Assembly: GCF_008831285.2 (NCBI RefSeq)
Contig: NC_045145.1
Span: 3,016,723-3,080,722 of the forward strand
From: Nymphaea colorata
Lineage: Eukaryota; Streptophyta; Magnoliopsida; Nymphaeales; Nymphaeaceae
Direction: 5' to 3'
DNA: 64,000 nucleotides
Shown: piece by piece, positions 1 to 64,000 of the stretch
How positions within the stretch are numbered: position 1 is the stretch's first letter
Layout of the letters: each line of letters opens with the position of its first letter
The notes under the pieces: generated by a model
Database searches by the model: none
Seen by the model: only the letters and a program-made list of their open reading frames with translations
What the model was told of the DNA's origin: nothing
Position numbers and translations under genes: made by a program

Positions 1-592
1 GTACTCAATTGTATGTCTCCACTCACAGGCCAGCTTCTCTGTATTCTGTATCATGAACAGTTATGCCAATTTTTCCCCTTGTGAATTGTAAAGGCTCGTG
101 TACCTGAAGAGTGTTATTGTCAAAAAATTTGAGTGCACAAAAAATTATTTTTTCATCCTTGAAGAATCTTTTCACAAATTGCAGTTTTTTAGTTTTTTCA
201 TTCCTTGTCATCATGCAGTTTAGGGGAGGGTTTTTCCAGCCATTCCTGCTTTCAGAACAACATCACAAATTCCACATAACTGCCTGCTTATTTATTTCCC
301 CTTCTCTTTTCATAATTTATTAAATGAGTACTTGTGGGATATTATTGTTGCATTCTGCATAATGACAAATAAACTTTGCTGGGAGTTTATATTCTTTGTA
401 TTTATTTTAAGCAACATTGGCCTTTGTGCTGCCAGATTTTATGAAATAAGATGCATTCTATTTGTTGGTTCGTTGTTAGATACTTGGAGATTTAGTCTTT
501 TAGGCTTATTAATTTTCTTTTGTCTATTTAGTATTTAGACAATATGGCTTTCTTAATTTTTCTGTTTCATCAAACCAAGAACTTCTGTGCAG
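1..592 (+). other. Right part of intron 2 of OSCA copy A
   Basis: This stretch precedes the acceptor at 591-592 that opens exon 3 of copy A. The equivalent intron in copy B is 878 bp, so exon 2 of copy A probably lies about 300 bp left of the window. No coding similarity or repeat was recognised here. Confidence 0.7.
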
Positions 593-3500
593 GTTATGGG
601 TACACTTTGCTGCTGTTTATATCATCTCAGGAGCTACTTGCTATCTTCTTTATATGGTAAGCTAGCAATCCCTGCTACTTATTCTTTCAGTTGTTCACTT
701 TTTTGCTAGGAAAAGAAGTGGCATTTTGATCGATTCAGCTTTGGCAATCTTTTTTCTGAAACTAGTGGTCTTAATGTCTTCTATTTTCCCATGCGTACAA
801 ATCACTGTTGGATTTTATCTACTGATAGAGTAGCAGTGCTATTAGCATGCAGCTAAATCTGTTGTTTCAATATGTGCACTAGGTTTATCTGATTATATCT
901 TATTAATACTTTTGTTCCTCTAGCAACTGCATATTGTATGCATGAGCTAAATCACTCTTAATGGACGGAATTTTTTTATGCAGGAACACCATTATATTAC
1001 TTCTAAGAGGCTTGCATATTTCTATTCGTCTAAACCTGAACCTCATGAATTCACTATTATTGTTCGTGGAATCCCTGTGGCTGAAGGCAGTACTTTGGAT
1101 GACAGTGTTGAAAAATTTTACAGAGAGTACCATCCTTCAACTTACCTTTCACATGAAGTGGTTCACCGTACAAGCAGACTTCAATCTCTTATTGTAAGAG
1201 CTGCAAGATATCCTTTTTTTCATTTTTCACCTTTTTGTTATAATGCATGAACATTTCTTTCTGGAATAAATGAGCAAAAACTGATTAAATTAAAGCTCCA
1301 GAGTGCTCGTAAGAGTCAGAATTTTTGGTGACCTGGATTTCTAGAACCAGGTTTTGACTCATGACAAAAAAAGGTTGTTGGGGGGTGGGGGGTTGGATAA
1401 GGAAGCAGCCCACAAAAAGTATGAAGGAGAGAAAGGAAGTTGTTGAAAGGAATAGAAGCAATCATTTAAGATCTTCTCACTGGCCAGTCATCTGTTTTAT
1501 GTTTTTGTTTTGTTTGCTTACTAGAAGCATATCATTATCATGCTCTGTAAATTGTCAATGGGAAACTTTGTGTGCATGACTAGAAAACTAAATATATCAA
1601 CATACCTTAACTTCGGGACTGGATTAGACTTCCTAATATGCTCATTGTTTATTGTTCTTTATGACAAATGAGATTGCATAAGATGCCAAATGTTGCATTC
1701 ATCAGTCTGTTGGGTATATATATTTCAGCAGTTAGTTTTTTGTATTTACTAACTTCGTTATTTTGGTCTTCTTTCCATAAAGTGCCACACCCCTTCATCC
1801 TATGCTAGATGAATGTGAATATGGAAATGTGGGGGATGTAGCCTTGGGCTACATGATGGAAACTTTGGAAAAAATAAACTCAGAGACAAATAATCAAATG
1901 TACGTATCTAACATTTTCTATTTTTTATTTTATAATCCATATCTAAGCTTGAAACCAGTTCATGTCCATGAAAACTGTCAGACCACTTCTCTCTTTCTCT
2001 CTCTTGTTAGATCATGTTGAAAATGATAAGTTCTCTATGCTAATTTGAAAACAGAAACCTATATGATTTACTAAACCAAATTTTAGCCACGATCATGTTC
2101 ATCAATTGTAAATGATTGATTTTCACCATCTTGCATTTGAATCTGATGATGCATTGATAAGATTAAACCTACTAAAGTAGTAAATTAATAATTTGCAAAC
2201 ACATCTATAGAATCAAATGTAACGTTTGTTATGTAAATTCACTCAAAACAAGGGTGAGACCATATGTTTCCTTTTTATGCACGCACAGACGTGTATGTCG
2301 TATTATGGTTGCATGAGTACATATGTTTTCCTTTGCATATGAATCTGGATTGTTTTTTTTGTAGGAAACTGATGGCTTCCATTTTGTTAAACTTCACAGT
2401 TAATTTTTAATTTCATACTTATTGGACTAGTATATGCACTATTATGTCTTTCTCTGAAATAAGAATGATAAATACATAATTTTTCATCTCAGAGAGACGC
2501 AGAGAAGCTATACAAAAGGATTGTCCAACTGAACCCGAAAACATCTACGGAGCAGAATTCAGAGAGTGGTAGTTTTTTTGGACGATGGTGGAGGAAAAAT
2601 CTTGTTACCAAATATAAAAGGAAATTGGAAGACTTGGAAGAAAATGTTAGGATTGAACAGTCAGATGTTTCAAGAGGAAAGGTAAATTTATGTTATCTTT
2701 GTCTGCAAATTGACAAAAAATATCTTCTGGTGATTGATGTTGTTTGCCGATTTTAGCTTTGGCATCTTCCATATATGATAAAAATACATTGGTAATCTCA
2801 TTAGTAGTCTTAGTCGCTAATCCTGCTCCAGTAAACTTTTCTTTGTATATGTTGTAATTTATTTTTCAGGTTTTAACTGTTTATCTGATGGTGTGCTTCT
2901 TTCATCAGCTTGTACTTTTTCATTGTGAAAATATGCATAACTTGTGTTCTCTTTCTGGTGATCAGTAGAATGTTGCTGCTTATATAGCATACTTACTAGC
3001 TACTAAGTGTGTGAAAATGATCATGTTGCTGGATCATTAAACTTTCTAGGTTGACCTTTGTCAGCTGGCATATGTACTTTTGGGTCAGAAGTCACCTATT
3101 GACTAATGTGTCAGTACAAGGGTTTAATTGTTTTCTGCAAGTAAAAATAAGCAACTTTTTGTGGGGAGTGCTTTTTTTTTTCTCTTATGTTGTCAGCTAT
3201 AGCCTGGTAACTTATGCAGTGCTTTTGTGGTTTTGCAGGAAATTCCTGCTGCCTTTGTTTATTTTAGATCCCTTTATGGTGCAGCAATTGCAAATCATAT
3301 CCAACAGTCACCCGACCCCACAGAGTGGATAACTGAACAAGCTCCAGAACCTCGTGATGTTTTTTGGCCATTTCTTTCGACTACATTTCTACAGAAATGG
3401 ATATCCAAGTTGGTGGTCATAGTAGCATCTATTGCTCTGACAATCGTCTTCCTTGTTCCTGTTGTGTTTGTACAAGGACTTGCCAACCTTGACCAATTGG

Positions 3501-6500
3501 AACTGTGGCTGCCCTTCTTGAAAAGCGTGTTAAGCATGTGAGCATTTTTTTTTCAGCTTTTAACATTTATTGAATTTTTATATTTATTCCTAATTTTAAA
3601 ATATACTGAGAGATCTTTTAAAAGTCCCATAGTTTCTGAACTGTGGATTGAGCATTTGTTTCCTTGGATGCAGAAGCAGCTATGTGGGTAATAACTGTAT
3701 GATTATGTTACCTTTTGAAATATTCATTGCTTGTTCCTCAGTGTATAAAGTAAGGTCTCGATGTTTAGCTAAACGAGCAGTGGGTGGCTCTTTATGCTGA
3801 CCAACCAGATTTTATTTTTCTAAAGAATCTTGTTGACTGTTAAGGCCTGACTTGATGAAGGACATACAGTGTAATACATCGAATCCTGGAAAGATTAAGA
3901 ACAAATTCTTTGGTAGTGAGCAATATCCTCAGTTGTCATAACATGAGGCTTTCCTTTACTTGTATTACAGCTCCTTCATTGGTATTCTTGCTTCATGAAA
4001 TAGTTTATAACTAAGACCAAAATAATGAGTAGATGAAGGCAAGTGATCTTAGAATCAATGACTTTTTGCACTTAGCTTTTGATCACTTGATCTGCATTTC
4101 TGCAAAGCACACATTTACACATGCAGAAAACAATAAGAAATTTCTTTCCTGGTTTGAACATAGGGAAAACTGTTTCAGATTAGAATTCTTTATATGAACA
4201 TGCACTAGTCTGTGTGTGGCATGTTCAATAGGAAAAAAAGCCATGAGGGAGCTCAATAGTTATGGAAAATGATGGATTGACAGTAAGGCAGGGAATACAG
4301 GTACCAAAATCTTCAAACATAAAAATCTTAGCTTAAGCAAAGAAAGAAAAAAATATTTGCTCCAGATGGCTCCCTTGCATATGCTTTTCATTATGTGGTG
4401 AGATGACCCTTAATAACAAGCCATATACTCATGTTTATGAATGATGATGCATGCACAACATATATAAGTGCAAGAGATTATGCTTTTTTGCAATATAGGA
4501 TGAAACACTAGTTTAAGTAGGTCATGGAAACTCAGATGGATGCCATAGGTTTATATTGCTACTATATAAAAGATCTCCACATCTTTTAAAAGTTTATCCA
4601 TACTGGTTTCAATTTAAACATTATATACAAAATTTACAGGATCGCGCTTTTCAAGGGGAAAAAATTATTCATTAGTAAAATTTGTTAACTTTCTATGATG
4701 AAGTAAATTTAGTATTTTATTCAGATTCTCTAATATTAGTTTTGTGAATATGTGAAAATTGCCCTGGTAGAAATCTCTCTCTCTCTCTCTCTCTCCATCT
4801 TCCTCCCTCTCTTTGTTCTTCCCCCTAACTCTCATCGTCTTCTCCAAAGTTGCTTCTTTTCTCTCTTACAATGACAAGAAACTATTGTTTTCATTACATT
4901 TTTATGACCATCAAGGCATGTCAACTGCCAAGATGCAGATTAGACTTTTAGGCAATGTTGTAAAAAACGTATCGTAATGCCATATCGGTCAGGCCAATAG
5001 ATGCGCCATATCATAAAGTATTGTAATGTATCGTATGTGTATCGTAAATTTATTTTTTAATTCAAAAAAATAGAAAAAATAGAAAAACATAGAGAAAATC
5101 AGATAAATCAAGAAAAATAAAAAATGTTTTTTAATGAAAAAACATGTTATACATAATGGCAAACTTATTATAGGTATGAAGTTACTTCACAAACATTAAT
5201 AAGTGGTCGTAATATCATATAGCAACGCAACATGAACTAAGACATCAAGAAACATAATTTATAAGATGATCTACATAATAACTCATAAGTCATAAGATCC
5301 ATAACACATCAAAAACCAAGTTTTATGTACACTATGCATCACATCACAAGACAAAATTGTTCAATGTTCATGCAAATAACAAATGAAAACAGCTTCATTC
5401 ATAATCTTTATCATCTCATTTCCATTCTCATTTTCATCTTTCGTAGAAGATATAAACCCTCTTTATCTAAACAAGAATCAATCATCCATGCATAAATCTG
5501 CCCTCAAATTGATGATTTCATGGTGAAACTGATTATTCCTTTTGAAAATTGCCACAATCTCCCCCTTCTTCAACTATTAGTTATGTTCAGAAATGAAGGA
5601 GGCAGGTTTTAAAAATTAGTTTGAAAAAGTGTGGTTTTAACCCCGTATTTTTTAAAATAGACATGTATTGCACGATATAGGGCATATCGCCCTGTATCAT
5701 ACGATATAGGCTGTGTATCGCACGATACATGCGATACACATACGATATACCACCTGTTTGTGATACAGGTGGTGTATAGTCTCATAAATTTAAAACGATA
5801 CAGTATATATCATACGATACGGCCCCATATTGTATGATACGTACAACACTGCTTTTATGGGCCTGTCATCTTACTTTGTTCTTTGACATAAAAATTGAAG
5901 TGGCTTTTTTTTTTTTTGTGGGCTTGTGAATTGTTGTTCTTCTCCTACTTTAATCTTCCTCTTATGGTTAAACTCTCAAATCTCAATTGAAAAAGATAGT
6001 TGAAAATGAAAAATTGGTGAGAATTAATAAGAACAAGGAACAGATTGTTAAGAGTTATTTTTGTAATCTTTATTTTCTATCTTTTTGGATTTATCCTTTG
6101 CCTGTCTTTTGCATTTAACTTTTCCTTTATTTTGTATTTTTATTTTCTGTATTTTTGCAGCTGAAATTTACTGATGTAAGAACGTATTGGACTCTCCAGC
6201 GGATAGATTTACTAGCCTTTGAAGATCCCAATGTCTCCTTATTTCTTCTATTTAAGGACTTATGTGGTCCTTTTCTTTGTAGGTTTCTTTGAAGCTATTC
6301 TGTGGGAGTTATTAGTTTATTGTTTTGTGCCTTAGTGCACATTTAAATCTAGCCATTGGGGATCCCAATGGCTCCTTCTTCTTTTTATTTAAGGACCTAA
6401 GTAATCCTCGTCTTTGAAGCTATTGTGTACGAGTTATTAGTTCATTGTTTTGTGCCTTAGTGCACATTTAAATCTAGCCATTGGGGATCCCAATGGCTCC

Positions 6501-8255
6501 TTCTTTCTTTTATTTAAGGACCTAAGTAATCCTCGTCTTTGAAGCTATTGTGTGCGAGTTATTAGTTCATTGTTTTGTACCTTAGTGCACAGTTTCTGTC
6601 ATCAATTCCTGTTATGAACGTTCTTTTGTTAAGCCATTGGTGTGGAATATATATTCTCATCCACATTCTTTTGATCATTAGGCTATTGTCTTCATTAAAG
6701 AAGAATTCAGCTACCTTGATATATATATATATTAACTTCTATTACGATAATTTCCTAGCGATATAGTTTATATGTTAGTTCTGTTAAACGAAAACTCATC
6801 ATATTTTGTACCTTTTATGAATTGTTTTACATAGATGTTGATAATTGCATGTCCCTTATATATATCCTGTGAAGAACATATGACATTTGGTAATTATATA
6901 CTCTTTTAAAAGACACTGCCCTATGATAAAACGCTGATTAATATGCTTTTGTTTTACCCAGAGGCTGTGCTGCTTCATTGTAGTTCCATAGACACAGTAT
7001 GAGACCTCTAAATTATGTGAAAGCATGCTTTCTCTTTGGTTGGATTATTGTCACTGGTAACTGGAAAGATCATATGTGTTTCTTATTGCACATCCCTTAG
7101 GAAGCGAAAATGGATAAGCAATATGCTGACTGTTGGCTGTAACGTTTGGGCAGGACTGTTGTAAGTGAGGTCATAACAGGATATCTACCTAGTCTTATTC
7201 TTCAGATGTTTTTGTCCATTGTGCCCCCCATCATGAAACTATTCTCCTCAATGCAAGGATATATATCCTACAGCCAAATTGAAAGAAGTGCCTGCAGCAA
7301 AGTACTGTGGTTCACCATCTGGAATATTTTCTTTGCCAATGTGCTATCTGGATCTGTTGCCAGCCAGCTTAATGTATTTTCCGACCCCAAAAATATTCCA
7401 ATGAGGTTGGCAGTTGCTGTCCCAGCACAGGTGAGGAAAAAAATATGGTCTTCTAAATAGTAAATACTGTCAGATAGACCTCTAAGATTTGCAGTTAAGA
7501 TACTGTTCATACATCTGTTCAAATCTGTACCATTTACCCATCAACAGTAAACCACTGTTACGGATATTGCAATGTTTTTGAAAATAGCGTGACGTTAACA
7601 TACAAAAAAAAAAAACGAAGAAATGGGGAAAAGATGCATTTTAAGAAAAACGTGAAAAATAAAATTGTCATATTTTTTGTATTTTCTTCCCATTTTTTCG
7701 TTTTTTTTTCTTTTTTAATGCTAATAACATTATGGATTAAAATTTAAACTTGAATTAAATTATTTTATCACTATTTTTTATCATCATTAAAACTATAATT
7801 TTTCATTTTATTTAGTTTTTCTATTTCTTATTATTTTTTCATTTATGTTATTTTTACCTAATTTATAGATTTTTTTTTTATAAATTTGCTGACGTTTTCC
7901 CAACAAAATCATCTTTGCTGAAAAGTACCTGAGAAAAACCTTCTTGTTAAAACCTGAGAATGATTTTTGTGACAATGTAATTTAAAAACTCATGAAACTG
8001 TGACTGGAGATATGTTGTGCAAATCAAATCAATATAGAAGGATTTTGGAAACCCATGTCTTTGGATATTTGTGAGAAATTTTAAATATTTCATCGGTTCT
8101 ATTTGACATGCACTCAAATGAAAAATTTAAATCGGGTAAGCCTGGTGAAGTGTGAGTAATTGCTTTTCGTTTTTTGCCTGAAAAACCAACTGTTGCTTAT
8201 CCATTACTCACTCCATATGAATGCTACTCTCCTCTCTCTCTCTCTCTCTCTCTCA

Positions 8256-8320
<65 letters not shown>

Positions 8321-11300
8321 CCATGAGGTGTTCTTTGCATAATTGTTCGATTGTATTTCTTTTTGTGTTCAGGCATCCTTTTTTATATCTTATGTCGTGA
8401 CATCTGGTTGGACAAGTCTTTCGCTAGAGCTCACCCGTGTTGTTCCTCTCCTTTGTGATTTTGCAAAACGGCACTGTTGCTGTTGCGGAACTGTTGATGA
8501 CGTCTTTGTTGCACCATCCATACCTTACCACCGTGATATTCCTAAGATCCTTTTCTTTGGTCTTCTTGGAATTACCTATTTCTTCTTGGCTCCACTAATT
8601 GTGCCTTTCCTTTTGTGCTACTATTGTCTTGGGTATATCATCTACCGCAATCAGGTAAACTTCTTTTGCTGTGGTTTTAGAATGATCTCCAAGCTGAATA
8701 CATTTTAAGTTGCTTTAGTCGATAACTCATTCATCGTAGAGCATTTAATTTGTATTGGAAATTATTCCGTACAAATAGAAGCATGCAGTGGCTACAGTGG
8801 ACAGTGTGCGCAAGATAATTAAGATAATTAAATTTATGAGTTCCAAATTGTGATACGACCTCATGGATGTTCCAGACATGGTTTGTTTGTTAGAATGCAG
8901 TTTGGATCGTTTCTGATGTGAAAAATATCTCTTGAAATGAAAATTTTCAAATATTGTGGACCACTAAAATTCAAAGGTTTAGTGTGACAGCTCTGTGACC
9001 CAGAATCTGCTTTATGTCATGCAGCCTGCAGTTATTGTATTAGATATTCAAAAGAATTGAAAAATTCATCTGGATTGTTGTCAATCAATCAGTATACTCA
9101 TAAGTATATGATATTTTTCTTATTTATGCATATATCCTCGATGTAATTCTGTGTAGATGTTAAAAAAGAAGTGGATTTGGGACAAGTTAATTGCTTCTTA
9201 TTGGTATAATTGATCATGGAATGTTAATGTCATACCAATGCATTTGAATGGACGGATTTAGGCTTTTAGCTGGACATATTAGGGAGTTTGTATTGTTCCA
9301 AAAAGTGCTTGTATGAAAAGGAAAAACCGTAAACCATTCTCACATTCTGCTTGTTAAGTGGAGAAAGTTTCACAGGGTGTGCTTCACAAATATTGGTTTT
9401 GTTGTATGGATATTATGATAACTAAGTAAAGTTATATAATCAAGAAGAAATATATACGCAAGATGCAAGTAATGTGCATATCGAGATTTATTTTCTACCA
9501 TCATTGCATTCTTGTGGTCCTTTTCCTATTTATGATCGTGATTAGGTGGTGATTAAAATTTACCAATAATAATGTAATTACCATACTGCATTCAAGCCTT
9601 CATATCTCGAAAGCTTATGTTTTCTATTTTATTGTATCCATTCAAGGTTTAACTGTGAGAAACCTCGAGAAATTGTTCACAACAAGAAAAATTAGATAAG
9701 AGAAGAATACAGGAAAGAAGAGAAGTGGGGAAATAGCATGTCCTAATGATTGGGCGCAGGTGATTGTTGCATTGAATATAGAAGGGGTTGCCCTATTTGT
9801 TAAAAATGCAATAATACCCATTTGGAGACTGAGTATTTGCTCAATAAGTACATGGGACATGTTAATTTGATTGGAATCATCTCCAGACCAATAACCAAAA
9901 TAAGAAGAACAATATGATGCATGTCAATTTAACATTCCCTTTCAAGTTGTGCATGGTTTTGAACCATACTTGCCTATTAGAAACTAAAACCTATTCTTCA
10001 TAAGGCTCTTGGTGAATAAATCTATAATCTAATTATTTGATCGAATGGAATGAATGTTCAATTTCCTTGTATTGAATTTTCTACTTGACAAAGAACTGTT
10101 CAATCTTAAATTACTTCTTTTCACTATGCAGGATGAGATTAAGCGAAATCTAAACAACAGTTTGGTTATTCTAAGAAAAGAGTAAGGTATTGCGCCCCTA
10201 TAGCTCAAGTCACAGATTTCTAACCCAAGTCTTCCTAGTAGCAGCAACTATCACTCTTATGTCCTGCTTCTGTAGTAGACCTGGCAACTGCCTTCTATTT
10301 AAAAACTACTACAAGAGATAAAATTAGGTCCTCCTAAAAATAAAATGTCCTGATACTGGTTTCCTATCATTGGATCTTCATCCATGTCAAGATCAGTATA
10401 AACAGTAAGGTCATGAAAGGACTATATAGAATTCTCCTAAGTATACAGTAAACCATCTCCAATGGTACTCTTCAAATATCTCAATATCTTCTTCAGAACA
10501 TCCATATGCCTTGACTTATGTCACATGGGTGTGGTTGCTGGTGTAGGTGCAAATATGGATGTGGGTGCAACATTTTTTAGAAAAAATTCGGTTTTGGTGT
10601 GGCCATGTATGTGTGTATCTGTGTGTGACAAGAAGTTAAAAACTTTAAAGCAAGGAGAACTTTTATGAGAAGCCTTTTATTGTAACAAAAGAAATTTTTC
10701 AAAAGTTGGATGATAAAATTTTAAAGTTAACAAGACTCTTTTTTGGAAATAATAACAAGAAAGAAGTTTAAATAAATTATAAACCCTAATTGTTTTCATT
10801 TTCTCTTCCACATCCCACCATTGGGTATGTCTCTTCCTCTTCCTCCTTCTCTCCCTTCTTCCGACTCTCCTCCTCTGTCATGGCCACACATGGAGCATGA
10901 GAAACATAGGAGAGCTCACCAGTTGCTGAAGGGAGGTCACCGTAGTCCGAGATGGTTGTGGACTGTCCAGGCTTCACAGCTATGGATGAATGTGAAAGCT
11001 ATAATATTATTAATTGTTATTAGCTCCCTTGCAACTTAAATGGATTTTGGAACAGATTGGGCCCCTTTTTTTCAACATCAAAGTTGGAATAATTTCAGCA
11101 ATTATTCCGAACGTGAAATTGGTTCTGATTTTATACCCGATCAGGTTTTGGATATTGCATATGATTTATATGGAGGCCATTACTCCTTAAACCCATTACT
11201 GAAAGAGAAAAAATTATTAGGCTCTCCTACTTTTTCCTTATTTTCCCTTTTGCGCTGTCTAGTTTCATAGGTGATGCTAAGGCCTTGTGTCAGTTTCCTC

Positions 11301-14300
11301 TCTCTCTCTCTCTCTGAAGACTGTGTTCATTCATGTCCATCCTAATTTAGGTTTCTGGCTCAGCAACTGGTCCCTGTCTCTCCCCTTTTTTCTCAAGACA
11401 CACAAGACACAAACACACACACCCACACCCACACAGAGGTTCATGCGCACACTCCATTAGACATGTCATGAACGTAGTTTTATATATGAAGGCCATAGCG
11501 TTCACTTTTCCGTAGAATGTTTGAACTTCGTTCCATTATTTGGATGCATTTGGCAACGGTGCTCATGATATAATCTGTTTGACGTTCTGGACTATCTGAT
11601 TCTTGTATTTGGAAACTTTCAATTAAGCAGATAAGCAAAATGGACTTTCTTGGATGTCTTCAGGTCATGCTTTTGCATAATTGACGAACTATAATCTGCC
11701 ATTAAATTTCTTAATGGTTTGAGCAACCTTTTTTTTTGTGAAAAAAAAAATCTTGACCTTAACTTAGCGGCACTTTTGTCTAGGTCACTCTCATGCACCT
11801 TTAGGAAGAAGGATTGGATACACAAGTTGATGTGGATACTTTTGGGTATTAACATTTTTATTGCATGGAAATTCTCCTTGTTCCTTCTGCTTAACCTTTA
11901 ATGTCTCCTTTTTTCTGTGTTGGTGTATTATAGTTGACAAATCAACAAGCGCATGGTTTTGTTTATTACAGTACTAAACCCTGAATTTGTAATATGCAGC
12001 TGCTAAATGTTTACATGCCAAAGTTTGAGACTGCTGGGAAATTCTGGCCTGTGGTGCACAATTGTCTGATATTTTCTTTGGTATTGATGCAAGCTATTGC
12101 TGTGGGAATATTTGCACTGAAGAAGCTTGCACTTGCATCCAGTTTGACAATTCCACTTCCTATACTCACGCTCATATTTAATGAGTACTGCAGGAAACGG
12201 TTCCTGCCCATATTCAACACATATTCGGCTGAGGTACTTCATAATTTGATGGTCATAGATATAGAAGTCACTTTCAGCTTTTCGTATCAATATTTTTTAT
12301 GATGTCCTGTTTGTTTTGTGATTGGATCTCTTGAACCCTTCTGGACATTGTCAAAAAATAATTTATTCAGTCATCCATGTGCAGAGCACCAGTAGTTTTT
12401 CATGCTTCGACTTTGTTCTATGCTCTTGTTGTTATTCATGTGTGTGGAGAGGTTTGTTGCTGTTGCATGTTTTGTACTTTTCACTTCAGTATTACCATAA
12501 CCTTACTGTCACTAGAACCTAGAGGGTGCTTTCCTTCTGAAAGTGATAATCAAAGAGGGATGAAAGCAGAAGACTAAGAATCAGAAATTTACGTGGTTCG
12601 GTACAGTATGTACGTCCACAATATAAGCCTCTCAAAACTCACACACACATAACCTCAGAAATTTATATGCGGTGGAGGCTGCTACAATTTGTTAATGTTA
12701 AGTTGGGTTTACAAAAATGCTTATACACGTTTTGGTGACTGTCTTTGTCAGTCACAATTCATGCTACATTTGTGGTTGCCAAAACCGAGCCAGCCATGAC
12801 CGTGTCTCCTTGGTTGATGGTTGTAGATATGTTTTCACCCTTACAATGCTTGACAAATTACAATCAAGTCAGCCTATTCATTCTCTTCACAACTTTTTTA
12901 TTTTAATGCTAGTTTTAATTTTCTAGAAACCTTCCAGATTGTCAGCAACAAAACTTTCTCTCTTAAAGTGGAAATTCCTGTTCTTTCTTTTCTCCCTTCT
13001 TGTTCACTAGTATGCCATTCTTCTCCTTGTCCTATCTCCTCCTTAGGTTATCCATTTTTTATAAGATTAACAGACTTTGGCTCTTTTCTTTTCCTTCCAA
13101 TTTTTGGAAAATTAAACTTCACCTACTGGTCCCAATTGATTTGACATTTGGATCTTCAAATGACACCAGGGTGGCAGCGCAACCTGTGTCACTGATGTCA
13201 TTATATAGCCTTATATAGTTTTAAGCGCATTATGCCAAGGATGCTGTCTCTATGTACGTACACATTTTAATTTTAGGTGGTGTCAAATTCTTCCAACTCA
13301 CTGACAAGGAAAAAAAAAAAACTATACTTCTCCTTTTAAGATGCTTCATAATGTATAGCCTGAGTTTTCTGGCTCCTACCCATCAGGACATAACATTAAC
13401 AACTTAAAGGAAAGACACCCTAGCCTCATATGCTTTCATTGAGTTGCATGGAAACACATGGCGGTTGACCTCAATTTACAAAGAGATGTAGCCTCATATG
13501 CACCTGAAACATTGATTTCTCATTGACAGAAACTTAGAATTACTTATCAATGGATGATGAGTACCAAGAATATGCAGCCTCCTGGTTTCTGGCATACATC
13601 TCCCAAGTTGATTACTTTGAATTGTTGCTTCCGTGATTGCAAAAATATCCAGATTTGATTATTTTTTCACATTCATTTCCAAGCTTGATTGTATGACTTC
13701 ATTCAAGAGTTCCATTGCAGTTGTTAGATGGTGATAGCTTACTTCATCATCAAGAGATTAACAACTGTGTTGTTTGGTGAGAACTGAAAATTTACCTCTA
13801 TATGGTTAAATAGTGGGAAACATAAAGTGAATAGGATTAGAATTGATAAACATTTTCATCATGGGATAAGAGTTACAACTTACAACCATGATTTGCAAGA
13901 TCTCAATTGCAAGTTGTAAGTAATGGGTAATGACTTCTCCCTTTGCACAATTGCTTTGATAAAGGATAAATCTTGTTGGTGATTGAACATGCTTCAATTG
14001 ATTCTGCAATGAAGTAATGATCTACTATAGATTGATTATTGTGCCAGTAACTCAATCCTACACGTTCGTACACGCAGAATCATGCTGACTTTGTCAAACC
14101 TGCTTAAATATTGTCATGTACAATTGGGACTAGAGTGTAGTATTTTTAGTTTTTACACCTATATTTGATCATATTCAATCATAAATTATATTATATATCA
14201 ACAAATAGATAGCTTATAATCATCTGACTATTTCATGTTCACCACCCTTATTTTGAGCTGGCAACTATGTAAACCCATGGGAGGAAAAACAAAAACTCCC

Positions 14301-17300
14301 TTTATTAGCTGTAATATTTGTTTAAAAGAGATTAGTGAAAATTATTAGATCGTACGTGTTGGATTATTTCCTTCACAGTGGGGGAAGCTTGAGCTTAGAT
14401 ATCTATCATGCTCAGTTTGTTACATTACCTCAAGAAGATACAACTTGCAATCGGGTTGGTGAATACATTAGCCATTTGATCTTAGAGACATGAGCTGTAG
14501 ATATATATTCTAATTGCACTACATCACTAATATAATGACTATCCGCCTCAATGTGTTTTGTCCTCTCATGAAAAAATTGCTTATTAGCAATTGAGTAACA
14601 ACTTTATTTTCATACTTCATCACCTTAAAATTGGAACTTTAACATTCAAATCCTTCGACATGGATTTGATCCACATCATCTCACTTGTTGTTTGAGCCAT
14701 GACTCTATATTCTAACTTTGCATGAGACTTGAGAACTGTTAGAATATATTGTAATGGGGAATCGGGTCCATATCTGGACCCGGTCCTATGGGGCACGGAT
14801 ACCGAGGTGGACTCGGTACCCTAGGCGGCACTCTTTCTCTCCTTCCTATATATTCTTCACTTACATGTAATTGTTGAGTTAAGTGAATATAATTTTCTCT
14901 CTCCTAGGGTTGCGGTTTGCCCCTAGGTCAGAGCTTCCCCGTGGTTTTTCACCTCTTTCTGAGGTTTTCCACGTATATTGTGTGTTCTTTCTCTGCTCTC
15001 TCCTTGTGGTTCGTGTTTCTACAAGAACAACAGTTTGTTTCTTGCTCGTCCATGTCACCAGATTTCCTCCTACAAATAAGTTCTCATGTCTTTAATAGAT
15101 CATGCATAATTGACATCTGAACATGCTACCACATCAAGAGAGGTTCCCTTCTTAAATAACAATAATTTTTTAGAAGACTGTTGAGAAAACATGTTGCTTT
15201 TTGATATTTAAAGTGTTATGTGTTTTGGTATTTAGTATTAGGTAGCTTTCTGAATTTTTAATATTTTGGTGGACTCTTTATGTAAAGGGTTAGTCTTAAC
15301 CCTAATCTTATTTAGTCTAATGAAAAGAGGATCAGCAGCACGTTTTTCTGCTGCTACCTTTCTCTCCTCCTTCCTCTCATTCTTCTCTACCTCTCAACGT
15401 AACATGGTATCAGAGCTTGAGACCTAGGGCTGTGACGTCTAGGGTTTTCCTTTCTTTCTCTCCTTTTCTCTTCCTATCATTCTCCATCAAGTTGGGCGTC
15501 TAAGGTTGCTGCTGTCGGTGGGACTGCTTGATAAAGAAAAAGGGGCAGATCACGTTCTTCATGTAGAGACGTGATCTGTACCCTATGTTGCTGCTAAAGA
15601 AGATGTGTTGCTGTTGACGTTCAGATCTTAAGGTTGAAGTCCCTCATGTTGCTGAAGAAGATGTGTTGCTGTTGATGTTCAGATCTGAAGGTCGAAGTCG
15701 ACTAGTTGCTGTTTTGGTTCAGATCTGAAGGTAGAAGTCGACTAGTTGTTGTTTTGGTTCAGATCTGAAGGTCGACGTTGCTGTTTTTGTTGGTTCAGAT
15801 CTGCAGAAACAAAAAAAAAGGGTTGCTGTTTTTGTTTGTTCGAAACAGTTCAGATCTGAATCCAGAAGTGTATCAGATCTAGGTGGTGTCATTGCAACGT
15901 GTTGGTGTTGATCAGATCTGATTCAGTGGATGTTATTATCAAAAATATATATATATATCAGATCAGACGTTTTTTTTTGTGTGTTTCAGGTTTGATTTTC
16001 AGACATTGAATCAAAATATATATAAAGTCTGATCTGCCTGGCGTGTGGAGGTTTGATTTTCAGACATTGATTATCAAAAATACATAACGTCTGATCTGCC
16101 TGGCGTGTGGTGCAGAGTTTTTTTTTCAGCCAAAGGTTGATTTTCAGTCTATAGTGGGCCTGATTTCGTGGTTTTATCATGGCTGCAAACAGATCTATAC
16201 AATTTGATAGAACTGAATCTGGAAATCAACACTTAGAGGCAAGTGTTGAGTACAAAGCTTTCTCAAATCCTTTTTCGTTTGGATCTACTATCAAACTTGA
16301 TGGAGCCAACTATGATGTATGGGCTAGAACCTTCATGTTGTCTGTCGTTGGACATGGGAAGAAATATATATTGGAAGAAGATGAACCGGTTGAAAAAACT
16401 GGTAAATACGCACGGTGGGAGGAAGAAAACAGCATTATTAGTGCTTGGCTTATGAATAGCACTCAACCCCACATAGCAGCAGGACTTTGTTATTATAATA
16501 CAGCCAAAGATATGTGGAATTCTCTTCGGCAGACGTATTCTCAAGATAAAAATATCAGCAAAATTTTACAGGTTCAGCAAAAATTGCTACAAATGCAGCA
16601 AGGTGACATGGATTTGACAGAATATTTTACAAAGTTGAAGTTTGCTTATGAAAAGATGAATTCCTTAAAACCACCCTGTAAGCATTGTCTCAAATCTCAC
16701 ATGGAGCAAATGATTGTGGTTAAATTTCTTGCTGGACTATCTTCTGATTATTCTCCATCCAAGGTTCAAATGCTTACAGGCTCTGATTTTCTCGATCTTG
16801 ATGAGGCCTTCAATAGACTAAACAGATTGGCTATTACTCTTCCTCCTTCCCCAAACAACTCACAGCCATCTGCCCTTGCCTCATTTGGGGGAGGAAGAGG
16901 TGGTCTATATTCTTCCCGTGGTAGAGGAAGAGGCCGAGGCCCTGGAGGACGTGGAAGACTTCAGTGCACATATTGTGGTCGTCTTGGTCACCTAGAGGAT
17001 AGGTGCTGGAATAAAGTGGGTAAACCTAACTCATCCACTTCTTCGTCTGTGACATCTTCATCCAGCTCTACTCCAAATACACATCCTATCAGTATGGCTC
17101 CTAAGGCGAATCCCACTGCTGCTTCTGTAGATGCTACATCTCTTAATTTAAGTCCAGCTGAAATTGACTTAATTATGGAGCATAGGTCTAATGCTACTCC
17201 TTCTACCTCATCGGCATCTACAGTTGTCACAAGTTCAGCGTACTCTGCAGGTAACACTACTTCTAGAGGTTGTTGGATAATTGATTCTGGAGCATCTAAA

Positions 17301-20300
17301 CACTTTTGTGGAGATGCTAGTATTTCAAACCTGCAGAAATTTGATTCTCCTCAACATGTTCGTTTGGCGGATGGAAGACTATCGCCAGTTGAAGGACGTG
17401 GAGATGTTTATCTTTCTCCTTCTTTACATGTCCATGATGTGTTATATGCTCCTGAATTCCCGAAGAATTTATTATTTGTAAACAAACTAACAAAAGAGAT
17501 GAATTGCAGAGTTATTTTTTACTCGGGTACTTGTGTATTTCAGGATCTATCGACTGGGAGGAAGATTGGTGGAGGCCATGAGATAGATGGAATATACATC
17601 TTGGATACATCCCCTAAGGAGGCGTCATTCCATGTTGATTCTACTTCAAGTGCCTTCCAGTGGCATCTCAGATTGGGTCATCCTTCATTCCCTAAACTTC
17701 GGCTGCTGTGTCCTCAAATCTCTTCCACAACGTCTATCGAGTGTGAAGCTTGTCAACTGGGCAAGCATTGTCGTACTTCCTTTCCATCGAGTCAAAGTCA
17801 GTCTAGTCAATGTCTATTTGATTTAGTCCATGTTGATGTTTGGGGGCCTAGTCGGGTTCCAAGTCGGTTGTCGTCTCGTTATTATCTTTCTATTGTTGAT
17901 GATTTCTCTCGTGTCACTTGGGTGTTTTTGATGAAAGACAGAACTGAAGCTTCTTGTATCTTGAAATCTTTCATATTGGAAATAAAAACTCAATTTAATT
18001 CTTGTGTCAAGGTTGTTCGCACTGACAATGCTCTCGAGTTCAAATCCTCTCATTTACTTGAATTCTATAAATCTCTAGGTATTGTTCCACATTTTACATG
18101 CCCTCACACATCTCAACAGAATGGTGTAGTTGAAAGAAAACATCGTCATCTGTTGGATGTAGCCCGCACCATCATGATTCATTCTCATATGCCTTCCAAA
18201 TTTTGGGGAGATGCAATTTTGACTCCATATTACCTAATAAATAGAATGCCATCATCTTCCATAGACAACAAAATTCCAATACAAATTCTATACCCAAATA
18301 GAGCTTTATTTTCGTTACCCCCACGTATATTTGGGTGCACATGTTTTGTCCATAAACTTGGTCCCAATCGAGATAAACTGGCTGCTCAAGCAAGTAAATG
18401 TGTGTTTGTGGGATACTCAAAAAATCAAAAGGGGTATCGATGCCTTGATCCTATATCTAATCGAGAGTTTGTCAGTGCCGATGTAACCTTTCTCGAATCA
18501 TCTCCATACTTTCTTGCACGTACTTCAAATCCTAAGTCTGAGATGTCATCTTCGGTTCCACTTCCAATTCCTCCAATTCCTCTTGAGTCCCTTCCTTGTT
18601 CATCATCACCCTCCATCCCTCGGTTTAAAGATCCTCCTCTTACATATTCAAGAAGAAATCCATCATCTAATGACCCAGCACCATCTTGCTCTCAGGAGGT
18701 AAGTAGTTTTGAATTACATAACATGCCTGAGTGTTCCCTTGATGCTCCAGTTCCTGATGAATTACCTATAGCTCTGCGTAAAGGGACTAGGCAATGTACA
18801 ATTCATCCTCTTTCTAAGTTTGTTAGTACAGCCAATGTGGGAAATCATATGTGCAAATTCATTGATGCCTTGTCAGCTACATCCATTCCTATTTCACATG
18901 AACAAGCTATGTTGGACTCTAAGTGGTACCAGGCTATGAAGGAGGAGATGGATTCTCTCATATCTCGTCACACTTGGGATCTCGTTGAACCTCCTTATGG
19001 GGCAGATATTGTTGGCTCAAAATGGGTTTTCACTATCAAGTACAACTCAGATGGTACAGTTGAGCGCTACAAAGCACGTTTGGTAGCAAAAGGGTACACA
19101 CAGACATATGGTGTTGACTTCTTTGAAACCTTCTCTCCTGTTGCACGTTTGGGCACTATACGACTTATTATATCTATTGCAGTTCATTATGGTTGGAACA
19201 TGTACCAACTCAATGTTAAAAATGCCTTTCTTTATGGGGATTTAACTGAAATAGTCTATATGCAGCAACCACTCGGCTTTGAGAAACAGGGGGAGTGTAC
19301 CAAGGTATGTCTGTTAAAGAATGCTATATATGGTTTGAAACAGAGTCCTAGAGCATGGTTTCAGAAGTTGTGTGAAGTTGTGTCTAAGTTTGAGTTTCAG
19401 AGATCTCCTCTAGACCATTCACTGTTCATAAAAAGGACCTCCAGAGGTATAGTTGTTATGGTGGTATATGTGGATGATATTATTTTAACTGGTGACAATG
19501 AACAAGAAATACATGACACAAAGGAATATTTGCGGCAACATTTTGTTACTAAAGATCTTGGCTCACTACGTTACTTCTTGGGGATAGAAGCGGCAAGGAG
19601 CAAAGAAGGTCTAGTCCTTTCTCAAAGAAAATATGTTCTTGATTTGCTTCACGAAACAGGTATGACTGGAACTAAACCAGCTTCTATACCTATGAATTCT
19701 CGTACTCATTTATATGATGACAAATCTGAGCTTGTTGATAGCAAATCATATCGGTCTCTCATTGGAAAGCTACTATATGTAACAATTACTAGACCTGATA
19801 TATCCTTTGCTGTGGGAAAACTAAGCCAATTTATGGACAAGCCGAGGAAAGCCCATTGGGATGCAGCTCTGTTATTATTGAAATTTCTCAAAGGCTCCCC
19901 TGGGAAGGGTCTATTATTTAAAAGAAGCACCTCACTTCAGATAGAAGCTTACTCTGATGCAGATTATGCAGGCTCAATTGATGACAGAAAGTCCACTACA
20001 GGATTCTGTATCTTTGTTGGTGGCAACTTAGTCTCTTGGAGAAGTAAAAAACAAGCTGTTGTTGCTCGATCAAGTGCAGAGTCAGAATATCGAGCCATGG
20101 CCCAAACAGCCACTGAGATAACATGGGTGAAAGGCATGCTAGAAGGTCTTGGAATTCAGGTTGAGCTGCCTATAAAAATGCAATGTGATAATAAAGCGGC
20201 TACTTACATAGCAAATAATCCGGTCTTCCACGAGCGGACCAAACATATTGAAGTTGATTGTCATTACATTAGAGACTTAGTCCAAGCTGGGATTATCTCT

Positions 20301-23300
20301 ACTGAGTATGTTGCTTCCGAAGACCAACCTGCAGATATATTTACCAAAGCTCTTCCAATATCCAATTTCACGAAGTGTTGTAGCAAGCTGAGCATGATAG
20401 ACATCTATGCTCCAGCTTGAGGGGGAGTGTTGAGAAAACGTGTTGCTTTTTGATATTTAAAGTGTTATGTGTTTTGGTATTTAGTATTAGGTAGCTTTCT
20501 GAATTTTTAATATTTTGGTGGACTCTTTATGTAAAGGGTTAGTCTTAACCCTAATCTTATTTAGTCTAATGAAAAGAGGATCAGCAACACGTTTTTCTGC
20601 TGCTACCTTTCTCTCCTCCTTCCTCTCATTCTTCTCTACCTCTCAACGTAACTGTTAGAATATGTTGTTGTGGGAACCAGGTCCATATCTGGACCCGGTT
20701 CTATGGGGCGCGGGTACCGAGGTGGGCTCGGTACCCTAGGCGGCTTCTCCTCTCTCCCTCTATATATTGTCACTTATGTGTAAGTGTTGGATTAAGTGAA
20801 TATAATTTTTCTCTCTCCTAGGGTTGCTGTTTGCCCCTAGGTCAGAGCTTCCCCGTGGTTTTTCACCTCTTTCTGAGGTTTTCCACGTATATTGTGTGTT
20901 CTTTCTCTGCTCTCTTCTTGTGGTACGTGTTTCTACATGGTATCAGAGCCACCACGTGTGAGATCGTTGGTGGGCAAGTAGTGTTTTTTCCGCCGTTCTT
21001 GTGCCGCCTCCGTTGCCGTTTCCAGCACCGCCGCCGACACTGTTCCCAGCGCCGCTACTGTTGCTGGTTTCCGTGCTGACGCCATCCAGGAACGCCGCCG
21101 CTGCCGCCGTCGTTTTTGTCCTTCCGCCGCCCAGGTACACCGCCGTCGTCCATCGTTCCCAGCGCCGCCGTCGTTTTTGTTTTCCGCCGCCCAGGAACGC
21201 CGCCGTCGTCGTTCCCAGCGCTGCCCTGCCGTCGTCTCCTGCCTTCTCGTCGCTCCTGCCTCGTTCTCGCCGCTGTGCCTCTTGTTGCTGTGTGCGTGTT
21301 TGTGATGGCAGAAGCGATGGGCACTCAAAAAGATGTCATTCTTGACGCGGGCAGCGCCTCCAAGACTGAGAACGTGCCGATCCAGGTCACCTCCATCTGT
21401 CTGACTAAGGACAATTACCTATCCTGGTCTGCCGCTCTCGAGATTGGGATTACTAGCCGTGGGCGTCTCTCTTACATCACTGGCGACAATCCTGCGCCCA
21501 TCAAATCTGACCCTCAATGGGCAACGTGGGCGTTGGAGGACAGCCAAGTGAAGGTATGGATTATCAGCTCCGTGTCCTCCGATATCCAGCCCCTCATTCT
21601 GCGGAAGCCGACCTCTTTTGATATGTGGACTGTGCTTGCGAAGATGTATGGTCGCAAGAAGAGACATCTGCGCACCTATCAGATTAAACACAGTATTTAC
21701 TCCCTGACACAGGGTGATTTGTCTGTTGCTGCCTTCTATGCTGCCCTGAAGACCAAATGGGAGGAGCTAGATTACCATGTGACTGATGAGTGGAAGTGCG
21801 GTTCAGATCATTCCCTCTACTGGGAAAAGGAATGGATGGACCGTACGTTTCTGTTTCTGGGAGGCCTGCGGGATGAATTTGAGTCTATTCGCAGCCAGAT
21901 TCTTAATGGTGATGAGATTCCGGGGATAGATGAAGTATATGCTCGAGTTGAGTCTGAAGAACAACGTCGCCAGGTGATGCAACTCGACACCGGTCATGGC
22001 CCTTCTGCCTTTGTCAGCTGTGCCTCAGGGACTGGGCAGCGTCCTGCCCGACATTGCACTCATTGCAACAAGTTGGGACATTCGGTGGATTTCTGTTGGG
22101 ATCTTCATCCCGAGAAGAGACTGGTCAGAGGTCGTCCTCCTTCTGGCAAGCGTAGCCCTTCTGTGTCTGATTCCAGTCAGAGCAATACTTCTAGTGGTGC
22201 AAAGTCCAAGCTGTCCCCTGCTCAACTTAAGGAGCTACAGGCGTACATCAGCCGCCTATCGACTACCCCTGAGGAGTCCTCCACGTCTGAAGGGGCTCAG
22301 CTAGCCCAAGCCCTCGTTGCCTCGACTGATCAAGGTAACCCTTCTCTTGGTGATTGGATTGTTGATAGTGGAGCCACTCACCACATGACAGGGAACTCTA
22401 AACTCTTTCAAGAATATCAACTTTTCTCTGGCAAGCAACGCGTGTCTATGGCAGATGGGTCTTCTATCTCTGTGGCTGGGAAAGGGAGCTTGTCCCTGTT
22501 GAACAAATACCGTCTCCACAATGCCCTGCATGTTCCAAATATTCCTGTGAACTTACTCTCTGTCAGCAGTATTACTAAAGAATTAAATTGTAATCTGATT
22601 TTTTCTGCTGATCACTGTTCCCTGCAGGACTTGGTGACGGGGAAGAAGATTGGGATTGGTTCGGTTACTGATGGGCTCTACAAACTGCCGGTGCAAGTTG
22701 CTTCAGCATTGATTTCTGCCACGAGTGGTCACTTGTCTAGTGTGAACGATAGATCTACTGTTCTGCGATGGCACGAGCGTCTTGGTCATCTCCCATTCCA
22801 GTTAATAAAGAAGTTGTTTCCTCATTTGTTTGCTTCTGTCTCCATTGACTCCTTCGCTTGTGAAGTGTGTCAATTGGCTAAACATGTCAGGGCTTCGTAC
22901 CCTATTTCATTGAATAAAACCACTCATCCGTTTGCCTTAGTTCATTCCGATGTTTGGGGTCCTTCTGGAGTACCCACATGTGGTGGTTGTCACTATTTTT
23001 TGACGCTTATTGATGATTACTCTAGATGTACGTTCGTGTTCTTGTTGCGAGAACGTAGTGAGGTTCCAGCAGTTGTGAAAAACTTTGTTGCCTTTGTTGA
23101 GACTCAATTCCATACAACTGTTCAAGCTTTCCGTACGGATAATGCAAGGGAATATGTCTCTCAATCCCTTGATAATTTCTTGAAAGGCAAAGGTATTGTT
23201 CATGAAACCTCTTGTAGTTATACCCCTCCTCAAAATGGTATAGCTGAATGTAAAAATCGTCATCTTTTGAATGTTACCCGGGCCATTATGTTCCAACGTC

Positions 23301-26300
23301 ATGTCCCGAAGCGGTATTGGGGTGATGCACTTCTCACTAGTGCACACCTCATTAACCGTATGCCTACTAGGGTGTTGGATGGTCAGTCTCCTTATTCTAC
23401 CCTGTGGCCCACTCAGAATCCGTGGCCTCTTACTCCTCGTGTCTTTGGGTGCAGTTGTTTTGTGCATAATCATAGCCCTACTCTCAAAAAACTTGATCCC
23501 CGGTCTATTAAAGGAGTTTTCTTGGGGTACTCTTCCACTCAGAAGGGGTACAAATGTGTGGATCCCACTACTTCCAAAGTGTATGTTTCGAGGGATGTCA
23601 CATTTCATGAACATGAATCGTATTTTCCGGTGAATCCTCTTCAGGGGGAGTGTCTTGGGAACAAAGGGGAAGAGTATTCCTCTAATCAGCTGATTCAGTT
23701 TATGGAGTTTTTGGATTACAAGGTTAGTCCCAGTGTGATTGACACGGTCACGGTCAGTAATGAGAAGGGCAGTCATATGGAAGGGGTCACGGTGGATGCT
23801 CAGCCCACTGTTGCCCGGGATCACTTGTTTGGCCAGGTTTATGTCAGAAAGGAGAAAGCTACAGTGGAAGATGTTGGTGATGAGGATAGAACCAATCCCA
23901 ATCCTGTGATCTCCCCGGATGACCCAAGTCCATCGAATGAAGAGCTCCCCATTGCTTTGCGCAAAGGCACCAGGTCATGTACTTCTCACCCTATTCAGAG
24001 ATTTGTTTCTTATGCTAAGCTCAGTACAAATTACAAATGTTTTATCACAACCTTATCCGAAGTTGTTATTCCCAGGTCGGTGGATGATGCTAAGGATGAT
24101 CCCAAGTGGTTACATGCTATGACGGAGGAGATGGGTGCGTTAGCTAAGAACAAAACATGGGAAGTTGTTGATATCCCTAAAGGGACACATTTAGTTGGCT
24201 CTAAGTGGGTTTACAACGTGAAGTACAAACCTGATGGCACTGTAGATCGATATAAAGCTCGTCTGGTTGCAAAAGGGTTCAGTCAGAAGTATGGGATCGA
24301 CTATCTTGAGACCTTTGCCCCTGTTGCAAAGTTGAAGACCGTGAGGGTTATTCTTGCTCTTGCTGTGCACAGGAAGTGGCGCATGGACCAGCTTGATGTT
24401 AAAAATGCGTTCTTGAACGGCCATCTGGAGGAAGAAGTCTATATGATCATGCCTCCCGGGTATGTTCAAGAGGGAAAATGTTGTCACCTCAAGAAAGCTT
24501 TGTATGGCTTGAAGCAGTCGCCTAGAGCTTGGTTTGAGAGACTAAGGATCGTTATGAAGTCTACTGGGTACAAGCAAGGAAATGGAGATCATACCCTATT
24601 CATAAAGCAGAGAGATGGTCTGGTGAGTCTTCTCCTTGTCTACGTTGATGATATGATTGTCACTGGCAGTGATGAGGAAGAAAACAAGCTAAAGAATTCG
24701 ACCTCAAGGATCTGGGTAAGCTGAGATACTTTCTGGGGATAGAGATTGCTCGATCAGAGACAGGGCTGGTTATGAATCAAAGGAAGTACACTCTTGACTT
24801 ACTAAAGGAGACAGGTAAACTTGGTTGTAGGCCCTATCTTACTCCTATGGAGTCGGGGACTAAGATAAGTATCAAGACAGACACTATTCTGGATGAGGAA
24901 GGAAAAAGGCGATATCAGAGGCTAGTAGGTAAGCTTATCTATCTTACTCTAACTCGCCCTGATATCACGTATGCGGTAAATGTGCTAAGTCAATTTATGC
25001 ATGCTCCCACGGATTGTCACTGGAAGAGTGTAGAAAGAGTGTTGGGATATCTAAAGAATGACCCAGGAAAAGGACTGCTGTATACTCGACAAGACAAACT
25101 TACTATTGAGGGTTACTCAGATGCAGATTGGGCAGGTTGTACTGACACAAGGAGGTCCACTACAGGGTATTGTATCTTTCTTGGAGGTAACCTAGTTGTT
25201 TGGAGAAGTAAGAGGCAAGAAGTTTGTTCGAGGTCTAGTGCTGAGGCTGAGTACAGAGCTGTTGCAATGGGGGTTACAGAGATGCTGTGGCTAAAGATTC
25301 TTTTAACTGATATTGGTGTGGAACTGGGAGATAAAATGAAGATGTACTGTGACAACAAGTCTGCGATTAACCTTGCCAATAATCCAGTTCTACATGACAG
25401 GACCAAACATGTGGAGATTGATCGTCATTTTATCCGGGAACGCATTGACTCAAAGGAGCTGATTCTGCCATATATGAAATCTGAAGATCAAGTTGCAGAC
25501 GTCCTAACTAAAGGGCTTTGTACTTCTTCATTCGAAAAGAATGTTAGCAAGCTTGGCATGTTTGACATGTATGCCAAGTTTGAGGGGGAGTGTTAGAATA
25601 TGTTGTTGTGGGAACCGGGTCCATATCTGGACCCGGTTCTATGGGGCGCGGGTACCGAGGTGGGCTCGGTACCCTAGGCGGCTTCTCCTCTCTCCCTCTA
25701 TATATTGTCACTTATGTGTAAGTGTTGGATTAAGTGAATATAATTTTTCTCTCTCCTAGGGTTGCGGTTTGCCCCTAGGTCAGAGCTTTCCCGTGGTTTT
25801 TCACCTCTTTTTGAGGTTTTCCACGTATATTGTGTGTTCTTTCTCTGCTCTCTTCTTGTGGTACGTGTTTCTACAGTAACAAAGACTTTAAATATATAAG
25901 AATCGTCATAGCTACATCCCAATGCACTCTGGTTGTTTTGTTCATAAGATGACTGATTTTACTAACAAGTAGAGATATATCAACTCTAGTGGCAGTCACA
26001 TAAAAGTCGTGTATCAACAAAAGAGTGATAATTTTTGCTATCAACTAGCTCATGTTGTGCATCAAATAAGTGTATCTTGGGATCCATCGGAACATTGGCA
26101 GGTTTAGCACTCAACATTCCCATCTCTTCAGCCAATCCAACAGATACTTGGCTTGGGATAAAACTATAACTTTCTTATCGTTGACCATGTCAGTATTTAA
26201 GTAGTATCTTAGTGGCCATGGTCATTGGTGGCAAAATACTTTTGAAGATGTGCCTTGGTGTCAAAAATGCCTTGCATACTACTCCCTATTAATAATATGT

Positions 26301-28611
26301 TATCCACATACACAACTATAATAGCAACAACTCCAGAACAGACCTTCTTAATGAATAAAGGGTGGTTTGATATTTACCATGAAAGCCAAAAGTTGACATA
26401 ACTTCAAACAACTTCTGAAACCAGGCAGAAAGGCTTCATTTTAAACCACACAAAGCTTTCTTTAGTTTTCAGGCTTTCTCACACCCCCCTTGAGCCTTAT
26501 ATTTTGGATTTTGGAGGTTGTTACATATACACAGTCTCAATAAATTACCATATGAAAATACATTCTTTACGTCCTTAACTGACATAGTGACTGCCCTATA
26601 GTACCAAGAGACAACCAGGGTATCAATTTTGGCGGTAGGAGATAAAGTTTCAAAAAGTCCATTTCATATAGGCCTTATATCTTTCCACAAAACAATTAGA
26701 GTGATAACTTAATGGTAAACACCTATTTACAACCAACAACGTCTGCATCTGAAGGAGGTGAGACTAATTCCCAGGTTCCACGTATTACTATTATACAAGT
26801 GTCAGAGAGATTATCCCACATTTGTTTGGCAGTAGGATGATGTGAAAGTCCATCTGCAATATGAGGTTGCGCGTTGTTTGTTCCACATAACAATATCTTT
26901 ATCTTCTTCCCATGTAGCATATTTTCCCATCGTCTATGCGGGCTTCAATAAAATATGTTTTTCTATGGCTACCTCACCGAAGTGCAGGACCATCTCTGAT
27001 AATTAGTCTCGTCAAGTTTCACATAAGACCCATTTGAAAAGGGGTTTACAAATGCCTTGTACTCACCTGCTGAACCCCTTTCTTGTCTACCTTTTTTCTT
27101 TTGGATAGGCAATGAGGATTACAAATAAAAACTGCTAGAAGAAATAGATTTCAATCTGCATGCACAAGACAAGCTGATTTAGTACTACTGTAGAAAAGCA
27201 AAAATACACTTCACGCCCCACGATTCCTCAGGCCTGATCAGAAAGAGTAGGCAGATCTATGTACAGTCTGCTTCTTGCACACCACAATCACTATAACTTC
27301 AACAATTACAATGTCAAACATATAAGCTCTGAAAACATTCCACGACATTTAACTTTAGGGCATTGAACAGTTCAGAAAAAATTAAGAGCATTTGCACGAT
27401 GTCAGAAAATATAAGTTCTGAAAACACGCCATGACAATCAGCAACGTCAAACCTGAAAAATAATAAGCAGCGAAGCAGGGACAACATTTTTATGCTTCCA
27501 ATCTGCTTAAACTACAATCAGATTCATATCCGATGCTCTTCAACTATCTGCACGTCCAACACCTACTTCTCAATTCTCATCTGCATCCAATCTACATTCT
27601 ACATGACGTCCGGGAAAACAATGTTTCAATCTGGGTGATCGTGAGAAAAGGACTCTGCTATACTATTTTTGCAACAGAGACCAGGTCTTAGATTCCCATA
27701 TCCTGGCTCCACCATACGAAAATAATCTGCTGAAATGAAAGGGGATAGAAGGTGGCTCCTGTCAATAGTGGCATGCAATGTGAGATGGGACAATCATGGC
27801 CTGGGTTAGCGTCAAATGGCCCTAGAATCGATAGGGCTCTGATACAATGTGCAAACCGATGGGAAGAAGAACAGAAAAATGCCTTCATTAATCCTAATCT
27901 TTGTTTAAATAGAGATTAGTGAAAATTACATAGTAGTCCTTATCGCAAAAAAATAATAAAAGCTCTTAGTGCATTTCAATTAGGTACCCCAAATAATAAA
28001 TATTTCTCTCAAGAGCAATCTATCATTTTAACCATAAATTTCTGACAATAAATGTGAACTGAACTTCAACCCCTTGCCATTCTCTCACTGAATCCAGCAT
28101 CCTTGGATCAATTGGTCCATATCTTAAATAATGAAGAATCTCCTACTTTGCTATTGTTCAAGCACTTGCTATTCTCAATGCATGCTGTGTTGGCCACTTT
28201 AGTTTTCATCCAATTGTCTAGGGGAAATTTGTCGTATACCACACAATGGCATCTTGACAAGACCCAGCTGATTTTATCAAGCAGCAAAATTATGAAGTTA
28301 ACTTATATCAACTTCAGCTGAATCTAAAATTAGCATTTTCTATATCATTCTTTGTTCTCTGATGTCTTGCCTTTCATGTCATGTTAGTTTCTTTCTTCTT
28401 TTTCCTTGAAGCAGCTTTTTATGTTTGCTTTTGAATAATGTCAATACAGAGCTTGATCAAGAAAGACCGGAAAGTGCAAAATGATCCATCGCTGGATGAG
28501 TTCCTTGACAAACTTGTTAGTTCTTATCGTGATCCAGCATTGTTGCCACTACAGTACTCTTCAACCTTGGATGATGGAAACAGGACTCCACTTCTTGCTT
28601 CAGAAGTCTAA
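593..28611 (+). CDS. HYP1-like OSCA/CSC1 channel, copy A (exons 3-10, 5'-truncated by window)
   Basis: Hyperosmolality- and mechanically gated Ca2+-permeable channel family (OSCA/CSC1/DUF221), multi-pass membrane protein, closest by eye to Arabidopsis HYP1 of the OSCA2 clade. Exons with GT-AG borders: 593-656, 984-1193, 2493-2681, 3239-3537, 7154-7430, 8373-8654, 12000-12233, 28450-28611 (TAA). These give 1717 coding bases. If the missing exons 1-2 match copy B, the protein is about 717 residues (HYP1 is about 700). Visible landmarks are HRTSRLQSL in the cytosolic domain, EIPAAFV and [12 protein letters not shown] before the channel domain, [12 protein letters not shown] and SQIERSA in the pore-side helices, and [13 protein letters not shown] near the end. 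Every exon starts and ends in the same phase as in copy B. Intron 9 (12234-28449) is swollen by nested Copia elements and intron 8 by a Copia remnant. No stop codon or frameshift was seen in the exons, so the gene may still work if the long intron is spliced. The family is sure; exact orthology is not. Confidence 0.9.
4953..5851. mobile_element. hAT-like non-autonomous DNA element in intron 6 of copy A
   Basis: The element opens CAATGTTGTA and closes TACAACACTG, an imperfect terminal inverted repeat of the hAT CAGTG type. It is flanked by near-identical 8-bp duplications, CTTTTAGG (4945-4952) and CTTTTATG (5852-5859). Both subterminal regions carry many copies of GATAC/GTATC, the sort of clustered motif a hAT transposase binds. 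There is no transposase frame. Length is 899 bp. An 8-bp duplication and CAGTG-type ends are hAT hallmarks, so the superfamily call is fairly strong. Confidence 0.75.
6216..6592. repeat. Three-copy tandem repeat, unit about 125 bp
   Basis: Units start at 6216, 6353 and 6478. Each runs from a GATCCCAATG-type start through a TATTTAAGGAC block to a CCTTAGTGCACA end. Units 2 and 3 are nearly identical; unit 1 is more diverged and about 12 bp longer. The array lies in intron 6 of copy A and was not found in intron 6 of copy B. Confidence 0.85.
7602..7712. repeat. Imperfect inverted repeat (hairpin) in intron 7 of copy A
   Basis: A left arm of A-rich sequence containing CGAAGAAATGGGGAAAA is mirrored by a right arm with TTTTCTTCCCATTTTTTCG followed by T-rich sequence. 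The arms are about 28 bp around a spacer of about 50 bp. This may be a small foldback element or chance complementarity of A/T tracts. Confidence 0.5.
8231..8320. repeat. Compound (CT)n-(TA)n microsatellite
   Basis: About 22 bases of CT repeat are followed, after a short ATATG interruption, by about 65 bases of pure TA repeat. It ends about 50 bp before exon 8 of copy A, so it overlaps the region where the branch point and pyrimidine tract would lie. Confidence 0.95.
9634..10530 (-). mobile_element. Antisense Copia remnant (RNase H end plus LTR) in intron 8 of copy A
   Basis: Read on the minus strand, 10530-10350 holds decayed Copia RNase H sequence with [16 protein letters not shown] and then LTVYTD. 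The segment 10020-9960 holds [12 protein letters not shown] and FLIGKYG, the usual C-terminal end. Next comes a GGGAATG purine tract and an LTR beginning TGTTAAATTG (high end 9934, low end about 9634-9654). Several stop codons interrupt the frame. Only the 3' part of the element is present. Copy B's intron 8 is 2 kb shorter, as expected if this insertion came after the gene duplication. Confidence 0.75.
14268..14377 (-). repeat. 3' LTR (probably shortened) of antisense Copia element
   Basis: It lies directly after the purine tract and end of RNase H, read on the minus strand (14440-14380, with the motif LSMIDI). It starts TGTAAACCCATGGG on the plus strand and ends in CA near 14377. It is homologous to 27848 onward. 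Confidence 0.6.
14380..14736 (-). pseudogene. RNase H C-terminal part of the antisense Copia element
   Basis: Minus-strand similarity to the RNase H of element 1 is plain: [17 protein letters not shown] near the high end and LSMIDI near the low end, with stops and frame changes between. The high end is cut by the solo LTR. After one copy of its AGAAC duplication the similarity resumes at 15029. Confidence 0.75.
14737..15023 (+). mobile_element. Solo LTR of the element-2 Copia family
   Basis: 287 bp from TGTTAGAATA to TTTCTACA, clearly the same family as the LTRs of element 2 but more diverged. It is flanked by a perfect 5-bp duplication, AGAAC (14732-14736 and 15024-15028). No internal sequence remains, so this is the usual product of recombination between the two LTRs of a full element. 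It sits in the RNase H region of the antisense element. Confidence 0.92.
15029..15178 (-). pseudogene. RNase H segment of the antisense Copia element between two insertions
   Basis: Read on the minus strand it gives [16 protein letters not shown] and SKKQTVV, aligning with the RNase H of element 1. It links the fragment below 14737 to the fragment above 25881. Confidence 0.75.
15179..15404 (+). repeat. 5' LTR of Copia element 1
   Basis: 226 bp, TGTTGAGAAA to AACGTAACA, followed directly by the tRNA primer-binding site. It ends with a C/T-rich run. Confidence 0.95.
15405..15416 (+). other. Primer-binding site of Copia element 1
   Basis: TGGTATCAGAGC, complementary to the 3' end of initiator methionine tRNA, abuts the 5' LTR. 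It is the site where minus-strand cDNA synthesis would start. Confidence 0.95.
15588..15805 (+). repeat. 40-bp tandem repeats in the leader of element 1
   Basis: The block GTTCAGATCTGAAGGTCGAA recurs with a 40-bp period at about 15677, 15717 and 15757, with partial units on either side. It is non-coding leader between the primer-binding site and gag. Confidence 0.85.
15989..16112 (+). repeat. 61-bp direct repeat just before gag of element 1
   Basis: GGTTTGATTTTCAGACATTG starts at 15989 and again at 16050. Each unit ends with CTGATCTGCCTGGCGTGTGG. The second unit ends about 65 bp before the gag-pol start codon. Confidence 0.85.
16179..20420 (+). CDS. Copia gag-pol polyprotein, element 1
   Basis: One unbroken 1413-codon frame from ATG 16179 to TGA 20418. 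Domains in order: gag (about residues 30-230); an RG-rich stretch and zinc knuckle [14 protein letters not shown] (about 263); aspartic protease [11 protein letters not shown] (about 365); GAG-pre-integrase WHLRLGH (about 493); integrase core with VHVDVWGP (about 549), RTDNALEF (about 613) and [11 protein letters not shown] (about 647); reverse transcriptase starting SKWVFTIKY (about 946) with YVDDI (about 1097); RNase H from [10 protein letters not shown] (about 1255). The order PR-INT-RT-RH is that of Copia. Oddity: motif A of reverse transcriptase reads [11 protein letters not shown]. Functional elements have Asp at the Asn position, which is a metal-binding catalytic residue. The frame is intact but the enzyme is probably dead. 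Confidence 0.95.
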   Translation: MAANRSIQFDRTESGNQHLEASVEYKAFSNPFSFGSTIKLDGANYDVWARTFMLSVVGHGKKYILEEDEPVEKTGKYARWEEENSIISAWLMNSTQPHIAAGLCYYNTAKDMWNSLRQTYSQDKNISKILQVQQKLLQMQQGDMDLTEYFTKLKFAYEKMNSLKPPCKHCLKSHMEQMIVVKFLAGLSSDYSPSKVQMLTGSDFLDLDEAFNRLNRLAITLPPSPNNSQPSALASFGGGRGGLYSSRGRGRGRGPGGRGRLQCTYCGRLGHLEDRCWNKVGKPNSSTSSSVTSSSSSTPNTHPISMAPKANPTAASVDATSLNLSPAEIDLIMEHRSNATPSTSSASTVVTSSAYSAGNTTSRGCWIIDSGASKHFCGDASISNLQKFDSPQHVRLADGRLSPVEGRGDVYLSPSLHVHDVLYAPEFPKNLLFVNKLTKEMNCRVIFYSGTCVFQDLSTGRKIGGGHEIDGIYILDTSPKEASFHVDSTSSAFQWHLRLGHPSFPKLRLLCPQISSTTSIECEACQLGKHCRTSFPSSQSQSSQCLFDLVHVDVWGPSRVPSRLSSRYYLSIVDDFSRVTWVFLMKDRTEASCILKSFILEIKTQFNSCVKVVRTDNALEFKSSHLLEFYKSLGIVPHFTCPHTSQQNGVVERKHRHLLDVARTIMIHSHMPSKFWGDAILTPYYLINRMPSSSIDNKIPIQILYPNRALFSLPPRIFGCTCFVHKLGPNRDKLAAQASKCVFVGYSKNQKGYRCLDPISNREFVSADVTFLESSPYFLARTSNPKSEMSSSVPLPIPPIPLESLPCSSSPSIPRFKDPPLTYSRRNPSSNDPAPSCSQEVSSFELHNMPECSLDAPVPDELPIALRKGTRQCTIHPLSKFVSTANVGNHMCKFIDALSATSIPISHEQAMLDSKWYQAMKEEMDSLISRHTWDLVEPPYGADIVGSKWVFTIKYNSDGTVERYKARLVAKGYTQTYGVDFFETFSPVARLGTIRLIISIAVHYGWNMYQLNVKNAFLYGDLTEIVYMQQPLGFEKQGECTKVCLLKNAIYGLKQSPRAWFQKLCEVVSKFEFQRSPLDHSLFIKRTSRGIVVMVVYVDDIILTGDNEQEIHDTKEYLRQHFVTKDLGSLRYFLGIEAARSKEGLVLSQRKYVLDLLHETGMTGTKPASIPMNSRTHLYDDKSELVDSKSYRSLIGKLLYVTITRPDISFAVGKLSQFMDKPRKAHWDAALLLLKFLKGSPGKGLLFKRSTSLQIEAYSDADYAGSIDDRKSTTGFCIFVGGNLVSWRSKKQAVVARSSAESEYRAMAQTATEITWVKGMLEGLGIQVELPIKMQCDNKAATYIANNPVFHERTKHIEVDCHYIRDLVQAGIISTEYVASEDQPADIFTKALPISNFTKCCSKLSMIDIYAPA
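20428..20652 (+). repeat. 3' LTR of Copia element 1 (last base displaced to 25881)
   Basis: 225 bp matching the 5' LTR with two substitutions (near positions 13 and 160). The terminal A was separated by insertion of element 2, so it is now found after the second GTAAC copy, at 25881. Confidence 0.95.
20653..20937 (+). repeat. 5' LTR of Copia element 2
   Basis: 285 bp, TGTTAGAATA to TTTCTACA. Contains two hairpin-forming palindromes near its start and TATATATT at about 20760. Confidence 0.95.
20938..20949 (+). other. Primer-binding site of Copia element 2
   Basis: TGGTATCAGAGC directly after the 5' LTR, again complementary to initiator methionine tRNA. Confidence 0.95.
21305..25596 (+). pseudogene. 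Copia gag-pol of element 2, frameshifted
   Basis: The first good ATG is 21305 ([10 protein letters not shown]). The frame is open further up but has no ATG there. It runs to a stop at 24722-24724 and covers gag, zinc knuckle [14 protein letters not shown], protease [15 protein letters not shown]-pre-integrase WHERLGH, integrase ([26 protein letters not shown]) and reverse transcriptase with intact [11 protein letters not shown] and YVDDM. Between about 24685 and 24715 the reading shifts to another frame, which stays open to 25596 and carries the rest of reverse transcriptase and RNase H ([18 protein letters not shown]). The frame relation fits loss of one base. Truncation before RNase H should prevent replication without help from another element. 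Confidence 0.92.
25591..25875 (+). repeat. 3' LTR of Copia element 2
   Basis: 285 bp following the purine tract; differs from the 5' LTR at four positions by eye. Hairpin palindromes at 25617-25634 and 25651-25673 are perfect here. Confidence 0.95.
25887..26780 (-). pseudogene. Reverse transcriptase and RNase H remnant of the antisense Copia element
   Basis: On the minus strand, [19 protein letters not shown] (around 26770) is the start of reverse transcriptase. [10 protein letters not shown] follows near 26425 and [15 protein letters not shown] near 26310, where the usual YVDDI has one Asp replaced by Asn. [11 protein letters not shown] near 25900 begins the RNase H part. Stops and frame changes are frequent. 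Confidence 0.75.
26785..27080 (-). pseudogene. gag remnant of the antisense Copia element
   Basis: Minus-strand reading gives [19 protein letters not shown] near 27050 and [20 protein letters not shown] near 26850, aligning with gag of element 1. Near 26785 it passes straight into reverse transcriptase, so the rest of gag, protease and integrase have been deleted. The junction happens to stay in frame. Confidence 0.75.
27848..28048 (-). repeat. 5' LTR of antisense Copia element
   Basis: Lies outside the minus-strand primer-binding site. Its inner part matches 14268 onward. The outer border is placed at TTTCTGACA (28048) by the TG...CA rule and is uncertain. Confidence 0.55.
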
Positions 28612-29246
28612 AAGCATGGAGGATGTTTGAGTATATCTTCTGGCTGACGGTTCATGGCTGTTATGTAAGACTGTTTTTCTCGAACAACCAGGGTGTTCTC
28701 TTGGGGATGCATGGTAGGGTTGGAATTGGATTGAAAGGTGATGACGTGGTAAATGTACTGTTTTTGTATGAGGTGTATATTTTCATGTGAAACGGATATG
28801 TATACCTTCTTGCTACAGAGAGAATGCTCAAAGCATGTTTTTCTATGTATAAATGCTTCTTTGCTAGGTTGCCTGAAAATATTTACAGGAGAGGATTCAT
28901 TGTCTTTGTCCCAGAGTAGGGCACTTCAGATTTGGGAACTGCATTTGCATTTGGTATGAAGTCTTTTGGTTCATGAATCAGTGCTTGCTCTTAACAAGCA
29001 CATTCTGTGGGAACCAGTGCACGCTGTACCATGTATGGGAAGCATTTTCACATTTTTTTGCAAGATTCCTTTGTTGCTTTCATATTCTTGTGGTGAACCT
29101 CAGTGGCATTCGCACGGCCGCAGATTTTATTTTTCCCCTTCAGAAGCTTTTTAATAGACAGATGCCGATTCCCCATCTCTTATTGCTGCCTACCACATTT
29201 GTCTGTTGATCCTTCAACTTATTGCTTGTTCTTACAAGTTCAGTAT

Positions 29247-29520
29247 CTAGATGACACTCTATGAGCAATGTGGTTTTGTGTCACTATATGGCGAGTTTAA
29301 AACCTTATGTGGCACATTGATTTACGTTGTTTGGACAGGAGAAGGATCGTCCTTTATAGGTTTTGGTATGTACTATGTACCTAGATGATGACACTCTATG
29401 AGCAATTGTGGTTTTGTGTCACTGTATGGCGAGTTTAAAACCTTATTTGGCACATTCATGTACGCTGTTTGGACAGGGGAATGATCGTCCTTTATAGGTT
29501 TTGGTATGCTCTATGTAGCT
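29247..29520. repeat. 144-bp tandem duplication
   Basis: Two units beginning CTAGATGA(TGA)CACTCTATG at 29247 and 29391 share TATGGCGAGTTTAAAACC and ATCGTCCTTTATAGG. The second unit has a 3-base insertion near its start and several substitutions. Confidence 0.9.
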
Positions 29521-30837
29521 TTTTTTGCTACTCTTTGCTTGTTTACTTTCAGACTTTCTGACATGTTTTTTTTTTCCATTAAGTTCATTCAAGAATATCT
29601 GAAAAGCTTACCATAATTTTGAGTGTACAGTGATCTGTGATTTTGTATTTTCATTTTTCTTGACCATTTTGTCCCGTCCGACATCACCACCTCGTGGAGC
29701 CCTCCCTTTCTATGGCTGTGTATGCTTTCTTTCTGGTCCTATGAAAATCATACTATTCTAGTCACAACTACTGTTACATGGCAATTCCTATAAGCCATGC
29801 CAAACCACGGGCATCAAAGGGAGAGTGACCAATGGAGAGAGAATCATTGAAGTTAGTGGAGGAGCCAGAAAATTTTGGCTATATGAGGCACTAGTATATA
29901 GGGCACTAGTATATAGTATGTGAAAAAAATTTCAAACTAAAATATATGTTATTTTAAAAATAAAGCAAATAAAACAGATTAAATTTTCCGATTTAAACCA
30001 AGAAAACAATCGGTATTTCATGAAAACAACCTAACAAAATATAACATATTAGATATTAGACAAAAGCAACAAAGTGACAAAAAAAAAACGAGGGAGAACT
30101 GAGAAGATAAACCCTACCAGGAGTCTCCCAATGTATGTGGAACATGGCTGCGCATGTGAGAATTGAGATTTGGCCACCGGGCGCTTGCACAAAAATCAAA
30201 CCAAGAGCGTTGAAATTTGCAAAAGGAGAGAAAAATGAAAAAAACCTAACACATTCGAAGAAGAAACGATTCAATCATTCAAGAACACAAAGAGAATCAC
30301 CTGGCACCCGCTGCCTTGCTGGCTGCTGCAGGCATGCTGCCATTGGGCCTTGCCCTTCGCCGTTTCACGGCTTGGGCGCTTCACCCCTTCGGCCTTCCCC
30401 TTTTTGAGTTTCGATGAATTTGGGTGTAATGGGCGGGCTGATTGTTTTAAGTTTCTTTGGTGGAGCTAGCGCTCATCGCATGGGCAACTCGGCGCCAATA
30501 CTGGCGTGACCCGTGAGGCTCCATTTCACATGATGATGGGCAGGCCGACTGCTACTATTGGACCCGATCCATTTCTGGCATGGGCAACCCAGCGTCAACA
30601 AGATGATAAGCAAATCATCACATGGAGCTGTCTTGGGCTGGCATGGGCAGGTGCCCACGCCAGCCCCACACTGGCTCTGCTACTGATTGAAGTACTTTAA
30701 AGATCTATTTAGCAAATGAAATAATATGTAATAGTTTCATAAATATAGCTCAAAGATTGAGACAAATTCAGGCGACATCTTGAAAAGTATAATTTGCCCT
30801 TGCCTTTGGAGCATATTTATAAAACAATTACAGACTA

Positions 30838-31001
30838 TTTCATTTGCCAAATGAGCTCTACATGAAAATATAGATCTTGAAAAGTATGATCCAGAAGACA
30901 TGCTGGAAAAATATCCCTATTCCATTTGTCAAATGAGCACTAAATATGAACATATGTTTCTTCGAAAGTATGATCGAGAAGACATAAGAGAAAAGTACCC
31001 A
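30838..31001. repeat. Diverged 82-bp tandem duplication
   Basis: CATTTGCCAAATGAGC (30841) recurs as CATTTGTCAAATGAGC (30923). GAAAGTATGATC and GAAGACAT follow at matching offsets. About 80% alike by eye. Confidence 0.7.
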
Positions 31002-31699
31002 CACAGATTCCCAGACGAATCCAATCAATTGCTTCCCGTTCAGTAGGAAGGAAGAAAAGAAGCAGAAATTTCCGACTCAACTATGATTGATAGATAGACA
31101 TCCAATCTATTGCCAAATTTGTGGAAAATTTCCACCTGAGATCATGATTCTTTTTCCTTTTCAGTGCTCATTTTTTGCTTTTATAATTTGATGCTCGTAC
31201 AGATTCTCTTTGTGTCAAATGATTTTGAAAAAGAAAAAAAAATAAATTGTTTGAATAAGCTGGAAAAAGGCAGTAGATAGGGGAATGCCTGTTATGAGTC
31301 TTGGTAGGTAAAAAGGGCAACAGAGATGGATGAAAAGGACTGGTGCATCCGCCTTTCGCAAGGCCGAAAAAAGGAAAACTTTTAACGGGGAGCTATCCAA
31401 ATTCAACCTTGTCTTCTATGAAGTTGACATATTCATCCCTGCTTAATTGTGAGTCTGTGACAAAAATCCTTCCATCACGATGTTTTGCATTTTTAAGATT
31501 AATATATCCCTTTGCTAACTTAACCATGGTTAAAAATGGATGTGTCATGTGGTTTTATGCCACTCCATCGACCTACTTTTTTCTCCCTCTTTCTAATAAG
31601 AAAGTTGTGTCAACAAAATCAAGTTGTGTCGGTTTGTTAAGATATGACAAAAATGGACCTTATTACTGAAAATTTTCTAATAAGAAAAGGGAAGGGGGA

Positions 31700-31930
31700 C
31701 AGGATTGCCAAACCGTCAACGGTTTGTCCAAAAGAGACTGTCGGTTGCTGTGCCGCCTCCCTGCCTCAACGGTTTGCGCGAAAAGACCGTTGGTTGCGAG
31801 GCCTCTGTTTCAATCTCTCTCTCTCGCGCGCGCGCTCTAGCGGGAAGAAAATTGGCGCGGTCAACTACTGCCGAAACATGCCGTACCTAAGAGAAGCCAG
31901 CGGCGGCGCGTTCCCCCGCTTTGATGATTC
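31700..31930 (+). promoter_or_regulatory. GC-rich promoter-like stretch upstream of copy B
   Basis: A local GC-rich island in AT-rich DNA, 530-760 bp before the start codon of copy B. It has two copies (50-bp period, 31717 and 31767) of CAACGGTTTG followed by AAAAGA. GCGCGAAA at 31776-31783 matches the E2F consensus on the minus strand, and AACGG cores resemble Myb sites. A CT run and GCGCGCGC follow at 31811-31836. Position and composition suggest a promoter. The site calls are weak, being short motifs. Confidence 0.35.
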
Positions 31931-32459
31931 CGAGCCTTTAAGTCTTCAACTCCATCACCATTACCAACCCCAGCCTCAGACCTGTCCATATTTTTCTGCT
32001 GCGAGGCAGTTCCTGTTTCACCTATCCTTCCTCCAATGAGCTTGCAATATCGGTCATTTTGGCTATCTTTCTCTAATGGAAGTGGTCATTATCTCAATAT
32101 CTAGCCGCCATCCGTTCTGCTGCTTCTCTTTGGTAGTTGAGACATCTAGCGTCTAATTCACTCAAAAGTTTCGTCATTGCTCTTGATTTTTGTAGGGACG
32201 CGGCTTTAGAAACTACAGTGTGGTCAGTTGTCTCTTGTCACGATTGGAGGTCACGTTAATCTTTTCTTATAAAATATCGAACAATTCGGTGGAAAGGATA
32301 AGCTCCTTCCTCGTGCTTCATGGTAATATTTGCTCCATTATTGAGCATTTTTTTCAACCGAATGTTCTTATATGTTTGTAGAATTTAATGAGTGTCCACC
32401 TGAGAAATAGATCGAACAGTTCAGTTCAGGGAAATACTTTGTAGCTTCCTTGTCGAGCA

Positions 32460-35400
32460 ATGATCGTTTCAGCTCTATTAACGTCTGTTGGCATCAACCT
32501 TGGCCTTTGTATCCTATTTTATGCATTGTACTCTATACTAAGGAAGCAGCCATGGAATGTTCACGTCTATGTTCCTCGATTAGTAGCAGAAAAGAAGGTG
32601 AAGGAAGGAGGTCATTTCCAGTTGGAGGGGCTGTTGCCTTCAGCTGGTTGGATAAAAAAGGCATGGGAACCATCTGAGGAGGAGCTACTCGCTGTCGCAG
32701 GGTTTGACTCTATGGTTTTTATGCGCATTTTTATCTTCAGGTACGAAAAACTTATTTTGCTAAGTACCATATTTTGGAAACCCACAAATCCCGAGGGGCC
32801 AACAGGTAAAGCAACGAAAACTAAATGCTACTGCACCATACTCTAGCTGAAGGAGAGAAAACTTCATCCAACCAACGACTTCTGAGACAAATTTATTAAA
32901 TTTGGATGTCTGAGAAGATATAAGATGCTTCTTGGTCGGTCTTATGGTCATAAAGCTTTGCTAAAAGTTCAGTTCCCTGATTTTTCTCTTCTTTAGATGA
33001 ACACGCAGAATTCCCTTGACTGTCTTACAAAATGTAACGCCTGATGCTCTGATGGAGTTTGTGTTTGGGACGGGACATTTATATTTCTCTATCTGGATTT
33101 ATATATCTGAAAAGTCTTCATCTCAACACCCCTTTCTTCCAGCTATCATATACGTGTTTTGCATGAGTCTGCTTTATGAATAGATGCAACCTCCTCATTA
33201 ATAGATGCTATATGTTAATCAGATTGGTAGGCCAGTGACTCAAATATGCTACTTTTCAAAGATGTCTGCAGAGAGGAATTACCAAACTGTAAGCTGGCCA
33301 AGATTATGTAGTCTTGCAATTCGCTTTACCACATAACCTTGTAGAAGAAAGGACCTTCTGAAGATGTTCTGCAATGTCTTAAGATTTTTGTCGAAAACTT
33401 TTCATTCTCCTGGAAGCGTCTGTTGATGCGTTAGCTAGCATTTTTGGTACTCTTATCCATCATAAATTACCTGTATTATTTAATTACTTAGGATCTACCT
33501 GTTGCTCTAATTTTTACTTTACTCGTTGGATGTGTTTTTTCCTATCAAATTATTTGGTCATCATTTCTTCTTCACTTTTTCTATTTGTTTATCTTATTCC
33601 TTTTATGCATATACTATGACAGCTTGAAAATATTTTCAGTTGCTACGGTCATCGGGATATTCATTCTTCTTCCAATAAATTATTTTGGTCAGCAACTAAG
33701 TGATATAGACTATTCAGATATTCCCAGTCAATCGTTGGACTTGTTTACCATTTCAAACGTGAAAAATGGCTCCAAATGGTAATTCACTTTCCATTCTTTT
33801 TGCTTCTTGGTGCTTTCTTGTATAGGATTTTTTCTAATGTAGGGCAGGGACTTCAAGTGGTCTGGTCCTTGGAGGGTTCCCTCATCTGTCAAAAATGAAA
33901 AGAACATCTAAGCTGCCCATATAGCGCTTAGCCTCTGTAGTTGGCTTGGCTTAAAGCCTTCAAGTTGAATAGGTCTAGAGTTCAAGTGCTTTGCCACGAA
34001 GCAAAATCCACAGGATACTTTCTTGGTAGGCAAGGGAAGGAAACCTGGGGGTTTTACATTGGGAAACTACCAGAAGAGGGTATTGAAAACATGCAGCCCT
34101 TATTCTTTGTTCTACATAACCTTGTGGAATGATGCCCTTGTGCCCATGTTAATTGTAAAAACTCATATGCTTGAAAAGCATGTATCAGGAAGTGAGAACT
34201 TGGAAAAAGAGAAAAAGATATTGTTATATACTTTGTAAAAACTCATATGCTTGAAAAACATGTATCAGGAAGTGAGAACTTGGAAAAAGAGAAAAAGATA
34301 TTGTTATATACTAACTTTTCATCCTTTAACTTTCATGCTTAAAACATGCTTTTCACAAACTGCAGCATTTCCACTGTTCGTTCCAGGGAAAATTTGCAGT
34401 AATCATTTTTGCCTGCAATCCACAATATGGTCTCCATGCAAAATATCCTCTATATTTGTTTCAGATGAATATGTGGAGATTGTTGTGGCATTATCCACAA
34501 TAATGGATGAACTTTGATGAGAGTTCATATAGTTTTTGCTGAAGCAGCATTAATGTTTTTCAATGATCTTTTATCACATATTTTGACCTGTAGCTTCTTA
34601 TTCATTTACTACAGTGGATCCTTTTTCTTTTCATCAAACTAAGACCGTCTGTGCAGGTTATGGGTACATTTTGCTGCTGTTTATATTATCTCAGGAGCCG
34701 CTTGCTATCTTCTTTATAATGTAAGCTTGTTTCTCCTGAACCCAGTGAACTTGTGATATAGTAAGCTATCATACACAAATTTGTGATGAGTAAGCTTCTT
34801 TGCATGGCAAGCTAAGCCAGTTTAAACTTTAAACTTGTTATATGAAAAACTGCACTAAAGAAAATTTATGATCAGTTCATTTCTTTGCATGGTAAAATGC
34901 ATACTTATGCAAGAAGCGTTTGTTGTATATCTGTCAACAACTCATGGTATGCATGATTTAAATTTCTTTTAGCAGATGGGCATGTTTTCTGCAGGATCAC
35001 AGTCATATTACTTTGAAGAGACTTAAATACTTTATTCATCTAAACCTGAAGCTTATCAGTGGATGGACATTTTTTCTGCAGGAACACAATCATATTACTT
35101 CAAAGAGACTTGAATACTTCTATTCAACTAAATCTGAACCTCGTGAGTTCACTATAGTTGTTCGTGGAATTCCTGTTGCTCAAGGGAGTAGTTTGGATGA
35201 CACTGTTGAAAAGTTTTACAAAGAATACTATCCTTCAACCTACCTATCACATGAAATGGTTCATAGAACAAGCAGACTTCAATCTCTTATTGTAAGAGCT
35301 CTAGGTTACCCTTTTCTCCTTTACCACCTTTTTTATGAGATTGTGGTTGAAAGTTTCTGTTTGAACATAGGTAAATGATTTAATTCAGTTTCATTAACTT

Positions 35401-37086
35401 TACAGTACCTGTTGTATGTAGTTTTATTTACTTGATGAACTTGCAGTCGCAGTGTACTTGCCTCTCATCATAACTTTTGAGCAGCAAGCTATACACTCTG
35501 GAAAGTAATGTGAAATAATTCTAGACCTTGTAGGAAATTGATTTCTAGAACCCAGATTTTGGTTCTTTACCCACACAAGTATTGAGGGCATACAATAGCA
35601 TGCTGAAGGAAATGAAACACATTGAAGAGAATAGGAACATTCAGGTTAAACTTTTTTTCTGCAAGCCTCTCTTCTAATTTATGCTTCAGTTTGATTTTTT
35701 AATGTAATAGTACCATTGTCTATGGAATTGGTATGTCAATTACAAATTGCAAGCTGTATATACTTGCATCAACATACCTGAAATATATAACACTTCCTCA
35801 CATGCTCTAGGAAAGTTGTTTACGATTCCTTATGATGCATAAGCTTGTATATGAGATTCAAAATATGACATTTATCTATCTGCTTTGTACTGATTTTCTT
35901 TATAGTGCATCAACTTCCTTTTCTTTGGTCTCCTCTATGAAGTGCTGGGCCTATTCGTTTCATCCTCTGCCGCATAAAGATGAATAGTGGAATGTGTAGT
36001 TTGAGTCATATAATGGTTAAAATAATAAAACTCAGGGACAAATAAATAAAGAAATCAATAGGTGTGCATTGATGTACTCAATTTTTAATTTTTATGGTTC
36101 TGTGACTAAGTCCTGTATCTAATCTAATTTTGGAAAAATATGCAAATCACCCTTCTCATTCTCTCTCCTAGGGAGAGGGTGTGAGAAAGAGATAAGGTTG
36201 GCACAGGACATGTACATAAAGAAAAAAATCGCCAAAAGGAAACAGTCAAAACTACCTTGGACATCTGGCCCTTAAGGAAATACTGCCTTTATGTGCATAA
36301 ATCTGGCCTGAAAAAGCACAAACTAACTTTTGAATCATGTTTAGACTTTAAATTCTTTATTCACTATTTTCACTTAAAAATGGAGTCTGACATGATTTAC
36401 CCAGCCAAGCATCCAGATCTTCATGAACTGTAAGCAGTTGATTTTCTATTCAATTTTTTGTGCTTAAGGTGATTAAATCTTCTAACGTGGTAACTAAAGC
36501 AGTACAAACACGTCCACATACTCTGATCCAACTTTTGGTGTGAAAACTCTGTCAAAACAGTGTCATATCTTTTCTTTACATGCATGCACGCACACACACA
36601 AATATGTAACTATGTGTATACCTATTTGCGCACAGAGTTAAACTGCTCTTTGTTGTAGGAAAACCAACAGTTCCCATGTAATTATTCTTTATAATATTGA
36701 ATTTTGTATTTCATGCTTATTGCTTTGTGTGTTCATTGTGTGAGGCATATTTCAGAAATAAGAATGACAAGTACATTTTTCTTTCCAGAATGATGCAGAG
36801 AATCTTTACAAGAAGATTGTCCATCTGAAGTCAAAAGCAACTACAGAGGGAAATTCAGAGCATGGTGGTGGCTGCTTTGGACTACGGCGTAGGACAGATC
36901 TTGTTAACGAACATATAAAGAAATTGGAAACTTTAGAAGAAAATGCCAGGCTTGAACAGTCAGATATTTTAATAAGAGGAAAGGTAAAAAATCATGAATT
37001 TTTGTTGGTGAATTAACTAGCTACCTTGTTTCAGCAATTAATGTTGGTTACAGAGTTTAGTTTCATCTCTTACGTACACATTGAAA

Positions 37087-37176
<90 letters not shown>

Positions 37177-40100
37177 CTATGGGAAAGCATTCTTTCTATT
37201 TCTTTAGAATCTTTGATCGTTTAGCTCCTGAGACTGCAGTTGCTAATTTGATTCTTCTCTTCTTTCATCATTTTGTGTTTTCTTTTATTACTTATAAATC
37301 TATGTATCAAGCTACCTTTTATTCATCTGCAAAGTTTTGCTCCTTATGTGGTACTCTCACCATCTACTAAGTTTATGGAAATGCTCTTTTTGCTCGGTCA
37401 TTTTAGGTCAACCATCTTCAAGTGATTTACTTTTTGAACTGGGGGCACCTGTTGCTTGATATGGTCGTTCTGCTTAATATATTGCTTATACATGTTGATT
37501 ATATTGCTTTATTATGACGACTTAATGTGATTTTTGTCATTGTAATTGATTTTTGTACATTTCTGTTGTCGGGCTTCGGAGCTAGTTTATCTTCTAAGTT
37601 ATGTATAGATCTTAGTTGCTACCGCAGTTTGCTTCACATACTCAGAATTACTCTACCTTTTTCTATGGCCAGATATACCATAATAAGTTTACAAGATGCC
37701 TTTTTTCCTTTGCAGGAAATTCCTGCTGCATTTGTTTCTTTTAGATCCTGTTATGATGCGGCAGCTGCAAATCAAATACAACAGCGACCCAATCCAACAG
37801 AATGGACCACTGAGCAAGCTCCAGAGCCTCGTGATGTTTACTGGCCATTCCTTTTAACCACATTTCTTCAAAGGTGGACATTCAAGTTGGTCGATCTAAT
37901 TGCATATATTGCACTGACTGTTCTATTCATTGTTCCTGTTGTGTTTGTACAAGGACTTGCAAACCTTGAGGAGCTAGAACTGTTCTTTCCTCTTCTGACA
38001 GGCTTATTAAGCATGTGAGTTTTTTTTATCTTAGTTTGTGAACCCTTAAAGCATAAATTTGTCATTGCATATTTTCCCCTACGTTGTTTCTAGTGGATAA
38101 CTTATGCCAATCTTTGAATGTTCATAGTTCCTAAATCATGGCATCACTAGCTGGTGGCCTGAACTGGGAAATAGGTCTTTTGGAAATAGCTATGTGCGTC
38201 CATTATCTTTCCAAATTTTATGTAAACCATACCAGTCCTTTATCCTCAGCCCCAGAAAGCAAATCTTGGACCTTTGGCTACAGAAACTGGGATTGGCCTG
38301 GCCTGGCTGGCCAACTAGGATTTCTATTTAAGAATTTCACATTTAATAAGGGACACACAGAATCTACCGTATCATGAATACCAAGACGTTCAAGACACAC
38401 AACCACAGCAGATTTAGCAGGAAGCTTTCCTCCACATATTTTTGCTATTTCCTCTGCGAGGATCCTTAATCCAGAAAATACTTGTGGCTAGGTAAAAGGA
38501 CCGAGAGGATGAAAAAAATGGTTGTTGTTGCACCTATAACTTGTCTCTTTGCAGTTGGTTTTTAATCGCCTGATTTAGTTTCACTGCAATCAGATCCATT
38601 TGTATACTTAGGAAACTGTCAGCAAATTCTGTCCCCTGTCTAAGGATAAGGGAAGCCATTTAACTTCAGGATTTCTTGTATGCACAAGAACAAATTTATG
38701 TGCTCTATATGAAATAGAAAAAGGATCTATCAAGGAAACTCAACAAATATGAGAAGATTATATGAAGCCAACAAGATAGGGTATGGAGGCATAAGAACCC
38801 CTTAATAACAAAAAATCTAGATTAAGAGAAAAAGAAGTTGCTTTAGATGACTTCCTTGCATGTACTTTTTGGTTTTCATCTTATACTGGAAAATAACCCT
38901 CGATAATATGTCAAATTATAGTCACGTACATGTGCAAGCATGCATAAACACATAGAGCATGTAATAAATACAAGACGTTCTGCTTTGGCCATATTCCATC
39001 TGACATCCTTTATCCCTGTGTTTTTCTTACGTTCTTTTCAATTGGCTTTCTTGTTTGTCGTTTAGTTCATAGTTTGCCGCACGGATTAGAGCTAACCCTC
39101 TAGTCACTGCATCACTACCTTGCCAAACCAATCAGAGGAATAAACTGCTGGTTCTCTTTTCTTTTTTCAATCCCAGGTGCAGAATTTTGCTAGTGCCCTT
39201 AGGGTCTATTATGGGACCCTAATATTAGCATTTTCTCAATGTAAGTGCCCTTAGGTTTTTCTTAGCATTTTAATAACTATTTATAAATCTTGCAAAAATT
39301 AGTTGAAAGCTCATATTCTCAAGATTCTTTTGTATATTTTATTTTTTTTAAAAAATAAATTATTGTGACTTTCCCAAATAAAACAAGCTTTCTGATTAAT
39401 ACCTGTCGCTTGGAGAGATAGGGAAGAAGAAGAAGAGGACGTGAGGAAGAAAGAGAGTAAGAAGCAGTCACGTTGTGTACGGCTGCTCCCCTTCCTTTGG
39501 AATAAATACTGCTAAGGTTATGTCTAACCCCTTACATAAAGAGTTCAATAAGAAATTAAAATTCAAAAAGCTACCTAATAATAAAGTTCCAAAATACAGA
39601 AAACCTCAAACCAGTACATTTTCTCAACAATACCCAAGAAAAACTTTGCTGCCAAGAACCTGAAAATGATACTTGTGACAATGCAATTACACATAGGCAG
39701 CTACTTTGGAAAAGAAAAAGAAGGAACGGTACATGTATTTCATGGTTGATATACCATACATTTAGTAAGATGCAACATGAATTAAAGAGAAAAATAAGAG
39801 AAAATAGGAAAAAAGGGATTTCTCCCAAAGCAGGCAAAGGTAGAACAAGTTGCAGTGCTATCAAAACCTTGAAAGGTAAATGGATAGTTGTTCTCTGGCT
39901 TAGCTCAAAAATCAGATGTCATTTGAGAACTCACCTTGACAAGTTAGTTGCCTGGGAGGAAAGTTTCTGTAATAAAGGAAGGATAGACCCTAAGGGCACT
40001 TGCAAGATTCTGCACCTGGGATTGAAAAAGAAAGAGAACCAGCAGTTTATTTCTGTGATTGGTTTGCCAAGTTAGTGACACAGTGATTAGAGGGTTAGCT

Positions 40101-43100
40101 CTAATCCCTGTGGCAAACAGTGAATTAGATGACAAACAAGAAAGCCAATTGAAAGGAACGTAAGTAAAACACAGAGATAATAGAAGAAAATAACATAAAA
40201 AGAAGAGATTATGGTTTTAATCTTCACTAACTCCCAATGAATCACGCGTCCCTTATGGGTTTTATAGATAGTTTGGATCTTGGATCCATCTAAATAAAAG
40301 TCCTAGTTCCACTTAATATACAAAACAATAAAAAAAACCAGAGAAATAAACCAAATATACCGATCCAAACAGATCCAATATGGATCCAAAGATTCCAAAC
40401 TATATTTAATATTAAATGAAAAGCTCCTGCATCAGTTAGGCTGCGCAATGGCAACGGTTTGGTATTGAAATGCGGCTTTTCCAACTCAAGGTTAGCTTAT
40501 CGACAAGTTTTGTATTCACTGGTTTTTAAAAGACCAAGGAAAATGATTGGTAAAGTTGGTGTCAGCATACTGCAAAGAATAACTTGCCTATTTTATTCTC
40601 CTTCCTAGCATTAAGTAATCTCAATTTCATTGTTATATGCATTTAAGGAGAGTGACATTTGGCTGGTACTTCACTTTAAGCTGGTGAAATGTTTTTAAAA
40701 AGGGTTGAAAAGGTCAATTCTCAACTCAAGGCCTATGAAAGAGAGGACAAGTTTTGATGTACTAAAATATTTATAATTTGTAAAATACAATTTTTTTCTG
40801 ATCTGCTTTCAATTAATTTCTAGTAAACAAGTAGTTCATCAAATCTTTTGCTCTAATGTGTGACTTTGGTTAGCAGGAGCTAAAAGTGTATCCCGTGAAC
40901 ATCCCATTGAAAAATATATGAAATTGAACCTTAAATTTCATTTCCAGACCAGCCGTCACACGATTAAAAACATTTATCAAGAAGCTGTTGTTCACCTGGT
41001 TTGTTTCTAGAACTTGTGTAAAATGCAAGTGATTTAATTCCTTAAGACACATTGTGAAATCTCTGAATTATAGAAGTTGTTCTCTTCCATCTCAAGGTAT
41101 GGCATTTGCTGACATGTCTCCTCTTTAGTTGGACTATCTTTCTTGACTTAGTAGTTGCTGTGTATGCTTGTTGTCGCTTACTCTTGAAAGTTAAACTAAA
41201 TAATCAATATATTAAGTGCTAGCTGTGACCTTTCTGCAGAACTGTTGTAAGTCAGGTGATTACAGGATATCTTCCAAGTCTTATACTTCAGATGTTTCTA
41301 TCCATTGTACCACCCATCATAAAGCTATTCTCCTCCCTCCGAGGATATATATCTCACAGCCAAATTGAGAGAAGTGCTTGCAGAAAAATACTATGGTTCA
41401 CCGTGTGGAATATTTTCTTTGTAAATGTGTTATCTGGATCTGTTGCTAGCCAACTTAATGTGTTTACTGATCCAAGCCATATCCCGATGAGGTTGGCAGT
41501 TGCAGTACCAGCACAGGTGAGGACAAGCAGATTTATAAGCAGGGAAATTTTCCTTTTAAAGGCCTACTTTTTGGCCCTATACTCCGAAAAGGGCCTCATG
41601 TTTCTGATATTCTTGATACTGATCTCACTTTTGCTGAAAACAGCCAAATAAAGCATGCAATACTAGAATATATAAAATTTTTATGCTTTCTTCAATTGCC
41701 CTCTTAAGTTGATTTTTCACCACCTTTATAGCAAATAAATAGTATTTCTGACATTTCATTCAATTCCATCTGATTCTTTAACCACAGTAACAAGGCATGC
41801 CTATGGTAAGCGTTTGACAGCAAAATTGAGGCTGTATAGCCTGTATTTGAAAATTCAGAAACATGGGGTCCTCTATTGGGATTATAATTAAAATGTATGG
41901 CCCTAAATGGGAATTTACTTCTAAATGCTATTACCTTATAACTCTTAGGTCTTGCAATTCATTCCTTGTACAATATTATTCAAACAGCCGTTCCAGGATA
42001 TGTATCCGAAAGCTTCAAACCTCCCTTGAACTACATCTTTCATTTAACATTTTTTAAATATATATATATATATATAGTGTTTGTTGGGGTTTCATTTTAC
42101 ATCTTTATTTTCATTATTTTTTTTTACTTTTCTCATTTAGATTTTTTTTAAATTTTTCTTACGGTTTTTTGGCTAAAGTGTGTAATTTTTCTTCCTGTTT
42201 CAACTATACATATATATATATATATCATTTGGATTTTTTTCATCTCTATTTTCCAATAGCTCGATTTCTAGCCATTTGAAAGCCTTTAACAACTAGTTCT
42301 TTCACTCTATAAAGGGAATGCTGTCCCTTTTGTACCCAAGCTAGCTGTTGTTGGTAATATATACATTGAGCATTTTTTTCATTTCTATTGTTGTGCCTTA
42401 GTGTACATTGTGCCGTTTGCAGATCTTATGAGTATTATTACTATTAGCTTTGGGTCAATATGATAGAGATCTATTTCTATATTTATTTTTTTTACGGAAG
42501 TACATTAACCAAATGAAATCAATATGGAGGATTCTATGAAATATATCCTGATAGATATTTTATAAATTATGTGCATATAATGTGCTTCATTTTGCATATG
42601 TTCAAACCTCAAACAGAAAATTCAAACCAAAGTTATATCGATTCACGTTGTATTGCTTCTATAACATGATTGGTGCTTTTTTTCCCTAACATCCATCCGA
42701 CTATTGATCATGTTGCCTACACCAAATGATCGTCATTTCTAGATTTTGGGTATATATAAGGAATGGCTTTCAGATAAATGTTTAATTATGTTGCTCATTT
42801 GTGTTCAGGCTTCCTTCTTTATTTCCTACGTTGCAACATCTGGATGGACAAGTCTTTTGCTAGAGCTCATCCGTATTATTCCGCTTCTTCGTGACATTAT
42901 TAAACGGCACTGTTCCAAAACTGCTGACCATGATTTTTCTGTACCATCATTATCTTATCATGGAACTGTTCCTAAGATCCTTTTCTTTGCTCTTCTTGGA
43001 ATTACGTACTCCTTCTTGGCTCCATTGATACTGCCTTTCCTTTTGTTTTACTTCTCTCTTGGCTATGTTACCTACCGTAATCAGGTAATTTCTATTAATG

Positions 43101-46100
43101 TCGTTTTCAGCATAACCACTGAATGAAATACATTTAACAGATTTAGTTTATAACTTGTTTTTGCAATCTATATTGGTGCTTATTTTTTAGTGAGAGTTGT
43201 TTCGTACTAGTAAGAACATGCAGCTGCTACAGTGGACAGTTTTACAATCCAGTGGCGTTGACTCACTCAATGTAGTCTCATATATGTGCTCAACATGGTT
43301 AGTTGCTTGCAATGACGCCATGAATTGTTTATGATGGAAAGAAGTCTCTCAAGATGACATTTTTCACAAATTGTTTATTAATTTTTGTTCAGAAAAAAAC
43401 TGCTTATTTGCAGCAGCTACATGATCTAATGTCTGTTAAATAAACCTTGCAAATCACGTCTTGTCAGATCTATAAAAAAATTGAAAACAAATCTCAGTTT
43501 TATTTGAAGAATATGGTAAAAGATAATTGAAGATTTACATAATCAAGAACAACATACAAACTGAACATGCTATAATTTGCATATAGATACTTTTCTGTGC
43601 TATATTGCGTTTTACTTTACTATTCAGGGCAGGTCATGTTCTTTTGTCTTATCTGTGATTGCAATAAGGACAAACATTCAATCTCTTTTAAGTTTTGCTT
43701 ATGTGCAATATCTTGGTGGAGATTGGGACTTTGACACCGTTTAACTTGAGGATCATAAGATAGAAAGAAGGAAGGAGAGCCAACAGAGGCAAAGTCCTGA
43801 CTTCTGAATCACAGACTCCGAATACACTTTCGTGTTATGTTTTTCATGGAAACCTCAGCCGTCCTCAGAGCTTCTGGATTCTGTATGTGGAAGTCATTTT
43901 AACTTCCGGAGAATGTTCAACTTCATTTAACTAATTGTGTACCCATTTGCAAGGAAGTTATAAAACACAATGCCATTCTCATTTGGCCTTGCTTATGCAT
44001 GTATGGTGACTTAAAATTGATGAATTTTATGATAAAGCTTTTAGATTACTTTCAAGTCATTGAATCACTACTTAATCTCCTAATGGATGTACCGGCAATC
44101 TACTACACTAGATTTCCTAAGATGATTAGAGCAACCTATTATGCATTTGAATCTCATGAAATTTAATGAAAAGCCTCAAATATGCAAGTCGGTGTAGAGA
44201 TTTGGAAGTATTTACATGCTTATTTTTTTTTAAGGCCTTCTTGTTCTGCACAGGCTTCTTTTTTCTGGTTTTCCTTTTGCTAGTTCTCTATAGTCCATTT
44301 AAGCAATCAGCAGCCACATGGTTTAATTCATTAGACACTAAAACCCTGATTTTGTAATTTGCAGCTATTAAATGTTTACATGCCGAAGTTTGAGACTTGT
44401 GGGAAATTTTGGCCTATAGTGCACAACGGTCTGGTGTTTTCTTTGATATTGATGCAAGCCATTGCCATAGGAATATTTGCATTGAAGAAGCTTGCACTAG
44501 CTTCCAGTTTGACAATTCCACTTCCTGTGCTCACACTTATATTTAGCTGGTATTGTAGGAAACGTTTCCTATCCATGTTGAATACATATTCTGCAGAGGT
44601 ATGTCACAATTTTCTGCTTCTACATGTACAACCCACTTATATATTTCTTTTCTATTGTATTAAATTATTTTTCCATATAGTTCATGGGTGAATCTCTTGA
44701 ATACTTTTTGTCATGCCTCAGTAAAACTATTGGTGCGTACGGTCAGTAGCTCTTTAAGCCTGAAACCATTTTGTGCTTTCCCTCCTCATCCACTCCCCCT
44801 TCTTCTTTTTTTTTTTCCTGTGCCGACACTCATATTTAGCAGGTACTGTAGGAAATGGTTCCTATCCATGTCCTTCAGAATGACTTCTTTGTGCTTCTAC
44901 ATGTATAATCCTCTCATATATTTCTTTTTCATTGTATTCTGTTATTTCATTCCAAATTTCACTGTCAAAGGTTCACCTCTTCTTGCAAAAAATTATTGGC
45001 TCCGCCACTGTTTTCTATACAGTTCAGGAGTAAATCTCTTGAATCTGTTTGTCATGCTCTCCGTAAATCTATTAGTGTATGGACCATGCTTCTTTATTTT
45101 GAAGCTATTCTTATGTTCTCCCTCTCCTGACTCCAGCCTCTCTCCCCCCACCCTTTTCTTTTCCTAATTTTGACATGATTCTCAATGTATGGTCTGAGTA
45201 TTTCCAGCTTCTACTCATGAGGACATAAGTTCAATTTAGATAAGTAAACGTGATCTAACCTCATATGCACCAACCAATTTGCTTTCCTGATTTGATCAAA
45301 ACATAGGATTACTTGACATCAATTTACAACTTAGACAAGAAGAAGATGCCCTAGCCTTCATATTCTTTTCCTGACTTTGACATGATTCTCAATGTATGGT
45401 CTGAGTATTTCCAGCTTCTACTCATGAGGACATAAGTTCAATTTAGATAAGTAAACATGATCTAACCTCATATGCACCAACCAATTTGCTTTTCTGATTT
45501 GATCAAAACATAGGATTACTTGACATCAATTTACAACTTAGACAAGAAGAAAATGCCCTAGCCTCATACGCACCAACAAAATTTTTCTCATTTGACAGAA
45601 CCTTAAAATTACCTTACACCAGTGGAGGATGAGTATTAACAGATACAAACCATTTCTTTTTTCAATCGACATCCAAATATCTTCCCTCTCTTTTTGGAAT
45701 ACAATGAAATTGAGAAAGAAGATTGAACAATAATCCAGGCCTTTGCCAGAGGAGCTTATGGAAAAAAGTTAGGACAAAATTTCGGGTTATGTAAACTGAA
45801 AGCAGGAATCCTGGTCACACGCATGTTTGCTTTCCAAAATTTGGGCCAATCTTAGATTCACCCTATGGTTTCATGCAGGATAACCTCTAACTAGAAAAGA
45901 CAGGCCCAGTCGACTGCCTATTCTTTAAAGAAAGAAGTCGGTTCAAAAGCAGTACCTTGTTTTACTGACCTGACTTGGATAACAAATATGCATCTTCAGT
46001 GTGTAGGCCATTAGAATTCGGTTCAAACTTCTCATTACTTTTTCTCTAGGAGAGCTACTCAGTGCTTGCCTTTCTTGATTGTTAAACACATTGCTTGCCT

Positions 46101-47432
46101 CCCCAAGGTGTTGTGTCCCACATCATCCTATAACCGATCATTGTTATCCGCATATATCCACACGTACATTTGGAGTTGCTAATGTTAAGATTTCCATAAG
46201 ATAGCCATGCCCCTCAAACTGGAGATTGCCTCTCTGCTTACCACTCATTACCCTTCTGTTTGATAAAATTCTGATGAAGAAGTCCCAGTCTCTTCATGCT
46301 TGTCCGTTGACAAGTGATCAACTCATTGAGTATTGATATTCATTTATCATTTTCTAGGAATCATGATGGATTATTCACATAGCTACATTCTGGCAACCTA
46401 GTGATCCTTAGGAATAATATGCACCAAACACAGTACATGAGAACATTGTTTGTTTCATGCAGGAGTTTTCAAGTAAAGTATTTTAAGTTCTTTAAGTTCT
46501 TGCAGTATTTCTTAATATTGAAGTCGAGAAAAGGATTAACCTACTGGCGATCATGTAGCATAAATATGATACTGGTGAGATAAAATATAATGGTAGAATT
46601 GACTGCAATACCATAAGGCTATCTACAGCATTTGCATACACAATAACGGAATTATTGGCTAAGCTTGAACCTGCATGGATGAGGTCTTACTAATGCTTAC
46701 TCATTGTGAAACCAAATGTGGTATATCATAAATTACATATCCCTGTTCATGCTTGGACCTACCTTTTGAATCTGCAAACACGATTCTTAGGCTTGCAAAA
46801 GGACATCTATGGAAGGTCTCATCCACAGAAGAGTGCCATCAATTAGTTCGGTAAATATTAAGGTTGATTTGGTGATGCAGATGGATAAGACTAAGGCTAA
46901 GCGTTCTTTGCCTAAGAAATCCTTGGTCTGCAAATACCTTGTTCTTATAATGACAAAAGAATATTGAACAGTGACAAGATCTGGCAAAGAAAGCAGAAAA
47001 TTGGACTAGGACTTTTATGGTTTGCTGATTCTTATATGAGCTGAAGGCTCACTGTCCTCTAGCTGATCTTTTATTTTATATTGCCGTGAAGATGCTATCC
47101 TAGGGATTTGATGACCTTGACGGGGCTTAGTTAACTTTGCTAGGAGTAAAAAGGTTTCCAGTGTCCTTACATGTACTCCCTGTGGCTGAAGCTAAACTCG
47201 TTGAAATTGTCTTTCTTCTCTTTACTGAAATAGATTTGCACCTTTGCTGCTCAATAATGCCAACCCATTTGTTCCACAGAGCTTGATAAAGAAGGACCGT
47301 GAAGTGCAAAATGACCCTATGCTTAATGAATTTCTTGACAAGCTTACTACTGCTTATCGTCATCCGGCATTGTCGCCCGTGCAGTATTCTGCAAAACTAG
47401 AAGATGAAAGCAGGACCCCTCTTCTTACTTAG
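32460..47432 (+). CDS. HYP1-like OSCA/CSC1 channel, copy B (complete)
   Basis: Complete ten-exon gene for a 714-residue multi-pass membrane protein of the OSCA2/HYP1 group (HYP1 about 700 residues); in the family these are Ca2+-permeable channels opened by osmotic or mechanical force. Exons: 32460-32740, 33623-33778, 34657-34720, 35082-35291, 36789-36983, 37716-38014, 41240-41516, 42809-43084, 44365-44598, 47280-47432 (TAG). All have GT-AG borders and lengths that keep frame. The start [15 protein letters not shown] is the conserved N-terminal helix of this clade. Residues 1-167 form the N-terminal membrane part. About 168-355 is cytosolic, with RTSRLQSL and a charged linker. About 356-660 is the channel domain ([31 protein letters not shown]). 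The tail ends SRTPLLT. Copy A is clearly similar; exon 7 is about 85% identical by eye. Exon 4 has a second upstream acceptor that would add 29 residues in frame. Confidence 0.95.
34153..34312. repeat. 80-bp tandem duplication in intron 2 of copy B
   Basis: Units 34153-34232 and 34233-34312 start TTGTAAAAACTCATATGC and differ at about one base, so the duplication is recent. Confidence 0.95.
34974..35081 (+). other. Duplicated exon-4 acceptor and 5' exon part in copy B
   Basis: An 87-bp tandem duplication covers the end of intron 3 and the start of exon 4. The upstream unit has its own TTTTCTGCAG acceptor (exon would start 34995) followed by [12 protein letters not shown], matching [12 protein letters not shown] of the true exon. 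One base has been lost in the first unit. The distance to the true start is 87 bases, and no stop occurs between them. Use of this acceptor would insert 29 residues between the first membrane part and the cytosolic domain. Copy A has only one acceptor here. Confidence 0.85.
37090..37173. repeat. (TA)n microsatellite in intron 5 of copy B
   Basis: About 84 bases of uninterrupted TA dinucleotides. Confidence 0.98.
39008..40186. repeat. 1.2-kb element with about 200-bp inverted arms in intron 6 of copy B
   Basis: The left arm (about 39008-39215) is the reverse complement of the right arm (about 39975-40186) at roughly 85-90% by eye. Shared blocks include CAATTGGCTTTCTTGTTTGT, GGATTAGAGCTAACCCTCTA and CAATCCCAGGTGCAGAAT. 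The middle shows no transposase. Such long arms fit a non-autonomous Mutator-like or foldback element, but no flanking duplication was identified. It is absent from intron 6 of copy A. Confidence 0.8.
44814..45120 (+). pseudogene. Duplicated fragment of exon 9 plus start of intron 9 (copy B)
   Basis: Starting at CCTGTGCCGACACTC the sequence repeats the last third of exon 9 ([18 protein letters not shown] against [18 protein letters not shown]). It then repeats the first 200 bp or so of intron 9 (CTTCTACATGTA, GAATCTCTTGAAT, TTGTCATGC). The duplicated piece has lost the exon's last codons and its donor site and has no proper upstream acceptor. It should be spliced out as part of intron 9. Confidence 0.85.
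45158..45571. repeat. 207-bp tandem duplication in intron 9 of copy B
   Basis: Two units repeat TGACATGATTCTCAATGTAT (45171 and 45378) through GACAAGAAGAA and GCCCTAGCC with only a few changes. Confidence 0.95.
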
Positions 47433-49603
47433 GATGCCTAACAAGTGAATTCAGTTTAAGGTTGTTGACAGTTCCGTAGGTTTTTTTTCTCAAGTGACAA
47501 ATGTATGGTTTTACTGAAGCATGGGCAGCGTCGGGAATTGTATTGAAATATAAGATCATGTCATGTATTATATCTGCTAGCGTGTAGGTACGTTTTATGT
47601 TCTGTCTGTTGGCATTCTGTGTCTTGGCACGTTAATTTTTATCACATGGATATGTGCATGTTCTTCCTTAGAAACAATAGTTAATGGCAAGCTAAACACA
47701 GTATAAATAAAATGCTTTCTTCTTTACTTGGTTCTCTGTATATTGCATTTTTGCGGGTTTAGAGAATCCCCTTTCTCATTTGGTTCCCCTTTCTCATTTG
47801 GTCATACTTTGCATGCCTCTAGAAGTCTCTTCGGTGTAAATTGAATCATATTTTACAGATCGGTATGCTCTTGGGGATCCTTTCAACAGGAAGGATTTCC
47901 GTTGTTGGGTGTTTGCTTGTATGCTTTCACGTTCTTGTGGCGAAATGTGTCACTTGTTTAGTTTTGACAAACAAGCACGTTAATGAAAAATGTGAATTAT
48001 TGATTCACATGTTCTGATTTTTACATTGATTTCTGTTCCACGTTTAAAGGGTAAGACAGAAAAACGGACGTGCTGATGCCACACACAAGCCAAAATTCTT
48101 CATCTTGCACACTTTGGAAACAATGACGATGAAATTCTTATGTCATTCATTTTTTGATGCATAACAAATAGGATATCTTGCAAAAGAAAAAATAGGATAT
48201 CTTGCAAAAGAAAAAGACAGGAAAACAAAATTCACCTTGAAGATAGGCGTCGTTGGATTGGATTCCTTTTTGTTGGCATGATATTTTTCGCTTTTATTTT
48301 CAGCATCTATGATGTTGCTGAAAGAATCTATCGTCCATGGAATTGTCAGCGGCCATCTCGTTTTCTAAACCTCCACCTGACAATGCGATCTCATTTCTTC
48401 GCACGTTGCTTCCACCAATTTATGTACTAAATAACTCCCAGAAACAAACAAGATCGCTTGTTCAAAACCTCTAACAAAGCGACCTTGCAACGGGGACGAT
48501 GAAACCATATTGAAAAAGTCGGTTTGGGTATCGTTCCAGAAACTGAACCGGTACAGCAGCACGATTGATTGGATCGTATCAGTTTGTATAGGCCATCTTC
48601 AAATGATTTTCTTATATTAAAAAATATAACAAAAACAACTATTTGTATTAAAAAAGCTTTGGCATGTTAATGATTCGGATTCAAGTACACTTTATTATAT
48701 TTGATCCATTATATCTTCACATATTTAAGTTGAAATACGAATGAGAAAAAGTCTATTCCAAATTTGAATTTTAAATTTACAATTTGAAATCCGACTTTTA
48801 ACTCAGTATTAATGCGACTTTTAAATACACTACCGAATCGAAAATAAATTATCCGACTTTTAAATACACATGGTAATAGGAATCCAATTTTTAAATACCA
48901 ACTAAATCTAAACCAAATTATGGTAGGAACTAAGAGCCCGACTTTCAAAATGTATGAACATAAAACATATGTATTTAAAAGTAATGTTCAATGTGAATCC
49001 AAATGTTATTGAATATTTATTTAAAAATCAAATCCAAATATAAGTCTCTTTGGATGTAATTTCTTAAATGTGAAGACCCTTAATTGGATGTTAATTTTTG
49101 CATCTATGAACAACATTCATTTTAAAATAAAAGTAATATTCTTGGAATATATGTTCTAAGAGTAAGTGTTCTGAGAATATAATAATAATAATATTATTAT
49201 TATTATTAATGCCCTTTTAGTATATTTATCTGTTATTTGGTCCTTTTATTAGATAAACTCTTGTAAAAGTGTTTCATCAGCCTTATCAGCATGATTTTGC
49301 ATCGTCTTGGAATCCTTAGCCAGATGTTTGGTTGGTATGTATAAGCATCGATTTGTCATTTTGACTTATTTTAAAGCTTAATTATTAAAATTTATTTTAC
49401 AGTTATTTGCTGAATCAATGATCAATTGAACAAACAACAATACTATATTATTTTTTAAGTAACAAAAAATCATTAACATTTAGAATAATAAACCTAATAT
49501 AAAAACAAACAGTGTACAAAGTCAACTTTTGGAATCAATCTGCAAGTAATTGAATTCAAATCAGCTGTCGATTTTGACAACATTGAAGAGTGAGATGAGA
49601 GGC

Positions 49604-49607
<4 letters not shown>

Positions 49608-49664
<57 letters not shown>
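49608..49664. repeat. (TA)n microsatellite
   Basis: About 56 bases of TA repeat in the spacer. Confidence 0.98.
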
Positions 49665-49666
<2 letters not shown>

Positions 49667-49734
49667 CTCGTCAGCTTCATTCTTTTCTTGAATTCTTATT
49701 AATTTGATCCTGAAGTTTTCAAAATCAAATATTG

Positions 49735-49780
49735 ATGACGACGACGACGACTACGACAGCGACGATGATGACAACGATGG
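49735..49780. repeat. Imperfect (GAC)n/(GAT)n trinucleotide run
   Basis: GACGACGACGACGACTACGACAGCGACGATGATGAC: a triplet microsatellite with interruptions. Confidence 0.9.
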
Positions 49781-50104
49781 AAAGCTAATCAAATTCCTTT
49801 CTTGAAGAACAAGGAGTGAAAGAGAGAGAATTGATATTAAAAGAGGATTAGGTCAATGCATTTTGATTTGATTGTGATAAATGGAAGGCTTATCAAATGT
49901 CCACTTCTGTTTTCTATTTTTCTATTTTTCTTTCTTCTTTGTCTTTTTAGGGTTTCAAGACTGCTTTGAAACCTGGATGAAGAACAATAGGTCCGAGAGT
50001 AACGTATCCACCTTTTACATATCTAACCTCTATATGAATCGATATGACGGCAAACTTTCATTGGCTTTTCAATCCAACCAACTATGTGACTCTTTTTGAG
50101 CATA

Positions 50105-50305
50105 AGCAAAACCAGGGTAGGGCCATGGCCCCACCTCAAAAAAAAAATTAATTACATATAAAATTTTAAAAAATTTCACTTGTACTATATAAAAATTTTG
50201 AAAAATATATAAAAATTTTGAAAAATGATATTTTGGCTCAGATCAAAAAATTTAAAAACTTTAATTCGACTCTCCTATGAAAAATTTCTAGTTTTGGCCC
50301 TACTC
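50105..50305 (-). repeat. Dispersed repeat, copy 1
   Basis: Its reverse complement matches 54658-54801. Both contain GTCGAATTAAAGTTT, CATCATTTTTCAAAATT and a tail rich in AAAATTTT. Class not determined. Confidence 0.6.
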
Positions 50306-51217
50306 TGGAGGCTTTAATAGGGCTTGTCTTTCTTTATGCTCCAAATTAAATAATGTGCAAGGTTTTTTTGTTATTTCCTTCAGCTACTTGTAATAATTTT
50401 CTTTAAGGATTTGGATCTTATTGGATTTTGGATCACCACCGAAGTGGATTGAATTACGGTATAAATAAAATTTTTCGTTGGGATTCAAAGCGCGAAAAGA
50501 TCCAATTAGAGTGACACCTGAAATGGGATATAGATCTGGTTCTAACTTCAAGCCGGATCGAATAATGCCCATTCGAAACACTTTCATTGCGTTAAAGGAA
50601 GAACAAGAATAACAACCAAACTGGGAAATTGACATAAAATAGAATATGTGGGCCAGCTAGTAGAGTAGATAACATGCATTAAAACTTAGGAATATTTTTA
50701 ATGAGGAACGCCAATGGCGTGCCTCCTAATCTACTCTTTAATGGTTCTTCAACTATTTTATCTTCCATGTCCACTTCAAGCCCTAACCGCAAGATCATTT
50801 AATCTTTTTTTTTATCTGCCATATTTATACATGTGTTATCAAAAGCAGATTAAATCGACGGATTCCAATTGAATCGGTAGAACGTTGACTATATATATAT
50901 ATATATCAGCTGTACAAAATTGGATGAGAATCATCTAAGTCATATATTTCAAGAAAATGAGATGGTAAAAATATGTAGAAAATATAAAAATTAAGTTCTT
51001 TCTTTAATATTCTAAAATACCTTTCAAAAGAGACAAAGGGAGGAAATTCATTTGTTTTCCTTTTTTTTTCTTTAGTTTGAAAGGTATTTTTCACTTTTGA
51101 AGAAAAAACAACTTCGGGTCTATGTGTGGAAATCTTCATTCTCTTGGGAATCAACTATTCAAATGATTTTGATCAACTTCAAAGGGTTTGGTAGCTACCT
51201 CTCTCTCTCCCTCCCCC

Positions 51218-51248
<31 letters not shown>

Positions 51249-51269
51249 GACCTGCCTTCCCCTAGCGTC

Positions 51270-52085
51270 TGGCATAGTTCTATATCTCACATCTCCCCCT
51301 CTACTTTTGGTCCGACATGCTTTCTGTCCTTCCTCTTTTCTTTCGCCTTGCTGACCTCTCATCGTTCACGTCCCCATCCTGGCCTCTTTCACCTACCCGT
51401 GAGTTCACTTTTTCTTCTTGCTACCAGGCCTCCTTTGGTCCTTCTGTCGCGTTACTCCCCCCCGGTCTCTTTGGTCTCCTGGCCCATCTCTTCGAGCCAT
51501 TGCTTTTGTCTGGCTTCTTCTGACTGGCCATATCAACACTTTTGATCACCTACAGCGCCTTGGCATCAGTTTGGCTAACCAGTGTCCCCTATATCTTGTT
51601 GCGACTGAGTCTCGAGTCCACCTTTTTACTTCTTGCCATTTTTTCTCTAGTGTCCTTGCTTCTACTTGGCCTTTCCTTGTTAGTAATCTTTCAAACCCAC
51701 CATCCATTCGTCTTTTCTTCCTCTTTTGTCCTTCCCCCCACCTGACTGCTTCCTGGGGTCATGTCTGGAGGCCGTAGCTCATTTCAGCTTGGTGGCGCAT
51801 TTGGGTGGAGCGCAACAACAGGGTCTTCAGGGGCACATTCTCTTCACCAGATTCTGTGGCTCGTCTTGTGCAAGGGGATATCCAGTTCGCCATTCGGTTG
51901 AAGCGCCGCCGCCTGACTGCGGTTGGGTGACTGTGCCGTTTCGTCTTTCCTCTTCTCTCCTATTTTTCTGTGCATTGTATTGTATATTTGTTCCTCCTGC
52001 TTGTGTTTTTTGCGTAATTTTGTTCTTTGCGGATTGTTTTTGTATTTAGGGGACCTCTTGTCCCCAAATTTTGTTATATATTCTC
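51270..52085 (+). mobile_element. 3' end of a LINE retrotransposon (zf-RVT region and 3' UTR)
   Basis: In one frame from about 51418 to 51930 the sequence reads VWLLLTGHINTFDHLQRLGI, then CPLYLV, ESRVHLFTSC and, after a stop at 51775-51777, WWRIWVERNNRVFRG, ending at TGA 51928-51930. This order is the zinc-binding C-terminal region that follows reverse transcriptase in plant LINEs. A 3' UTR of about 150 bp follows, to a microsatellite. The reverse transcriptase and endonuclease are missing, as is usual for 5'-truncated LINEs. The left border is not defined. Confidence 0.8.
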
Positions 52086-52095
52086 ATTTTATCGG

Positions 52096-52167
<72 letters not shown>

Positions 52168-52192
52168 GAGAGAGAGAGAGAGATTGATAAGT
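52096..52192. repeat. Palindromic compound microsatellite (CT)n(TA)n(AG)n
   Basis: CT repeat, then about 45 bases of TA repeat, then AG repeat. The CT and AG arms are complementary and the TA core is self-complementary, so the whole block can fold into one hairpin. It directly follows the LINE 3' UTR. Confidence 0.95.
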
Positions 52193-52485
52193 ATCAAGCC
52201 CGTAAGTGCTAAACCCCTAAAAATCATTTTTCTACAAATATGAGATGTCATTTCCCTAATTCAATTTGATTTTTCTATCGGATGTTAATCCTTTTTCCTT
52301 TTGCAATATATGACTTATTTTAGGTTATATTTGTCTCCCGGAGCTCAGACCAACGGCTGATTTCAGATCCTTGGATCTTGGATCCAATGAGTTAAAATCA
52401 GACCTTAAAAAATCATCATGATCCATTGAAATCACTAAACATATGATTGAATACTTTTGATCTAAGTAATTCGCAAGTACCAAAA

Positions 52486-52640
52486 GGGCATAGCGTAGCT
52501 GGTCTGGTAGGGAGGCGTGGAAAACCGTATCACATGTTCGATTCGATTTCTGTGGATGCTATCCTTTTGGATTATAAATAATGGGATTGCGACGCTGTAG
52601 TTGACAACCGCGCTTGCTTGTATACAAGGTTAAGTAGGTA
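52486..52640 (+). mobile_element. tRNA-related SINE head
   Basis: TAGCGTAGCTGG (52491-52502) is a perfect fit to the RNA polymerase III A box. TGTTCGATTCG (52535-52545) fits the B box at 9 of 11 positions, with tRNA-like spacing. The 5' and 3' parts do not pair as an acceptor stem, so it is not a functional tRNA gene. The 3' end is estimated. Confidence 0.6.
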
Positions 52641-54657
52641 AACTTTTAATGAACATGTGCTGCCATCAATCTCCTATCAATTTTTGAGTGATGATCTCTT
52701 AAACATATTAGTTAAATGCCCATAAACAGAGTTGCTAAATGCCCCACTTATGCATAATTCACAGGCCTACTGAGGTCATTTTGAAAATCATATTTCAAGA
52801 TATATCTGGCATTCTCAATGTGAGTTGCTACCAAATGGTTGGCGTCACCCAATAAATATGCATTTGAATGCCGATAATTGTGATCGTTCATCATAAATGA
52901 ACGATACAAATTATAGGTCTTGGATTAAACGTCATTTGGCAGGTGAGCTAAGCTGCTCAAGTGTTGATAGGTAAGATGTGGATGGAATACCAAAGGTACC
53001 CAGAATCCGTTTAGTTGGATATGGTGAAGAACCAGATCCAATTACTTATTGGGTTTGAATTCGATATGCAGTTTCTTGATCAAATCAAAATCCGAGCCCC
53101 AATATCCGACTTAGATTTGAAAAACCAATCGGATCACCAATTTATTCAAATGAATGATTTGAACACCTATTGAATCTAACAACTGATTGTAGAATTGATC
53201 ATTCGAACCTTTCAATTCATAGATATGGATCTCGGACCTATGAATGGGGATATTCCTGATACTCACAAAGAAAAAAGTAAGTGACTTGGACAAAAAGAGA
53301 AAAAATGACAGACAAATCTTGTTTGTCGATAACCTTGGACAGATCAATCAAATGCTGCTTAATACGTAATCGATCCGTCAACATTGGATTTTATGCTAAT
53401 GGAATCCGTATTAACTTGTAGAAAACAAAGACATGAGATTTTGATTGAGCAGAATTTGTTGAGCGCTGAATCCAACACCAGAGTTGTTTGGCAGCAAGAA
53501 CACTCTTTAAGTATGGGTGTAATTTTTAAGAGAATTCATAAAAGTATCAGTATAATTTTTTTTAAGACAGATTCATCAAACAGTCAAAGAGTGTCTTTAT
53601 GCTAAACGACCCCTAAGACCGAACAGTTTGAGACGCCATTCACAAGCAAACACACATGCCCATGCGCATGCAAGAAGAAGCAGGCATGCTTGAACCAAAA
53701 TAAAATGAACGATGGTAGCCATGAAACGTGAGCTACAAGTGAAGGTCCGTTACCTGTACCTGTCGTCATCTTCAACCTGCTGCTTTACGAGGTCATCAAA
53801 AGCTTCAACCAGAGCTTTAATGGCGAAGGCTGCGTGGTTTTGGTGCAACCAGCTTCTCCTAGGCTACCATTATAACGGCCGGCCGACTTCTTGTTGCAAC
53901 GTCTAAGTCAGGTAGCAACTCCCATGTAACAGCCGAACCCAAATCCCCCCTTTTTCTCTCTCTCTAGATCTTTCTCTCTCTCTAGATTTCTCTCGTCTCG
54001 ATTTATTCCGACTGTTATGTAACTGCAGTTGATTTTTTTAGACTACCATTTTTACCTGCTCTCATTTATCATTAAGTTGACCATTTTTCGATAATTATTG
54101 AATCCCTACGTCATCAGCTCAGGCAGTGAAAGGATGCAATGGATTGGACTCGTTTCACATTCAAATCGGACATAAAACATATCCAATGGATCGGATGTGA
54201 TAAACTTGGATCTGATTCCGACTAACTAAGACAAATGTGGACTTGGAATTAAATCTGAATGAAAATCTGCATACCCGATCTGGATCTGATTGGCAGTCAG
54301 GTCCTCTTTTCTTAAGGACTGGATTCGGATCCGGATTCGGATTTGGGTTGCTAATCAGGCAAATCAGATCCATTGAATTTTTCGCAGCAACGGGGAGAAA
54401 TTAATGGAGGTCTTGGTAGACTTAGAATGAAGGGTGACCGTATTTAGGACTGCAAAGGTGAAAACGTAAAGGGCATCCGATGCATTCAATTCACGGGACA
54501 AACATGACACATTAGAATAACAACATGATCTTGAGCTAACAAATTATTATAGCAACGTTTTTGGACTTTGACTTTCTCTTTGTGCTCGAGTTGGTTGAAT
54601 GACATGTCTCAACTTATTAAACAATTGAGAATTTTTTATTTCCGGTGCACAAACCAG

Positions 54658-54801
54658 CATGGGCGAAGCCAGAAAATTTTCATGAGGAGGGTCGAATTAA
54701 AGTTTCTAAATTTTGACACGGGCCGAAACATCATTTTTCAAAATTATTATATAGGACAAGTAAAATTTTCTAAAATTTACATGTAAATTAAAAAAAAAAC
54801 A
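54658..54801 (+). repeat. Dispersed repeat, copy 2
   Basis: Begins GCATGGGCGAAGCCAGAAAA and matches 50105-50305 in the opposite orientation. A shorter related piece (GGAGCCAGAAAATTTTGGC) occurs at about 29862. Confidence 0.6.
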
Positions 54802-55710
54802 ATTTGATGTAAAATGAACACTATCTACCAAGTTACATGCAGTCACAAACAAGTCTTACAAAGAATTTAGCAGGCATCAGCCTACCCTTTTCGAACTTGA
54901 AGGCCTTAAACCTGTCTTTTTTGTCGAGTATATAGATCTTCCAAATCAAAGTTATCAGTCAATCAAGTTAAATCCAAAATCTAGAAAAAGCTATAAATAT
55001 CTCAAATGTTGGGACCAAGTCAAGAAATGATAACCGATATGATTGATTCATCATAAGATGATGAAATCAAAAGTTTCTAGGTTAGAAGAATGATTAAAAC
55101 ACTGAACTACTAAGTCCAAAATCCAATCCAAATTGGTGGGATCACTTCTAGGCTTCCATCAGCATCATCATCCTGACCAAGTCATCCTTTGGCAACTAAT
55201 CGTGCTTTATGCTACCAAACAAATTGACCTTTCAACCTACTCGACGCCATATTCCAACCCAACCAAACCAAACCGAGCTTTCTCATCCCAACACAAGAGA
55301 AGTAAGATGCCACATCAATTGTGTGACCCAACCAGAAATGGTTTAAAATCCATCATCACCAACAGCATGATATTATCATTAACCCAATGAAGCAGAGGCC
55401 GGGCATAATATTTTACATTTTTAAGAAACATCAACATGTAAATGAGAAAGATTGCTAAGTATCAATATAAAAATAATTTCATGTGAGAAGGGCCTTGAGA
55501 TTGAAAGAGGTCGGCAACACAAGTCTAGTCAGTGGTCAAGTCGCCGGTCTTTGATCGATGAAAGGTTCAAACATGAAATAGAGATTTGAACGCGGCTTAA
55601 CCAAGCCAACAGACATGCTGAACCAGTCACCAACCAAAGGTCATCAAAGCAAGAAGGTCAGTCATCAGAGAGAACTCCTTGCTAAGTATAAAAGCAATGT
55701 GGTAGAAAGT

Positions 55711-55935
55711 TATATATATAGATATATATACATACATATATATGCACAAGCAGAGTGTCAAAGTTTTAACAATAGCAGTTGGTGGTTGTTTTCCTACTCA
55801 TCGTCCAACCACGCCACCCGAAGTCACCAAACACGAAAGGACTGTTTTCGTTCAAGAGGCATAAAATCTCCAAACTCTCCCCCCTTCTTCCATCACCATC
55901 TCCCTTTTTCTCTTTCTCTTTATCTGGGGACTCTG
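55711..55935 (+). promoter_or_regulatory. Probable promoter and 5' UTR of the intronless membrane-protein gene
   Basis: TATATATATAGATATATATA at 55711-55730 is a TATA-like tract 250 bp before the start codon. A strongly pyrimidine-rich stretch (55870-55925, CTCTCCCCCCTTCTTCC and following) resembles the Y patch of plant core promoters. The transcription start cannot be fixed. Confidence 0.35.
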
Positions 55936-55982
55936 CCGATCATCTTTGCCGAGGAAACGGGGGATAGTTTTGATTGGTATCT

Positions 55983-56927
55983 ATGGAAACCACTACCATC
56001 GTCAGAAGATCAGTTCACCTGTTCCTGCAGCACTACCAGTTTTTCACCACAGTAGCTGCCTTCCTCTTCTTCCCTGCTTCAGCCTCAATCCTCCTTTCGG
56101 TCTCCTCCCCTTCATGGGACTTGATTTCCAACCTTAGACCCCGAATTGAAAGCCTTCTCGAGGCCGGCGGCTTCCCCGATTCCAGATTGACTTCCCTTCT
56201 TCATCTTAAACTCTCTCAGACGGTTGCTTCCTTTCTCACTTCCTTCCCCTTCACCGTGTCCTTCCTCCTGCTGGCGAAGGCCTGTGTCATCTCCCACGCT
56301 CTGCGAACTGGAAAGGCATCCTCTTCTGGGCTATTCTGTTCCCTCCCATCCATTTGGAAGAAGCTCTTGATCACATATCTCACTTCTGTCGTGTTCATCT
56401 TTGCAGCAAATGCAACAGCCTTTTCTTTCCTCTTCCTTGTCTTCAATGTCTTCGACGTTCTCGATGTATCATCTCCTGTAAATCCAACATTTCTGTCCTG
56501 CGTAGGCTCAACCTTCTACTCGGTTCTCCTTGCAAACACCATAATCATCTGCAATCTGGCGACAATTGTTTCGGGAATGGAGGAGTGCAGCGGGATTGTG
56601 GCCATTCTGAGAGCGTGCATACTTATCAAGAACAGAGCGGCAACTGCACTATCCCTAGCGTTGCCTGTAAATCTTTGCCTGGCTGCCATAGAGAGCCTCT
56701 TCCAATACAGAGTGGTGAGGATGCTCGAGGTCTCCCATGAATTGCCTCTGTCAGTGGTGTGGGAGGTCCCATTGCTCATTCACATGTACTCAACTGTTAT
56801 TCTTCTGGACACAATCGCGGGTTGCATCTTTTACAATTGCAGCAAATCTCTGTATCTATCTGAAAGCAAATATATGGAAGAGGAAGATGCCACCACAGAG
56901 CTGTTTCTACCCACTTCTGTTCCTTGA
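55983..56927 (+). CDS. Intronless six-helix plant membrane protein, function unknown
   Basis: 314 residues from ATG 55983 (METTTIVRRS) to TGA 56925. The frame is open nine bases further upstream, but only from a TTG, so 55983 is chosen. Hydrophobic segments lie at about residues 20-41, 82-106, 127-156, 170-197, 217-240 and 260-285. The N-terminus has two Arg and the C-terminal 20 residues are acidic (EEEDATTE). The segment MYSTVILLDTIAGCIFYNC near the last helix and the overall plan recall uncharacterised Arabidopsis membrane proteins such as At1g23840 or At1g31130. That link is from memory and tentative. No catalytic motif was seen. The coding sequence is markedly more C- and T-rich than its surroundings. 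It faces the S-acyltransferase gene tail to tail, 0.9 kb apart. A real gene is very likely; its function is not known. Confidence 0.85.
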   Translation: METTTIVRRSVHLFLQHYQFFTTVAAFLFFPASASILLSVSSPSWDLISNLRPRIESLLEAGGFPDSRLTSLLHLKLSQTVASFLTSFPFTVSFLLLAKACVISHALRTGKASSSGLFCSLPSIWKKLLITYLTSVVFIFAANATAFSFLFLVFNVFDVLDVSSPVNPTFLSCVGSTFYSVLLANTIIICNLATIVSGMEECSGIVAILRACILIKNRAATALSLALPVNLCLAAIESLFQYRVVRMLEVSHELPLSVVWEVPLLIHMYSTVILLDTIAGCIFYNCSKSLYLSESKYMEEEDATTELFLPTSVP

Positions 56928-57849
56928 ATCGAGCAGTCGAATGAGGTCAACAAACTCTGTCCACATGTCAGTAGCTCCAAGTCATTCTGACTCAAGAATG
57001 AGGCTGATGATAGAAGTGAGTTGGATACCATTCATGGCTTATCGGACATCAAGTTGTCAAATTCTTCCCTTGCAGATGCAAATACTAAAGGCTTGTTGAC
57101 TGATTACAAAGCCTGGAAGGAGAGTTGTGATACACAGAGGAACTATTTTTGTTTCTTTTTTTTTTCCTTCTTCTTGGGAGAATAAAAGGGTTGAACCTAT
57201 ATACCCCAGCTAAACGCTGGTTCAGCGTGGCTCTTTTACCACTCGTGATGTATGCCCTCCTCCTGTACCCTTTCATCTTAGGTAGAGAAACGAATTCGCA
57301 ACTAAAAGAATACCATGTACAGCTAATAGTATTATAATGCCAAAACACGGTCCATTTGAAACTGTTCTTAAGGTTGAAATTCCTCAGCAATTTGTTTGTC
57401 TCCAGGACACCCAACAAAAATTCTGGAAAAGAGTTGCCAATACATGCACTGGGAAAATTTCTCCCAACTAAGTTCGTGTGAGCAAATTAATGCCAGTTTG
57501 ACAGGAAAAATAAACAGATACCCACTTAACGAAACATACAGATTACGGTGCAGTAATATATACAATAGCAATTCAAAATGCAAAAGAGTACATTGCCTAC
57601 CCCTCACACGTTATCATTTTCACATTTTCTACCAGCAAAATGACGTTGAGAATTTGTGAAGTACAAACACTTAGCAACTCAAAATTCAGACTTCTTTCAT
57701 CTACCCATCCGTGGTGTATTGACTTCATCCCCTCATGAACCTTCAGCAGCAAGGTCAGTATTCAACAAATCAGATTAATGCCCTTTTGTGGGTTATCGGA
57801 GGATATCATCCCTTCCAAACCGGAGAGTCCACAATACATGAAGCTCCAG
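56928..57849. other. Convergent 3' ends
   Basis: 922 bp between the stop codons of two genes that face each other. It should hold both 3' UTRs. No repeat or coding similarity was seen. Confidence 0.6.
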
Positions 57850-60800
57850 CTACAACTCCCGTGAAGCTGATCTTTTCATGTCTATGCCGAAGGATGATGA
57901 CAATGGCTTGGATCTAGAAAACCTTTCATCTGGATTCAGTTCCTGCAGTGCTGCAGTCCCTGGATTAATATGACCAGATCCATGTAAGAAGCTAGTCCAA
58001 TTTGATGACCTGTGCAATGCCCTTGGCAGAACCTGGTCGCTATCTTCCCCTCCAGATGGTTCATATCCATCGCTTACTGATCTTGAAAGCTGGACACCTT
58101 TTTGTGGGTCAGCTTTGGCCACAGAAGAAATCCCTTGTAAATCTTCCATACCAGATGATGACATCCGAAATGGATGGAGATCAGGTGAGTCCAAACTACT
58201 GTCAGGGGAAGAAGCCACCATACGAGCAGATGACATTGCTCGGCTTGTATGAAAAGCACTCCTTGCTTCTAATTGGAGTGGGGCAAGGCTCGTTGAAGTT
58301 TCTGCAACGGAGTCATTGTCATTGCTCACACCCAGAAGGCTATAATCAGATGCTTTGGATGACAAATTTGCAACAGGTTCAACTGGAAGCCTGACTGGCA
58401 TATTATTATGTCTGTGGTTCTCAAGCCTGAAAGATGTACGATCACTACAACTGCCAAGGCTGCTATCAGTTTCCAATCCTGTTTGCACCTGCTTTCTCAT
58501 GACAGGCTGCAGAATCTTAGACTTCTTTCTTGCCTGAGCAGCTGCCTGGGAAACCTCTTCAGCATTTAGGCGTGCTAGAGTCCAAGGACTGATCTTTACA
58601 TATTTATTTTGACGCTTCTTAGATGAATCATCATAAGGCACCTTTTTGCTTGAAGATGACATACCAGCATCAGTTGGAACCACATCAAACTGGAAAAATC
58701 AATAAACCAGTCAGCCATCTATCATATTTCTGACATCAATTTAATAATATCAACTTACAAATCAGCATGAGAAATTTACAGATTTCAGTACGAATAACCA
58801 ACTAAATATAAAGCTTTGTTCTTTAAGATAACCTGAACATCCATAGATACCAATTTCCAACTGAAATTACAGAAGCTTCATCAAAATTATTTCATGTAGG
58901 CCAGAAGTTATTGTCCAAGTTCTCCAAAAGTGAAATACAACCAGATGACCAGGTGAGGGAATTACGCTGACAATAAACTATCAAAAGAAACCAGCCATGC
59001 ATGTTTTACCACTTTTGATTTATTTCACCGAGACTCTCCCAAGTACAAAAAAAAAACAATTTAATTTACTGTATTCTAGATTGATCTGACAGATATTATA
59101 GTCATAGCAAACATGCTAAAAAATTAGTCCAGAACTCCTTTCCCATTAGGCAATGACCAACCATTGCCGACTCGGATGTGATAGGCTCAATAAGACAAGT
59201 TGTGATAATGGGTACTCATGAGTCAGACAATGTTGCTATGTTTCATTGTTGATATATGGGCTTACTTGTGTCGCTGTACCTCACCGGCAAAAAGATATTT
59301 GAAGAAATTCCACATACTCTAGAGAGACTAAAAACAACTTTATTTTTTTTTCTCTCTCCTATTTGTTTAACTAGAGGGGAAGCAGAATTCAAGTGGCACA
59401 ATAAGTTCAGATCTGATTTAGTACCAGTCAAATCCCACAGCCCCTGCTTTCTACCAGGGTCCCGTTACTTTAACCATGGAACACTACAAGCCACATTACC
59501 AATTCCCACCAGCAGTCCAAATGCTGTTTAATAGTCATGAATCTCATGATCCTTGCTTCTCACTTTCAAACCACACCATCCAGCAGGTAGAGCCCTCAGA
59601 GATAAGAAGTCCTTATTTTAATACCAAAGGGAGGGAAAAAAATTGGTTCCCTTGTAATCTTTCACAGTCCAATAATCAATTAGGAAGCAGCTAACTAGCG
59701 CCTGTCAGACTGGCAGCTAGAATGCTACTTTTTGTCATCTTTAAGTTAAAAAAAGTCAGATTAAGACCTTTTTTTTTTTTTAATACCTTGAAGGCACACA
59801 TATCAGATTCTCATAGCCATCCACATTGCAAAAGAACACTGCCTACATGGATATCTTTGTAGATGGAAATTGTTCTCTCCAAACACTTTTACATTACAAA
59901 TTTTTTATATAGCTCTGTAGATACAGATCAAGTAGCAAGAGATACTTCTGAAACTTTGGGGACCAACCGACAAAAGTGACAGTACTAGTACCTGATCCTC
60001 AAGAAATAGTGGCGGTGGAGTACACCAAGCAGCATGGTGAAAAGCATTAAATGAGCTAGCACTGCTCAATCCTGTAAATGAACTGACTGGAGACATCTCT
60101 GGACTCTGTTGATCTCCCACCCCTAGTTGTTCCTGCTCTCTCAAGGCTATGATGTAATCATAGGTGCTGATTCCCTGTCAAATTTCATAGAATAGCACAA
60201 ATATAAATTTTCTGTAAACAAAAAAGAAAGCATGGGTATGTGCACACTCCATGACATCTAGGCCAATTTACATGTGCATATAGGTTTAGATGTGTTCAAC
60301 GGCACTAAATTGTGCTACAGCAATGATGTAATTATTTTCCTTGAGAATTCTTACCAAGGAAATTTTATGGCATTCGACCTTAACCGACAAGCCTTGGCAA
60401 ATGTTTGTTGGAAAAAAATAAAAAACACTCGAGTTCAAAAAAAAAAAGAGAAATGAAAAACATAGAAAATAGCACAAGAAAAACCTCACCCAAATAAACA
60501 ACATTAGTATGAGTTGGTTAGATAAAAACAGGCAACTAAATGTAATAACTAAAATATTAAGAGAAATTCTGAGAAACAGATAAGTTGATGGCGTCTTTTC
60601 AGGGTTTAGCAGATTTTTCACCCAATTAAAGCTTTGTATTTTCCTTTCATGGTTTGAATCAAAACATATATTGACTCAATAATATGAATTTTTTGTAAAT
60701 GCACAGCAGGCTCAGCAGAGAATGGAAAAGTGGAAGAAATGATCTTATACTTGTGAACCTTAAAGGAAAATACAGTATAAATTCCAAAAAAATATTTTGA

Positions 60801-63800
60801 TGGCTGCATTTTCTCAAGCCAATTCTTTTTTTTTTCCCAATTTATCACATAAAGCTTCTTCCACTTTTGAAAAAGGTTTTACAAGCACATGGATTCAAAA
60901 AAGCAAACATGTTCATGACCATGGCTTTACACTAAAGAATACATGATATTTTGGAACCGGAAATGCTGTCAGGTCTCCCATACCATAGAGTCAAGCAAGC
61001 ACAAGTAAATCACCAGCACGCAGAACAATAAATTAAATAAAAATGAAAGGAATGACTATCCTATCAAGTATGACACATCAAACTATTTTCACCACTAGTC
61101 ACAGATCAATTGTGTTGCTAAGAATAAGAGGATATAAGCAGCCACACATGACCATGATGATAAGAAGCACAGACCTTTTTAATAAGTAGCACATGAAAGC
61201 AAAAAAGTTGAGCAAGTGGTAAAGTAGCCAGTATGGCCAGAAGGGTGCAAGAGGCCTGCAAGAAAAGACACATTCTCATGACAAATGTTACCTCATATGA
61301 TGCATAACAAACAGCAAGGAAAAGAAGACTTACCACTACAACAACAAAAGGAATCAAAGAAAAACTGCTCCCCAGTTTTCCAACAATCTCCACTTTGAAT
61401 CTTTTTCGTTCGATAAAGCAGCAAATCAGAACAAGGATTCCTATCGACCATTGTAGAATAAGCTGCAAGGTCAATTACAAGGGTAAAAATGTTAACAAGC
61501 AGGAAAGGAACCAAAGGATCAAAAGCTTCCTGAAGTATATTCTAGTGCTGGACCGGATGCACCTATCATCTTCAAACTAGAAGATTAGACAATTTGCTTT
61601 ACTGTTAGATATAGTTGGTTACCCAAGAAACAGTAAATACTCAAAAGAGAATAAATAAAGGAATTCACAAGGAAAACAGCAACAGCTGATAGAACAAGCA
61701 TAGACCATGGCCAATGTGCAGGTACCAGAGCTATCTGGTATCAGCTTTTATGGCAACTGACCCTAGCATTCTAAGAAACAGAGAAATTTGTAGGGTTACC
61801 AATAGAAGAGCGGACATCATCATGGTGAAAAACCAGCGATAGTTTTTTTTGCCTATACAGTTGTTAAGCCACTGCCACAAAAAATAACAACAGTATTAGA
61901 TACTCAGGGCAGTGCACTCGAAACAATAGTATTAAATGTTTGATACCCGGCAGTGATGATCAAAACCATCAACACACTTGTCACAGACTCTACAGTGCTT
62001 GCTGCATTTGAAAACCTGCATTAAGATTATTAGAAAATTCACTACCAATGCAACCATAAATAATTAAAATTTGCACCTGTGGTGCACTTCAATGACATTC
62101 AGACAGAAAAATGCACAAGCTTCGTAGATTGGATTCATGTATCACCAAAGAAATGTATAGCATTGCAAGCGTTAATCAACCAACGGCCACTAATTTAATT
62201 GAATGTACTTAGTAATACATTAGAGACAGACAGATAGATTTTATGGAAGGAAATGTGCATGACCCTGGACATTATTTGATTCTAGCAACAACTTGACAAA
62301 TCTCAGTGTATAATATTACCAAATAGTTTCTTCCCAGACCTGATGGTTGGATATTTCCTAGGATCCTCAAAAAACTTTTTCTTCCACTTGCACAAAGTCC
62401 AAACTTGAAGCGACTGGATTGTCAATCTTTTTAATAGGTAAAGAGAGACAAAACCTGAAATATGTTGGTATTTATCATAGTGCCATACCTCTCCAGAACA
62501 GTTTCATGTTTTCTATCAGACATTCAATTTGGAAGGTGTTTGGAGATAGACCTTGTACCCTTCATCCTCTACCATATTTTCCCACCTATATAAGAATCCA
62601 TAATGCTAATCAACAATTGGAATAACAGCATTTCTCTATGTATTTGCTTTGCATTTGGGGATCTATCAAAATTACACAGTAATACAGAAGTTAATGACAT
62701 ATTTCAAGTTCTCTCGAATTTATTGTAATGCTCTCATCACGCCACACAGAGAGAGAGCATTCGTACATCCAAACCATGGGGATATCCAGAAGAGAAAAGA
62801 ATCGAGTAAAAGTGGGAATTATTTGTCAGGCAACTTTACATATTTGCTAAGGTAGTTAAACCTAACTCAAAACTAGAAAGCTTATTTGACCAAAAAACCG
62901 ACCAGCTTTGGCCCAATAGTTATTGGTTTTCTCAAAAAACCAATGCATATGAATAAACTATAAAGTAGTATAAACTTTTGAAAAACATTATCATGGTGAA
63001 GCTCTCTTTTTCAGTATGAGTCTCAACATAAGTGTCTCTTTATTCTTTACTATTGAAATCAAATTGGCATCTCAAATAAACAAAGCATGTATTCCAACTT
63101 GAATTTCCTACATTCTTTGTGTCTCATATCACTGATGATGGGGGGCCTCTATTCTTAAGAATGAAATTATTAGCCTCATTCATACATTCTATGGGAGCAG
63201 TGAATGCATATTTGCACCTCAGTTTCCTCCTAAAGGTCCTCCCACCCATACTTACCAGAAAACAAGCTTACTCCCATATAGTTTGCTTCCGATTTCATCT
63301 CATTCCGAGAATCCCATGGACCTGTGCTAATGTAGTATTTTTTAAGGCGTTTGATTCCCCTCCTCCATTCCATATCACTTGCTCTATCCTTTTCCTTTAC
63401 TGGTAACATATGTTTGACCAATAAGACTCTATGGACAGGATCTATAGTCTTCAAACAAATGCTTCCACGTTTGTAACAGTGCAAAGCAGGACCAACTTAT
63501 CACTTGCAGTGAGAAAGAAATTATACCTATTCATGCAAAACATCGACATACCTCTACTTTGCACAAGCTGCAGTAAAACATGCCATCTTCACTTGTTTGG
63601 GGTTCTGAGGACTGTTCATGAGAACAATGGAAGGTTCTAGCCAAAACCATTGGAAACCAGGCCAACAAACCGAAGCACATGCACAGAATATGAAGGAAAA
63701 TATTATTTTTCTTTGTCCCACTATAGGAATGGTTCTCTGTTTTATCAGTGTCTGTAGCTTCATTGTATACGTCATCATCAACTTTACCAGCAACAGCATT

Positions 63801-63965
63801 TGCATCATTCTTTGATGAAGAAGATCTAACAGTGGGAATGGCTTCTTTGGGCCTAGACCGTTGTTTACCATTGTAAACTTTCAGATACTTCTTAGACCTG
63901 AATACACCAGGATCTGCAGGGTCTGTTGCAGCACACCAAATGTATAGAGAAAAGACACACATAAC
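57850..63965 (-). CDS. DHHC-type protein S-acyltransferase, PAT22-like (N-terminus beyond window)
   Basis: Transfers palmitate to cysteines of membrane proteins by way of the DHHC cysteine. Minus-strand exons in order: 63965-63552, 62015-61947, 61871-61800, 61462-61334, 61255-61175, 60174-59992, 58689-57850, all GT-AG and in frame: 595 residues plus stop. The usual first 50-60 residues (first membrane helix) are in an exon right of the window. The first visible exon has the DPADPG motif. The cysteine-rich domain is canonical and split over three exons: CSLC, then HCRVCDKC and DHHCR, then [11 protein letters not shown]. Two membrane helices follow ([17 protein letters not shown] and [20 protein letters not shown]), then [14 protein letters not shown] in place of the TTxE motif. 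The long C-terminal tail has [15 protein letters not shown] and [16 protein letters not shown], which match Arabidopsis At1g69420 (PAT22). No damage was seen; the enzyme looks functional. Confidence 0.93.
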
Positions 63966-64000
63966 CTGCAGAGCACACCAGCAATCAATAGTTCATTAGT

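What the first reader, a model, noticed from the sequence alone, without database searches (positions are those of the whole stretch)
14268..28048. Four-layer Copia nest whose insertion order is fixed by target-site duplications
Seen: the solo LTR is flanked by AGAAC, element 1 by AAGAC and element 2 by GTAAC. If each insertion and one copy of its duplication are taken out, the antisense RNase H sequence becomes continuous again. This gives the order antisense element, then solo-LTR parent and element 1 (relative order of these two open), then element 2. The nest accounts for nearly all of the 13.5-kb size difference between intron 9 of copy A and of copy B.
Basis: seen in the sequence. Interest (0 to 1): 0.7.

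Follow-up and report, generated by a model that had tools for sequence, protein, structure and literature searches.

The report
Nested jumping genes in an intron

Summary
The solo LTR (14737-15023, AGAAC), element 1 (15179-25881, AAGAC) and element 2 (20653-25875, GTAAC) each sit between exact 5-bp duplications. Pieces of the interrupted antisense Copia, searched apart, meet in order against element 1's polyprotein and in 10 of 11 genomic relatives fetched. LTR divergence agrees: 17/109 (antisense), 2/225 (element 1), 4/285 (element 2). Corrections: four elements on three levels, not four layers; right border most likely 28017, not 28048; the antisense element has an imperfect duplication (4 of 5), a shortened 3' LTR and an internal deletion. 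The host intron, the last of an OSCA/HYP1-like channel gene, is 16,216 bp in copy A and 2,681 in copy B; the 13,750-bp nest covers the 13,535-bp difference. The order of solo-LTR parent and element 1 stays open. Element 1 has an open 1413-codon frame but a changed reverse-transcriptase motif. Arrangement and mechanism are textbook; interest is low.

The parts
12234..28449 (+). last intron of gene copy A (OSCA/HYP1-like), GT...AG, 16,216 bp
   Evidence: exon ends read and matched to copy B; exon before it matches CSC1-like protein HYP1, 8t57_A, E 6.5e-29
14268..28017 (-). old antisense Copia element, outermost level; 13,750 bp with inserts, 2,750 bp of its own
14263..14267 (.). AACTA, candidate target-site duplication of the antisense element (4 of 5 against 28018-28022 ATCTA)
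28018..28022 (.). ATCTA, candidate right copy of the antisense element's duplication
27848..28017 (-). 5' LTR of the antisense element, about 170 bp, next to a primer-binding-site-like sequence at 27836-27847
   Evidence: 10 of 24 further genomic matches end at 28006-28012 and none of the 24 goes further; relatives' LTR ends
14268..14377 (-). 3' LTR of the antisense element, shortened to 110 bp, 17/109 differences from the 5' LTR
   Evidence: gapped alignment; the part that blastn aligns is 79 columns at 82%
26791..26798 (-). internal deletion junction of the antisense element: gag residue about 119 followed at once by reverse-transcriptase residue about 927 (element 1 numbering)
   Evidence: relatives L006, L007, L012 and L013 keep part of the sequence that is missing here
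14737..15023 (+). solo LTR, 287 bp, TG...CA; duplication AGAAC at 14732-14736 and 15024-15028
15179..25881 (+). element 1 (Copia), 5,475 bp net of element 2; duplication AAGAC at 15174-15178 and 25882-25886
15179..15404 (+). 5' LTR of element 1, 226 bp, followed by TGGTATCAGAGC
16179..20420 (+). open gag-pol frame of element 1, 1413 aa; Retrotran_gag_2, gag_pre-integrs, rve, SH3_retrovirus, RVT_2; motif A of the RT has lost its usual aspartate
20428..20652 (+). 3' LTR of element 1 (its last base is 25881), split by element 2
20653..25875 (+). element 2 (Copia), 5,223 bp, innermost level; duplication GTAAC at 20648-20652 and 25876-25880
20653..20937 (+). 5' LTR of element 2, 285 bp
21116..25596 (+). 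gag-pol of element 2, in two frames: open to 24724, then from 24772 in another frame
25591..25875 (+). 3' LTR of element 2, 4/285 differences from the 5' LTR

Best explanation
Ordinary successive Copia retrotransposition into the last intron of one of two tandem OSCA/HYP1-like genes. An antisense Copia inserted, probably after the two gene copies had parted (its loss from copy B is the alternative), and decayed (LTR divergence about 16%, internal deletion, shortened 3' LTR). Later a second Copia inserted into its RNase H region and was reduced to a solo LTR by recombination between its two LTRs. An element-1 copy inserted about 150 bp away. An element-2 copy then inserted one base before the end of element 1's 3' LTR. 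Each integrase cut left a 5-bp duplication. Shown: structure, duplications, piece order, LTR divergences. Inferred: solo formation by LTR-LTR recombination, insertion after the gene duplication, and continued splicing of the intron.
For: Three exact duplications at LTR termini. Piece order against polyprotein and 11 genomic relatives. LTR divergence 17/109, 2/225 and 4/285. In the solo LTR's family elsewhere in the genome, 8 of 9 LTR pairs examined share their 5-bp outer flanks, one of them with LTRs 10.5 kb apart. Two of the 39 relatives fetched look like further solo LTRs with exact duplications (L070, L075; a third row so flagged, L060, I set aside because it is the 5' LTR of a pair). No match between nest and intron B in the self-comparison (E up to 1e-8, over 60 columns).
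Against: The antisense element's own duplication is imperfect (4 of 5) and one of seven candidate rows at different assumed borders. The DNA left of it (14114-14265) resembles two places on contig C7; against the same places the DNA right of the nest scores 79 and 84, little above the best of 30 shuffles (74), so its insertion site is less clean than the other three. No reads or other accession could be examined, and the assembly gave no second copy of the left intron flank.
Confidence: 0.95

Rival explanations
1. Assembly artefact: unrelated repeat copies were joined inside the nest.
For: Elements 1 and 2 and the solo LTR belong to multi-copy families, which assemblers can confuse.
Against: Three exact duplications, each pair separated by a whole element or LTR, would hardly survive a false join. 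The window has no N.
Confidence: 0.03
2. Ectopic recombination or conversion between elements made the mosaic, rather than separate insertions.
For: The solo LTR and element 2 LTRs are about 91% alike and lie 5.6 kb apart, so exchange between them is possible in principle.
Against: Each insert keeps its own distinct matched duplication. The solo LTR is up to 98% identical to copies elsewhere but only about 91% to element 2's LTRs, so it is not a product of element 2.
Confidence: 0.02
3. Within the same model: the solo-LTR parent inserted before element 1, so that the four elements have one fixed order.
For: It had time for the reduction to a solo LTR.
Against: 0 private differences in 287 bases against 39 relatives gives no sign of greater age; P(0) = 0.28 at element 1's age. 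The measure is weak, because the solo LTR still differs from its nearest relative at 5 sites.
Confidence: 0.5

Closest known systems
Nested LTR retrotransposons as described in plants (e.g. maize; recalled, SanMiguel and colleagues)
   Same: LTR elements inserted into LTR elements, order read from interruption and LTR divergence
   Different: Small nest of four, inside an intron instead of between genes
Intron expansion by recent LTR retrotransposons in grapevine (PMC3058033; abstract and list of sections seen)
   Same: Recent LTR retrotransposons enlarge introns
   Different: A single gene, with a paralogue alongside as the unexpanded comparison

Membership tests
Copia (Ty1) LTR retrotransposon: elements 1 and 2 | two direct LTRs with TG...CA ends | tested here: met
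Copia (Ty1) LTR retrotransposon: elements 1 and 2 | integrase before reverse transcriptase in one frame; RVT_2 family | tested here: met
   element 1: rve 549-644, RVT_2 931-1173; element 2: rve 603-704, RVT_2 1012-1189, the latter cut short by the change of frame
Copia (Ty1) LTR retrotransposon: elements 1 and 2 | primer-binding site next to the 5' LTR | tested here: met
   TGGTATCAGAGC directly after both 5' LTRs; that it matches initiator tRNA-Met is recalled
Copia (Ty1) LTR retrotransposon: elements 1 and 2 | 5-bp target-site duplication | tested here: met
Copia (Ty1) LTR retrotransposon: antisense element | gag and RT/RNase H sequence of Copia type with LTR at each end | tested here: met
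   the part between gag and RT, integrase included, is missing
Copia (Ty1) LTR retrotransposon: antisense element | 5-bp target-site duplication | tested here: inconclusive
   AACTA/ATCTA, 4 of 5
solo LTR | one LTR, no internal part, exact duplication on both sides | tested here: met
   relatives in LTR pairs exist elsewhere
Named Copia lineage (Ale, Ivana, Tork and the like; names recalled) | placement in a reference tree of plant Copia polyproteins | not tested
   no reference set of lineages was used

The most novel reading that the evidence does not exclude
The sense-strand LTRs in the nest end or alter transcripts of copy A before its last exon, so that the two tandem channel genes now make proteins with different C-termini.
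Probability: 0.08. Interest if true: 0.4.

Novelty: new member of a known kind. Interest (0 to 1): 0.15.

Why it matters
It is a well-resolved example of intron growth by nested retrotransposition, with a tandem paralogue as a built-in unexpanded comparison. It adds no new mechanism. It would matter more only if the nest changes how copy A is transcribed.

Tried and rejected
Tried: resolving solo parent against element 1 by private differences of the solo LTR; too few changes. Looking for a second copy of the left intron flank as an empty site; only the window itself and two short partial matches on C7, whose meaning stayed unclear and whose surroundings (L105, L106) gave no match to the five exon peptides of the channel gene that I searched. 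Literature: two searches on nested insertion and long introns and one on intronic heterochromatin (listings with abstract starts), and one abstract. Considered and rejected: the 28048 right border; a four-deep nest. Failed steps: script error, redone; wrong reading frame, redone. Not done: a genome search with element 2's LTR or with the right intron flank, and any test of transcripts or methylation.

Full report
Setting. The window lies on contig C8 (3016723-3080722) of a 407.8-Mb, 783-contig genome. It holds two tandem copies of a channel gene on the + strand: matching exons run from about 0.6 to 28.6 kb (A) and 34.6 to 47.4 kb (B). One B exon matches PHM7_cyt and, below its cut-off, RSN1_7TM; the exon before the last intron of A matches the solved CSC1-like protein HYP1 (8t57_A, E 6.5e-29) and other OSCA channels. 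The last intron is 12234-28449 in A (16,216 bp) and 44599-47279 in B (2,681 bp).

The three inserts. LTR ends were fixed by comparing the LTR pairs and by the primer site and purine tract beside them. Solo LTR 14737-15023 is flanked by AGAAC. Element 1 runs from 15179 to 25881 and is flanked by AAGAC. Element 2 runs from 20653 to 25875 and is flanked by GTAAC, one base before the end of element 1's 3' LTR. All three duplications are exact. Random pairs of positions in the intron share a 5-mer 0.12% of the time.

Continuity of the antisense element, with pieces kept apart. Against element 1's polyprotein, piece 25882-27847 ends near residue 1238, piece 15024-15178 covers 1240-1295, and piece 14379-14736 covers 1295-1413. 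The genome search with 25887-27847 gave 20 further matches of 64-78% identity, the highest over about 100 bases only; some of the 20 lie in one place. For the best 11 of these 20 a locus was fetched (L006-L016). In all 11 the three pieces match in the expected order and orientation. In 10 of 11 they follow one another closely, though in L013 only part of the middle piece aligns; in L010 about 0.86 kb separates two of them; L015 and L016 are nearly the same sequence and should not count as independent. Four of the loci (L006, L007, L012, L013) keep polyprotein sequence upstream of RT, whereas the window copy jumps from gag residue 119 to RT residue 927. The window copy therefore carries a deletion not seen in those four.

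Borders of the antisense element. The genome search with its 5' LTR and flank gave 24 further matches, one of them the window's own 3' LTR; none goes beyond 28012 and 10 of 24 end at 28006-28012. In relatives the LTR ends in a CA that corresponds best to 28017, although the exact base is an inference (28011 is the other CA) and loose alignments run on weakly to 28025-28039. The 5' LTR is then 27848-28017 (170 bp) and the 3' LTR a shortened 14268-14377 (110 bp). The candidate duplication AACTA/ATCTA has one mismatch, and other candidates exist at other assumed borders. The left flank is 73-81% similar, by stretch, to two places on C7, and blastn matches to both stop at 14265; a looser alignment runs on to 14292 in one of them (L104). 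The right flank scores 79 and 84 against the same places, with 74 as the best of 30 shuffles, so it is not clear whether the resemblance continues there. What that flank is remains unknown.

Order and age. LTR differences are 17/109 (antisense), 2/225 (element 1) and 4/285 (element 2); the first differs from the others at p about 2e-7 and 3e-7, the last two do not differ (p = 0.70). The antisense figure comes from a gapped alignment; blastn aligns 79 columns of the two LTRs at 82%. Both element 1 differences are transitions. Nesting puts element 2 after element 1. The solo LTR is 97-98% identical to the other 39 of the 40 matches scored, a lower bound for the family, and has no difference private to it among these; its nearest relative differs at 5 of 287 sites, so the measure is weak. 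The order of its parent and element 1 is not resolved. Element 2's LTRs are about 91% like the solo LTR, so the two come from different subfamilies.

State of the copies. Element 1 keeps an open frame of 1413 codons, but its RT motif A has lost the usual aspartate (that this residue is catalytic is recalled); the 29 relatives fetched (L024-L052, out of 40 further matches) keep it. Element 2's frame changes between 24724 and 24772. Among relatives of the solo LTR, 8 of 9 LTR pairs examined share 5-bp outer flanks, and one of these pairs is 10.5 kb apart, as a nested copy would be (its inside was not looked at).

Verdict. Four elements on three levels, inserted by ordinary retrotransposition, account for the intron-size difference: the nest is 13,750 bp, the difference 13,535. 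Intron growth by recent LTR retrotransposons is already described, for example in grapevine (PMC3058033, abstract). Effects on the gene are untested. Genes with heterochromatic intronic transposons are a studied class (PMC7145194 and PMC4417168, search listing with abstract starts).

Noticed in passing
39399-39634: Copy B has its own antisense solo LTR (39404-39629, 226 bp, BLAST-aligned part about 72% like element 1's LTR) with an exact duplication GGTAT, between the arms of an inverted repeat (39010-39209 / 39983-40180).
   Followed up: partly
45156-45568: A 207-bp tandem duplication, 97% identical, in the matching intron of copy B.
   Followed up: no
14114-14265: The DNA just left of the nest resembles two places on contig C7 (L103, L104) about 290 kb apart; five channel-gene exon peptides searched around them gave no match.
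   Followed up: partly
14378-14386: Where several relatives of the antisense element show a C-run on this strand (the purine tract read backwards), the window shows a G-run; possibly a micro-inversion of about 9 bases.
   Followed up: no
29250-29520: A direct duplication of about 133 bp, 92% identical, some 0.6 kb after the end of gene copy A.
   Followed up: no
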